Shown in pieces: positions 1-64,000 of a stretch of 64,000 bases of DNA; position 1 is the stretch's first letter; every line of letters starts with the position of its first letter. The DNA lies in assembly GCA_022432975.1 (NCBI GenBank), contig CM039516.1, positions 29,590,051-29,654,050 of the forward strand, read 5' to 3'. The stretch is from Begonia masoniana (taxonomy: Eukaryota > Streptophyta > Magnoliopsida > Cucurbitales > Begoniaceae). The position numbers were made by a program, and so were the translations under genes. The notes under the pieces are model-generated. The model had not been told where the DNA came from. It saw only the letters and a list, made by a program, of their open reading frames with translations, and searched no databases.

Positions 1-1617
1 AAGGCCAATGTGGTGGCTGATGCATTAAGTAGAGTAATACCGTCAGCCTCAGCTTTGATTCTGGATATACCGGTGGCCTTAGAGACTGAATTTCATAAGT
101 TTAACCTAGAAACTGTGTCCAATGTAGCAGCTATGCTTTCTGCCATCTCCTTGAAACCTACCATTCTAGAAAAGATAAAAGAAACCCAGGACATTGATGA
201 GGAGTGTAAAAAGTTCAAGTCGAGCATGGATTCTACTGACAATTTGGACTTCAATTATACTGATGATGGAATACTTAAGTTCAGGAATAGATATTTTGTG
301 CCAGCCAATAAAGAGCTTCGTGATGAAATCCTTTCTGAAGCTCACTCTTCTAGATTTTCCGTTCATCCTGGTAGTACAAAGATGTACAGAGACCTTAAGC
401 AGACTTATTGGTGGCCAGGAATGAAGCGGAGCGTTGCTGAACATGTAGGACTATGTTTGATCTGCCAGCAGGTTAAGGCTGAACATCAGAGACCTGCAGG
501 AATGTTGCAGCCATTGCCACTTCCTGAATGGAAATGGGAGCAGATAACCATGGACTTTGTTGTAGGATTGCCCAGGACTGTAAAAGGACACGATGCAATT
601 TGAGTGATAGTTGATCGATTAACCAAATCAGCCCATTTCTTACCCATCAAGATGACTTACTCTATGGATCAGCTAGCCGAATTGTATGTGCATGAGGTTG
701 TGCGACTACATGGAGTTCCAGCTACTATAGTTTCGGACCGAGACTCTAGATTCACATCCAAATTTTGGAAGAGTTTACATAAAGCCATGAGCACACAGCT
801 AAACTTCAGTACAGCCTTTCACCCTCAAACAGATGGACAATCGGAAAGAACCATTCAAACATTAGAGGATATGCTCCGGGCATGTGTTTTGGATTTTCAA
901 GGTTCTTGGAGCAAGTATTTGCCCTTGGTGGAATTTTCTTATAACAACAGTTTTCAAGCAACAATAGGAATGGCACCATATGAAGCATTGTATGGACGAA
1001 AATGCAGATCACCTTTGTATTGGGACGAAGTTGGTGAAGCACAGTTGCTTGGTCCTGACATCGTGCAGCAGACTATTGAGAAGGTTGCCCTCATCCGTCA
1101 GAGGATCTTAACAGCTCAAAGCCGACAGAAGAGCTATGCTGACAGAAGACGCAGAGAATTAGAGTTCGAAGTAGGTGATGAAGTTTTTCTTAAAGTATCA
1201 CCATTCAAAGAAGTTGTGAGATTTGGAAAGAGAGGCAAACTGAATCCTAGATTTGTTGGTCCTTTCTCAATTCTGAAAAGGATTGAGAAGGCAGCCTATC
1301 AGTTACAGCTACCAGCTTCTATGGGAGGGATACATGACCTGTTCCATGTCTCTATGTTAAAGAAGTGTGTGCGGGATCCGTCCCAAGTTGTTGAACAGTA
1401 AAGCATTGAAATTCAACCTACACTTACCTACGAGGAGAAGCCGGTAAAGATTCTGGATTATGCAGTAAAGGTACTACGCAACAAAGAAGTGCCGCTTGTG
1501 AAAGTCTTGTGGCACAATCAGAATACAGAGGAGGCAACATGGGAGCGCCAACAAGACATAATGGACCAACATCCAGAACTGTTCAGGTACCGAATTTTCA
1601 GGACAAAATTCTTTTAA
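1..1617 (+). pseudogene. Tekay-type gag-pol, 3' part (RNase H end, integrase, chromodomain)
   Basis: The 3' third of a Ty3/gypsy polyprotein, entering from the left window edge. It starts at the end of RNase H ([12 protein letters not shown]), then has the integrase zinc finger (H..H...C..C, about 340-475), the DDE core (MDFVVGLP near 550; SDRDSRF near 735; HPQTDGQSE near 820-845), the GPY/F module (PRFVGPF near 1250) and a C-terminal chromodomain ending ELFRY. Integrase inserts cDNA; the chromodomain targets chromatin. Two in-frame stops break it: TGA at 601-603 where the relative at 36547-41028 has Trp, and TAA at 1399-1401 where it has Gln. The frame then runs on to a stop at 1615-1617 just before the polypurine tract. 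The copy is non-functional. Confidence 0.93.
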
Positions 1618-1628
1618 GGAGGGTAGAT
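1613..1628 (+). other. Polypurine tract before 3' LTR
   Basis: TTTTAAGGAGGGTAGA lies directly against the TG of the 3' LTR. The same tract sits at 41051-41063 and, reversed, at 8231-8247 and 21317-21332. In LTR elements it primes plus-strand DNA synthesis. Confidence 0.85.
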
Positions 1629-1899
1629 TGTAACACCCGACTTTATTTAAGAATTTAAAATAACAGATAAATCTATTAGGTATAATCGATGAATGAAACT
1701 TTAGTATAATGTAGGTTAGGTTGAAGAATGAGTAAGTAAGGGCATAAGGGTAATTGGCAAATTTGAAAGTGGATAATGTATTTAAGGCAAGAGGTTTGGG
1801 GTAGCCGCCACCACTACTCATTTTCTTTCCCTTTCGGTCTTCAGCTCGATCGGCAGAAATCTCTAGGCGATTCTCCTGCCCGATTCTCCTTCAACCTAG

Positions 1900-2116
1900 G
1901 TAAGCCCTCCTTGTTTTCTTGCGATTTTAGTAGTTAGATAGCTGAGGGAGTACAATGTGAGAAGTTTCGAGGAATGCTGTGATTTAGAGTAGGTTCGGGC
2001 TGTGTGACTAATGAGAATACCCGAGTTGTGGGGTTTCAAATTTGGTTTCCTCAAACTCCTGTAATGATCCTGTGAAGTTTAATAAAAGTTTGATATATGT
2101 ACTATTATGATTTTAG
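1900..2116 (+). other. Predicted LTR leader intron 1
   Basis: Donor CTAG|GTAAG and acceptor GATTTTAG|G. This 217-nt segment is exactly what is missing from the LTRs of the duplicated Tekay element, where the same preceding bases (CCTTCAACCTAG) join directly to the homologue of 2117-2167. Splicing is inferred from sequence only. Confidence 0.6.
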
Positions 2117-2167
2117 GTGAGCGAGCTTCGAAAGTAGCATTTAGCCGAGCGACTTCCAGGGAGTCAG
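2117..2167 (+). other. Predicted LTR leader exon 2 (51 nt)
   Basis: Short segment between two intron-like segments, ending CAG before GTAAGT. Homologous positions hold 51 nt (34631-34681; minus 7910-7960), 46 nt (51885-51930), 48 nt (54307-54354) and 45 nt (minus 45737-45781). Confidence 0.5.
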
Positions 2168-2651
2168 GTAAGTAGAGTTTGTTTGTGCCTTCGGACCTAC
2201 ATCACAAAACAGTAGGGTTTATGTATGTTTGTATGTTTAATTCCAGTTGTCATGCATCATGTTTTGAAAGACTACGAAAATGTATTTTCATGGTGAGTGT
2301 GAGCAGGATGATCAGAACAACTGTTAAGGGTGACTAATCCGCCCCTTAACTGAGAACAGAGGATTGAGGTTTTGGGAAAAGTGATCCACCTCCCAATCCT
2401 ACAAGGGGATCAGACCAGCTAACTGTTAAGGGAACTAATCCGCCCCTTAATTGAGATCAGAGGATGTATGCTTTGGGGGATGACTGATCCACTCTCCCAT
2501 CGTACAGAGGGATCAACAGAGCACGATTATGAATACAACAGAGAGGAGAAAGTAGAAACAGCATGTCTAAGAGATTTACGTTTCAGTAATTCATTTCATT
2601 CATTGCTTTACTTGCTTAGCATTAGGCTAATAGATGAGTTTTGTGATGTAG
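2168..2651 (+). other. Predicted LTR leader intron 2 with end-bridging stem
   Basis: GTAAGT donor, and an acceptor in TGATGTAG|GTGA with a CTAAT branch-point-like motif just upstream. The 15-nt arm at 2196-2210 (CCTACATCACAAAAC) is the exact reverse complement of 2638-2652, so the two splice sites would be drawn together. Two tandem TTAAGGG...CCCTTAA hairpins lie in the loop. Confidence 0.55.
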
Positions 2652-3084
2652 GTGAAGAAGTTACTGAAGGTATGTTTACCGACCAACATGAGGACTAGGC
2701 TGGTTGGAGGAGCATTTTCAGGCATCGGTTTGGTCATCTGTTGAGGCGGTTTAATTCATGGCTGCAGGTGTTGAGTTGAGAGTGACTAGTTCAGTATAGA
2801 TGTTTTTCTAAAAATTTTATGACAGTAGTGGTCTCAAAGTGTTGAATACATTTTAAGAATCTTCTGATTTTGGTATTCTTTTGGATTTTGAAAACATTGT
2901 TTTTACTGAATTTTGAGTAATGCAATGGTTAAGTCGTTTTTGAATGATTCAGTAGAGTAAGTAAATCCTTTTCTGTAGTTGGAGTAGTGTTTTGTAACGA
3001 GGAGTTGGTGAGATGTCGTTTTGTTCTCTATCGGTAGATGATGTCTATCGGTAGATGTTGAGTCATGGTTGAGTTATCTATCGG

Positions 3085-3345
3085 CAGATGAAGTTGTGTA
3101 TGAAGTTATGTTGACTTCATCGGCAGATGAAGTTATGTTGACTTCATCGGCAGATGAAGTTGTGTATGAAGTTATGTTGACTTCATCGGCAGATGAAGTT
3201 ATGTAGACTTCATCGGCAGATGAAGTTGTGTATGAAGTTATGTTGACTTCATCGGCAGATGAAGTTGTGTATGAAGTTATGTTGACTTCACCGACAGATG
3301 AAGTTATGTTGACTACATCGGCAGATGGTGTTGCGTCGACGTTAT
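3085..3345 (+). repeat. LTR-internal CATCGGCAGATG minisatellite
   Basis: Tandem 27- and 39-bp units built on TTCATCGGCAGATGAA (6-bp inverted arms around GGCA). The 39-bp unit adds 12 bp (GTGTATGAAGTT type). Same repeat as 35745-36010, 42655-42930 and the large array 59139-61360. Confidence 0.9.
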
Positions 3346-3723
3346 CGGCAGATGGTATCGCGTTGTTTGTACACGTCATCGGTAGAAGCCTTTTGTTTTC
3401 TTTTTCTGCTTCTTCCGTTGGCCTTGCTCATCGGCAGATACGTTAGACTTCCGCGATTTTTCCTAGTATTCCACAGTTTTAAATTTTAATTCCAAACTGC
3501 CGATTATCTCTTAACATTTCAAACCATGATTTATAGTTTTGATTTACTACATTGTTGTTTAGAATTATTTCCGCTGCAGGTTTTAAATATTTTGAAATTT
3601 TAGAAAAAAAAAAAAAGTCAAATTTTGGCCGTCGAGTGAAATTTTAAATTTAGCATCAAGACGTCATGGTTCGGTTCAGCGTTATGAGTAGCAAACTGGG
3701 TTCAGATAACTCGGGGCGTTACA

Positions 3724-3914
3724 CTTTAGTACTAAGAGTACTAATCTCCAATTTTTTCATTCTTTTGATTAATTCATTAATGAACTCAAAATTTTTATCT
3801 AGATTTGAAAAATTAAAATTAGAGATTGGAATTGGAGGTTGAACATTGGGTATTGAAATTTTTGTAGGTTTAGAACAGAGGTTGATGCTTCTAAAGTCGA
3901 AGTTGGCTTTGGCT
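3724..3914. other. Spacer without recognisable feature
   Basis: AT-rich DNA between the family-1 LTR and the duplicated block. No coding or repeat signal seen. Confidence 0.4.
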
Positions 3915-3979
3915 TTAGTTTATCAATCTGGTTTTCAATACGAGTTAACTGATGGCCAAGCTTTACATCAACGATCGAG

Positions 3980-4456
3980 CCCAAGAATGTGAAAGAAGCA
4001 TTACTAGATGAATATTGGATAAAAGCTATGCAAGAAGAACTCAAACAATTCTCTCGCAATCAAGTTTGAGATTTAGTACCGTGTCTTCCCGATGTGAATG
4101 TTATTAGTACTAAATGGACCTTCAAGAACAAGAGTGGTGAGTATGGCAACATCACTCGTAACAAAGCTCGACTAGTTATTCAAGGGTATTCTCAGATTGA
4201 AAGTATTGATTTTGATGAAACATTCGCTCCGGTTGCTCGTCTTGAATCTATTCGGCTTTTATTGTCTATTGCTTGTGTTATGCGGTTCAAGCTATATCAA
4301 ATGGATGTGAAGAGTGCTTTCTTCAATGGGTTTCTTAATGAAGAAGTTTATGTTGCTCAACCAAAGGGTTTTGAAGACCCTCATCATCCCGAGTATGTTT
4401 ATAAATTGAAGAAGACGTTATATGGGCTTAAACAAGCCCCTCGTGCATGGAGACAT
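3980..4456 (+). pseudogene. Ty1/copia reverse transcriptase fragment (copy A)
   Basis: Reads as the start of a copia RT domain: EALLDEYWIKAMQEELKQF, then [46 protein letters not shown], and ends [12 protein letters not shown] at 4067-4069 replaces the usual Trp before DLVP. After RAW the similarity stops abruptly and a stop follows, so the catalytic YVDD part, RNase H and LTRs are absent. The fragment is dead. Its counterpart in copy B lies near 17095-17595. Confidence 0.9.
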
Positions 4457-4459
4457 TAG

Positions 4460-5995
4460 TAGGCTTTGGGGCAGCGCAGTAATTTCGCACACAAATAAAT
4501 TACTTTAAAATCTTTTGAATCAATAATTATAAGATTAATTACGAAAATCACGGACTACAAGCAATATATGTCTCATTCATATAAAAAAAAACTGCAATAT
4601 AATTGGGTCTCAAATCGCGACTCTCCCACAGCCAAATCCACTTCTGTCAATAGAATCTTTAGTAAGATCCAAGGGTTTCAGTCATAGATTTTTTGTTTTC
4701 AGCCATCCACGATGCTCCTTTATTAGATGTAGATAGGATTATTAATTTCACTCATTGGGATTCTAATTTCAGCCTAACATGTATCTATGCAATGCAAATA
4801 AGTGTTTTCTTTTTGCAGGAGCGAAGATTAGGTTAAGCTCCTGCTTAACTGTTAATGCAGCCATTACAGAAGTGAGATTAAGGGAGACAAAGAGTAAGAG
4901 AGAGGTTAAGAAAAAGATAAGGCTGTGAAAAGAAAAGGGAGAAAAGCTTAAACAATACCAATTACCTGAGGAAGCAGCGGGCTTGTCAATGGTTTTAATA
5001 GTTCGATACATCTGGAAACCCATTAACATTTAGATTTAGACAATGGGGAAAAAGTTTAAAAAAAGGAATTCAAAACCTAATAAAAAACATTTTCAGTTTA
5101 TGGTATTGATTTCTTGAACAATACACATCGTTTTCATCACTTCAAGTTAAAACCTTGAATGTCAAATAGATAACTTAGGTTCTAACCACAAGTCATGTAA
5201 CAGTTAATAACACGATTCCATCTCCAAGGGGCTCATGTTTCTACCCACAACAACCGATTAGCAAAGAAACAGAAAAATAGAAAAATAGAAAATCCAGCAA
5301 ATACGAATAGCGATTTCACCAACCAAATGATATCTAAATTCAATAAGGGATTCTTCGAATATGAGTTAAGATTATGTCCTTAAATTTTCAGGTCCAGATG
5401 ATGAGTAAATCGAAAGTTACAAGAAGAACACCAGATGCTGTCCGATAAGTAATATTTTGTAAGCTTTCGGCATACACTATTCCGTAGAAGAATGGCAGCA
5501 AATGGAACGGGTTAATGGCCACCTTCTTCATGTATCCTACTTTGAAAAGAGAGGGAAGAAGCATGGAACAATAGCTATTCAAGCAACCTGGTTATTAAGT
5601 TTGAGTTCTACAAAGAGAATCTCACATCGACTATTGAACAAATCTAATTACGATGAAGAAAGAGCACTTCAGAGGCAGACAGTATATTCGTTCAGAGAAC
5701 AAACTCTAGAAGGAAAAAGGGATCCCTTGAGTTCAGCAGTTCTTATCATGAGTTCATCCGAATTTTTAATTCGTAAGATTCTGAACTATAAATCGACAAG
5801 AAAAAATTATATAATACGCCTCAGTTGTGTATTTTCCTGGATGAAAGTGATCTTCTCAAGACTTTACAGAGAGGTATTTCAAATGCATCTAGGGAAGAAG
5901 AAGGTATGAGTGACTTTTCAGTCTTCAAGAATGCTGGAAAGTCTGTCAAAGATGGTGGATTGATTTTTGTTCTCTCGGCCTAGGTGGCACCCAGC
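4460..5995. other. Non-TE-like stretch, no gene recognised
   Basis: No domain was recognised. Minus-strand 4969-5029 looks exon-like: a short frame starting MGFQMYRTIKTIDK and followed by a GTAATT donor. Plus-strand 5502-5909 is open for 135 codons, but the corresponding region of copy B (about 18590-18820) reads differently because of many indels, so neither frame can be trusted. This may be degraded host gene sequence. Confidence 0.3.
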
Positions 5996-6000
5996 GCCTG

Positions 6001-6330
6001 ATGGCTTTGCCCAAGGCTTCCTCGAGCTCAAGGTTGCTCGGAGGAATCCTAAGTCGCCGGAGGGCGGTGAAACCTTCGTTCCCAATTGCTGCCACTTCCT
6101 TCCCGAAGGAGTGTCTGCCGAGACCTTCAATCATAGCTCTTCGGCCAACTGAGGGCCATTCACCTCCACCTCCATTTCCTTCACCTTATCATCCTTCTCT
6201 GTGGCAAAGAAGCTGGTTTGTTCACTCACCCATATCACCGAATGCATTTTCCATTTTTACATTCTCTCCTCTATTTTTCATTGCATCTAGGAGGGCGCAC
6301 AAAGCTGGATCCCTGGCGCTGATTGTAACG
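6001..6330 (+). CDS. Hypothetical protein, N-terminus presequence-like; 3' end hit by Tekay insertion
   Basis: Open from an ATG at 6001. The first 25 residues are rich in Ser, Arg, Leu and Ala with no acidic residue (MALPKASSSSRLLGGILSRR), as in mitochondrial or plastid presequences; a proline-rich stretch follows. The Tekay element entered at 6323/6324, so the frame now runs a few codons into the LTR. In the empty site (CTGAT followed by CTGATGG) the frame would stop almost at once, so the element sits at the last codons. Copy B (from about 19120) is broken by indels. No family recognised; it may not be a gene. Confidence 0.25.
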
Positions 6331-8230
6331 CCCCGAGTTATCTGAACCCGGTTCGTTACCACTAACGCAAACATCACCAAGAACTCTCGGAGCAATTTAC
6401 AATTTCACTCGAGGATCAAGATTTGATGCTTATTAAAACCTAAAAAATGTTTAAAACTTGCAGCGGAAAATCATTTAGACAAGATGTGAATTAATAAAAA
6501 CTGTAAAATAATGTTTGAAAGAATCAGTTGAAGTGTTAAGGAATAATTAGTTGAAGGAAGTAAAAGTTTAAATCGTTAAATACCGATGGGGTGACAGAGG
6601 TCAAACGCCCCTGCCGACGACTAGTCAACGGAATAGGCCATATATAAATAACAGGCTTCTGCCGATGACGTCACGACTCAAACACAGCTGCCGACGACTA
6701 GTCAACGGAATAGGCCATATATAAATAACAGGCTTCTGCCGATGACGTCAGCAGGATAACTTAATTATCCAGCTTCTCCTGCCGGTGACGTCAGCCAGAT
6801 AAACCCATTATCTAACTTCTGCCGATTGCTAAACGGCTAAGCAGAATGTCCTACTTATGCCGATGACGTCAGCAGGATAACTTAATTATCCAGCTTCTGC
6901 CGATACGTGCTTATCACGTGACTTTTAAAACGTATGCCGATAGAAGGCAAGTTTACTGCTTATCAACTACCGGTAGGACAGCAAAACAACTACTCTTCTC
7001 CTGCCGATAGACTTTACCAAACAACATCAAATAGACGTATTACTCAACTTCATATCGATGGACTGAACAATTTGACAGTAAACTTGACTAACAATTGGAC
7101 TCAACATTTTACCAAAACTCATTCTAAAACACCTCAATTCATTGTATTACTCAAATTCCGTAAAATCAGCATTCTAGAAATTCAACAGGACACTAACATC
7201 AGAAATTCTAAAATGTATTCAAAAGGTTGCAATCTCTACTGTTATAAAAATTCAACATACTCAGACTAAATCATTGTCAATTAATTTCTCATATCTGCAG
7301 ACATCAGTTAATCACCTCAACAGTTTGCCGAATCAGAACATGAGAGTACTCCTCCAACCACATCTATTCATTTGCACGATCAAGGAAATCACCTGCTATA
7401 TTCTCAACACCTACATCACAAAACTCATCTATTAGCCTAATGCTAAGTAAGCAGAGCAAGAAATGATGGAAGTACAGAGATATGCAAATCCTAAATATGC
7501 AATTTCTACATTCCTCTTCCTCAGTTATATTGCATTCATTCAACCGGTCTGATGATCCCTGATACAATGGGAGGTGGATCAGCTTTCCCAGGGTATGAAT
7601 CCACATATATGTCACTTAAGGGTGGATTAGTTCCCTTAACAGATGATTGATCCCTGATACAATGGGAGGTGGATCGGTTTTTCCCAAGGTATGAATCCAG
7701 TTATGTTCGATTAAGGGGCGGATTAATTCCCTTAAAAATGTATTGTCTCAATCTGTTCACAACTCACCATGCTACTTCATGTAAATTCATTTTCGTTTTC
7801 TTTCCAAAATATGATGCATGGCAATTGAAATGAAACATACTTTCATGCATACAAGAAAATCCTAGTGTTTTGTGATGTAGGCCCGAAGGCAAATACAAAC
7901 TCTACTTACCTGGCCCTCCTGGAATTACTTGGTTGCTAGCTACTTCGGTTTAGCTCAAACCTAGGTTGAAGGAGAATCGAACAGGGGAATCGCCTGGAGA
8001 ATCCTGCTGCTCGAGCTGAAAAACCGAGAGGAAATGAGGGAAAGGGTGGCGGCTACCGTGAAATAACTCAAAACCTCTTTCCTTAAATACGTTATCCACT
8101 TTTTAAATTTCCAATTACTCATATGCCCTTGTCTAGTCATCCACCAACCCTACATTTAATATTGCCATATAAAATGCACCATTAGCTACAAGAGATAGAG
8201 AATTGGTCTATATAAAAACCGGGTATTACA
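6324..8230 (-). mobile_element. 3' LTR of copy A element
   Basis: 1907 bp, reads TGTAATACCC...GGGGCGTTACA on the minus strand. It holds four TGACGTCA palindromes (about 6665, 6743, 6786, 6863), stem arms at 7410-7424 and 7867-7881, and a donor at 7909. Predicted leader intron 1 is absent: the bases equivalent to exon 1 and exon 2 meet at 7960/7961. Confidence 0.92.
7411..7909 (-). other. Predicted LTR leader intron 2 (copy A, 3' LTR)
   Basis: On the minus strand the donor is GGCCAG|GTAAGT and the acceptor TGATGTAG|GTGT. The arms CCTACATCACAAAAC and GTTTTGTGATGTAGG are perfect complements (plus-strand positions 7867-7881 and 7410-7424). Equivalent arms occur at 13984-13998/14439-14453, 20509-20523/20957-20971 and 27065-27079/27523-27537. 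Confidence 0.5.
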
Positions 8231-8247
8231 ATCTACCCTCCTTAAAA
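8231..8247 (-). other. Polypurine tract, copy A element
   Basis: Minus-strand TTTTAAGGAGGGTAGAT directly before the 3' LTR, matching the tract of the other Tekay elements in the window. Confidence 0.85.
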
Positions 8248-11200
8248 GAATTTTGTCCTCAAAATCCAGTACCTGAACAATTCGGGATATTGATCCATCA
8301 TGTCTTGTTGGCGTTCCCAAGTTGTCTCTTCAAGGTTTTGATTGTGCCACAAGACTTTAACTAGTGGGATTTCTTTGTTCCGCAATACTTTTACAGCAAA
8401 GTCTAGGATCTTTGCTGGTTTCTCTTCATAAGAAAGGGTTGGTTGAACTTCAATACTCTGCTGTTCCACAATCTGAGACGGATCCCGCACACACTTCTTC
8501 AACATGGAAACATGAAACACATTATGGACTCCATCCATAGAGACTGGCAGCTGTAACTGATAGGCTGTTTTCCCAAACTTCTTCGAGATTATGAATGGTC
8601 CAATAAATCTAGGATTCAACTTCCCTCTCTTTCCGAATCTTACAACTCCCTTGAAAGGTGACACCTTAAGGAAAACTTCATCTCCAACTTCAAACTCCAA
8701 TTCTCTGCGTCTCTTATCGGCATAACACTTCTGTCGGCTTTGAGCTGTCAAGATTCTTTGTCGGATAAGAGCAACTTTCTCCACAGTCCGTTGCACAATA
8801 TCAGGACCAAGCAACTGCGCTTCACCAACTTCATTCCAGTACAAAGGTGATCTGCATTTTCGTCCATACAGTGCTTCATACGGTGCCATTCTTATTGTTG
8901 CCTGAAAACTGTTATTGTAAGAAAATTCTACTAAAGCTAGGTACTTACTCCAGGAACCTTGGAAATCTAAAACACAAGCACGAAGCATATCTTCTAAAAT
9001 CTGAATAGTCCTTTCGGATTGTCCATCTGTTTGAGGGTGGAAAGCTGTACTGAAACTAAGCTGAGTCCCCATTGCCTTATGCAACTCTTCCAAAACTTAG
9101 ATGTGAATCTAGCATCTCGGTCTGAGACTATAATACTTGGAACTCCATGCAATCTGACAATTTCGTGCACATACAACTCAGCAAGTTGATCCATTGAGTA
9201 TGTCATCTTCATAGGCAGGAAGTGGGCTGATTTGGTTAAACGGTCAACTATTACCCAAATTGCATCATGTCCTTTTACTGTTTAGGCAATCCTACCACAA
9301 AGTCCATGGTTATTTGTTCCCATTTCCATTCGGGGATTGGCAAAGGTTGTAATGTTCCTGCAGGTCTCTGATGTTCAGCTTTAACCTGTTGACAACATAA
9401 ACATGATCCTACATATTCTGCCACACTTCTTTTCATTCCAGGCCACCAATAATGCTGTTTCAGATCCTCATACATCTTCGTACACCCAGGGTGAACTGAG
9501 AATCTAGAGGAATGAGCCTCAGAAAGAATCTCATCACGAAGCTCTTTAATGGCAGGAACAAACCACCTATTCCTAAACTTAAGGATTCCATCGGAAGAAT
9601 AGTTGAAATCCGATTTGTCCGTGGAGTCTATGCTTGACTTGAACTTGTTACAGTCATCATCGTTCGACTGAGCTTCCTTTATCTTCTCAAGAATAGTAGG
9701 TCTTAAGGTTATGGCCGAAAGTATAGCTGATACGCTAGATACTGCTTCTAGATTAAACCTTCGAAATTCAGATTCTAAGGCTAACGGCATACTGAAACTC
9801 ATAGTCGGGGCTGATGTTGCTACCCTGCTCAAGGCATCTGCCACAACATTTGCTTTTCCGGGATGGTACTTGATCTCAAAGTCATAATCTTTTACAAATT
9901 CTAACCATCTACGTTGCCTCATATTTAATTCTTTTTGAGTGAAAATATATTTCAGACTTTTATGGTCTGAGAATATTTCACAAGATTGTCCATACAGATA
10001 ATGTCTCCAAATCTTAAGTGCAAACACCACTGCAGCTAATTCTAAGTCATGCGTGGGGTAATTCTTCTCATGCGTTTTCAACTGCCTGGAAGCGTAAGCT
10101 ATAACTTTCCCGTCCTGCATCAAGACACAGCCCAGTCCAATCTTGGATGCATCACAGTAAATACTATACTTACCACCTTCAACTGGAAGGGTTAAAATAG
10201 GAGCATTGGTCAGTTTCTGTTTCAAAGTTTGGAAACTAAGTTCACATTCATCGGTCCATGTGTACTTTACATTCTTCCTAGTCAACTTAGTGAGAGGTGT
10301 AGCAATCTTTGAAAATCCTTCAATGAACTTTCTATAGTATCCTGCTAGTCCAAGAAAACTTCTGATATCGGTGGCATTCTTCGGTTGGGGCCATCCCTAA
10401 CTGCTTGAACCTTAGCTGGATCAACAGATAATCCATTTCCAGAAATGACATGTCCTAAAAAGTGAACTTGGTCCAACCAAAATTCACACTTAGAAAACTT
10501 GGCGTATAGTTGGTGCTGTTTCAGTAATCCTAACACTAAGTTTAAGTGTTCTGCATGCTCCTCCTTGGTTTTGGAATAGATTAGAATGTCATCTATAATA
10601 CAATGACAAACTTGTCCAAATACTCATGAACACTCTGTTCATAAGATCCATAAAGGCTGCTGGTGCGTTTGTCAAACCAAAAGACATGACCAGAAACTCA
10701 TAATGTCCATACCTAGTACAAAAGGCAGTCTTCGGGATATCTTCAGTTTTAACCTTAAGCTGGTAATAACCGGATCTAAGGTCAATTTTTGAGAAAACTC
10801 TCGCACCTCTAAGCTGGTCAAATAAGTCATCAATTCTCGGCAAAGGGTATTTGTTCTTGACTGTAAGCTTATTCAATTCTCTGTAATTAATGCACATGCG
10901 CATTGATCCATCCTTCTTCTTGACAAAAAGGACAGGTGCACCCCATGGTGAAAAGCTAGGGCGTATGAACCCCTTCTCTAATAGTTCTTCCAATTGTTTC
11001 TTTAGTTCCTTGAGCTCAGTTGGAGCTAATCTATAAGGATTTTTAGACACAGGCTCGGCTCCGGGGTATACATCTACAACAAATTCAATTTCTCTATCTG
11101 GCGGTAAGCCAGGAAGGTCATCTAGGAATACCTCAGGAAAATCTTGGACGGCTAAAACATCTCGAGGACTCGATTTTCCTATATGCTGTGTGTCTAAAAC

Positions 11201-12742
11201 ACTAGCTAAGAAGCACGAATACTCCCTACACAGGGAAGGTCTAGTGGCAATAGAAGTCATCACAGACATTTCCTTACTCTTCTTTGAAGCTTGAAAGGTA
11301 TGTTTCAACTTACCAGGGGGTTGAAAACTAACTACTCCGGTTCTACAATCAATTGTGGCGTGGTGTTTAAACAACCAGTCCATACCTAGGATTACATCAA
11401 ATCCTATTATATCCATAATTATAAGATCAGCAGGTAGACTTACATTCCCTACTAACACATTGCTATCTAGCATCACTTGGTCAGAGTGCATGTTTTCCCC
11501 AGAGGGTAAGGCAACATTAAACACATGCATGGAAGGGGTAAACTGTACATCTAATTTATTGGCAAAAGTAGATGCTATAAATGAGTGCGTTGCACCAGAG
11601 TCTAATAAAGTGAAAGCAGGTACTGAATTGATCAATATAGTACCTGACACTACAGCAGGCTGTTCCTCTTCTCCTGACTCTACCATTGAGAATATCCTCG
11701 GTTTAACCATAGCAGGGCCACTCTTAGGGATTGGACAGTCTCTAACCATGTGTCCTGTCTTGTACAGTTGAAGCATCGAAGGACTCTGGGCTTGGTGCAG
11801 TCCTTGAACGAATGCCCGACCTCCTCACAATTGAAACACCTTCTAGAAGTCCACCTACACTCCCCCGGGTGATTCTTCAAACACGTTGGACATTGGGGAA
11901 AATTCTTGACCTTCTGTATTTTTCTTCCTGCTTCCTTGCTATTTTGGCCTTCACTTGGCCTCTCATTCCCTTCTGCTGGTGTGGCTGGTTAAACCTTTGC
12001 GGGGTCTCCTTTGGTCCAGCACACTTCCTTTCAGCCTCTTCCACTTCCAGAGCAGTGGACACTACTTCGCTTAATGTCAAACCCTTTATACCGCAGAATT
12101 TTACTCCTCGGTAAATTTCTGGCTTCAATCCATGCACAAACTTAAACACCTTATCTTCATCCCTGGGGGCAAAATGTCCAGCAAATCTGGACAGAGACCC
12201 AAACTGCTTACTGTACTCGGCCACAGACCCTGTCTGCTTCAAGTTGAGGAACTCCAATTTTTTTGTGGTTTGGACAGTACTGTTAAAATATTTCTCATAG
12301 AAAGCATCCTTGAATTGTGACCAAGGCATGGTCAGAACATCTGTGGTGGTCTCTATTGTCTCCCACCAGAGTTGAGCTTCACCAGCAAGATGGAAGGTTG
12401 CCAACGTGACCTTGTCTTCTTCTCCTATGCTGGCACACTAAACATACTTTCAATCTTTCTAAGCCATCCTTCAGCTATGACTGGATCCGTTGACTGTCCA
12501 TCAAATGTGGGTGGTCTAAGTCTCCTAAACCTATCTCCAGAATGCTCACCACCAGGACCCGAGTTGGCACTTCCTTGTGCTTCTCGATTCAACAGCACCC
12601 CTAATTGATCAGATTGTTGACGCACTATGTCAGTCTGTTGGCGCATCAACTCAGTCAGTTGTCTGATCACACTAGAGTCCTCCTCACGTCTTGGACTTGG
12701 TACCTCTCTTGGTATCCTCGGTCTTCCTGGTCGTCTAGCCAT
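8242..12742 (-). pseudogene. Tekay gag-pol polyprotein, copy A, split by small indels
   Basis: Reads from MARRPGRPRIP (12742) through Gag ([20 protein letters not shown]), CCHC knuckles ([14 protein letters not shown]), protease ([12 protein letters not shown]), RT (the segment with the DD motif is frame-shifted near 10600), RNase H ([14 protein letters not shown]), integrase ([19 protein letters not shown]) and chromodomain (VLWHNQNLEETTWE) to a stop at 8242-8244. The frame breaks at about 12425, 11960, 11877, 11763, 10600, 10395, 9283 and 9095. Most breaks are single-base changes in short homopolymers, and copy B has the in-frame base at those positions. The apparent decay may therefore be largely sequence error. 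Confidence 0.9.
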
Positions 12743-12879
12743 ATGCTAAATTCCTGGACAGGGTTAAGTATGCTCGTAAATATCTAATAACTAAGGTCAA
12801 GGTAAACACTTACAGTTGTTGGAGCACTTCCATGCAATGATTGGCACTGATGAGTAATCTTTTGAACGGTTTACTGAAT

Positions 12880-12892
12880 GTCTCTGATACCA
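12880..12892 (-). other. Primer-binding site, copy A element
   Basis: Minus-strand TGGTATCAGAGAC three bases inside the 5' LTR. It matches the initiator-Met tRNA 3' end used by many plant gypsy elements (TGGTATCAGAGC) in its first eleven bases. Confidence 0.85.
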
Positions 12893-12895
12893 ACC

Positions 12896-14799
12896 TGTAA
12901 CGCCCCGAGTTATCTGAACCCGGTTCGTTACCACTAACGCAAACATCACCAAGAACTCTCGGAGCAATTTACAATTTCACTCGAGGATCAAGATTTGATG
13001 CTTATTAAAACCTAAAAAATGTTTAAAACTTGCAGCAGAAAATCATTTAGACAAGATGTGAATTAATAAAAACTGTAAAATAATGTTTGAAAGAATCAGT
13101 TGAAGTGTTAAGGAATAATTAGTTGAAGGAAAGTAAAAGTTTAAATCGTTAAATACCGATGGGGGTGACAGAGGTCAAACGCCCCTGCCGACGACTAGTC
13201 AACGAATAGGCCATATATAATAGCAGGCTTCTGCCGATGACGTCACGACTCAAACACAGCTGCCGACGACTAGTCAACGGAATAGGCCATATATAAATAA
13301 CAGGCTTCTGCCGATGACGTCAGCAGGATAAACTTAATTATCCAGCTTCTCCTGCCGGTGACGTCAGCCAGATAAACCCATTATCTAACTTCTGCCGATT
13401 GCTAAACGGCTAAGCAGAATGTCTACTTATGCCGATGACGTCAGCAGGATAACTTAATTATCCAGCTTCTGCCGATACGTGCTTATCACGTGACTTTTAA
13501 AACGTATGCCGATAGAAGGCAAGTTTACTGCTTATCAACTACCGGTAGGACAGCAAAACAACTACTCTTCTCCTGCCGATAGACTTTACCAAACAACATC
13601 AAATAGACGTATTACTTCAACTTCATATCGATGGACTGAACATTTGACAGTAAACTTGACTAACAATTGGACTCAACATTTTACCAAAACTCATTCTAAA
13701 ACACCCTCAATTCATTGTATTACTCAAATTCCGTAAAATCAGCATTCTAGAAATTCAACAGGACACTAACATCAGAAATTCTAAAATGTATTCAAAAGGT
13801 TGCAATCTCTACTGTTATAAAAATTCAACATACTCAGACTAAATCATTGTCAATTAATTTCTCATATCTGCAGACATCAGTTAATCCGCCTCAACAGTTT
13901 GCCGAATCAGAACATGAGAGTACTCCTCCAACCACATCTATTCATTTGCACGATCAAGGAAATCACCTGCTATATTCTCAACACCTACATCACAAAACTC
14001 ATCTATTAGCCTAATGCTAAGTAAGCAGAGCAAGAAATGATGGGAAGTACAGAGATATGCAAATCCTAAATATGCAATTTCTACATTCCTCTTCCTCAGT
14101 TATATTGCATTCATTCAACCGGTCTGATGATCCCTGATACAATGGGAGGTGGATCAGCTTTCCAGGGTATGAATCCACATATATGTCACTTAAGGGGTGG
14201 ATTAGTTCCCTTAACAGATGATTGATCCCTGATACAATGGGAGGTGGATCGGTTTTCCCAAGGTATGAATCCAGTTATGTTCGATTAAGGGGCGGATTAA
14301 TTCCCTTAAAAATGTATTGTCTCAATCTGTTCACACTCACCATGCTACTTCATGTAAATTCATTTTCGTTTTCTTTCCAAAATATGATGCATGGCAATTG
14401 AAATGAAACATACTTCATGCATACAAGAAAATCCTAGTGTTTTGTGATGTAGGCCCGGAGGCAAATACAAACTCTACTTACCTGGCCCTCCTGGAATTAC
14501 TTGGTTGCTAGCTACTTCGGTTTAGCTCAAACCTAGGTTAAGGAGAATCGAACAGGGGAATCGCCTGGAGATCCTGCTGCTCGAGCTGAAAAACCGAGAG
14601 GAAATGAGGGAAAGGGTGGCGGCTACCGTGAAATAACTCAAAACCTCTTTCCTTAAATACGTTATCCACTTTTTAAATTTCCAATTACTCATATGCCCTT
14701 GTCTAGTCATCACCAACCCTACATTTAATATTGCCATATAAAATGCACCATTAGCTACAAGAGATAGAGAATTGGTCTATATAAAAACCGGGTATTACA
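12896..14799 (-). mobile_element. 5' LTR of copy A element
   Basis: 1904 bp; differs from the left LTR by a few substitutions and several one-base indels. It carries the same TGACGTCA motifs and stem arms (13984-13998, 14439-14453), and leader intron 1 is absent here too. Confidence 0.92.
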
Positions 14800-14804
14800 C
14801 TGAT

Positions 14805-15047
14805 CTGATGGTTGGTATTTGCTGGGCGCGGGGTGGCGATCAACGAACCCGAGACGCGATCCGTGGCGTGCCTGATGAGCGGTGGAGATGCGCCAGCGAA
14901 GCAATCCGTGGCGCGCCCAGATCTGATGCTGCTGCCGGCCCGAGCGCGCCTGCCAGCGCCTTCTGCTACAGCCTTGGCGCGCCTGCCCGCCGATGGTTAC
15001 CCTGCCCCGCGCCGCGCAAGAAGGTAGACCCAACTTGATCTGAGTCA
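14805..15047. other. GC-rich island
   Basis: Strikingly GC-rich against AT-rich surroundings, with repeated GCGCGCC-like words. Several frames are open on both strands, which GC-rich DNA does by default. In the empty site it continues the sequence ending at 6323. It could be a first exon or CpG-like promoter of a lost gene. Copy B (27892-28133) differs in several indels. Confidence 0.35.
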
Positions 15048-15196
15048 TTGCTTAGCCAATGGTTGAGATTTTGCCAAGTCTTTGATCCATGTTGCCACCC
15101 ACACTTGTACCTGCTTCGGTCCAGTTTACCCACCCCTGGCTATATTTGTTATAATAATCCATTTTATGTATACAAGGAAAAAACATATAAAATATT

Positions 15197-15704
15197 GGGT
15201 AAAGTGCATTTGGCCCTTACAACTAGGTGAAATGGGCAATTTACACCGTAAACTTAGATAATAGGCAAGAAACAACCTTATATATTGATAATAGCAATAT
15301 GGCCCCTACCGTCATAATTTTCGTTAAAAGTAACATTTTTTCACTTGTTCATTTTTTTTCCCCGAAATGCCCTCACTGGACCGAACTGGACCGGATCGGT
15401 ACGGCTAATTGCACTTTGGTTTTTTATTTATTTTTAATTATATTCCTTTGTCTTCTCTTTTCCAAGAAATAGGATTTAAAAAAAAAATCAGAGGGAATTA
15501 GCCGACAACCGCTCCGATCCGGTTGGCCAATTGAGGGCATTTCAGGAAAAAAATAAACAATTGAAAAAGTGTACTTTTGATGGAAAAATATGACGGTATG
15601 GGATAGTGTCCATTATCCAGCATTAAGGTTGGTTCTTGCCGATTATTCAAGGTCAGGTGTAAAATTGCCATTAACATATTGTAAGGGCCAAATTGCACTT
15701 ACCC
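15197..15704. mobile_element. Mutator-like MITE, copy A (noisy)
   Basis: Long terminal inverted repeats starting GGGTAAAGTGCA and ending ACTTACCC. Left flank TAAAATATT (15188-15196); the right flank is the same word with an extra C. The clean version is 28282-28803 in copy B; this copy has many small indels. Confidence 0.7.
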
Positions 15705-16182
15705 TCAAAATATTTGGCAAATTACATGTTTATATGATTTAAATGTTAAGAAGTACGAACTTATTACTTTCATATCATGAAAATACATACTAGATTTATT
15801 AAATTGATTCTGGTAATGAGTTAATAAATATTATATTAATATCTCAACTTTTTTATTATTTTTGCTAATAAATAAATTCACTAAAAGATTTACTATAAAG
15901 TTTATGAAAATATACAATAAAAAACTGCATTCATAAAATTTAGTTTAGTGCAAGAAACAAACAAACAAATAAATAAATAGAGCGAGAGCACCAAACAATA
16001 AAGAGAGAAAAAAAAATCAACGTCATAAAAAAAATGATGAATTAGGGAAGATACTATATAATTTTGAAAAATAGAATGAGTAAAAACGAGGAAAAAATTA
16101 TAAATGCAAATCAAATTACTTGATAAATAAATATAGGAAGTTAAAAATTTCAACTTCTTGAAATTGTTGTAACTTTTTTATT

Positions 16183-16364
16183 GGGTAAGTGCAATTTGGC
16201 CCCTACAACTAAGTGAAAATGGACAATTACACCGTAAACTTAGATAATATGCAAAAAACAACCTCAATGTATGGATAATGGGCAATTTCTCCCCTACCGT
16301 CCAATTTTTCGTTAAAATTTCACGTTTTTTTCATGTGTCCATTTTTTTTTTTCTGAAATGCCCC
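16183..16364. mobile_element. Half copy of the same MITE family
   Basis: Repeats the left half of the MITE (GGGTAA...TACACCGTAAACTTAGATAA) about 480 bp further on, without the inverted partner. Counterpart at 29293-29474. Confidence 0.6.
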
Positions 16365-16429
16365 TTCCTGGAGTCAGAACTAGACCGAATCGGTTCAGCT
16401 AATTACACTCGATTTTCTATTCCTATGTC

Positions 16430-17035
16430 TTCACTTCACTCTTCTTCGTTCCACTATCCAAAATCTCAAACCTAAGGCGAACCCCGATCTCGAGCCCCCG
16501 ACGGCCGACTGTGCGAAGTGCTAACACCTAAATCCGACCACAACTTGCGACCTCGCCCCGATTTCTGACGTTCCTGCTCGGCTGCTCCCGACCCCAACCC
16601 CTGAAGAAGAACGCACGACCCGACCTGAAGCTCCCTGCTCGATTTCCGTTCGCGCTCGGCTCTTTCTTCATAATCGTGCCTGCTCAATTCCCATTCTGGT
16701 ATTTTATGCACAACACAGGATACTTTTTTGTTATACGAAGCATGTTCTATGCTGAAATATCATCATTTATTAACTTCTAATCAGTTAGATGAATTTGTAA
16801 TTTTGGGTTGACGGAATGATTAATTTGCTATGGACTTGTGAAATTCTCTTTTAGTATTTGAATGTCTCACATGATCTTCTTGCGTTTTATTTTGTTTGCT
16901 GTTAGTAATGCATGATACTGTTTGATTACGGCAGAAATTCTCATATGTTCCTAGTGTTTAAATTACTGACTTGAGAATCCTATTTGCTGTTTCTGATAAA
17001 ATGTTGTTTTGGGCAAATTGGTATTGCATTGCTTT
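16430..17035. other. Promoter- or exon-like GC-rich stretch, then T-rich intron-like DNA
   Basis: A CT-rich run (about 16430-16470) leads into a 250-bp GC-rich segment and then strongly T-rich DNA, the profile of a plant 5' UTR or first exon with a following intron. The 79-codon minus frame here has no recognisable match and changes between the copies. Counterpart at about 29535-30155. Confidence 0.25.
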
Positions 17036-17094
17036 AGGTATCAATATGGTTTTTCAAGACGAGTTGAGGAACTGATGGCCGCTTACTCAATCGA

Positions 17095-17595
17095 TCGAGC
17101 CCTACAGAATGTGAAAGAAGATTACTAGTGAATATGGATTTTTTTTTAAATGTATTAAAAGCTATTTGCAAGAAGACTCAAACAATTTTCCTCTCGCAAT
17201 CAAGTTTGAGATTTAGTACAGTGTCTTCCCGATGTGAATGTATTAGTATAAATGGACCTCAAGAACAAGCGTGTTAGAGGATGGCACATCACTCGTAACA
17301 AAGCTCGACTAGTATTCACGGTATCTCAGATTGAAAGTATTGATTTTGATGAAACAAAACATTCGCTCGGTTGCTGGTCTTGAATCTAGTCGGCTTATTG
17401 TCTATTGCTTGTGTTAGGGTTTCAAGCGAGATCAAATGGATGTGAAGAGCGCCGCTTTTCTTCAATGGGTTTCTTAATGAAGACAGCAGTTTATTGGTGC
17501 TCAAACAAAGGTTTGGAAAGACCCTCATCATCCGGTATGTTATAAATTCGAGAGGACGTGTATATGGGGCGTAAACAACCCTAGTGCATGGAGGA
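17095..17595 (+). pseudogene. Ty1/copia RT fragment (copy B, indel-rich)
   Basis: Same fragment as 3980-4456, but the frame shifts every few dozen bases, so no long reading frame survives. Matching words include NVKE-, DFDET- and LARL-like islands in changing frames. The intact frame in copy A suggests errors here rather than ancient decay. Confidence 0.75.
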
Positions 17596-19433
17596 CTAGA
17601 GGCTTTGGGCAGCGCAGTAAATTCGCAACAATAAATACTTTAAAATCTTTGAATCAAAATTAAAGATTTAATACGAAATCACGGACTTAAAGCAAATATA
17701 GTGTCTCATTCATATAAAAAAAAACTGCACATAATTGGGTCTCAATCGCGCTCTCCACAGCCAAATCCACTTCTGTCAATAGAACTTTCGTAAGATCCAA
17801 GGGGTTCGTCATAGATTTTTGTTTCCGCCATAACGATGTCTTTATTAGATGTAATAGGATTATTAATTTCAATCATGGGGATTCAATTTCAGCCTAACAT
17901 GGATCTATGCCAATGCAAATAAGTGTTTCTTTTTGCAGGAGCGAAGATTGGTTAGGCCTGCTTAACTGTTAATGCAGCCATTACAGAAGTGAGATAAGGA
18001 GAACAAAGAGTAAGAGCGGGGTTAAGAAAAGATAAGGCTGTGAAAAGAAAAGGGAGGAAAAGCTTAAAACATACAATTACTGAAGGAAGCAGCGGCTTGT
18101 CAATGGTTTAATAGTTCGATACATTGAAACCATTACCATTTAGATTAGACAAGGGGGAAAAAGTTTAAAAAAGGAATTCAAAACTAATAAAAAACATTTT
18201 CAGTGTATGGTTATGATTTACTTGAACAATAACACATCGTTTCATCACTTCAAGTTAAAACCGTGAATGTCCAATAGATACTTAGGTTCTAACCACAAGT
18301 TCATGTAACAGTTAATAACACGATTCCATCTCCAATGGGATCATGTTCTACCACATACAACCGATTAGCAAAGAAACGAAAACAAAATAGGAAAAAATAG
18401 AAAAATCCAGCAAATAGAAATAGCGATTTCACCACCAACTGATATCTAAAGTTCAATAAGGTCTTCGAATGAGTTAAGAGTATGTCCTAAATTTTTAGGT
18501 CCAGATGATGAGAAATCGAAGTTACAGAAGAAACCAGAAAGTGCTGTCCGATAAGTCATATTTGAAGCTTTGGCTAACACTATTCCGGAGAAGAAGTGGC
18601 CAGCAAATGGAAGGGTTAATGGCCACAGTCGTCAGTGTATCCTACTTTGAAAAAGAGAGGAAGAAGCAGGAAACAAGAGCTATTCAAGCAACCTGGGTTA
18701 TTAAGTTTGAGTTCTCCAAAGAGGAATCTCAAATCGACTGGAACAATCTAATTACGATGAAGGAAGGAAAGAGCACTTCAGAGGCAGACAGTTATATGAG
18801 TGAGAGAACACCAACTTAGGGAAGGGAAAAGGCGATCCCTTGAGTTCGAGTTCTTATCCTGAGTCATAAGAATTTTAATCGTAAGGATTTGAACATAAAT
18901 CGAACAAAAAAGACAAAATTATATAATGTGTTAACGGGGGCCTCACGTTGTGTATTTCTGTGAAAAGTGATCTTCTCAAGGACTTTACAGAGAGGTAGTT
19001 CAAATGGCATCTTAGGGAAAGAGAAGAAGTAGGAGGACTTGTCAGTCTTCAAGAATGATGGAACGTTGTCAAAGTGGTTGGATTGATTTGTGTTCTCTCG
19101 GCCTAGGTGGCACCAGCGCCTGATGGCTTTGCCCAGGCTTTCATCGAGCCTCAAGTTGTCGGACGGAATACTAAGTCGCCGTGAGGGCGGTGAAACTTGT
19201 CCAATTGCGCCACTTCCTTCCCGAAGGAGGGTCTGCCGAGACCTTCAATCACGCTCTTCGGGCCAACTGAGGGCCATTCACCTCCACCTCCATTTCCTTC
19301 ACCTTATCATCCTTCTCTGTGGCAAAGAAGCTGGTTGTTCACTCACCCATACACGATGCATTTTCCATTTTACATTCTCTCTCTATTTTTCATTGCATCT
19401 AGGAGGGCGCACAAAGCTGGATCCCTGGAGTGA

Positions 19434-21316
19434 TGTAACGCCCCGAGTTATCTGAACCCGGTTCGTACCACTAACGCAAACACTCACAAGAACTCTCGGA
19501 GCAATTTACAATTTCACTCGAGGATCAAGATTTGATGCTTATTAAAACCTAAAAATGTTTAAAACTTGCAGCGGAAAATCATTTAGACAAGATGTGAATT
19601 AATAAAAACTGTAAAATAATGTTTGAAAGAATCAGTTGAAGTGTTAAGGAATAATTAGTTGAAGGAAGTAAAAGTTTAAATCGTTAATACCGATGGGTGA
19701 CAGAGGTCAAACGCCCCTGCCGACGACTAGTCAACGGAATAGGCATATATAAATAACAGGCTTCTGCCGATGACGTCACGACTCAAACACAGCTGCCGAC
19801 GACTAGTCAACGGAATAGGCCATATATAAATAACAGGCTTCTGCCGATGACGTCAGCAGGATAACTTAAATTATCCAGCTTCTCCTGCCGGTGACGTCAG
19901 CCAGATAAACCATTATCTAACTTCTGCCGATTGCTAACGGCTAAGCAGAATGTCCTACTTATGCCGATGACGTCAGCAGGATAACTTAATTATCCAGCTT
20001 CTGACGATACGTGCTTATCACGGTGACTTTTAAAACGTATGCCGATAGAAGGCAAGTTTACTGCTTATCAATACCGGTAGGACAGCAAAACACTACTCTT
20101 CTCCTGCCGATAGGACTTTACCAAAACACATCAAATAGCGTATTACTCAACTTCATATCGATGGACTGAACAATTTGACAGTAAACTGACTAACAATTGG
20201 ACTCAACATTTTACCAAAACTCATTCTAAACACCTCAATCATGTATTACTCAAATTCCGTAAAATCAGCATTCTAGAAATTACAACAGGACCCTAACATC
20301 AGAAATTCTAAAATGTATTCAAAAGGTTGCAATCTCTACTGTTATAAAATTCAACCTACTCAGACTAAATCATTGTCAATTAATTTCTCATATCTGCAGA
20401 CATCAGTTAATCCGCCTCAACGTTTGCCGAATCAGAACATGAGAGTACTCCTCCAACCACATCTATTCATTTGCACGATCAAGGAAATCACCTGCTATAT
20501 TCTCAACACCTACATCACAAAACTCATCTATTAGCCTAATGCTAAGTAAGCAGAGCAAGAAATGATGGAAGTACAGAGATATGCAAATCCTAAATATGCA
20601 ATTTCTACATTCTCTTCCTCAGTTATATTGCATTCATTCAACCGTCTGATGATCCCTGATACAATGGGAGGTGGATCAGCTTTCCCAGGTATGAATCCAC
20701 ATATATGTCACTTAAGGGGTGGATTAGTTCCCTTAACAGATGATTGATCCCTGATACAATGGGAGGTGGATCGGTTTTCCAAGGTATGAATCCAGTTATG
20801 TTCGATTAAGGGGCGGATTAATTCCCTTAAAAATGTATGTCTCAATCTGTTCACAATCACCATGCTACTTCATGTAATTCATTTCGTTTTCTTTCCAAAA
20901 TATGATGCATGGCAATTGAAATGAAACATACTTTCATGCATACAAGAAATCCTAGTGTTTTGTGATGTAGGCCCGAGGCAAATACAAACTCTACTTACCT
21001 GGCCCTCCTGGAATTACTGGTTGCTAGCTACTTCGGTTTAGCTCAAACCTAGGTTGAAGGAGAATCGAACAGGGGAATCGCCTGGAGAATCCTGCTGCTC
21101 GAGCTGAAAAAACCGAGAGGAAATGAGGAAAGGGGTGGCGGCTACCGTGAAATAACTCAAAACCTCTTTCCTTAAATACGTTATCCACTTTTTAAATTTC
21201 CAATTACTCATATGCCCTTGTCTAGTCATCCACCAACCCTACATTAATATTGCCATATAAAATGCACATTAGCTACAAGAGATAGAGAATTGGTCTATAT
21301 AAAACCGGGTATTACA
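19434..21316 (-). mobile_element. 3' LTR of copy B element
   Basis: 1883 bp, about 20 bp shorter than the copy A counterpart because of scattered one-base deletions. Stem arms 20509-20523 and 20957-20971 are intact. Confidence 0.9.
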
Positions 21317-21332
21317 ATCTACCCTCCTTAAA
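21317..21332 (-). other. Polypurine tract, copy B element
   Basis: Same as 8231-8247 with one A missing. Confidence 0.8.
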
Positions 21333-24300
21333 GAATTTTGTCCTCAAAATCCAGTACCTGAACAATTCGGGATATGATCCATCATGTCTTGTTGGCGTTC
21401 CCAAGTTGTCTCTTCAAGGTTTTGATTGTGCCACAAGACTTTAACTAGTGGGATTTCTTTGTTCCGCAATACTTTTACAGCAAAGTCTAGGATCTTTGCT
21501 GGTTTCTCTTCATAAGAAAGGGTTGGTTGAACTTCAATACTCTGCTGTTCCACAATCTGAGACGGATCCCGCACACACTTCTTCAACATGGAAACATGAA
21601 ACACATTATGGACTCCATCCATAGAGACTGGCAGCTGTAACTGATAGGCTGTTTTCCCAAACTTCTTCGAGATTATGAATGGTCCAATAAATCTAGGATT
21701 CAACTTCCCTCTCTTCCGAATCTTACAACTCCCTTGAAAGGTGACACCTTAAGGAAACTTCATCTCCAACTTCAAACTCCAATTCTCTGCGTCTCTTATC
21801 GGCATAACACTTCTGTCGGCTTTGAGCTGTCAAGATTCTTTGTCGGATAAGAGCAACTTTCTCCACAGTCCGTTTGCACAATATCAGGACCAAGCAACTG
21901 CGCTTCACCAACTCATTCCAGTACAAAGGTGATCTGCATTTTCGTCCATACAGTGCTTCATACGGTGCCATTCTTATTGTTGCCTGAAAACTGTTATTGT
22001 AAGAAAATTCTACTAAAGCTAGGTACTACTCCAGGAACCTTGGAAATCTAAAACACAAGCACGAAGCATATCTTCTAAAATCTGAATAGTCCTTTCGGAT
22101 TGTCCATCTGTTTTGAGGGTGGAAAGCTGTACTGAAACTAAGCTGAGTCCCCATTGCCTTATGCAAACTCTTCCAAAACTTAGATGTGAATCTAGCATCT
22201 CGGTCTGAGACTATAATACTTGGAACTCCATGCAATCTGACAATTTCGTGCACATACAACTCAGCAAGTTGATCCATTGAGTATGTCATCTTCATAGGCA
22301 GGAAGTGGGCTGATTTGGTTAAACGGTCAACTATTACCCAAATTGCATCATGTCCTTTTACTGTTTTAGGCAATCCTACCACAAAGTCCATGGTTATTTG
22401 TTCCCATTTCCATTCGGGGATTGGCAAAGGTGTAATGTTCCTGCAGGTCTCTGATGTTCAGCTTTAACCTGTTGACAACATAAACATGATCCTACATATT
22501 CTGCCACACTTCTTTTCATTCCAGGCCACCAATAATGCTGTTTCAGATCCTCATACATCTTCGTACACCCAGGGTGAACTGAGAATCTAGAGGAATGAGC
22601 CTCAGAAAGAATCTCATCACGAAGCTCTTTAATGGCAGGAACAAACCACCTATTCCTAAACTTAAGGATTCCATCGGAAGAATAGTTGAAATCGATTTGT
22701 CCGTGGAGTCTATGCTTGACTTGAACTTGTTACAGTCATCATCGTTCGACTGAGCTTCCTTTATCTTCTCAAGAATAGTAGGTCTTAAGGTTATGGCCGA
22801 AAGTATAGCTGATACGCTAGATACTGCTTCTAGATTAAACCTTCGAAATTCAGATTCTAAGGCTAACGGCATACTGAAACTCATAGTCGGGGCTGATGTT
22901 GCTACCCTGCTCAAGGCATCTGCCACAACATTTGCTTTTCCGGGATGGTACTTGATCTCAAAGTCATAATCTTTTACAAATTCTAACCATCTACGTTGCC
23001 TCATATTTAATTCTTTTTGAGTGAAAATATATTTCAGACTTTTATGGTCTGAGAATATTTCACAAGATTGTCCATACAGATAATGTCTCCAAATCTAAGT
23101 GCAAACACCACTGCAGCTAATTCTAAGTCATGCGTGGGGTAATTCTTCTCATGCGTTTTTCAACTGCCTGGAAGCGTAAGCTATAACTTTCCCGTCCTGC
23201 ATCAAGACACAGCCCAGTCCAATCTTGGATGCATCACCGTAAATACTATACTTACCACCTTCAACTGGAAGGGTTAAAATAGGAGCATTGGTCAGTTTCT
23301 GTTTCAAAGTTTGGAAACTAAGTTCACATTCATCGGTCCATGTGTACTTACATTCTTCCTAGTCAACTTAGTGAGAGGTGTAGCATCTTTGAAAATCCTT
23401 CAATGAACTTTCTATAGTATCCTGCTAGTCCAAGAAAACTTCTGATATCGGTGGCATTCTTCGGTTGGGGCCATTCCCTAACTGCTTGAACCTTAGCTGG
23501 ATCAACAGATAATCCATTTCCAGAAATGACATGTCCTAAAAGTGAACTTGGTCCAACCAAAATTCACACTTAGAAAACTTGGCGTATAGTTGGTGCTGTT
23601 TCAGTAATCCTAACACTAAGTTTAAGTGTTCTGCATGCTCCTCCTTGGTTTGGAATAGATTAGAATGTCATCTATAAATACAATGACAAACTTGTCCAAA
23701 TACTCATGAAACACTCTGTTCATAAGATCCATAAAGGCTGCTGGTGCGTTTGTCAAACCAAAAGACATGACCAGAAACTCATAATGTCCATACCTAGTAC
23801 AAAAGGCAGTCTTCGGGATATCTTCAGTTTTAACCTTAAGCTGGTAATAACCGGATCTAAGGTCAATTTTTGAGAAAACTCTCGCACCTCTAAGCTGGTC
23901 AAATAAGTCATCAATTCTCGGCAAAGGGTATTTGTTCTTGACTGTAAGCTTATTCAATTCTCTGTAATTAATGCACATGCGCATTGATCCATCCTTCTTC
24001 TTGACAAAAAGGACAGGTGCACCCCATGGTGAAAAGCTAGGGCGTATGAACCCCTTCTCTAATAGTTCTTCCAATTGTTTCTTTAGTTCCTTGAGCTCAG
24101 TTGGAGCTAATCTATAAGGATTTTTAGACACAGGCTCGGCTCCGGGGTATACATCTACAACAAATTCAATTTCTCTATCTGGCGGTAAGCCAGGAAGGTC
24201 ATCTAGGAATACCTCAGGAAAATCTTGGACGGCTAAAACATCTCGAGGACTCGATTTTCCTATATGCTGTGTGTCTAAAACACTAGCTAAGAAGCACGAA

Positions 24301-25824
24301 TACTCCCTACACAGGGAAGGTCTAGTGGCAATAGAAGTCATCACAGACATTTCCTTACTCTTCTTTGAAGCTTGAAAGGTATGTTTCAACTTACCAGGGG
24401 GTTGAAAACTAACTACTCCGGTTCTACAATCAATTGTGGCGTGGTGTTTAAACAACCAGTCCATACCTAGGATTACATCAAATCCTATTATATCCATAAT
24501 TATAAGATCAGCAGGTAGACTTACATTCCCTACTAACACATTGCTATCTAGCATCACTTGGTCAGAGTGCATGTTTTCCCCAGAGGGTAAGGCAACATTA
24601 AACACATGCATGGAAGGGGTAAACTGTACATCTAATTTATTGGCAAAAGTAGATGCTATAAATGAGTGCGTTGCACCAGAGTCTAATAAAGTGAAGCAGG
24701 TACTGAATTGATCAATATAGTACCTGACACTACAGCAGGCTGTTCCTCTTCTCCTGACTCTACCATTGAGAATATCCTCGGTTTAACCATAGCAGGGCCA
24801 CTCTTAGGGATTGGACAGTCTCTAACCATGTGTCCTGTCTTGTTACAGTTGAAGCATCGAAGGACTCTGGGCTTGGTGCAGTCCTTGAACGAATGCCCGA
24901 CCTCCTCACAATTGAAACACCTTCTAGAAGTCCACCTACACTCCCCCGGGTGATTCTTCAACACGTTGGACATTGGGGAAAATTCTTGACCTTCTGTATT
25001 TTTCTTCCTGCTTCCTTGCTATTTTGGCCTTCACTTGGCCTCTTCATTCCCTTCTGCTGGTGTGGCTGGTTAAACCTTTGCGGGGTCTCCTTTGGTCCAG
25101 CACACTTCCTTTCAGCCTCTTCCACTTCCAGAGCAGTGGACACTACTTCGCTTAATGTCAAACCCTTTATACCGCAGAATTTTACTCCTCGGTAAATTTC
25201 TGGCTTCAATCCATGCACAAACTTAAACACCTTATCTTCATCCCTGGGGGCAAAATGTCCAGCAAATCTGGACAGAGACCCAAACTGCTTACTGTACTCG
25301 GCCACAGACCCTGTCTGCTTCAAGTTGAGGAACTCCAATTTTTTTGTGGTTTGGACAGTACTGTTAAAATATTTCTCATAGAAAGCATCCTTGAATTGTG
25401 ACCAAGGCATGGTCAGAACATCTGTGGTGGTCTCTATTGTCTCCCACCAGAGTTGAGCTTCACCAGCAAGATGGAAGGTTGCCAACGTGACCTTGTCTTC
25501 TTCTCCTATGCTGGCACACCTAAACATACTTTCAATCTTTCTAAGCCATCCTTCAGCTATGACTGGATCCGTTGACTGTCCATCAAATGTGGGTGGTCTA
25601 AGTCTCCTAAACCTATCTCCAGAATGCTCACCACCAGGACCCGAGTTGGCACTTCCTTGTGCTTCTCGATTCAACAGCACCCCTAATTGATCAGATTGTT
25701 GACGCACTATGTCAGTCTGTTGGCGCATCAACTCAGTCAGTTGTCTGATCACACTAGAGTCCTCCTCACGTCTTGGACTTGGTACCTCTCTTGGTATCCT
25801 CGGTCTTCCTGGTCGTCTAGCCAT
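21328..25824 (-). pseudogene. Tekay gag-pol polyprotein, copy B, split by small indels
   Basis: Same protein as 12742-8242. Here gag is open from 25824 to 24958 without a break. Protease plus most of RT is open from 24611 to 23622, including FIDDILIYS, which is broken in copy A. Breaks lie at about 24694, 23540, 23387, 23351, 23096, 22693, 22431, 22112, 22027, 21912, 21875, 21760 and 21714, nearly all one-base changes in homopolymers at which copy A has the in-frame base. No break is shared for certain between the two copies. Confidence 0.9.
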
Positions 25825-25961
25825 ATGCTAAATCCTGGACAGGGTTAAGTATGCTCGTAAATATCTAATAACTAAGGTCAAGGTAAACACTTACAGTTGT
25901 TGGAGCACTTCCATGCAATGATTGGCACTGATGAGTAATCTTTTGAACGGTTTAACTGAAT

Positions 25962-25974
25962 GTCTCTGATACCA
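25962..25974 (-). other. Primer-binding site, copy B element
   Basis: Minus-strand TGGTATCAGAGAC, three bases from the 5' LTR. Confidence 0.85.
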
Positions 25975-25977
25975 ACC

Positions 25978-27886
25978 TGTAACGCCCCGAGTTATCTGAA
26001 ACCCGGTTCGTTACCACTAACGCAAACATCACCAAGAACTCTCGGAGCAATTTACAATTTCACTCGAGGATCAAGATTTGATGCTTATTAAAACCTAAAA
26101 AATGTTTAAAACTTGCAGCAGAAAATCATTTAGACAAGATGTGAATTAATAAAAACTGTAAAATAATGTTTGAAAGAATCAGTTGAAGTGTTAAGGAATA
26201 ATTAGTTGAAGGAAGTAAAAGTTTAAATCGTTAAATACCGATGGGGTGACAGAGGTCAAACGCCCCTGCCGACGACTAGTCAACGGAATAGGCCATATAT
26301 AAATAGCAGGCTTCTGCCGATGACGTCACGACTCAAACACAGCTGCCGACGACTAGTCAACGGAATAGGCCATATATAAATAACAGGCTTCTGCCGATGA
26401 CGTCAGCAGGATAACTTAATTATCCAGCTTCTCCTGCCGGTGACGTCAGCCAGATAAACCCATTATCTAACTTCTGCCGATTGCTAAACGGCTAAGCAGA
26501 ATGTCCTACTTATGCCGATGACGTCAGCAGGATAACTTAATTATCCAGCTTCTGCCGATACGTGCTTATCACGTGACTTTTAAAACGTATGCCGATAGAA
26601 GGCAAGTTTACTGCTTATCAACTACCGGTAGGACAGCAAAACAACTACTCTTCTCCTGCCGATAGACTTTACCAAACAACATCAAATAGACGTATTACTC
26701 AACTTCATATCGATGGACTGAACAATTTGACAGTAAACTTGACTAACAATTGGACTCAACATTTTACCAAAACTCATTCTAAAACACCTCAATTCATTGT
26801 ATTACTCAAATTCCGTAAAATCAGCATTCTAGAAATTCAACAGGACACTAACATCAGAAATTCTAAAATGTATTCAAAAGGTTGCAATCTCTACTGTTAT
26901 AAAAATTCAACATACTCAGACTAAATCATTGTCAATTAATTTCTCATATCTGCAGACATCAGTTAATCCGCCTCAACAGTTTGCCGAATCAGAACATGAG
27001 AGTACTCCTCCAACCACATCTATCATTTGCACGATCAAGGAAATCACCTGCTATATTCTCAACACCTACATCACAAAACTCATCTATTAGCCTAATGCTA
27101 AGTAAGCAGAGCAAGAAATGATGGAAGTACAGAGATATGCAAATCCTAAATATGCAATTTCTACATTCCTCTTCCTCAGTTATATTGCATTCATTCAACC
27201 GGTCTGATGATCCCTGATACAATGGGAGGTGGATCAGCTTTCCCAGGGTATGAATCCACATATATGTCACTTAAGGGGTGGATTAGTTCCCTTAACAGAT
27301 GATTGATCCCTGATACAATGGGAGGTGGATCGGTTTTTCCCAAGGTATGAATCCAGTTATGTTCGATTAAGGGGCGGATTAATTCCCTTAAAAATGTATT
27401 GTCTCAATCTGTTCACAACTCACCATGCTACTTCATGTAAATTCATTTTCGTTTTCTTTCCAAAATATGATGCATGGCAATTGAAATGAAACATACTTTC
27501 ATGCATACAAGAAAATCCTAGTGTTTTGTGATGTAGGCCCGGAGGCAAATACAAACTCTACTTACCTGGCCCTCCTGGAATTACTTGGTTGCTAGCTACT
27601 TCGGTTTAGCTCAAACCTAGGTTGAAGGAGAATCGAACAGGGGAATCGCCTGGAGAATCCTGCTGCTCGAGCTGAAAAACCGAGAGGAAATGAGGGAAAG
27701 GGTGGCGGCTACCGTGAAATAACTCAAAACCTCTTTCCTTAAATACGTTATCCACTTTTTAAATTTCCAATTACTCATATGCCCTTGTCTAGTCATCCAC
27801 CAACCCTACATTTAATATTGCCATATAAAATGCACCATTAGCTACAAGAGATAGAGAATTGGTCTATATAAAAACCGGGTATTACA
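25978..27886 (-). mobile_element. 5' LTR of copy B element
   Basis: 1909 bp, clean. Stem arms 27065-27079 and 27523-27537. Exon 1 and exon 2 equivalents are joined without intron 1 near 27619. Confidence 0.92.
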
Positions 27887-27891
27887 CTGAT

Positions 27892-28133
27892 CTGATGGTT
27901 GGTATTGCTGGGCGCGGGTGGCGATCAACGAACCCGAGACGCGATCCGTGGCGTGCCTGATGAGCGGTGGAGATGCGCCAGCGAAGCAATCCGTGGCGCG
28001 CCCAGATCTGATGCTGCTGCCGGCCCGAGCGCGCCTGCCAGCGCCTTCTGCTACAGCCTTGGCGCGCCTGCCCGCCGATGGTTACCCTGCCCCCGCGCGC
28101 GCCAGAAGGTAGACCCAACTTGATCTGAGTCAT
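27892..28133. other. GC-rich island, copy B
   Basis: Counterpart of 14805-15047, with fewer apparent errors. No gene recognised. Confidence 0.35.
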
Positions 28134-28281
28134 TGCTTAGCCAATGGTTGAGATTTTGCCAAGTCTTTGATCCATGTTGCCACCCACACTTGTACCTGCT
28201 TCGGTCCAGTTTTACCCACCCCTGGCTATATTTGTTATAATAATCCATTTTATGATATACAAGAAAAACATATAAAATATT

Positions 28282-28803
28282 GGGTAAAGTGCAATTTGGC
28301 CCTTACAACTAGGTGAAATGGGCAATTTACACCGTAAACTTAGATAATAGGCAAGAACAACCTTAATATATTGATAATAGGCAATATGGCCCCTACCGTC
28401 ATAATTTTCGTTAAAAAGTAACATTTTTTCACTTGTTCATTTTTTTTCCCCGAAATGCCCCTCACTGGACCGAACTGGACCGGATCGGTACGGCTAATTG
28501 CACTTTGGTTTTTTATTTTATTTTTAATTATATTCCTTTGTCTTCTCTTTTCCAAGAAATAGGATTTAAAAAAAAAATCAGAGTGGAATTAGCCGAACCG
28601 ATCCGATCCGGTTTGGTCCAATGAGGGGCATTTCAGGAAAAAAAATAAACAATTGAAAAAGTGTTACTTTTTGATGGAAAATATGACGGTATGGGACATA
28701 TTGTCCATTATCAATGCATTAAGGTTGTTCTTGCCTATTATTCAAGTTTACGGTGTAAATTGCCCATTTAACCTAGTTGTAAGGGCCAAATTGCACTTTA
28801 CCC
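28282..28803. mobile_element. Mutator-like MITE with 9-bp TSD
   Basis: 522 bp with long terminal inverted repeats (GGGTAAAGTGCAATTTGGCC at the left, its reverse complement at the right, extending roughly 150 bp imperfectly). It is flanked by TAAAATATT at 28273-28281 and 28804-28812. A 9-bp duplication is typical of Mutator-like elements. No transposase inside, so non-autonomous. Confidence 0.85.
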
Positions 28804-29292
28804 TAAAATATTTGGCAAATTACAGTGATTTATATGATTTAAATGTTTAATGAATTACGATACTTAATTACTTTCATATCATGAAAATACATAATAGTAT
28901 CTTATTAAATTGAATTATTTGTAATGAGTTAATAAATATTATATTAATATCTCAACTTTTTTTTATTATTTTTGCTAATAAATTAAATTCACTAACAATA
29001 TTTACTATAAAGTTTATGAAAATATAAATAAAAAACTGCATTCATAAAAATAGTTTAGTTGCAAGAACAAAAACAAATAAATAAATAGAGCGAGAGCACC
29101 AAACAATAAAGAGAGAAAAAAAAATCAACGTCATAAAAAAAATGATGAATTAGGGAAGATACTATATAATTTTGAAAAAATAGAATGAGTAAAAACGAGG
29201 AAAAAAATTATAAATGCAAATCAAATTACTTGATAAATAAATATAGGAAGTTAAAAATTTCAACTTCTTGAAATTGTTGTAACTTTTTTATT

Positions 29293-29474
29293 GGGTAAAG
29301 TGCAATTTGGCCCCTACAACTAAGTGAAAATGGACAATTTACACCGTAAACTTAGATAATATGCAAAAACAACCTCAATGTATGGATAATGGGCAATTTC
29401 TCCCCTACCGTCCAATTTTTCGTTAAAATTTCACGTTTTTTTCATGTGTCCATTTTTTTTTTCTGAAATGCCCC
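29293..29474. mobile_element. Half copy of the same MITE family
   Basis: Left half only (GGGTAAAGTGCAATTTGGCC onward), about 490 bp beyond the full copy. The right inverted repeat is absent. Confidence 0.6.
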
Positions 29475-30155
29475 TTCCTGGAGTCAGAACTAGACCGAAT
29501 CGGTTCAGCTAATTACACTCGATTTTTCTATTCCTATGTCTTCACTTCACTCTTCTTCTTTCCACTATCCAAAATCTCAAACCTAAGGCGAACCCCGATC
29601 TCGAGCCCCCGACGGCCGACTGGCGAAGTGCGAACACCTAAATCCGACCACAACTTGCGACCTCGACCCCGATTTCTGACGTTCCTGCTCGGCTGCTCCC
29701 GACCCCAACCCTGAAGAAGAACGCACGACCCCGACCTGAAGCTCCCTGCTCGATTTCCGTTCGCGCTCGGCTCTTTCTTCATAATCGTGGCCTGCTCAAT
29801 TCCCATTCTGGTATTTTATGCACAACACAGGATAATTTTTTGTTATACGAAGCATGTTCTATTGCTGAAAATATCATCATTTATTAACTTCTAATCAGTT
29901 AGATGAATTTGTAATTTTGGGTTGACCGAGAATGATTAATTTGCTATTGACTTGTGAAATTCATCTTTTTAGTATTTGAATGTCCTCACATGATCTTCTT
30001 GCGTTTTATTTTGTTTGCTGTTAGTAATGCATGATATCTGTTTTGATTACGGCAGAAATTCATCATATGTTCCTAGTGTTTAAATTACTGACTTGAGAAT
30101 CCTATTTGCTGTTTCTGATAAAATGTTGTTTTGGAAATTGGTTATCTGAATTGCT

Positions 30156-31061
30156 TTGAATTTGTTTGTTGTTAACACTCCATAATAACTGTTTCAACTG
30201 CTGCATATCTAGTTAAAATTTGGTTATTGTAAATCTATTTTGTGTGTTTTATGTTTGGGTTTAATTTGTCAGAGTGTTTGACAGATTACAAGTACTATTT
30301 CAAGTTTGTATGTTGTCCATTTGTTCCTTAGCTAAGGCTATTGTGGTGTTTACTTGATTTACATGTTATTTACAGTTTTCTTCACATCAACTTAATGTCT
30401 AAAGAATGATTATAAAGGCGTAGCAATTTGAATATTCTAAGAATGATATCTTACTCATTTGTTTGCGGTCATTATTATTCATTCTTTTTATCATTATTTA
30501 ATTTTCTACTTTTGTTTTGAGCTGTGAAAGTATAAGAGATGTTGAAGAAAAATATGTTTTAAATTATGTTCTTGTAATAGGTGTCATCCAAATCTGAAGA
30601 TTAGAATTATAAATTTGTGGCTAAGTTGTAATTATTAATTGTTCGTGGAAAAAAGAGTTGTTTATCTATCAATTCAGACCACTACGCATCAGATTCAATA
30701 GATTTTGCATTCATATAATAAAAACATGCCATTATGTGATATTTAACATTGATTCTCTGTGGGGGCTTGGCATCTTGGTAAACTAAATAGTAGAGTTCGT
30801 GATTTTTTTATTTGTAACAATAAATGCACAATGAAAATAAAGAATATTATATAGATGGTGTGCTTTCTAAATTGGATTTTATTATTATGAATGGCCTCTG
30901 TTACCCGAAGGCAAAGCCAATGGCTGAAGTATATGATAGACACCACATTCTAAAAGATTCAGTAGGATAATAGAGGATCATTTTCAGGTCCGGTCGTCCT
31001 TTATCCAGTTATATCGTAGTATCCTTCAAAGTTTTTTCCATAATCAATCCAACTTTTTCTT
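30156..31061. other. AT-rich stretch, nothing recognised
   Basis: T-rich, intron-like DNA beyond the duplicated block. No domain, repeat or RNA signal seen. Confidence 0.4.
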
Positions 31062-31388
31062 TTAAATGAACCCCATAAAATTCTTCCCAACTAGATTTGG
31101 AACGAACTTTCCTAGAAACTCTTTTAATACATAGTGCATTAATCGCATAAACGTGCTTGGAGCATTTGACAAGCCGAATGACATAACCATCGATTCAAAC
31201 AGCCCATACTTGATCTTGAAGGCTATTTTCCACTCGTCGCCTTCTTTCATCTTGATCTGGTGGTACCTACTCTTTAGATCTACCTTTGAAAATGTTGCTG
31301 CTCCGCTGAGATCATTCAACATATCCTCTAGTCGAGGAATTAGAAACCTGTACTTAATCGTGATCCCATTTTTCATGATATTATGCAT
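31062..31388 (-). pseudogene. Ty3/gypsy RT fragment of a non-Tekay lineage
   Basis: Minus-strand frame with RT block motifs: [63 protein letters not shown]. The EGDEWK wording differs from the Tekay copies here and is found in other plant gypsy clades. It ends before the catalytic Y/F-x-DD motif, and the Gly of RSGYHQ is replaced (RSRYHQ). A relic. Confidence 0.85.
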
Positions 31389-32419
31389 TGATCAGATATA
31401 TCATGACAAATACTTCAGAAACAGTTTCCAGATCTAATCAAACATCATTATGATTCACATAAAGTTTAATGGAGACATTTGAATTTACTTTTTCTCATTC
31501 TTCAATCAGAGATTGTCAGGGTGCAACCTGACTTTCAAAACTCCTCATTGAGGTTTTTATTATAAATGTAAGGTTAAAAAATTGAAAGTTAATCTTGAGA
31601 TATGTGCTTTGATCATTTTGAGTTATACTCTTCGAGGATAATATTATTGTTATCATTGGTAAATAAGTTTATAATTTTTTTTCTTAGAAATTATCATTTA
31701 GTTTGTTCTCTATAATTGGAGTGTAAAGTAGGTGTTTCTTGTCGCATTTTTCGAGAAGCATTATGTCCCACTCTTCTCTGACACAGTTACTTATTTAAAA
31801 AAACAATGGAACCCAACATATTATTGCTTTCTCATCAACTAGCTGGATTAGAAATAATCCAAAAGTTTACATTACCTGATATTCAAGTTCTGTCAAATGG
31901 GCTTGTTTTCTTCTCAACGCTCAAATATTGAATTGAAGGGAGCTTCTACTTTGTTGGTAAATTGTGAGGTCACTGGAAAATATGTAGTTTCATTAAAATA
32001 TTCTGGGCCAAGTACAATTTAAACCATGTTTAAAGTCATTTATTGATTAAATTTTTTATTTTTTTTGACATTGTTTTTTTGGACAAAAGAACCTCACAAC
32101 AGGTGGAGCAGGATGGAACTAGTACTTTAGCTGGAGAGTTTGGTACCCATGTAGATACCATAAGTTACTCAAACAAAAGCTCTACAGCCACTGCAACTAA
32201 CACCATACTCGATAGTGAGGAGGGCGGAGACCCATATCAGTACTCGAAGACTGATTTGAGTAAGAAATCTTTAAAAAATAATTACGAAGTTGCAAGAGCT
32301 AAGAGAAATTTGAGTATGAATGAGGGAGCTCCAGTGCTAGTACCTGGTTTAACAACAAATTAATGATCAAACACCACATGATAAGATTGTCACAAATGAA
32401 CCTATAAGAGATGAACCAC
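31389..32419. other. Spacer with a 106-codon frame of unknown nature
   Basis: Mostly AT-rich. The plus frame at 32043-32363 holds a hydrophilic, non-repetitive segment (DPYQYSKTDLSKKSL, MNEGAPVLVPGL) that looks more like real protein than random sequence; the first codons are T-rich and probably intronic. It may be a copia linker region just upstream of 32420, or a host exon. Not recognised. Confidence 0.3.
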
Positions 32420-32650
32420 TATAAATACCATTACGAAGATCTGTAAAAGAAAGAAGATCTGTTATTTCTAACGATTATGTGGTTTATCTTCATGAGTCTA
32501 AATTTGACTTAGACATTAATGATGACCCAATTTAGTTTTCACAAGCCATGGAAAGTGAAAATCCTGATAAATGGTTATATGCCATGAAAGATGAGTTAAA
32601 GTCAATGAAACAAAATGAAGTTTGAAAACTCATCGAATTGCGTGAAATGT
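32420..32650 (+). pseudogene. Ty1/copia polyprotein fragment (integrase-RT junction)
   Basis: LRRSVKERRSVISNDYVVYL followed by DDPI-stop-FSQAMESENPDKWLYAMKDE and MKQNEV-stop-KLIEL. This is the conserved copia stretch just before RT. Two stops; the Trp after QNEV is TGA. Similarity fades at about 32650. Confidence 0.8.
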
Positions 32651-32724
32651 TGTAAAAGAGTTGGGTGGTTGATCCCGTCGACGGGCCAAGAAAATTGGGT
32701 GACAACTTGACCTTGGTTTTGATC

Positions 32725-32801
32725 CATCTCGACCTCAGACAAGGCCTCATATTTTTGAAGAAGATGTTTTAGATAACATTAAAAAATGGGTGATGGAAGA
32801 C
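32725..32801 (+). pseudogene. Exon-like fragment, left part, interrupted by an LTR insertion
   Basis: Open and protein-like (HIFEEDVLDNIKKWVMED) up to the insertion at 32801/32802. With the inserted element and one TSD copy ignored, the frame continues in phase at 43459 (AARSSAEDYNWKLEL...) and stops near 43558. Family not recognised. A 5' acceptor could be CCTCAG near 32732. This may be the last exon of a host gene disrupted by the element. Confidence 0.35.
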
Positions 32802-34285
32802 TGTTAGTGATTTTACACACTTACACGCAAGTGCACGTGTCGCTAACGAAGTAATAGAGTAAGTAGAGTATCGATCCCACGAGGATAACGTTAGCTATAT
32901 TTAAATTGCTATAAAAATATGATAAAAATACTAAATTGATAATTGAAATTAATTAAAAATAAATTTGAGTAACTATGCAATAAAAGAAAACAAATTAAAC
33001 GAGATAAATTCGATGGATAAAAGCCTTGGCTAGGATCGATTTCTTTGTTACGATGATTTTACTACTGATGCTGTGGTAATGCTCTACAGCATTATCTAAA
33101 AAACAGCAAGAATAAAAATTATTTTCTAGGATTCTTTCGAATTGCCTAGGTAAATTCAAATCAGAATTTCTTTCTACCTTGAAAGAATGTGACTAAAATT
33201 GAATTTTCGATATGTGCTATTCTTATTGCCAATCAAATTAATGTTAACCACGTTGTAACAAAATAATTCAATTAATTATTCATGCATCTAAAATTTATAT
33301 CTATCTATCGATACAATATAAATATAAATAGTCAACCTATCTATCGATATGATCTGACTTAAGCAAGAAACATCACAAATAATTGTTCAATAGATAATCG
33401 CAGAAACAAAACCAAGATTGTAGCAAAATATCGCAACAAATACTATCGTCCTAACCAAGATTAAAAGTTTAGCCTAAATTCATAAAATTAAAACTGAATA
33501 AATATGAAAATTGCAAGAACATAAAAAGAATAGAGAAGAAGAAAAATCCAGCAAAGCGTCGGTCTTCGTTTTTTGTTCCAGAGTTTCTCTGCCGCTTGCC
33601 AAAATCCTCCTCTCGCTGGAATTGCCGAATATCTCTTTTTGTTTTCAATATTCCTTATTTTAATGCATCGTATCTCTTTGTTTTGATAAGTATCCCTTCT
33701 TTTCTGCATGCCATCCTTTCTTTCTCTCTCCAATGATTTGTTTTATTTAATTACTCCATCTATTTGTGCTGCCCTTTTCCAGAATGGCCATTATCTCTCC
33801 TTGGCTTTGATCCACGTGTTTCATCCATCCTTCCAAATCTTCTTTTTCCAATTTGTTTTTCCCTCCTTTTTGCCCTTTTCTACAAGCCATGTGTCATCTC
33901 CTCTTTTCCATAAAATCTTCCTTCTATTGGATTTTCCTTGATCGTAATAATTTCTTCTCTCTCTTCTTGTATTCTGCATCAATTTATAATCAAAATAAAT
34001 CCTCAAATTTTGGCAATCATAATTTTCATTTAACAAATCCAACTTTTAAACTTGATTTTTCCCGCTATAGTCCTTGCATTCAAATATGAAAATATAAAAT
34101 TCAAATTAAAGAGAAAAATCATGCTTTTCATAGAAAATTAGCATTAAATATGTAGCACCCGGTTCTATTGAACCGAATTTAACTAACCATTTATAATGTG
34201 AGGATTTGGGAGAAAATGATGATTAGGTTAATAAATAACTATGCAAGGGCAAAAGAGTAATTAGCATTTTGAAAAGTGGAAAATG

Positions 34286-34293
34286 TATTTAAG
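34286..34293 (+). promoter_or_regulatory. TATA-like box of the LTR promoter
   Basis: TATTTAAG. The same word is kept in family 1 (about 1779-1786), in the 3' LTR (41199-41206) and, reversed, in the duplicated element. A C/T-rich leader follows within 40-80 bp. Inferred core promoter. Confidence 0.55.
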
Positions 34294-34410
34294 GAAGGGT
34301 TTAATGAGGTTTAGCCGCCACTATTCCCTCATTTCTCCTTTCTCGGTATTCAGCTCAGGCTCAGCAGAACTCCAGGCGATTCTCCTTACCGATCCTCATT
34401 CCTCAACTAG

Positions 34411-34630
34411 GTAAGTTTTCCTTTCGTTCACTTGAGATTTCAGTGGTTAGATAGCAGAGGGAGCGCAATGTGTGTGTGTTATGTCGATATTGTGAATGAA
34501 TGGAGTTCGGGATTTAGTACTGAGCTGAGAGTGTATGATGACCAGAACTTCCAAACTAGCTCCTTAGGTTTCTGAGTGATGTAGGATACAGTTAGTGGTA
34601 ATCTAATCGGTATTCTGCTTATGAAACTAG
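34411..34630 (+). other. Predicted LTR leader intron 1
   Basis: Donor AACTAG|GTAAGTT, acceptor GAAACTAG|G, 220 nt. It aligns in position with 1900-2116. Confidence 0.55.
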
Positions 34631-34681
34631 GTGGGCAAGGCTTCCGGAGTAGTTGAAAACGAATGATTTCCAGGAGATCAG

Positions 34682-35193
34682 GTAAGTAATGTTTGCTTGT
34701 GCCTTCGGGCCTACATCACAAAACGTTAGGTTTGTATTTACTTGGATGTGTTTGTATGCCATGCATCATGTTTTCAAAATGTATACGAAAATGAATTTGA
34801 ATACATATTGGTATGGAGAGGATTGAATGTGATGAAACAGCAAAGTGAATCAGACTTACTGTTAAGGGAATTAATCCGCCCCTTAATGAGACAGTGGATA
34901 TAAATATACTTGGAAGAGCTGATCCAACTTCCAATTTCACAGGGGGATCTGAACATGTGAATCAGATTTACTGTTAAGGGAATTAATCCGCCCCTTAATG
35001 CGTCAGTGGATAAATACTTTGGGAGAGTTGATCCAACTCCCAATTTCACAGGGGGATCTGAATCAGAAACGATGAATGAGCAACTGAGATGAGAAAGTAG
35101 AAACTGCATGATTAGGAGTTTATGTTTCAGTAATTCATTTCATTTTGCATTACTTACTTAGCATTAGGCTAATAGATGAGTTTTGTGATGTAG
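34682..35193 (+). other. Predicted LTR leader intron 2 with bridging stem
   Basis: Donor ATCAG|GTAAGT, acceptor TGATGTAG|GTGA, 512 nt. The arms CCTACATCACAAAAC (34710-34724) and GTTTTGTGATGTAGG (35180-35194) are perfect complements. Two tandem hairpin units (34862-34886 and 34974-34998) sit in the loop. Confidence 0.55.
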
Positions 35194-35566
35194 GTGAAGA
35201 AGTGACAGTAGGTGTGTTTACTGAGTTCACTGAGGACTAGTCGGGTTGGAGGAGTGCACCTATTCAATGTTCTGGCAGCTGATGGGGCGGTTTAACTGAT
35301 GTCTGTCAGTGAGGAGGACTAGTAGTTAAAGATTCAGTCCGAGTATGTTGAGTTTTCATGACAGAATTGATTTCAAAGTTTTGAACATGTTTTGAGTTTT
35401 CCTTCCTGATAACCGTATCTTGTTGGGTCTAGATGTTAGTACTTGCTAAATTTTGAGTAATGCAATGGTTGAATCGTTTTTGAATGATTTCAGTAGAGTA
35501 AGTAAATCCTTTTCTGTAGTTGGAGTAGTGTTTTATAACGAGGAGTTGATGAAATGTTGTTTTGTT

Positions 35567-36115
35567 CTCTATCGGTAGATGATGACTATCGGTAGATGTT
35601 GAGTCATGGTTAAGTTGTCTATCGGAAGATGTTGTGAAGGTTTTTGTCGTCTAGCGATCGGCAGATGTTGGATGAAGGGATCATCCGGCTGACGTCATCG
35701 GTAGATGTCGCGCGTTTGTCTATCGGAAGATGGAAATCTGCCGACAGATGAATTTGTGTTGACTTCATCGGCAGATGAAGTTGTGTATGAAGTTATGTTG
35801 ACTTCATCGGTAGATGAAGTTATGTTGACTTCATCGGCAGATGAATTTGTGTTGACTTCATCGGCAGATGAAGTTGTGTATGAAGTTATGTTGACTTCAT
35901 CGGCAGATGAAGTTATGTTGACTTCATCGGCAGATGAAGTTGTGTATGAAGTTATGTTGACTTCATCGGCAGATTAAGTTATGTTGACTTCATTGGCAGA
36001 TGATGCTGCGTTGACGTCATCGGCAGATGGTAATGCGTTGTTGGTGCACGTCATCGGTAGAAGCCTTTTTGTTTTCATTTTTGCTCCTTCCGTTGGCTTT
36101 GCTCATCGGCAGATA
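35567..36115 (+). repeat. LTR-internal CATCGGCAGATG repeat array (5' LTR)
   Basis: Degenerate copies at the edges and regular 27/39-bp units between about 35745 and 36010. Compared with the 3' LTR array (42480-43028) the unit number agrees, but one unit differs in type (GTTATG against TTTGTG), pointing to conversion within the array. Confidence 0.88.
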
Positions 36116-36395
36116 CGTTGGATTTCCGCGATTTCTCCTAGTATTCCACAGTTTTAAACTTTAATTCCAAACTACCGATTGCCTCTTAACATTTCGAACC
36201 ATGATTTATAGTTTTGTTTTACTACATTGCTGTTTAGAATTATTTCCGCTGCAAGTTTTAAATATTTTAAATTTTTAGAAAAAGTCAAATTTTGACTGTC
36301 GAGCGAAATTTTTTTTATTTAGCATCAAGTCGTCATGGTTCGGTTCAGTGTTATGGGTAGCAAACCGGGTTCTGATGACTCGGGGCGTTACAAGT

Positions 36396-36408
36396 TGGTA
36401 TCAGAGAC
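36396..36408 (+). other. Primer-binding site
   Basis: TGGTATCAGAGAC, three bases after the 5' LTR. Complementary to the initiator-Met tRNA 3' end for its first eleven bases. Confidence 0.9.
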
Positions 36409-36546
36409 ATTCAGTTAAACCGTTCAAAAGATTACTCATCAGTGCCGATCGTTGCATGGGAGTACTCCAACAACTGTACGTGTTTATGTTAGCCTTAGTA
36501 ATTAGATGTTTATAAAATAGTTAACCCTGCGCAGGAATATAGCAAA

Positions 36547-39500
36547 ATGTCCCGACGACCAGGAAGGCCAAGGGTGCAGAGAGAGACACCAACTCCGGGA
36601 AGCGCAGAAGATTCTAGTGTAATCGGACAGTTGACAGATCTAGTGCGACAGCAGGCAGAATTAATGCGCCAACAATCCGAGCAACTAGGAGTACTGCTGA
36701 ACCGAGAGGTGCAAGGAAGTGCCAACTCGGGTTCTAGCAACGAGCATTCCGGGGATAGATTCCGGAGGTTAAGACCTCCCACGTTTGATGGTCAGTCGTC
36801 TGATCCTGTTGTGGCTGAAGGGTGGCTTAGGAAGATAGAGAGCATGTTTAGGTGCGCCAGCATAGGAGAAGGAGATAAGGTCACGTTAGCAACATTTCAC
36901 TTAGCTGGCGAAGCTCAACTCTGGTGGGAAACAGTTGAAACCACCACTGACATTCTGACCATGACTTGGTCACAGTTTAAGGACATCTTCTATGAGAAAT
37001 ATTTTAACAGCACGGTCCAGACCGCAAAGAAGTTGGAATTTCTGAATTTGAAGCAGACAGGGTCGGTGGCAGAGTACAGTAGGCAATTTGAGTCCTTGTC
37101 CAGGTTTGCTGGACACTTTGCTCATAAGGACGAGGATAAGGTGTTCAAATTTGTGCATGGACTGAAGCCGGAGATTTATCGGGGAGTCAAATTCTGTGGC
37201 ATTAAAGGTTTAACGTTCAGCGAAGTTGTGTCCACTGCTCTGGAAGTGGAAGAGGCTGAAAGGAAGTGTGCTGGACCAAAGGAGGCCCCGCAAAGGTTTA
37301 ACCAGCCACACCAGCAAAGGGGAACGAAGAGGCCAAGTGAGGGCCAAAATAGCCAAGGATCAGGGGGAAAGGTGCAGAATGTCAGGAAATTTCCCCAGTG
37401 TCCAAAGTGCCTGAAGAACCACCCGGGAGAATGTAGACTTGGCTTGGGAAAGTGCTTCAACTGTGAGGAGGTTGGACATACGTTCAAAGAGTGTTCGAAG
37501 CCTAGAGTCACCAGATGCTATAATTGTAACAAAGTCGGCCACATTAGCAGAGACTGTCCAGTTCCTAAGAGTGGTCCTGCTATGATTAAACCAAGAATAT
37601 TCTCCATGACAAAGTCGGGTGAGGAACAGCCTGCTGTAGTGTCAGGTACTATATTGATCAACTCTGTGCCTGCTTTTACTTTGATAGATTCTGGTGCAAC
37701 GCATTCGTTTATAGCATCTACATTTGCTGTTAAATTAGATGTACAGTTTACCCCTTCCATGCATGTGTTTAATGTTACCTTACCCTCTGGTGAACGCATG
37801 CACTCTAACCGAGTGATGCTTGACAGTGATGTGTTAGTAGGAAGTGTGAGTCTACCTGCTGACCTCATCATTATGGATATAATGGGATTTGATGTAATTC
37901 TGGGAATGGATTGGCTGTTTAAGCATCATGCCACGATTGATTGTAGGACTGGAATAGTTAGTTTCCAACCCCCTGGTAGTTTGAGGCATACCTTTCAAGC
38001 CTCAGAAAAGAGTAAGGAAATGACTGTAATGACTTCGATCAATTGTAGACCCTCCCTATGCAGAGAGTATTTGTGCTTCTTAGCTAGTGTTTTAGACATA
38101 CAACTAGTAGAGAAATCAAGTCCCAAAAATGTCTTAGTCGTCCAAGACTTCCCTGAAGTATTCCTAGATGACCTTCCAGGCTTGCCACCAGATAGGGAAA
38201 TTGAATTTGTTGTGGATGTTTACCCCGGAGCCGAACCTGTGTCTAAAAATCCATATAGACTAGCACCGACAGAACTCAAAGAGTTAAAGAAACAATTGGA
38301 GGATCTGTTGGAGAAAGGGTTCATACGCCCTAGCTTTTCACCATGGGGTGCACCGGTCCTTTTTGTCAAAAAGAAAGATGGATCTATGCGCATGTGCATT
38401 GATTATAGAGAATTGAATAAGTTAACTGTTAAGAATAAATACCCTTTGCCGAGAATTGATGACTTATTTGACCAGCTTAGGGGTGCAAGAGTTTTCTCTA
38501 AGATTGACCTTAGATCCGGTTATTATCAGCTGAAGGTTAAATCTGAGGATATCCCAAAGACTGCCTTTCGCACGAGGTATGGACATTATGAGTTTTTGGT
38601 TATGTCTTTTGGTCTGACAAATGCACCAGCAGCCTTCATGGATCTCATGAATAGGGTGTTTCACGAGTATTTGGACAAGTTTATCATTGTATTCATAGAT
38701 GACATTCTAATCTATTCTAGCACTAAAGACGAGCATGCAAAACATTTGAGTTTAGTGTTAGAAGTACTGAGAAGGCACCAACTTTATGCCAAGTTTTCCA
38801 AGTGTGAATTTTGGTTGGACCAAGTTCACTTTTTAGGACATGTCATCTCTGGAGATGGCATATCTGTGGAACCAGCTAAGGTCCAGGCAGTTAAGGAATG
38901 GCCCCAACCGAGGAATGCTACGGTTGTCAGAAGCTTCCTTGGATTGGCTGGGTATTACAGGAAGTTTATCGAAGGATTCTCAAAGATTGCGACATCCCTT
39001 ACCCGATTAACTAGGAAGAACGTAAAATATGTGTGGACTGAGGATTGTGAGCATAGTTTTCAAACTTTGAAGCAGAAGCTGACCAATGCTCCAATTCTGA
39101 CCCTCCCTGTCGAGGATGGTAAGTTTAGCATTTATTGTGATGCTTCCAAGATCGGTCTAGGTTGTGTGTTAATGCAGGATGGGAAAGTGACAGCTTATGC
39201 CTCTAGACAGTTGAAGGTCCATGAGGAAAATTACCCTACACATGACTTAGAATTAGCTGCAGTTGTATTTGCACTTAAGATTTGGAGGCATTACCTGTAT
39301 GGACAATCTTGTGAGATATTTTCAGATCATAAGAGCCTGAAATACATTTTCACGCAAAAAGATTTGAATATGAGGCAGCGTAGGTGGTTAGAATTTGTCA
39401 AAGATTATGATTTCGAGATTAAATACCACCCTGGTAAGGCCAATGTAGTGGCTGATGCCTTGAGTAGAGTGACTCATTCCGTCTCTGCATTGACTCTAGA

Positions 39501-41028
39501 CATACCAATAGCTTTAGAGACAGAATTCCAAAAGTTTAATCTAGAAGCAGTAACCAATGTATCAGCTATACTTTCAACCATAACTTTAAGGCCTACTATT
39601 CTTGAGAAAATAAAGGAAGCTCAGGCGAACGATGATGAGTGTAACAAGTACAAGTCAAGCATGGATTCTATGGACAAGTCAGATTTTAACTATTCTACCG
39701 ATGGGATCCTTAGGTATAGAAATAGATGGTTTGTTCCTGCCATTAAGAAGCTTCGTGACGAGATTCTTTCTGAAGCACACTCTTCCAGGTTTTCTGTCCA
39801 CCCGGGGAGTACAAAGATGTACAGAGACCTTAAACATCACTACTGGTGGCCTGGTATGAAACGAAGTGTGGCAGAATATGTAGGATCATGTTTGTGTTGT
39901 CAACAGATTAAAGCCGAGCATCAGAGACCCTCAGGAATGTTGCAACCCTTACCAGTTCCCGAATGGAAATGGGAACAAATAGCTATGGATTTTGTTATAG
40001 GATTACCTAGAACAGCAAAGGGACATGATGCAATCTGGGTAATAGTCGATCGTTTAACCAAATCTGCTCACTTTCTGCCGATAAAGATAACATACTCGAT
40101 GGATCAACTGGCAGAGTTGTATGTGCATGAAGTAGTTAGACTGAATGAAGTTCCAAGCACTATAGTTTCAGACCGAGACTCCAGATTTACATCTAAGTTT
40201 TGGAAAAGTCTGCAGAAGGCTATGGGAACGCAACTAAACTTTAGCACAGCTTTCCACCCTCAAACTGATGGACAATCGGAAAGAACCATTCAAACATTAG
40301 AGGATATGCTCCGGGCATGTGTTTTGGATTTTCAAGGTTCTTGGAGCAAATACCTATCCTTAGTAGAATTCTCTTACAACAACAGTTTTCAGGCAACCAT
40401 AGGTATGGCACCATACGAGGCATTGTATGGACGGAAGTGCAGATCACCATTGTATTGGGATGAAGTTGGGGAAGCACAACTGATTGGTCCTGAAATTGTG
40501 CAACAGACAGTAGAGAAGATTGCTCTTATCCGTCAAAGAATCCTGATAGCTCAAAGCCGACAGAAAAGCTATGCAGACAAAAGACGAAGGGAACTGGAAT
40601 TTGATGTTGGTAATGAAGTTTTTCTTAAAGTGTCACCTTTTAAGGGAGTTGTGAGGTTTGGAAAAAGAGGAAAGTTAAACCCCAGATTTATTGGACCATT
40701 CACCATTTTGGAGAGAGTTGGGAGAGCAGCCTACCAGTTACAGCTGCCAGCTTCTATGGATGGAATACACAGTGTGTTCCATGTGTCTATGCTAAAGAAG
40801 TGTGTTAGAGATCCATCACAGATTGTGGAACAGCAGAGTATCGAAGTTCTCCCCACTCTGGCATATGAAGAGAAACCTGTAAGGATCTTGGACTATGCGG
40901 TGAAGGTATTGCGCAACAAAGAGGTTCCATTAGTGAAAGTCCTTTGGCACAACCAGAACATAGAGGAAACAACTTGGGAGCGCCAGCAAGACATGATGGA
41001 CCAACATCCGGAGTTATTCAGGTACTGA
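36547..41028 (+). CDS. Gag-Pol polyprotein of Tekay-type chromovirus, intact (1493 aa)
   Basis: One uninterrupted frame that builds the particle, copies the RNA and integrates the cDNA. Gag capsid about 70-240 ([23 protein letters not shown]); two CCHC knuckles at 303-316 and 324-337; aspartic protease with D381-S-G; RT about 590-770 with FIDD at 716-719; RNase H from about 855 with D865 in IYCDAS; integrase zinc finger from H1078; DD35E residues D1148, D1209 and E1245; GPF at 1383-1385; chromodomain about 1447-1493 ([14 protein letters not shown]). The start is the first ATG after the leader, and its MSRRPGRPR matches MARRPGRPR of the duplicated element. Gag and Pol are fused without frameshift or stop, common in plant chromoviruses. 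No catalytic residue is missing. Confidence 0.97.
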
Positions 41029-41050
41029 ATTTTGAGGACAAAATTCTTTT

Positions 41051-41063
41051 AAGGAGGGTAGAT
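41051..41063 (+). other. Polypurine tract
   Basis: AAGGAGGGTAGAT directly before the 3' LTR, 22 bp after the gag-pol stop. Confidence 0.9.
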
Positions 41064-43303
41064 TGTAGCACCCGGTTCTATTGAACCGAATTTAACTAAC
41101 CATTTATAATGTGAGGATTTGGGAGAAAATGATGATTAGGTTAATAAATAACTATGCAAGGGCAAAAGAGTAATTAGCATTTTGAAAAGTGGAAAATGTA
41201 TTTAAGGAAGGGTTTAATGAGGTTTAGCCGCCACTATTCCCTCATTTCTCCTTTCTCGCTATTCAGCTCAGGCTCAGCAGAACTCCAGGCGATTCTCCTT
41301 ACCGATCCTCATTCCTCAACTAGGTAAGTTTTCCTTTCGTTCACTTGAGATTTCAGTGGTTAGATAGCAGAGGGAGCGCAATGTGTGTGTGTTATGTCGA
41401 TATTGTGAATGAATGGAGTTCGGGATTTAGTACTGAGCTGAGAGTGTATGATGACCAGAACTTCCAAACTAGCTCCTTAGGTTTCTGAGTGATGTAGGAT
41501 ACAGTTAGTGGTAATCTAATCGGTATTCTGCTTATGAAACTAGGTGGGCAAGGCTTCCGGAGTAGTTGAAAACGAATGATTTCCAGGAGATCAGGTAAGT
41601 AATGTTTGCTTGTGCCTTCGGGCCTACATCACAAACGTTAGGTTTGTATTTACTTGGATGTGTTTGTATGCCATGCATCATGTTTTCAAATGTATACGAA
41701 AATGAATTTGAATACATATTGGTATGGAGAGGATTGAATGTGATGAAACAGCAAAGTGAATCAGGCTTACTGTTAAGGGAATTAATCCGCCCCTTAATGA
41801 GACAGTGGATATAAATATACTTTGGAAGAGCTGATCCAACTTCCAATTTCACAGGGGGATCTGAACATGTGAATCAGATTTACTGTTAAGGGAATTAATC
41901 CGCCCCTTAATGCGTCAGTGGATAAATACTTTGGGAGAGTTGATCCAACTCCCAATTTCACAGGGGGGTCTGAATCAGAAACGATGAATGAGCAACTGAG
42001 ATGAGAAAGTAGAAACTGCATGATTAGGAGTTTATGTTTCAGTAATTCATTTCATTTTGCATTACTTACTTAGCATTAGGCTAATAGATGAGTTTTGTGA
42101 TGTAGGTGAAGAAGTGACAGCAGGTGTGTTTACTGAGTTCACTGAGGACTAGTCGGGTTGGAGGAGTGCACCTATTCAATGTTCTGGCAGCTGATGGGGC
42201 GGTTTAACTGATGTCTGTCAGTGAGGAGGACTAGTAGTTAAAGATTCAGTCCGAGTATGTTGAGTTTTCATGACAGAATTGATTTCAAAGTTTTGAACAT
42301 GTTTTGAGTTTTCCTTCCTGATAACCGTATCTTGTTGGGTCTAGATGTTAGTACTTGCTAAATTTTGAGTAATGCAATGGTTGAATCGTTTTTGAATGAT
42401 TTCAGTAGAGTAAGTAAATCCTTTTCTGTAGTTGGAGTAGTGTTTTATAACGAGGAGTTGATGAAATGTTGTTTTGTTCTCTATCGGTAGATGATGACTA
42501 TCGGTAGATGTTGAGTCATGGTTAAGTTGTCTATCGGAAGATGTTGTGAAGGTTTTTGTCGTCTAGCGATCGGCAGATGTTGGATGAAGGGATCATCCGG
42601 CTGACGTCATCGGTAGATGTCGCGCGTTTGTCTATCGGAAGATGGAAATCTGCCGGCAGATGAATTTGTGTTGACTTCATCGGCAGATGAAGTTGTGTAT
42701 GAAGTTATGTTGACTTCATCGGTAGATGAAGTTATGTTGACTTCATCGGCAGATGAATTTGTGTTGACTTCATCGGCAGATGAAGTTGTGTATGAAGTTA
42801 TGTTGACTTCATCGGCAGATGAATTTGTGTTGACTTCATCGGCAGATGAAGTTGTGTATGAAGTTATGTTGACTTCATCGGCAGATGAAGTTATGTTGAC
42901 TTCATCGGCAGATGATGCTGCGTTGACGTCATCGGCAGATGGTAATGCGTTGTTGGTGCACGTCATCGGTAGAAGCCTTTTTGTTTTCATTTTTGCTCCT
43001 TCCGTTGGCTTTGCTCATCGGCAGATACGTTGGATTTCCGCGATTTCTCCTAGTATTCCACAGTTTTAAACTTTAATTCCAAACTACCGATTGCCTCTAA
43101 ACATTTCGAACCATGATTTATAGTTTTGTTTTACTACATTGCTGTTTAGAATTATTTCCGCTGCAAGTTTTAAATATTTTAAATTTTTAGAAAAAGTCAA
43201 ATTTTGACTGTCGAGCGAAATTTTTTTATTTAGCATCAAGTCGTCATGGTTCGGTTCAGTGTTATGGGTAGCAAACCGGGTTCAGATGACTCGGGGCGTT
43301 ACA
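41064..43303 (+). mobile_element. 3' LTR of the full-length element
   Basis: 2240 bp, almost identical to 34151-36392. The 5' stem arm has lost one A here (41633-41646), leaving 14 of 15 positions to pair with 42092-42106. Array at 42480-43028. Confidence 0.95.
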
Positions 43304-43458
43304 AAATATATTAAATTAAATCAACACCCTAATGATGCAGCATTGCATAGCAATTATAATAAATTCATACCAATTTATTATTGCAATCACTCAATTCATA
43401 TAAATTTTCTTATGTAAAATTAGCATAAAATGACTCTAAAATAAGAGTCATCAAAGAC

Positions 43459-43560
43459 GCTGCAAGATCTTCTGCTGAAGATTATAACTGGAAGCTTGAA
43501 TTGGGAGAGAATGAAGTTTCTGATTTTGAAATGTTACGGACCTATTCTACTGGTGAATGA
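43459..43560 (+). pseudogene. Exon-like fragment, right part
   Basis: Continues the frame broken at 32801: AARSSAEDYNWKLELGENE, then DFEMLRTYSTGE and a TGA. The last 60 bp recur imperfectly about 177 bp downstream (compare GAATGAACCCCCGGTGA at about 43553 and 43730). Family not recognised. Confidence 0.35.
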
Positions 43561-43942
43561 ACCCCCGGTGAAACCTTCTGTCATGTAACTAAAGAATGAA
43601 AATGAATGTACATAATCCCGGTCACGTCGGGGTGGGGTTCAGACATGACTGTCCTACAAGTGAAGCATGTTTTTTCCCCCGTTAGATGGAAAGAGCTGTC
43701 TGATCACGAGATGTGCCCTCTTCATCTAGTGAATGAACCCCCGGTGACAGACGCACACGCACATGTAAGAATTAAAAATACATGCGCCAAACACATGTTC
43801 ATACGAGAATTAAAAAGTCACATGCGCCAGCACATGCAAGTGTATGCAAATCATGTAAATCTTGTAGAAAAGATTTTATCCAGCCGAATCTACTTAAATA
43901 CATTCAAATAATGTTCAAACAGAGTTTAAACACGAGATGACA
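43561..43942. repeat. Imperfect short duplications flanking the next solo LTR
   Basis: Contains the echo of the previous segment and one copy of a 167-bp unit (about 43797-43942) whose other copies are at 46441-46633. The solo LTR at 43943 landed inside this tandem repeat. No gene. Confidence 0.55.
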
Positions 43943-44426
43943 TCTAACAACCTCAGAGGGATCGTCGCATAAACTATATCTTTCTCAATTATTTACTTTT
44001 TATTACTCACAAATGATTCATTATTAGTAGTGTATTTTATTTTTTTTTTTTTTTGAAACATAATTTAACTCAAGATGTCATACGCGATTCGCTAAGCCTC
44101 AACCGGCAAGGAAAACATTACGCATCTGCCGGCGGGCAGTGCAATGTGTATCGGCTAGTGAAGGAAAACTTTTAGCTTTATACTGCATCTACCGATAGAG
44201 GAACAAAACCACATCTACCGGTCCCTAGACGACAAAACCGTGTTTATACCATCCGGTAAAGAAACTCACTACATCATCTGATGAAATAAGGGAACATCAT
44301 CCGATGGACATGTGCTCCTCACGTGCATAATTAAAACATGACCCGGTCACTAAACGACAAGGAAACCCTCACATCATCCGGTAACTAGGCGACAAACTAT
44401 ACTTACATCTTCCGATAGCTTAAATG

Positions 44427-44690
44427 CTCTTCATCTGCCGATCACTAGACGACAAAATAACACTTCCATCATCCAATGGCTTAAACACTCTACATCTGCC
44501 AATCGCTAGACGACAAAATAGCACTTCCATCATCCGATGGCTCAAACACTCTACATCTGCCGATCGCTAGACGACAAAATAGCACTTCCATCATCCGATG
44601 GCTCAAACACTCTACATCTGCGGATCGCTAGACGACAAAATAGCACTTCCATCATCCGATGGCTTAAACTCTCTACATCTGCCGATGACG
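44427..44690. repeat. 61-bp tandem repeat with CATCTGCCGATC motif
   Basis: About four units at a 61-bp spacing (for example unit starts at 44488, 44549 and 44610), each with CATCTGCCGATCGCTAGACG and CATCATCCGATGGC. It lies in the same part of the LTR as the 27/39-bp arrays of other families. Confidence 0.8.
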
Positions 44691-45122
44691 TCAGCCGGAT
44701 GATTGCCTTATCCAGCTTCTATCACACGACAGCAAACACCATAATCATCAAACAACCTCATCCAATAGAACATACCATAACTCACCCGAATCTTAACTTA
44801 GTAACTATAAACCTCAATGAGTAAGGATCATAAACTCATTCAAAATACGCATAGCAGAAGGCTTAAGCAAAACAAACTATTCAATAATCCTTAAAATCGT
44901 AATCAGACTCTAAAGACAAACGATTCAAATCTGAATCTCATTGTTATAAGAAATTCTGTTCTACTTAGTCATCTATTCATCATAAACTTTTCTGACTTAC
45001 TATGAGCATAACCAGGGAGCTTAATCGCCTATCCAACCTTGCACTGTCACACTGAGCATCCTCTAGTAACCAGCTTTAAACGTTCTCTTGGAATTGGGAA
45101 TCCTCACCTATTAACTCTTCAC

Positions 45123-45736
45123 CTACATCATAAGGTTCAACTATAAGCCTAATGCTTAGTAAGGAATGCAACAATAACATGAATGCATGAATGCATAATT
45201 CAGAGAAATACATGGTCATAAGTCTTTTCTTGTTCATAATCATCATCCATAATCATGAATCATAACCATCATTCGTAATCATTGTTCATAATCATTGTTC
45301 ATATTCATCAATTAAGTTGTGTGGAATGAGAGAGGATTTGTGCCGATAAAGGGGGTTCGACAGTGAGTTTGATCATGGTCCCTACTGCGGGTCGTATTCA
45401 TATGTTCTTCTTTGGACTATGACATACGCCGAACCGCCCCCAACCCTCACTCAACCACGTTGCAGGGATTTTATCATCTTATCTTGTTCATGAGAAAACA
45501 TGCTTTTAAAACATTTTCATGTGCATAAAACATTGATAATGCATGAACATGGGAATTCTTAACTCATTCAGACTACAGAACAGAACATTCATCCAGTATG
45601 AAAACTTACCATTAAACTAAATGTCAACATAAGTACTAGACTGTAGCATAATAACCTCTAATCATCACATCAGTTATTATCTAGCATCCTTATGATGTAG
45701 GGCCCTATTGGCCGGAAATCCTATACATTCACTTAC
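45123..45736 (-). other. Predicted LTR leader intron 2 (solo LTR 43943-46435)
   Basis: Minus-strand donor ACACCAG|GTAAGTG, acceptor TGATGTAG|GTGA, 614 nt. The arms CCTACATCATAAGG (plus 45688-45701 reversed) and CCTTATGATGTAGG (plus 45122-45135 reversed) are perfect complements although the distal bases differ from family 1. Confidence 0.55.
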
Positions 45737-46440
45737 CTGGTGTCCTTAGCAATGAGAGCTCCTTTCCTCAGACTTCTTTACCTAAAACATTTACATTACA
45801 GTAGTTAAAACAAAATCCTAAAAGTTCTACTCACAAGTCATCCTAGGGTCTAATAGTTAAGAGTCATTCCCGAATTCTTAATTTAATGCTCAATGTAGTC
45901 TGAAATCCCAAAACCAAAACAGACAGATTCGATTACCGATAACTCAGGGGTGGTTGTTTTAAATGTCCAGAATCGATTTGATAAAAGCATTCACACTCAC
46001 AGATTTCAAATGTTCTTATTATTAGTCGGCCATTGGAAAATCCAAAACTCTAATGCCGAGTAGAAAACAGGGCTAGCAAACTAACAGATAGCTACGTTGT
46101 CTATTGCATACCTCAGGCACAGAGTAGTCGAGTAGTGGCAGAGAAAACCGATCGTCGAAGAGAGTATGTTGAAAGCAGAGAGCAAGAGCTCGGGAGAGAA
46201 GAAATCGCCGAAAAGGAAGGTGTCGGCTACAGTGGCTTAAATGAGGTTTAAAACATTTCTTTTTTCTTTATATACTGGTCATCACCCTCCATTATTACAA
46301 CTTTGCCACCCAACCTAGTTTAAATCCACATGAAATTAATTATTCTTAGTATAAAACTCTAAACCGTGAAAATTGAATATTTATGACCGTTAATATATTT
46401 AGAAAGTCACCTGGCTGAAGTTTTCGGGTGTTACATGACA

Positions 46441-46633
46441 TCCGATCATGCAAATGATCATTGTCATACGAGAATTAAAAAGTCACATGCGCCATCACAT
46501 GCAAATGTATGCAAATCATGTAAATCTTGTAGAAAAGATTTTATCCAGCTGAATCTACTCAAATAAATTCAAATAATGTTCAAACAGAGTTTAAACACGA
46601 GATGACATCCGATCATGCAAATGATCATTGTCC
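46441..46633. repeat. 167-bp tandem repeat, right-hand copies
   Basis: GACATCCGATCATGCAAATG occurs at 46437 and again at 46604. The intervening unit matches 43797-43942. This is the pre-insertion context that confirms the TSD of the solo LTR. Confidence 0.8.
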
Positions 46634-46639
46634 CACAAA

Positions 46640-48440
46640 ATTTCTTAGTTCATCTATTGTTTTATTTCTTTTATTTTAGTATTTAATTTAATTTTAACGT
46701 GTAGCATGTTTAATGGCAAAACACTTTCGATTTAAGGAACAAGTTTGAATTAAAAAAAAAATTTAGAGAAGATTTCTCTTTGGTTCTTTTCGAAGAATAT
46801 TGATCTTCTTCAAGTCACGCATAAAGAATCCTATTCACAGTAGTGGGTTGGGAATCTCCATATCTGATATTTGCTCTTTGATCATATTCTCCTTGCCCTA
46901 CCTGCAGTATTCAATGCTTTTATTCTCATAATTTTAGGTTTATATAGTACCAAAATAAGGATCTAACTTTGAAGGGTTGAAGTTATAGCAATGTAACAAC
47001 TTAACATTTTGAATTTAGAGTAACTTAATAGTTTTCAATATATACCTTGTTGGGTAGTTCTTAAAATTCAAAATTTGGAGAGTCAGTGAAGTTTTTGTTG
47101 TCTTACCATTTTTAACAGCTGAGGAATGTTGGATAGGAGTTTGATTTCAATCTTTCCCTTTACTTGCCTTCAATTTTATTTATGGGTGTCTTGTTTTGCA
47201 GGGTGGATTTCCTTTCTCTTTTGTCGAGTAGTGCTGAACATTTTACTTTCAAAATATATTTGTAATTCCTTTTCAGTACATGTTGTCTTTAGGCCTTGGA
47301 TTTGATGATAGGTGCTAACAAACTTTACACCTATATATAAGAAACAGAAAACTATCAATTTACATGTTATATGTAGGTTCGTTGTATTTTAGAAATATTG
47401 AAGAGTTTCCATTTCTTCTTTACCTCTAAATCTTTCATCATATGTGAATTTCTCAGCCCTTGAAGACTCATCCAGATAGACATCAGAATCTTACAAGTTA
47501 CAAGCAAGATATGGGGATAAATGGTAATATATTTCTGTCAATGCCTTTGTAAGACCGACTTCAATTTTCGTATTATTACCTGGAATTCTTCTTATTGCAG
47601 ATTGGATCTTATTCTTCGGATCTAAGTGAAGTCGTGGCTCGGTTGCTTCATTTTTTTTTTCTTGTATAGAAAGGTAAGATGAGGGCTCCTTTGTTCCATT
47701 CCACCTAACTATACTTGGAAAAAGTTAAATGTATTGTGGGGCATTGCCAAAAGAACAAAAACATTGGCAGCACATGATTAGTTATCTCTGTGACATTGTT
47801 GATGTCTATTACATCAGGAAAAAAGATTGTTTGCCGCATTCCACCAACACTTAAAAAATGTCTGATAAATAACTTCTGCAAAAGAAATTCAATGGAAGAC
47901 ATACATCATCTGATCATCAATTATCAAAGCAAAGCCAAGTACAAACCATTATGTTCTTTAATTAATTCAAAGAGATAGACCTGGATTTTTTGACAATGGA
48001 TTATCCATAACACTATTTGGAGAATTAATTTCATCCTCGGAAATATGAGGACCAACTAGAAGCCGCCTTCTCAAACCATGACACAATATACATTAGCTGC
48101 ACTATGACCGGCAAACATAAACTGCAGACTGTCTCAATTTTGAAATGTCAACCAGTACCAAATTTTCAAAATGAAAAATATAAAGTTAAAATGATCTGAT
48201 GAGATTGTCAACTGATGACTTCTGCAACGGATATTTGCAATACTAACATAGATAGAACCAAAATGGAAGGCAAAAGAACAGCTGTTGGGAGTTGTGCTTT
48301 TAGGAGAAGGTTTTCACAAAATACAAACCAAATCTTTTGACAAACCAATCTAACCATTAGATTGATCATCTTCGACTTTTTGCACTCAACTCAACCACAA
48401 TTCATATCTGAAGCTGCTCAGCTGCGCCACGAGCAAAGAA
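46640..48440. other. AT-rich stretch, nothing recognised
   Basis: No domain, RNA gene or clear repeat seen. Short frames (for example 47790-47978) have no recognisable content. Confidence 0.4.
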
Positions 48441-48446
48441 TGCGGC

Positions 48447-48800
48447 AGAAAAGCTTTGCAACAGAAAAAGGCTTTGTAGCCACGGAAGGTGTTTTTGCAA
48501 AATATCCGACGTACGTGACCATCATCCAAGAACGCAATTAGGCAAGATTCTGTTTGCGGCCAGAAGCAGTCATCATGAATTTAGTCTGCGAGTTTTATGC
48601 CAATTTCAATGGGGAGTTGCCTTCGTAGGTCCGAAACCACAAGGTACAAATCTCACCCACGGTTATCAACTCTTTTTATAATCTGGAAGATGTCGACGAT
48701 GAATCTGATAGGCAACAAATGGCACATTCGGTTAATGCAATCTTCCAAGAAAGATTACAACAGCGTAAAGGCTTGGTTCCCATTTTTCTTCTGCTTTCCA
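48447..48800 (+). pseudogene. Fragment resembling plant putative transposon protein (EFYAN motif)
   Basis: Reads KSFATEKGF, then VTIIQERN, a stop, CLRPEAVIMNLVCEFYANFN, a stop, VRNHKVQISPTVINSFYNL. The pattern 'I.R.W..F...P....V.EFYAN' followed by 'VR...V..S...IN' is that of plant 'putative transposon protein' domains found next to retroelements. Two stops; a relic. Confidence 0.5.
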
Positions 48801-49620
48801 GCCCCTTATGCATGTGACTTTTTAATCCTCGTATAAACATGTGTTTGGCAGTGCATAATTTATTATTTAATTTGGAGACATATGAATTAGATAAAACTTG
48901 ATAAATAATTAAACTTATAGTTGATCAAATTGAATGCAGTTGACGTAATTATGAGATTTACATTCATATATGTAGTATGAATGATCATTGTTTGAGGAAC
49001 TATAAGGATGATATCGTAGTTGGTAACTTATTAAATTTTGATAATGTAGTTGATTGGAATGGAGTCGAGGATATATAGAAAGATCATTATAAGTGTAAAC
49101 AGGAAAATTATATTGATCGCCATGAATAATTGATTGAGGATATAATTAAGGTCTTGAATATGAAATTTATATTTAGGTATTTAAATAAACATTACTCGAG
49201 AAATTTGGAAGTGTTTTTTGGAAAACTTCCGGTTGGTAAGCCGAATTGATAAAGATTTGTTAAAATATTCTAGGCTTCGATATCTCATTAATCGTGGGAT
49301 GCTTTCCTAAGTTTTTGGATCTATATCCAAGTAATTGGAGGAACTTTCCTAAAATATCACACGTGGTATCACTCGAGAAAAATAAAAAGAGTGCGCGTAA
49401 GTGAATGTTATTATTTAAAAATTTAACCGATTAAAAAAGTTTATTTCATGACCAAGAAAATTCAGGAAAGTAGAATACAAGCATAATCATGATTTTAATA
49501 TCATAGACTTAGACACCACCATTGAAGTGGTCGTTATTCCTCGCTAAGTTTTGTTTAAAAATAATGTTAGGTTACTCACTTATTTTGCTATATTAAAATA
49601 CTAATAAATTTATCTAATTT
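48801..49620. other. AT-rich stretch, nothing recognised
   Basis: No coding or repeat signal identified. Confidence 0.35.
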
Positions 49621-49624
49621 CTAA

Positions 49625-49765
49625 TACCTCATTCCACCTCCAAACCGACGGCCAAACGAGGTGGTCAATAGAACATTGGGTACTTTGCTAAGGAGCATAG
49701 TGGATAAAAAGCTGATATGCCTCAGAGACCAGTGACCCGATCACAGGCCAAGGTAAGTGTTCCTC
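49625..49765 (+). pseudogene. Gypsy integrase scrap joined to a gag-start-like scrap
   Basis: FHLQTDGQT followed, after a one-base frameshift, by EVVNRTLGTLLRSIVDKK, the integrase E-containing motif of non-Tekay gypsy elements. Directly next comes MPQRPVTRSQAK, like the first residues of some plant gypsy Gag proteins. The juxtaposition suggests an internal deletion. Confidence 0.65.
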
Positions 49766-50880
49766 CTAATATAATTAACAATTTTGCTAATTTTACAGAT
49801 ACAAGCCTTTTTGCTAGCTTGGAGTGGGAACCATTTACAACTCCCCCTTCATCTCTCTATCACCTTTCTCTCCCCCACAACAAAATGGGAGAAAATGAAG
49901 GGTTTCCTTCTTTTTTAAATAACATAATTCTTTTTTATTAAAAATTAATATATAAAATAGACGTTAATATATTTTATATATTAAATATAAATCTTTAAAT
50001 TCTGAATCGACTGAAAACTAAATGTTACTATTCAGAAAACCTATGAGATAAATAGACAGAGAGAGAGAGAAATGGCGGGGATACTATTGGCGTTCTGTGA
50101 TGAAGAGTAGAGTTGTTTTTGGTAGAAAGGAGGAAGATGAACGGTTGTCCCTACGAAATAACAAATGTAATGCCAATAAGGCAAGGATATTATACACGTT
50201 TAACTTGGATCTTCCTTAAAAGAAAAGAGTTTTTACCTTAAATTTTGCTCCTTTTAAGCATTTGTCGCTTCCCATTTATATCCATCTTCCTTTTCTTCTA
50301 CTGTTACAAACTTTATCTTCCAGTCATACATCCATCTATGTGTGTGTATATATATGTTAAAACAATAAAATCAGAACCTTTTTAGTTTTGAGGAGTCGTG
50401 CATTTATTTTTTAATTTACAATATAATCTTATACTTTGACATCTACATTTTAACGATTTATAATTTGTTATTGATAATTTATATACGAACAAACAACGCA
50501 GTAGAGTCGCAGCAATGTTTACCTTTTTTATCAAAAAGTAATCAACTCCATAATGCATGTAAGTAATTACAACTGAAAAAAGCTCAACTGGCAAAATTAG
50601 ACAACATAAATCAGTCCTCTCTATCTCTCTCTTTTTCTCTCACGCACACATATTTTTACTGAAATACGAAATTCAGTCCAATTAAAAGTACTTAGAGATG
50701 AAACAATGAAACCTTCAAACATTTTTCAAAATCAGCATTCTCCAGATCTCAATCGCATTTCCACAACAGTTATGATAAATTGACTTCACTACTTCCATGA
50801 ATGGGTTTAAAATGAGAATATCTCTTCTTCTTTTTTTCGTTCATTATTTCTGCAATCTAGCCGTGGGAGGAATTAGTGAA
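49766..50880. other. AT-rich stretch, nothing recognised
   Basis: Contains short GAGA and TATA runs (about 50058-50072 and 50347-50356). No gene seen. Confidence 0.35.
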
Positions 50881-51076
50881 AAAATGTGTGCACGTAAGGT
50901 GTTCGATGAATTGCCTAAATGAATGGTTGATTTGGTTTTAGAAACGGTTTGTGTTAAATAGGTTTTAACGACGGATTGTGAATTGCCTTAGGTGAACCAA
51001 GCTAAAGACGGTGCTCGGCATTGCTAAAGACGCCAAGTAAGTGTGTGCGTAGGTTTCCAGCCCTTAAGGCCCTACA
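50881..51076 (+). mobile_element. Old LTR fragment related to the solo LTR inserted in it
   Basis: Has the exon-2-like segment and donor (GACGCCAAGTAAGTG) and the GGCCCTACAT word of the leader-intron stem, all as in 51885-51975. The solo LTR 51077-53231 sits in this fragment, within the CCTACAT arm. Confidence 0.6.
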
Positions 51077-51930
51077 TGTAACACCCGGAAATTTCGTTTT
51101 AAGGATTCCGAGCTTTAAGTTTCGAATATTAAGTATTTAAGCATTATAGAGCAATAATTCGTAGAAATATATAAATTAAGTCCAATTGGCCAACGGGGAG
51201 TTTCGTTAGAGCCCTAAGAATAAATAGAAATATTTGGAGAAATAAGGAAATTTGGAGAAGTTAAACCGATAGACAAATAGTGATTTAAGTTAAGAAGTTA
51301 TGTGAGGGTAAAATAGTAATTTAGAAAATCAAAGATTTTAGTTAAAAAGAGTTTTCTCTCTCTCTTCCCTCACTTTCCTTCTCCCTCACGAATACTCTCC
51401 CTCTCCCTCGCGATTTGCTCCTTCTCCATCGCCAATCCTCAACGCCGGCGACTCCTCTGTTTCCGGCGAGTTTCTCCTCTAGTTTCTTCCCCAAATCGAC
51501 TCTTAGGGTAAGCTCTACGTTTTAGTCAAGATATTGTTCATTTTTGAAGCTATTTTTAGTTAGGGTTTGTGGAGAAACTTAGGGTTTTTGTTAGAAATCG
51601 TTAGGGCTGTTTATTTATTACTCATTAATGATGTATTAGTAATTATTGAGGTTGTTGAAGTAGATTGATGATGTTGGTGGAGGTTTAATGTTAAGTTTAG
51701 GTTGTTGAAAATGATTTGGAAAGTATTAATGGAGTTTTGAAGTTGGTGAGCACCACGTGCTCGATGAAATGCTTAGAAGAAATGAATTAGAATTTTTGGA
51801 AGAGTTTGTCCTAACTTGAGAAGTCGATTGTTTAGATTCGATGTTTGAAAGTCGATATTAAGGATGTGTTGTTAAATGCTCTAGGTAACCCAAGCTCAAA
51901 GGACAGTGCTCGGCATATTGAGGACGCCAG

Positions 51931-52249
51931 GTAAGTGAGCGTTAGGCTTTCCGGCCACTAAGGCCCTACGTCATACAATGTTGATGATGTTTGATGTGAT
52001 GAAAAAGGTGGAAATAGGGGTTGGTAGAAAGGACGGGTAGTTTTAGGTAGTGATTTAAGTAGTGCTCGTTTGATAGGTTTTTCCTTACGTATGTTACACC
52101 TCATGCATCATGTTTTACTAAAGTGCATACGAACTACTTATGAGCATGTTTTATGAAAATGTTTTATAAATGTCATGCATATATGTAAAGTTATGTTTAG
52201 TACGCTCCTTACTAAGCATTAGGCTTAATGGATTTATTGTATGATGTAG
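51931..52249 (+). other. Predicted LTR leader intron 2 (solo LTR 51077-53231)
   Basis: Donor GCCAG|GTAAGTG, acceptor TGATGTAG|GTGA. The arms CCTACGTCATACAAT (51965-51979) and ATTGTATGATGTAGG (52236-52250) pair at all 15 positions with one G-U. Confidence 0.55.
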
Positions 52250-52769
52250 GTGACAAGAACGAAGGTGAGGAACCTCTTTACGATGACCAAGTATAGATGG
52301 TCGGTGGCGGAGCTCGTGGCGGCGGAGCGTGTTTTGGCAGGGTGGGTTGACTCACGGTTATGAGTTTTGAGAGTTTTTGGGTATTGTTGGGATAATGATG
52401 AATTTGATGGATTTTTAGTACGTTTAGATATGTTTTAGGATGTTTGGTGATGGTATAGAAAATGTAAAATGTTTTGTGATGTTTTTGATTGTTTTAAAAC
52501 AGGTAGGATTGTTAAACGTTTAAACGGAACCATGCGGTTCGTTTATATGAAATTTGATTTTGTTAACGTGAATCGTGTCGGTTTTGAGTATTGGAGTAAA
52601 TGTTATGTTTGAAGCATGTTTATGGGATGTAAGTATAATGGTGTGAGGAAAGAACGAGATAAGTGTTGAGGGTTGAGTGTTGATTGTTAGTGTTGTGAGT
52701 TTTGGATTATGTGTGTAAAGTGCAGGGCGTGTAAGGGTGAAGAAAAGAGAAAAAGGGAAAAGAAGAGGC

Positions 52770-53005
52770 TCGGCTTTCTGGAGAAATCCAGAGAGCCTAG
52801 CGAGTGTTCGCCTCTGAGAGGCGAGTAATCGCTTCTTGGGCAAAAAGGAGGCGATGCTCTCTGGAGAAATCAAGAGAGCGTGGCGACTAATCGCCACAAA
52901 TGTGGCAATGAGTCGCCACTGGCGACTTACAACAGGCGATTACTCGCCTGTTGTAATCGCCCATGGGGCGATTAGTAGCCACTTTTGTGGCTACTGATCG
53001 CCATA
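52770..53005 (+). repeat. Palindromic GCGATTACTCGC-type microrepeats
   Basis: Successive short inverted repeats: GGCGATTACTCGCC, GGCGACTAATCGCC, GTGGCTACTGATCGCC, and GCTCTCTGG...AAGAGAGC. Comparable GCGACTAGTCGC repeats occur at 63315-63480 in another LTR. Confidence 0.75.
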
Positions 53006-53236
53006 CATTTTAAAAAAAAAAAAGATTTAAATTTTATTTATTAGTTAATTGTTTTAAATGCTTTAGTTATTTTAAGTTTTAATGGTTTTATGGATTGTTT
53101 TAAAAGAATTACTAAACGAACTTTGATTACAATTGCGATTTCGATTTTGATTAAGATTTCCGCTCAGGTACAGTTAAAGTGAAAGTTTAAAAAAAAAAAA
53201 AAAAACGATATCACGGGTAAGGGTCGTGACACTACA

Positions 53237-53706
53237 TCGTATCGAAGGCACCAAACCGAGCATACATGGCATTGCCACCTCATCCAAAGCATGAAAGGAC
53301 AACTTGGTCACATGGAAGACTTCAAAGAGGCGTGCCATATAAGGGTGACATGGCAAGGAAGCTTCTTGTTCAGATTTTTCTAAGTAAAAGGAAGGAGCTC
53401 GCAAAAGGAAAACATCACACTCTAAATGGGGGGACCACTTGTACTTGGCCAAATTGCATAAAGAGAAGAGGACCACTCGAACATGTGACTAAGCTTACTT
53501 GACATTAGGAGAGGCATCAAAGAAGAGTTCCAAGGATGGATGACATGGCTTACTCATGGCCTTTGATGGAGATTGCAAGAAGAGATCTCGGCTGCCCATG
53601 CCTTGCCTTCCAACGGTTCTTTGAGCCAACTTTCGAACACCAAACCCTAAGCAACCTTTAGGTTTATAAATATATGGTCATTGGTGTTTGTATTTAGTTG
53701 TTGATG
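53237..53706. other. Segment between two solo LTRs
   Basis: Non-coding. The end (about 53655-53700: AACCCTAAGCAACC, TATAAATATATGG) looks like a promoter or LTR U3/R border of another element. Unidentified. Confidence 0.35.
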
Positions 53707-54354
53707 ATATGTGTAACACCCGGCATTTTTGCCACGTAATGGTTTCCCCGTCTTGTATTTAAATTATTTAAATACAATGTATATTTTGGTTGAAATGATG
53801 GAATGTTTAAGAGAGGACCAAACTAATGACCAACTAACCAAAACAAGTCAATTTAGTTAAAAACCAATGGAAGGGTAAAATAGAGAACTAATTAAGGTTG
53901 GTGGGAGAAAGCCAATGGAGGATCGCCAAGTGGCAACTTGTTGAAGAAGCTAAGCTCTTCCTCCTACGTGAAACCCTCTTCACTTCACTTCCCTGCTCTC
54001 TCTCTCTCTTTCTCACCTCTGCATTCTCTCTCTCAGTCGACGAACAGCCATCAAAGTTACTTCGATCTCCTCAGTTCCTTTCTATTTCTTCGCTAGGGTA
54101 AGCATCTTTTAATGCTAACAAGTTTGGACAAGTTAAATGTGAGTTTTTACCGAGGTTTAGGGTTATGGTATTCGATGAAAACTCGCTGTTTTTGGATGAA
54201 AACACACCGGGTTGTTTTCTAAGGGTTTGAATGAGTTTGGAACAGATTATATTCACTTATTAGTTAGCATTTGCAGCTATTTAATACCCCTTCATGCATG
54301 CTACAGGTCCGAGCGTTCTAGGGATATTCGAGCATTTGACACAACAGCAAACAG

Positions 54355-56030
54355 GTAAGTTCATAACTGTAGGTTGGCCCTTAAGGCCCTACATCACAGA
54401 GGTACTAGGGTTCCTGTTCTGTCGGGTAGTTTTGGGTAGAAATGTTATAGCTTCTGTTCAGTTTGTGTGCTGTGTTGTCTGTTCAGTTCACGTTCTGAGT
54501 TGTCTGTTTTTCTGTCTCACAATATTCCCTGTTATTTCTGATGACTGCTGATATAGGTTCAGGCACTGAGAATGTCATGCATACACGTTTTACTGAAAAT
54601 CCATGCAAAACCGATTTCTGTACACTGTTTGAAATTAATAAGATAAAATCTGACTGAAATGTACCAGGTTAAGTGCGGGACGGGGGCTGGCCCCAGAACT
54701 GTTACTGATTACTGTTTACTGTACCCCTGAATGTGGCTGATAGTGCACCCTCCCCCTCCCCCACTGTATTGTACCACTGAATGTGCCTGATAGTGACCCT
54801 CCCCCCTCCCCCACTGTATTGTACCCCTGAATGTGGCTGATAGTGCACCCTCCCCCTCCCCCACTGTATTGTACCCCTGAATGTGCCTGATAGTGCACCC
54901 TCCCCCTCCCCCACTGTATTGTACCCCTGAATGTGGCTGATAGTGCACCCTCCCCCTCCCCCACTGTATTGTACCCCTGAATGTGCCTGATAGTGCACCC
55001 TCCCCCTCCCCCACTGTATTGTACCCCTGAATGTGGCTGATAGTGCACCCTCCCCCTCCCCCACTGTATTGTACCCCTGAATGTGGCTGATAGTGCACCC
55101 TCCCCCTCCCCCACTGTATTGTACCCCTGAATGTGCCTGATAGTGCACCCTCCCCCTCCCCCACTGTATTGTACCCCTGAATGTGCCTGATAGTGCACCC
55201 TCCCCCTCCCCCACTGTATTGTACCCCTGAATGTGGCTGATAGTGCACCCTCCCCCTCCCCCACTGTATTGTACCCCTGAATGTGGCTGATAGTGCACCC
55301 TCCCCCTCCCCCACTGTATTGTACCCCTGAATGTGCCTGATAGTGCACCCTCCCCCTCCCCCACTGTATTGTACCCCTGAATGTGCCTGATAGTGCACCC
55401 TCCCCCTCCCCCACTGTATTGTACCCCTGAATGTGGCTGATAGTGCACCCTCCCCCTCCCCCACTGTATTGTACCCCTGAATGTGCCTGATAGTGCACCC
55501 TCCCCCTCCCCCACTGTATTGTACCCCTGAATGTGGCTGATAGTGCACCCTCCCCCTCCCCCACTGTATTGTACCCCTGAATGTGGCTGATAGTGCACCC
55601 TCCCCCTCCCCCACTGTATTGTACCCCTGAATGTGGCTGATAGTGCACCCTCCCCCTCCCCCACTGTATTGTACCCCTGAATGTGCCTGATAGTGCACCC
55701 TCCCCCTCCCCCACTGTATTGTACCCCTGAATGTGCCTGATAGTGCACCCTCCCCCTCCCCCACTGTATTGTACCCCTGAATGTGCCTGATAGTGCACCC
55801 TCCCCCTCCCCCACTGTATTGTACCCCTGAATGTGCCTGATAGTGCACCCTCCCCCTCCCCCACTGTTTGCCAGTTCCCCTATAAGCCCCACATAATTCT
55901 ACTGCTACTGTAACTAAATGCTCTGTACTGTCACTGTATTCTCAAAAACGGCATGCATAGCATTTTGCATCACTGCATACCGATTATGTCTTATTGAGTT
56001 TTAGACTCATAGGTGAACTCTCTGATGTAG
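54355..56030 (+). other. Predicted LTR leader intron 2 (solo LTR 53712-57484), minisatellite inside
   Basis: Donor AACAG|GTAAGT, acceptor TGATGTAG|GTAC, 1676 nt. The arms CCTACATCACAGAG (54388-54401) and CTCTCTGATGTAGG (56018-56031) pair at 13 of 14 positions. Confidence 0.5.
54721..55867. repeat. 50-bp minisatellite, 23 units
   Basis: Units start every 50 bp from 54721 to 55821 (GTACCCCTGAATGTG[G/C]CTGA, then the C-rich TGCACCCTCCCCCTCCCCCAC and TGTATT). All but the second unit are identical except for a G/C site at unit position 16. The minus strand carries three G-runs per unit. Confidence 0.97.
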
Positions 56031-56739
56031 GTACTGAACCCGAAACCGAGGATCTTGTTCCTCAAAATGATGATCTAATGTAGAGGGTGGATCGAGCTCA
56101 TGGGGTGGTTGCTGCAGCCAGACATATATCTGCTCTGAGGTTTAAGTTTTTGAAAGAGAAATACTGCCTGTGAATTTAATTAGATTCTGATGTTTTGGTT
56201 TTAGAAAAACTCTGTCGAAACTCTGTAATGTATTGAACCTGTCTTGATGTCTAAAACCTCTGTATTCGACAGTTGTATTTATGTCTTGAAATGTATTGAA
56301 ATTATTCTGAAACTGCTGGGATTTCCTTTTATTAGTTTGTGCATGGATGGCTTCTAGTTTGGAACTATCCATGCAGTCCGTTTATTTGAATCTGTCAATT
56401 GCAAAGTATGTTCCACAACCTTGTTTAGAATCGGGTATTGAAGGTCTATAACTTTCATGCCTTCTGTTTATACTGTATTTGACAGTTAAATTAGGTTCTG
56501 AAGTATTCTGAATTCGTTTGGGATATCCCCTAAAAATCTGTGCATGGATTGTCTCTGGTTATGGAGTAATCCATGCAGTTGTTTTCCTCAATTTCTGTTA
56601 GGTTTTCTAGCTTCTGTCATGCTTCAAAACTGTGTTTGGAATCGGGTTTGGAGGCTTGAAGCCTTATTGCTTTTTGTTTCGAAGTTTTCTGTTGGCATGT
56701 CTTTCTGTTAAAATTTGTCAAGTTTCTGCCTTAAAAACC

Positions 56740-57290
56740 AAGTCTTCCGCCCAGTGTAAATATGTCTTCCGGCTGATGTCAGCATAAGTCTTCCGCCCAG
56801 TTTAAAACCCTATCTTCTGGTTGACGTCACCCAAGTCTTCCGCCAGTGTAATTACATCTTCCGGTGACGTCATCTGTCTTGTCTTATTCGACATCCACCG
56901 CCGGCTTATCTCTCCCGCCCAGTTCATTCACAGTTTCTGTCTGTATCTTCCGGCTGACGTCATCTATCTTCTGGCTGACGTCATCACCTCGTCTGATTTC
57001 ATCAATTGTCTGCATCCTCCGGCTGACGTCACCCATCTTCCGGCTGATGTCACCACCTCTTCTGCCCAGTTTTACTCAGCCTCTTCCGCTGAGTACTGTT
57101 CGTCTTTTGTCGTATCTGAATCCACCGATAGCTCTAATCTTCCACCTGACGTCATCTCCGCTTCTGTCTTTGCATTTACATCTTCCGGCTGACGTCATTC
57201 AAAGTCTTCCGCTGCTCCTCTAAACTAAGTCTTCCGTCGGTTATTCGCCTAAGTCTTCCGCCAACGTTTCCTGTTTCCTCCTCCGCCAGC
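56740..57290. repeat. CTTCCGGCTGACGTCA-type microrepeat cluster
   Basis: Many copies of TCTTCCGCC and TCTTCCGGCTGACGTCA, seven with a perfect TGACGTCA palindrome (about 56823-57195). Same relative place in the LTR as the arrays of other families. Confidence 0.8.
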
Positions 57291-57636
57291 CTTATGCTAA
57301 TTTATGTTCTGTTATCCATTATTGAAACCTGTTTTAAATTTCCATACCCGAGAACTCCCTCTCCCTCTGTCAACGTTTTAAAGAGTTATGTTTAAAAAAA
57401 AATAGTCCCCGTTTTCTGTCCACTGTCCCGGAGTGATGGCTCCGATCTCAGACCCCGATCGGGTTTCGGATCTGGGCTGTCACAATATGAGAAGAAGTAG
57501 ACCCTTTTGTTAAAGGAAGAACCCGAAGTGGTTAAGTGCTTGCCGAGAAGGTAAGTGTGCCTCGATTTTGTGCAACCGAGAGGAGAGCGCCGCTGTATTT
57601 ATGATCTTTGATGGTAAATTAGGAGTTTTTATCGAT

Positions 57637-57957
57637 AGTTAGGGTAGGTTGCGGCAATACGATAGGAGAGCAACTCTTGATGATTACTCCAATTGCTACA
57701 CCTTTGAGTTTGGTGAAAAAGTCTTCCAGTTAGCCCCTCTAAAACCAGAGCAAGTGACCTTGGATGAGAGATTAAGGAGGGAAGGAAGAGCCAAACTTAT
57801 TCTACTTTTGACCAAGAAAGGAAGTGCAAACTTCTTGTGCGAGGTAGTCAAAAGCCAAGAGATTCATCAAAGACACCAACCACCTATGTCAATTGGCTAT
57901 CCATCTTGCAAAAAAGGAGGAAGAAAAAGAGAGCATCTTTTTGGGATTTTAGGTTAA
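57637..57957 (+). pseudogene. Ty3/gypsy protease-RT linker fragment
   Basis: LRQYDRRATLDDYSNCYTFE, then FQLAPLKPEQV, matches the 'PWQFDR...HDG..N.Y.F......LAPL.P..V' stretch between protease and RT in non-Tekay plant gypsy elements. The C-terminal part is lysine-rich and unrecognised. Fragment only. Confidence 0.65.
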
Positions 57958-58059
57958 ATCCTCAACCACCCAAGGAGGGTGACGTGCCAAGGGGCACACT
58001 CTCACAACTTTGAACCAAACTCCTTATTAATTTATTTGTTCATGTTGTCGGTCATATTT

Positions 58060-58655
58060 ATGAAGATCTAAGGGCATTAGATGGTATTTTTATCTCTCAA
58101 GCCAAATATGCCAAGAATTTATTGAAAAAATTTAAGCTCGAGAATGCACGCCCAAGTATAACACTCTTTGGGACACATGAGAAACTCTCTAAAGATGAGA
58201 ATGGAATTGCTATTGATTCATGATTAAATAGAAGCATGATTGGAAGTCTATTATATCTAACCGCCAGCCGACCAGATATTTGTTATAGCGTGGGTTTATG
58301 CACTCGATTTCAAACAAATCTGAAGGAGTCACATCCAGTGTCGGTCAAACGGATTCTCAAATATGTTAGCGGAACAACAGACTATGGTATATGGTATTCA
58401 TTCGACTCTAACGCAAATCTGGTGCGTTATTGTGATGCTGACTGGGCAGGAAGTTCTGATGATCGAAAAAGCACTTCGGGTGGATGTTTTTATATTGGAC
58501 ACAACTTGGTGTCATGGTTTAGCAAGAAGCAAAATTCTATTTCTCTATCTATGGCCGAGACAGATATATTGCAACAGGTAGCAGCTATACTCAGCTTCTT
58601 TGGATGAAACAAATGATGAAAGACTATAGTGTCACACAGGGTGTCATGACCCTCT
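58060..58655 (+). pseudogene. Ty1/copia RT end and RNase H fragment
   Basis: GIFISQAKYAKNLLKKFKLE, a TGA, then MIGSLLYLTASRPDI, RILKYVSGTTDYGIWY, YCDADWAGSSDDRKSTSGG and SWFSKKQNSISLSMAE: the copia RT C-terminus and RNase H in order. The frame breaks after AETD and resumes as TQLLWMKQMMKDYS-like sequence up to about 58655. Confidence 0.9.
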
Positions 58656-58753
58656 ACTGCTGTAACGACCCTAGTAGGTCCGAGACTAAATCATGACTCT
58701 TTTAGACTTCTTCATATATCCTTACTAATTTTATTTAAGTTATCCTCCTTTAT

Positions 58754-61700
58754 TGTAACGCCCCGAGTTATCTGAACCCGGTTTGCTACTCTTAACGCTG
58801 AACCGAACCATGACGTCTTGATGCTAAATTTAAAATTTCACTCGACAGCCAAAATTTGACTTTTTCTAAAATTTCAAAATATTTAAAACCTGCAGCGGAA
58901 ATGATTCTAAACAACAATGTAGTAAATCAAAACTATAAATCATGGTTTGAAATGTTAAGAGATAATCGGCAGTTTGGAATTAAAGTTTAAAACTGTGGAA
59001 TACTAGGGAAAAATCGCGGAAGTCTAACGTATCTGCCGATGAGCAAGGCCAACGGAAGAAGCAGAAAAAGAAAACAAAGGGCTTCTACCGATGACGTGTA
59101 CAAACAACGCGATACCATCTGCTGATAACGTCGACGCAACACCATCTGCCGATGTAGTCACATAACTTCATCTGCCGATGAAGTCAACATAACTTCATAC
59201 ACAACTTCATCTGCCGATGAAGTCAACATAACTCATACACAACTTCATCTGCCGATGAAGTCAACATAACTTTCATCTGCCGATGAAGTCAACATAACTT
59301 CATACACAACTTCATCTGCCGATGAAGTCAACATAACTTCATACACAACTTCATCTGCCGCTTCATCTGCCGATGAAGTCAACATAACTTCATACACAAC
59401 TTCATCTGCCGATGAGTCAACATAACTTCATCTGCCGATGAAGTCAACATAACTTCATACACAACTTCATCTGCCGATGAAGTCAACATAACTTCATACA
59501 CAACTTCATCTGCCGATGAAGTCAACATAACTTCATCTGCCGATGAGTCAACATAACTTCATACACAACTTCATCTGCCGATGAGTCAACATAACTTCAT
59601 ACACAACTTCATCTGCCGATGAAGTCAACATAACTTCATACACAACTTCATCTGCCGATGAAGTCAACATAACTTCATCTGCCGATGAAGTCAACATAAC
59701 TTCATCTGCCGATGAGTCAACATAACTTCATACACAACTTCATCTGCCGATGAAGTCAACATAACTTCATACACAACTTCATCTGCCGATGAAGTCAACA
59801 TAACTTCATACACAACTTCATCTGCCGATGAAGTCAACATAACTTCATCTGCCGATGAAGTCAACATAACTTCATACACAACTTCATCTGCCGATGAGTC
59901 AACATAACTTCATACACAACTTCATCTGCCGATGAAGTCAACATAACTTCATACACAACTTCATCTGCCGATGAAGTCAACATAACTTCATACACAACTT
60001 CATCTGCCGATGAAGTCAACATAACTTCATACACAACTTCATCTGCCGATGAAGTCAACATAACTTCATACACAACTTCATCTGCCGATGAAGTCAACAT
60101 AACTTCATACACAACTTCATCTGCCGATGAAGTCAACATAACTTCATCTGCCGATGAAGTCAACATAACTTCATACACAACTTCATCTGCCGATGAAGTC
60201 AACATAACTTCATCTGCCGATGAAGTCAACATAACTTCATCTGCCGATGAAGTCAACATAACTTCATCTGCCGATGAAGTCAACATAACTTCATACACAA
60301 CTTCATCTGCCGATGAGTCAACATAACTTCATCTGCCGATGAAGTCAACATAACTTCATCTGCCGATGAAGTCAACATAACTTCATACACAACTTCATCT
60401 GCCGATGAAGTCAACATAACTTCATCTGCCGATGAAGTCAACATAACTTCATACACAACTTCATCTGCCGATGAAGTCAACATAACTTCATCTGCCGATG
60501 AAGTCAACATAACTTCATCTGCCGATGAAGTCAACATAACTTCATACACAACTTCATCTGCCGATGAAGTCAACATAACTTCATCTGCCGATGAAGTCAA
60601 CATAACTTCATACACAACTTCATCTGCCGATGAAGTCAACATAACTTCATACACAACTTCATCTGCCGATGAAGTCAACATAACTTCATACACAACTTCA
60701 TCTGCCGATGAAGTCAACATAACTTCATACACAACTTCATCTGCCGATGAAGTCAACATAACTTCATCTGCCGATGAAGTCAACATAACTTCATACACAA
60801 CTTCATCTGCCGATGAAGTCAACATAACTTCATCTGCCGATGAAGTCAACATAACTTCATACACAACTTCATCTGCCGATGAAGTCAACATAACTTCATC
60901 TGCCGATGAAGTCAACATAACTTCATACACAACTTCATCTGCCGATGAAGTCAACATAACTTCATCTGCCGATGAAGTCAACATAACTTCATACACAACT
61001 TCATCTGCCGATGAAGTCAACATAACTTCATACACAACTTCATCTGCCGATGAAGTCAACATAACTTCATACACAACTTCATCTGCCGATGAAGTCAACA
61101 TAACTTCATACACAACTTCATCTGCCGATGAAGTCAACATAACTTCATCTGCCGATGAAGTCAACATAACTTCATCTGCCGATGAAGTCAACATAACTTC
61201 ATCTGCCGATGAAGTCAACATAACTTCATACACAACTTCATCTGCCGATGAAGTCAACATAACTTCATACACAACTTCATCTGCCGATGAAGTCAACATA
61301 ACTTCATCTGCCGATGAGTCAACATAACTTCATCTGCCGATGAAGTCAACATAACTTCATAAATCATAATAGTACATATATCAAACTTTCACTAAATTCA
61401 CAGAATCAATACAGGAGTTTGAGGAACAAATTTGAAACCCCACAACTCAGGTATTCTCACTAGTCGCTCAGCCCGAACCAACTCTAAATCACAACATTCC
61501 TCGAAAACTCCTTACATTGTACTCCCTCAGTTATCTAACTACTAAAATCGCAAGAAAACAAGGAGGGCTTACCTAGGTTGAAGGAGAATCGGGCAGGAGA
61601 ACTGCCTAGAGATTTCTGCCGTTCGAGCTGAAGACCGAAGGGAAAGAAAATGAGTCGTGGTGGCGGCTACTCTAAACTTTTTGCCTTAAATACCTTATCC

Positions 61701-61843
61701 ACTTTCAAATTTGCCAATTACCCTTATGCCCTTACTTACTCATTCTTCAACCCTAACCTACATTATACTAAGATTTCATTCATCGATTATACTTAATAGA
61801 TTTATCTGTTATTTTAAATTTTTAATTAAAGTCGGGTGTTACA
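58754..61843 (-). mobile_element. Solo LTR of family 1 with expanded array and internal deletion, TSD TTTAT
   Basis: On the minus strand it starts TGTAACACCCGACTTTAATT and ends GGGGCGTTACA, as in 1629-3723. TSD TTTAT at 58749-58753 and 61844-61848. Bases equivalent to 2114-3085 of family 1 (end of intron 1, exon 2, intron 2, exon 3) are absent; instead the leader joins directly to a 2.2-kb array. Length 3090 bp. Confidence 0.93.
59139..61360 (-). repeat. 2.2-kb minisatellite array of 27- and 39-bp units
   Basis: About 65 units (estimated from length) of TTCATCTGCCGATGAA followed by GTCAACATAAC (27 bp), or the same plus TTCATACACAAC (39 bp). Both lengths are multiples of three, so the minus strand reads as repeated MLTSSADEV or MLTSSADEVVYEV. 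Seven units share the same one-base deletion (GATGAGTCA), near 59411, 59542, 59580, 59711, 59893, 60312 and 61312. Confidence 0.97.
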
Positions 61844-63161
61844 TTTATATTTTTTTTTTTTAAAAAAAAAACATAACTTGGCTCAAGACATCAGTCAGCA
61901 ATGAAATACATTACACATCTGCCGGCGAGCAGTGCAAAATGCTTCAGCCGATGAGCAGGAACTTCAACTCCTAAACTGCATCTACTGACAAAGAAATAAA
62001 CCCATATCTGTCGATCGTAATATGACAGAACTCATTATTTATTCACTTGCTTCTGCCGGTCGCTAAACGACAAGCACGGAGTTCGCTTCTGCCGGTAGTG
62101 AAAATCTACATCATCCAGTCATCACGTGCATCTCACTTGACTCATTAGACACCACCCGATCACTAAACGACAAACACATCAATTATATCATCCGGTATTT
62201 GAAACATACTACATCTACCAATCGCTAGATGACAAAACAACATTTATATCATTCGGTGAGTAAACACTCGACATCATCCAATGACGTCAGCCGGAAGACT
62301 CAATCGTTCAACTTCTATCATTAGACATCCGCCGATGACGTCAGTCAGATGATACACTCATCCGACTCCTATCACTCAGCAGTAAAACACGACAATCATC
62401 AAGCAACTTCAACCAACAGAAAAACACCCGACTCTCATAGATTTCAACTTGGTAGGCATAAACTTTAAACGAATAAAATCATAGACTCATTCAGGATACG
62501 TAAAGCGGAAGACTTAATTAAGCAGATCATTGTATAAACTTAAATCATTCCTCGAACTCAGAGATCAAACAGACAAATCCCAACATCCCAAAGTTATAAA
62601 AAAGAATCTCATCCTACATAGACTTCAGTCTTTCATAAACCTTACTGACTTAATGTGAGCATAACTGCGGGTCAATATTGCCTGCCAACCACAAATCTCC
62701 ACCCTGAGCACCTTCCAGCAACCGAGCTTAAACATCCTCATTAGCTTTGAGATCCTCACCTGAAAACTCGTCACCTACATCATGAGGTTTTAACTATAAG
62801 CCTAATGCTTAGTAAGGAATGCAAAATAACATGTATTCATGAATGTACAGTTGAGAGAAAACATGTTCATGATCATTTATCATTCTTGTTTCTGTTCATC
62901 GTTTTCGTCATATGGATTAAGGGAGGATTTGTGCCGTAAAAGGGGGGTTGACAGTGATTTTGATCATATTCTCTTTCGGGTCGTATTCATGGTCCCTCTT
63001 TGGACTGTGGCATGCGTCAACCCGCCCCCAACCCTCACTTAATCATGTTGTATGGGATCGTTTTCATATTCATTCTCATATCTTGTTCATGGAGAAAACA
63101 TGCTCATAAATCATTTTCATATGCTTGAGAAGTAAATCATGATGCATGACATGAATGCTCT

Positions 63162-64000
63162 TGTAACGACCCTAATATTGTACCCATATTTACCCTTAAT
63201 TACCGTACAAATTTTTAATTTTTTATTCACACACTATGCGGAAACTAAATTAATTAAATTAAATAAAACAAAATAAAACATTGGGAGGGCAATAATGTAA
63301 TTCGGCCAGGGAGAAGAAGCAGCGACTAGTCGCTGACCAGCGACCAGTCTCAGCGCACGATCGCTGAGCAGCATGTCTGCCCAGCGATCGGACGCTGGCA
63401 TACTGCCAGCGACCAGTCGCTGGCAGCTCCCTTGTTGCCAGCGCTTGATCGCTGGCAGCCATTCAGCTGCCAGCGATCGATCTTTGCACTCCTTGCAGCG
63501 ATCCAATGCCTTCTTTGATCGCCCTCAGTTTTTCCTTCACAATTGCTCTCTGGAATTCGATTCCAGAGAGCAGAACACTTATAAATTTTCAACCAATGCT
63601 CTCTGGAAACCGAATTCCAGAGAGTGAACTTCATATATCTAATGCCTTTTATCACCAATACACCAATCAAATTAGAAATTAAACTCAATCAAAACTTTCT
63701 AAATTCAACCCACTCTCAGCGGACTTTGCGAAATCCAACTGCGTGGATATATCTAAAAACCGAGACTATCCGTAACATCCTATAACGTGTCAAAACATTT
63801 CTACATAACGTTCAATACAATTAAAACCAAACAGTTCTACAATGTCAAAACAAATGTCATTATTTAAACATCCTATAATGTTTATAAATCTATCAGCCCA
63901 AAATATCCCTAAACCCTCAAAACTCTATACATACTTCCCACGGGTCGGTTAAGCCTCGACTGCACCAGCACACCACCGCAGCCATCCTCCGTCAACTGTA
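63162..64000 (-). mobile_element. LTR (left end only), runs off the window
   Basis: Begins TGTAACGACCC at 63162, the reverse of an LTR end. It has GCGACTAGTCGC-type palindromes (63315-63480) and a GCTCTCTGGAAT/ATTCCAGAGAGC hairpin, both like features of 51077-53231. The last 80 bases resemble the exon-3 region of that LTR. The TSD cannot be verified. Confidence 0.7.
63549..63575. repeat. Perfect 12-bp hairpin
   Basis: GCTCTCTGGAAT, 3-nt loop, ATTCCAGAGAGC. A weaker second copy (CTCTCTGGAA...TTCCAGAGAG) follows at about 63600-63626. Confidence 0.85.

What the first reader, a model, noticed from the sequence alone, without database searches (positions are those of the whole stretch)
34682..35194. 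Long-range stem that bridges the ends of an LTR leader intron, with compensating changes between families
In every LTR family examined that keeps this region, a CCTACATCA... word 20-50 nt downstream of a CAG|GTAAGT donor is the reverse complement of a ...TGATGTAGG word that contains the AG acceptor. The inner part is constant; the distal part changes on both sides together: CAAAAC/GTTTTG (2196/2638, 34710/35180, duplicated element), TAAGG/CCTTA (45122/45688), TACAAT/ATTGTA (51965/52236), CAGAG/CTCTC with one mismatch (54388/56018). Loop lengths run from about 250 to 1600 nt. Covariation with such variable loops argues for selection on RNA pairing, perhaps to bring distant splice sites together. 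I know of no description of this in Tekay elements.
Basis: partly seen in the sequence, partly recalled or inferred. Interest (0 to 1): 0.9.

Follow-up and report, generated by a model that had tools for sequence, protein, structure and literature searches.

The report
Covarying RNA stem in retrotransposon intron
The long terminal repeats of several plant retrotransposon families carry what looks like an intron whose two ends can pair through a short RNA helix, and both sides of that helix have changed together over evolution, which suggests that the element uses RNA folding to control its own splicing.

Summary
In 10 copies from six LTR families, a CAG|GTAAGT donor is followed 27-35 nt later by an arm that pairs with a 3' arm containing the AG acceptor; loops are 263-1621 nt. 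The outer half covaries (5 of 15 pairs changed on both sides, reached by 3/500 shuffles; covariation score 0/500). In the window's 795-Mb genome the 5' element of non-A families occurs 7,652 times (reversed control 0). Twenty distinct arm pairs, acceptors chosen blind to outer pairing, beat all 10,000 re-pairings.

New: the LTR has two intron-like stretches. The stem-free intron 1 is precisely absent from the A2 family and from one, probably two, genome copies, so RNA spliced there was reverse-transcribed; A2 and L057 kept the stem intron. In the A3 family 609 places keep the exon2|intron2 boundary and 0 show the exon2|exon3 junction. The helix covers most of the branch-site-to-AG interval.

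I favour masking of the acceptor (intron retention) over bridging.

The parts
34151..36393 (+). 5' LTR of element A3 (3' LTR copy at 41064-43304)
   Evidence: 99.3% identical LTR pair, TGT...ACA ends
34411..34630 (+). intron 1 (no stem), donor CTAG|GTAAGT, acceptor AACTAG
   Evidence: homologous intron precisely absent in A2 LTRs
34631..34681 (+). exon 2, 51 nt, ends CAG
34679..34687 (+). donor 2 CAG|GTAAGT
   Evidence: the 10 occurrences in the window are these donors
34701..34710 (+). small hairpin GCC-UUCG-GGC directly before the 5' arm (GGCC-loop-GGCC in B, C, D)
   Evidence: read from the sequence
34710..34724 (+). 5' arm CCTACATCACAAAAC
35169..35173 (+). branch-site candidate CTAAT, its A 21 nt from the end of AG
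35180..35194 (+). 3' arm GTTTTGTGATGTAGG, contains acceptor AG (intron ends 35193)
35194..35240 (+). start of exon 3; G|GT frame ends at TAG 35238-35240
36396..36406 (+). primer binding site word TGGTATCAGAG
   Evidence: identity as initiator tRNA-Met site recalled
36476..36534 (+). 59-nt intron-like piece ending TTAACCCTGCGCAG, acceptor 12 nt before gag ATG; possible partner of donor 2
   Evidence: same layout in two A2 internal regions
36547..41028 (+). single gag-pol ORF, 1493 aa
2168..2651 (+). stem intron of family A1 (arms 2196-2210 and 2638-2652)
1900..2116 (+). intron 1 of A1
27066..27565 (-). stem intron of A2a; intron 1 absent, exon 1|exon 2 joined at 27617|27616
20510..20998 (-). 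stem intron of A2b; intron 1 absent
13985..14481 (-). stem intron of A2c; intron 1 absent
7411..7909 (-). stem intron of A2d; intron 1 absent
41595..42105 (+). stem intron of A3b (3' LTR); 5' arm lost one A
45123..45736 (-). stem intron of family B, CCTACATCATAAGG / CCTTATGATGTAGG
51931..52249 (+). stem intron of family C in solo LTR 51077-53232 (5-bp repeat CTACA)
54355..56030 (+). stem intron of family D in solo LTR 53712-57484 (5-bp repeat ATATG); loop enlarged by a 50-bp tandem array
62774..62787 (-). family E, 3' arm CCTCATGATGTAGG; 5' part cut off by another LTR end near 63161
50950..51076 (+). fragment F (start approximate): donor word GTAAGT, hairpin and start of a 5' arm, interrupted by the C insertion

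Best explanation
The LTR leader of these plant chromovirus-like elements holds two spliceosomal introns. Intron 2 carries a selected long-range helix: an arm just after the donor, next to a small hairpin, pairs with the stretch from about 8 nt after the branch site to the first base of exon 3. When folded, the tract before AG and the AG are double-stranded while the donor lies outside the helix. Splicing of intron 2 is thereby held back, so part of the RNA keeps the intron and can serve as genome. Splicing would destroy both arms, so 'folded and unspliced' and 'spliced' exclude each other. The donor may bind U1 or splice to the acceptor just before gag, giving a short-leader mRNA. Shown here: arm complementarity and its covariation; conservation of donor, branch site and acceptor; precise loss of intron 1; no retrotransposed loss of intron 2 found in family A3. 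Inferred: masking, the genome/mRNA division, and use of the gag acceptor.
For: Covariation. Identical columns among A1, A3a and A2a: donor 9/9, 5' arm 15/15, CATTAGG-to-acceptor stretch 33/33, rest of intron 221/463, exon 2 15/48, exon 3 18/48. The YTNAY word lies 21 nt from AG in 10 of 10 copies, so pairing is not needed to shorten that distance. Natural experiment: the A2 LTRs (4 of 4 copies, one lineage) lack intron 1 exactly and keep intron 2. Among 51 genome elements looked at by eye for this, L056 lacks intron 1 and L057 probably does; L057 keeps both arms, L056 keeps donor and 5' arm but no acceptor was found in the stretch held. In the A3 family, 0 places with the exon2|exon3 junction against 609 with exon2|intron2, same length and mismatch limit. 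Intron 1, whose donors match the consensus less well, has no comparable helix (5-9 bp Watson-Crick in 6 copies). Unspliced A3 leader from an assumed start at 34316: 77 ATGs before gag; exon 1 + exon 2 joined to the gag acceptor: 161 nt with 1. A consensus fold of A1, A3a and A2a introns finds the stem unprompted (none of its pairs vary on both sides there).
Against: Free folding favours the stem (P at least 0.5) in only 11 of 36 genomic introns; in nine low-P cases examined, the stem state lies 2.6-11.5 kcal/mol above the minimum. The 10 window copies gave P 0.79-1.00, but the last G of intron 1 is also predicted paired at 0.86 or more in 5 of 6, and with the 5' arm of intron 2 shuffled the AG region stays largely paired elsewhere (0.65-0.72 against 0.81-0.99 native), so 'AG is paired' is not specific. 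The donor itself is predicted paired in the A2 copies (0.82-0.99) and half paired in B (0.52). Pair 10 is unpaired in 17 of 23 rows and pair 15 in 20 of 23. Zero spliced junctions could also mean that spliced RNA is not packaged rather than not made. The matching count for A3 intron 1 did not complete. No RNA data.
Confidence: 0.45

Rival explanations
1. The helix brings donor and acceptor together and promotes splicing across loops of very variable length.
For: The helix leaves the donor about 20 nt plus a hairpin away from AG whatever the loop length, 263-1621 nt; branch site and AG are fully conserved among the A families, so the acceptor is probably used at some point.
Against: The helix covers the tract and AG that are read as single strand (general knowledge); intron 2 was kept where intron 1 was lost; 0 against 609 junctions. 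Introns of 300-600 nt do not usually need such help (general knowledge).
Confidence: 0.22
2. The helix is mainly part of a genome-RNA structure (packaging or dimerisation signal) that sits inside an intron so that only unspliced RNA carries it, like retroviral packaging signals downstream of the major donor (recalled).
For: Both arms are removed by splicing; the intron of the A families holds further conserved hairpins TTAAGGG...CCCCTTAA in two tandem copies; intron 2 is kept in retrotransposed RNA.
Against: It does not explain why the helix ends exactly at the acceptor; the internal hairpins were compared in the A families only; packaging is not testable here.
Confidence: 0.2
3. The strong donor, kept from splicing by the masked acceptor, recruits U1 to suppress premature polyadenylation in the 5' LTR, as reported for foamy viruses.
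For: The nine-base donor is perfect in 10 of 10 copies. PMC3694450 (abstract) reports U1 at the major donor suppressing the 5' LTR poly(A) site, with RNA structure controlling access.
Against: Poly(A) site and R boundaries are unknown here; the two LTRs have nearly the same sequence; AATAAA occurs in the A3 5' LTR only at 34230, before the inferred start site.
Confidence: 0.08
4. Ribosome shunt structure as in pararetrovirus leaders.
For: Long stem in a leader full of ATGs (77 in A3); a short ATG ORF ends within 30 nt before the 5' arm in 4 of 10 copies: A1 (22 codons), A3a and A3b (8), B (7).
Against: No such ORF in 6 of 10 copies (C, D, four A2), so the uORF-before-stem layout of PMC5902531 (passages) is not kept; it would not explain the perfect donor and acceptor. 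Odds raised from 0.02.
Confidence: 0.04
5. Covariation without RNA selection: template switching or conversion between the arms copies changes from one arm to the other.
For: Such events are known for inverted repeats (recalled).
Against: Arms are 263-1621 nt apart; G-U pairs occur at pair 11 (6 of 23 rows) and a mismatch at pair 10 persists (17 of 23), which conversion would erase; no copied flanks are apparent in the rows.
Confidence: 0.03

Closest known systems
Conserved long-range complementary regions in introns (PCCRs; Kalmykova et al. 2021, PMC8052449, abstract seen)
   Same: Distant intronic arms; [quoted passage not shown]
   Different: Those are in human genes; here a mobile element's LTR, with AG and the tract before it inside the arm
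Foamy virus LTR donor with U1 and RNA structure (PMC3694450, abstract seen)
   Same: Donor within the transcribed LTR, RNA structure decides its use
   Different: There the structure is at the donor; here it is at the acceptor, 263-1621 nt away, in a plant element
BARE retrotransposon separate RNA pools (PMC3735527, passages seen)
   Same: Spliced RNA for translation, unspliced RNA for replication
   Different: Copia element, 104-nt intron near the end of gag, no long-range helix in the passages read
Ogre and CRR introns (both named in PMC3735527, Ogre in PMC6317226; passages seen)
   Same: Plant Ty3/gypsy elements with partly spliced introns
   Different: Introns between or within ORFs, not in the LTR
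Pararetrovirus leaders, CaMV and RTBV (PMC5902531, passages seen)
   Same: Long leader with stem, uORFs, splice donor and Met-tRNA primer site
   Different: The uORF-before-stem layout is found in only 4 of 10 copies here

Membership tests
Spliceosomal (U2-type) intron | GT-AG ends with good donor | tested here: met
   CAG|GTAAGT and TAG in 10 of 10 copies
Spliceosomal (U2-type) intron | Branch site at a workable distance | tested here: met
   YTNAY with A 21 nt from AG in 10 of 10 two-armed copies; family E has 22 by inspection
Spliceosomal (U2-type) intron | Removed from RNA | not testable with these tools
   No RNA data; only intron 1 has indirect proof by precise loss
Conserved long-range RNA pairing (PCCR-like) | Compensatory changes above controls | tested here: met
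   rows are related, so the shuffle counts are not probabilities
Conserved long-range RNA pairing (PCCR-like) | Arms double-stranded in cells | not testable with these tools
   no probing data; predicted folding is mixed
Chromovirus (Ty3/gypsy) | gag, protease, RT, RNase H, integrase, chromodomain at the C end | tested here: inconclusive
   gag, protease, RT, RNase H and integrase zinc-binding domain clear, integrase core not listed; Chromo 21.9 bits, E 1.7e-4, below its cut-off 25.1
Tekay clade | Placement in a reference tree of polyprotein domains | not tested
   no reference tree used; B, C, D and E are seen as LTRs only
Pararetrovirus ribosome shunt | Short uORF ending just before the stem | tested here: inconclusive
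   present in 4 of 10 copies (A1, A3a, A3b, B), absent in 6 of 10
Retroviral regulated leader splicing (foamy-like) | Donor within the transcribed LTR | tested here: inconclusive
   Donor lies in the LTR downstream of a TATA-like word and of intron 1, which was spliced at least in A2's ancestor; transcript ends unknown

The most novel reading that the evidence does not exclude
A large group of plant LTR retrotransposons keeps its genome RNA unspliced with no helper protein, by an RNA switch built into the LTR: a rewired but still complementary helix closes the acceptor of the leader intron, so that the same transcript either folds (genome) or is spliced (mRNA) - a cis-acting counterpart of retroviral control of unspliced RNA.
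Probability: 0.3. Interest if true: 0.85.

Novelty: new variant of a known kind. Interest (0 to 1): 0.72.

Why it matters
How plant LTR retrotransposons divide one transcript between translation and replication is open for most families. Here a sequence-visible, covarying helix with thousands of genomic 5' elements, next to an intron that was lost by retrotransposition, makes the question directly testable with long-read RNA data and a simple splicing reporter. It would also be a clear case of a long-range intronic helix under selection in plants.

Tried and rejected
Searches outside the genome gave no usable relative: viral contigs pattern 0 and protein 0 confirmed; genome contigs pattern 0; four contaminant-like loci with gag-pol relatives, none with the exact arm words (one mismatch allowed gave scattered single words only); plasmids 1 partial hit. 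Rfam: 5 matches at E up to 1 in 34000-36600, none at its gathering score.

Coding reading of the acceptor region: a frame reads ...LLSIRLI..DVGEE... across the acceptor in A and B, and ...LLSFRLI..DVGTE... in D, but C and E break it, and constant branch-site spacing explains the same conservation; rejected. Transposon terminal repeats: no target repeats seen at the arms, by inspection only. The A1-like LTR at 61843-58754 lacks the region, but its break is not at a splice site.

Missing controls: the A3 exon1|exon2 junction count did not complete. The genome sample comes from the places listed first (contig C1) and requires the 9-base core on the 5' side and GATGTAGGT on the 3' side, so the core pairs are not evidence there; 15 of 51 elements were dropped for lack of an acceptor by a rule blind to the outer pairing. 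Scripts only waited.

Full report
WHAT WAS CHECKED. The finding names pairs of words, one after a CAG|GTAAGT donor and one containing an AG acceptor, that are reverse complements and whose outer parts differ between LTR families. The pairs are present. Ten copies have donor and both arms: A1, four A2, two A3, B, C and D. Family E has only the 3' arm; its other end is cut by the end of another LTR near 63161 and would lie outside the window. All 10 exact CAGGTAAGT words of the window, both strands, are these donors; 0.40 are expected.

CHANCE AND COVARIATION. Between the 64 bases after the donor word and the last 45 bases of the intron, the longest Watson-Crick helix is 16, 15, 15 and 14 bp in A1, A2a, A3a and B (0 of 1000 shuffles each; 3, 2, 2 and 1 when G-U counts). 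C needs its G-U pair to reach 16 (0/1000). D by itself is not significant because of a mismatch. Of 4000 random placements 9 gave 14 bp or more. A1, A2 and A3 share one arm pair and count once, so the window has four independent pairs at most. On these, 95% of cells pair and 0 of 500 shuffles reach that or the covariation score; 5 of 15 pairs have changes on both sides (3/500); the number of pair types is not special (104/500). Among all 24 ways to assign 3' arms to 5' arms the true one is best, with 21 of 24 outer Watson-Crick pairs; the next best has 16.

THE WINDOW'S OWN GENOME. The assembly has 795 Mb in 308 contigs. The pattern GGTAAGT - gap of 10-30 - GGCCCTACATCA, which leaves out the A families, occurs 7,652 times; read backwards, 0 times. 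I read 50 of these loci (L035-L064, L065-L084), which hold 51 elements. With the acceptor picked by a rule blind to the outer pairing, 36 of 51 have one. They give 20 distinct arm pairs. In the six outer positions 78 of 120 cells pair (69 Watson-Crick), against a mean of 68.5 (49.3) and a maximum of 77 (65) in 10,000 re-pairings. With the window rows added (23 rows), 7 of 16 pairs have changes on both sides and 0 of 500 shuffles reach that number or the covariation score; pair types 37/500. The core nine pairs were required by the patterns and are not evidence here. The rows are related, so these counts are not probabilities. Small-scale examples: L069 has A-U at pair 14 where close relatives have G-C; in the D type pair 11 is A-U (L059), G-U (L061) or G-C (L052, L063), but A-C in L084. 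Against a perfect helix, pair 10 is unpaired in 17 of 23 rows and pair 15 in 20 of 23; the usual form is 9 bp, a mismatch, 4 bp.

ANATOMY. The A3 element is LTR 34151-36393, one gag-pol ORF 36547-41028, LTR 41064-43304. The protein has gag, protease, RT, RNase H, an integrase zinc-binding domain and a weak chromodomain; the named ones among its 120 listed relatives are plant sequences. In the LTR, a TATA-like word is followed by a pyrimidine-rich exon 1, intron 1 (209-377 nt in A1, A3, B, C, D), exon 2 of 45-51 nt, and intron 2 with the stem. A short hairpin, GCC-UUCG-GGC or GGCC-loop-GGCC, stands next to the 5' arm (by inspection). A YTNAY word lies 21 nt from AG in the ten two-armed copies. 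Among A1, A3a and A2a, donor, 5' arm and the stretch CATTAGG-to-acceptor are identical at every column (9/9, 15/15, 33/33), while the rest of the intron is identical at 221 of 463, exon 2 at 15 of 48 and exon 3 at 18 of 48 columns. So what is kept is the splice signals and the helix, not the exons.

A NATURAL SPLICING EXPERIMENT. The four A2 LTRs have exon 1 joined to exon 2 with nothing between, where A1, A3, B, C and D have intron 1. I looked through the 100 bases before donor 2 in the 51 genome elements and followed up two: L056, and probably L057, show the same. In L056, exon-1 sequence that lies 92-202 nt further from exon 2 in relatives (L055, L059, L060) is directly joined to it. Precise loss of an intron is what reverse transcription of a spliced RNA gives, so intron 1 is transcribed and spliced. 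A2 and L057 kept intron 2 with both arms; L056 kept donor and 5' arm, with no acceptor found in the stretch held. A direct count in the A3 family: the exon2|exon3 junction is found 0 times, the exon2|intron2 junction 609 times, each with 25 bases and up to 2 mismatches. The matching count for intron 1 in A3 was asked eight times and never answered. Zero spliced copies shows that RNA with intron 2 removed is not, or very rarely, reverse-transcribed in this family; it does not tell whether such RNA is made.

WHY MASKING IS FAVOURED. The 3' arm covers the stretch from about 8 nt after the branch site to the first exon base, that is the tract before AG and the AG. The distance branch site to AG is already normal (general knowledge), so pairing is not needed to shorten it. 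The intron with the better donor is the one that is kept. The unspliced A3 leader has 77 ATGs before gag, counted from an assumed start at 34316; exon 1 and 2 joined to exon 3 and onward leave 49; exon 1 and 2 joined to an acceptor 12 nt before the gag ATG leave one in 161 nt. That acceptor is conserved in two A2 internal regions. A scheme with masked acceptor 2, donor 2 and a gag-proximal acceptor would give genome RNA and a translatable mRNA from one start. This last part is inference.

RESULTS AGAINST. Unconstrained folding puts the stem at P 0.79-1.00 in the 10 window copies but at 0.5 or more in only 11 of 36 genomic introns, 0.9 or more in 6. In nine low-P introns that I picked, the stem state is 2.6-11.5 kcal/mol above the minimum, with pairing of the acceptor into exon 3 or with the donor region among the competitors. 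The last G of intron 1 is predicted paired at 0.86 or more in 5 of 6 copies, and intron 2 acceptors stay largely paired elsewhere when the 5' arm is shuffled. The donor is predicted paired in the four A2 copies and half paired in B. A consensus fold of A1, A3a and A2a shows the stem but with no two-sided variation in it, and a total covariation term that is not favourable (+1.14). Short ATG ORFs end within 30 nt before the arm in 4 of 10 copies, so a shunt layout is not fully excluded.

WHAT IS KNOWN. Conserved long-range intronic pairings that obstruct splice sites are described in human genes (PMC8052449, abstract). Foamy viruses use U1 at the LTR donor and RNA structure to choose poly(A) sites (PMC3694450, abstract). 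BARE separates translated and replicated RNA (PMC3735527, passages). Sunflower elements show spliced isoforms, and Tekay was absent from the expressed set there (PMC7730604, passages). The listings of my text searches for an LTR intron or such a helix in Tekay, chromoviruses or plant elements showed no description; only openly licensed papers are held and most listed papers were not opened.

VERDICT. A real, selected RNA helix closing the ends of an LTR leader intron: about 0.9. That it holds back splicing of this intron: 0.45. New variant of a known kind (long-range intronic pairing; regulated leader splicing of retroelements).

Noticed in passing
35194-35240 and homologous exon 3 starts: In the G|GT frame a stop follows exactly 15 codons on in 9 of 11 copies (17 in D; A2a broken by an indel) though exon 3 is poorly conserved; the peptides look acidic. 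Exon 1 of A3 has no ATG; exon 2 is open in that frame in A1 and D only, by hand reading of A1, A2, A3, B, D.
   Followed up: partly
36476-36534; minus acceptors near 25835 and 12754: Intron-like 59-nt piece between primer binding site and gag with a good acceptor just before the gag ATG, in A3 and two A2 internal regions.
   Followed up: partly
34860-35060, A-family introns: Two tandem copies of a unit with hairpin TTAAGGG...CCCCTTAA, well conserved among A1, A2, A3.
   Followed up: partly
6300-28100 minus: Four A2 LTRs about 6.5 kb apart alternate with element bodies, a tandem LTR-body array probably made by recombination.
   Followed up: no
54567-55966: 50-bp tandem array inside the stem intron of solo LTR D, enlarging the loop to 1621 nt.
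   Followed up: no
59125-61361 and 35742-36029: 27/39-bp repeats (TTGACTTCATCGGCAGATGAAG type) in the late LTR, strongly expanded in the A1-like LTR at 61843-58754, which lacks the stem region by an imprecise deletion.
   Followed up: partly
about 50950-51076: Fragment F of a further family, cut inside its 5' arm by the C element, which left a CTACA target repeat.
   Followed up: partly
L001-L004; plasmid record NZ_CP087956.1: Gag-pol relatives in records labelled bacterial, probably eukaryotic contamination; L004 is a stretch of a 1.16-Mb contig.
   Followed up: no
genome G000: A3-type leader: 4,559 first-look candidates, of which the 40 scored are 99-100% identical, fitting a recent burst.
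   Followed up: no
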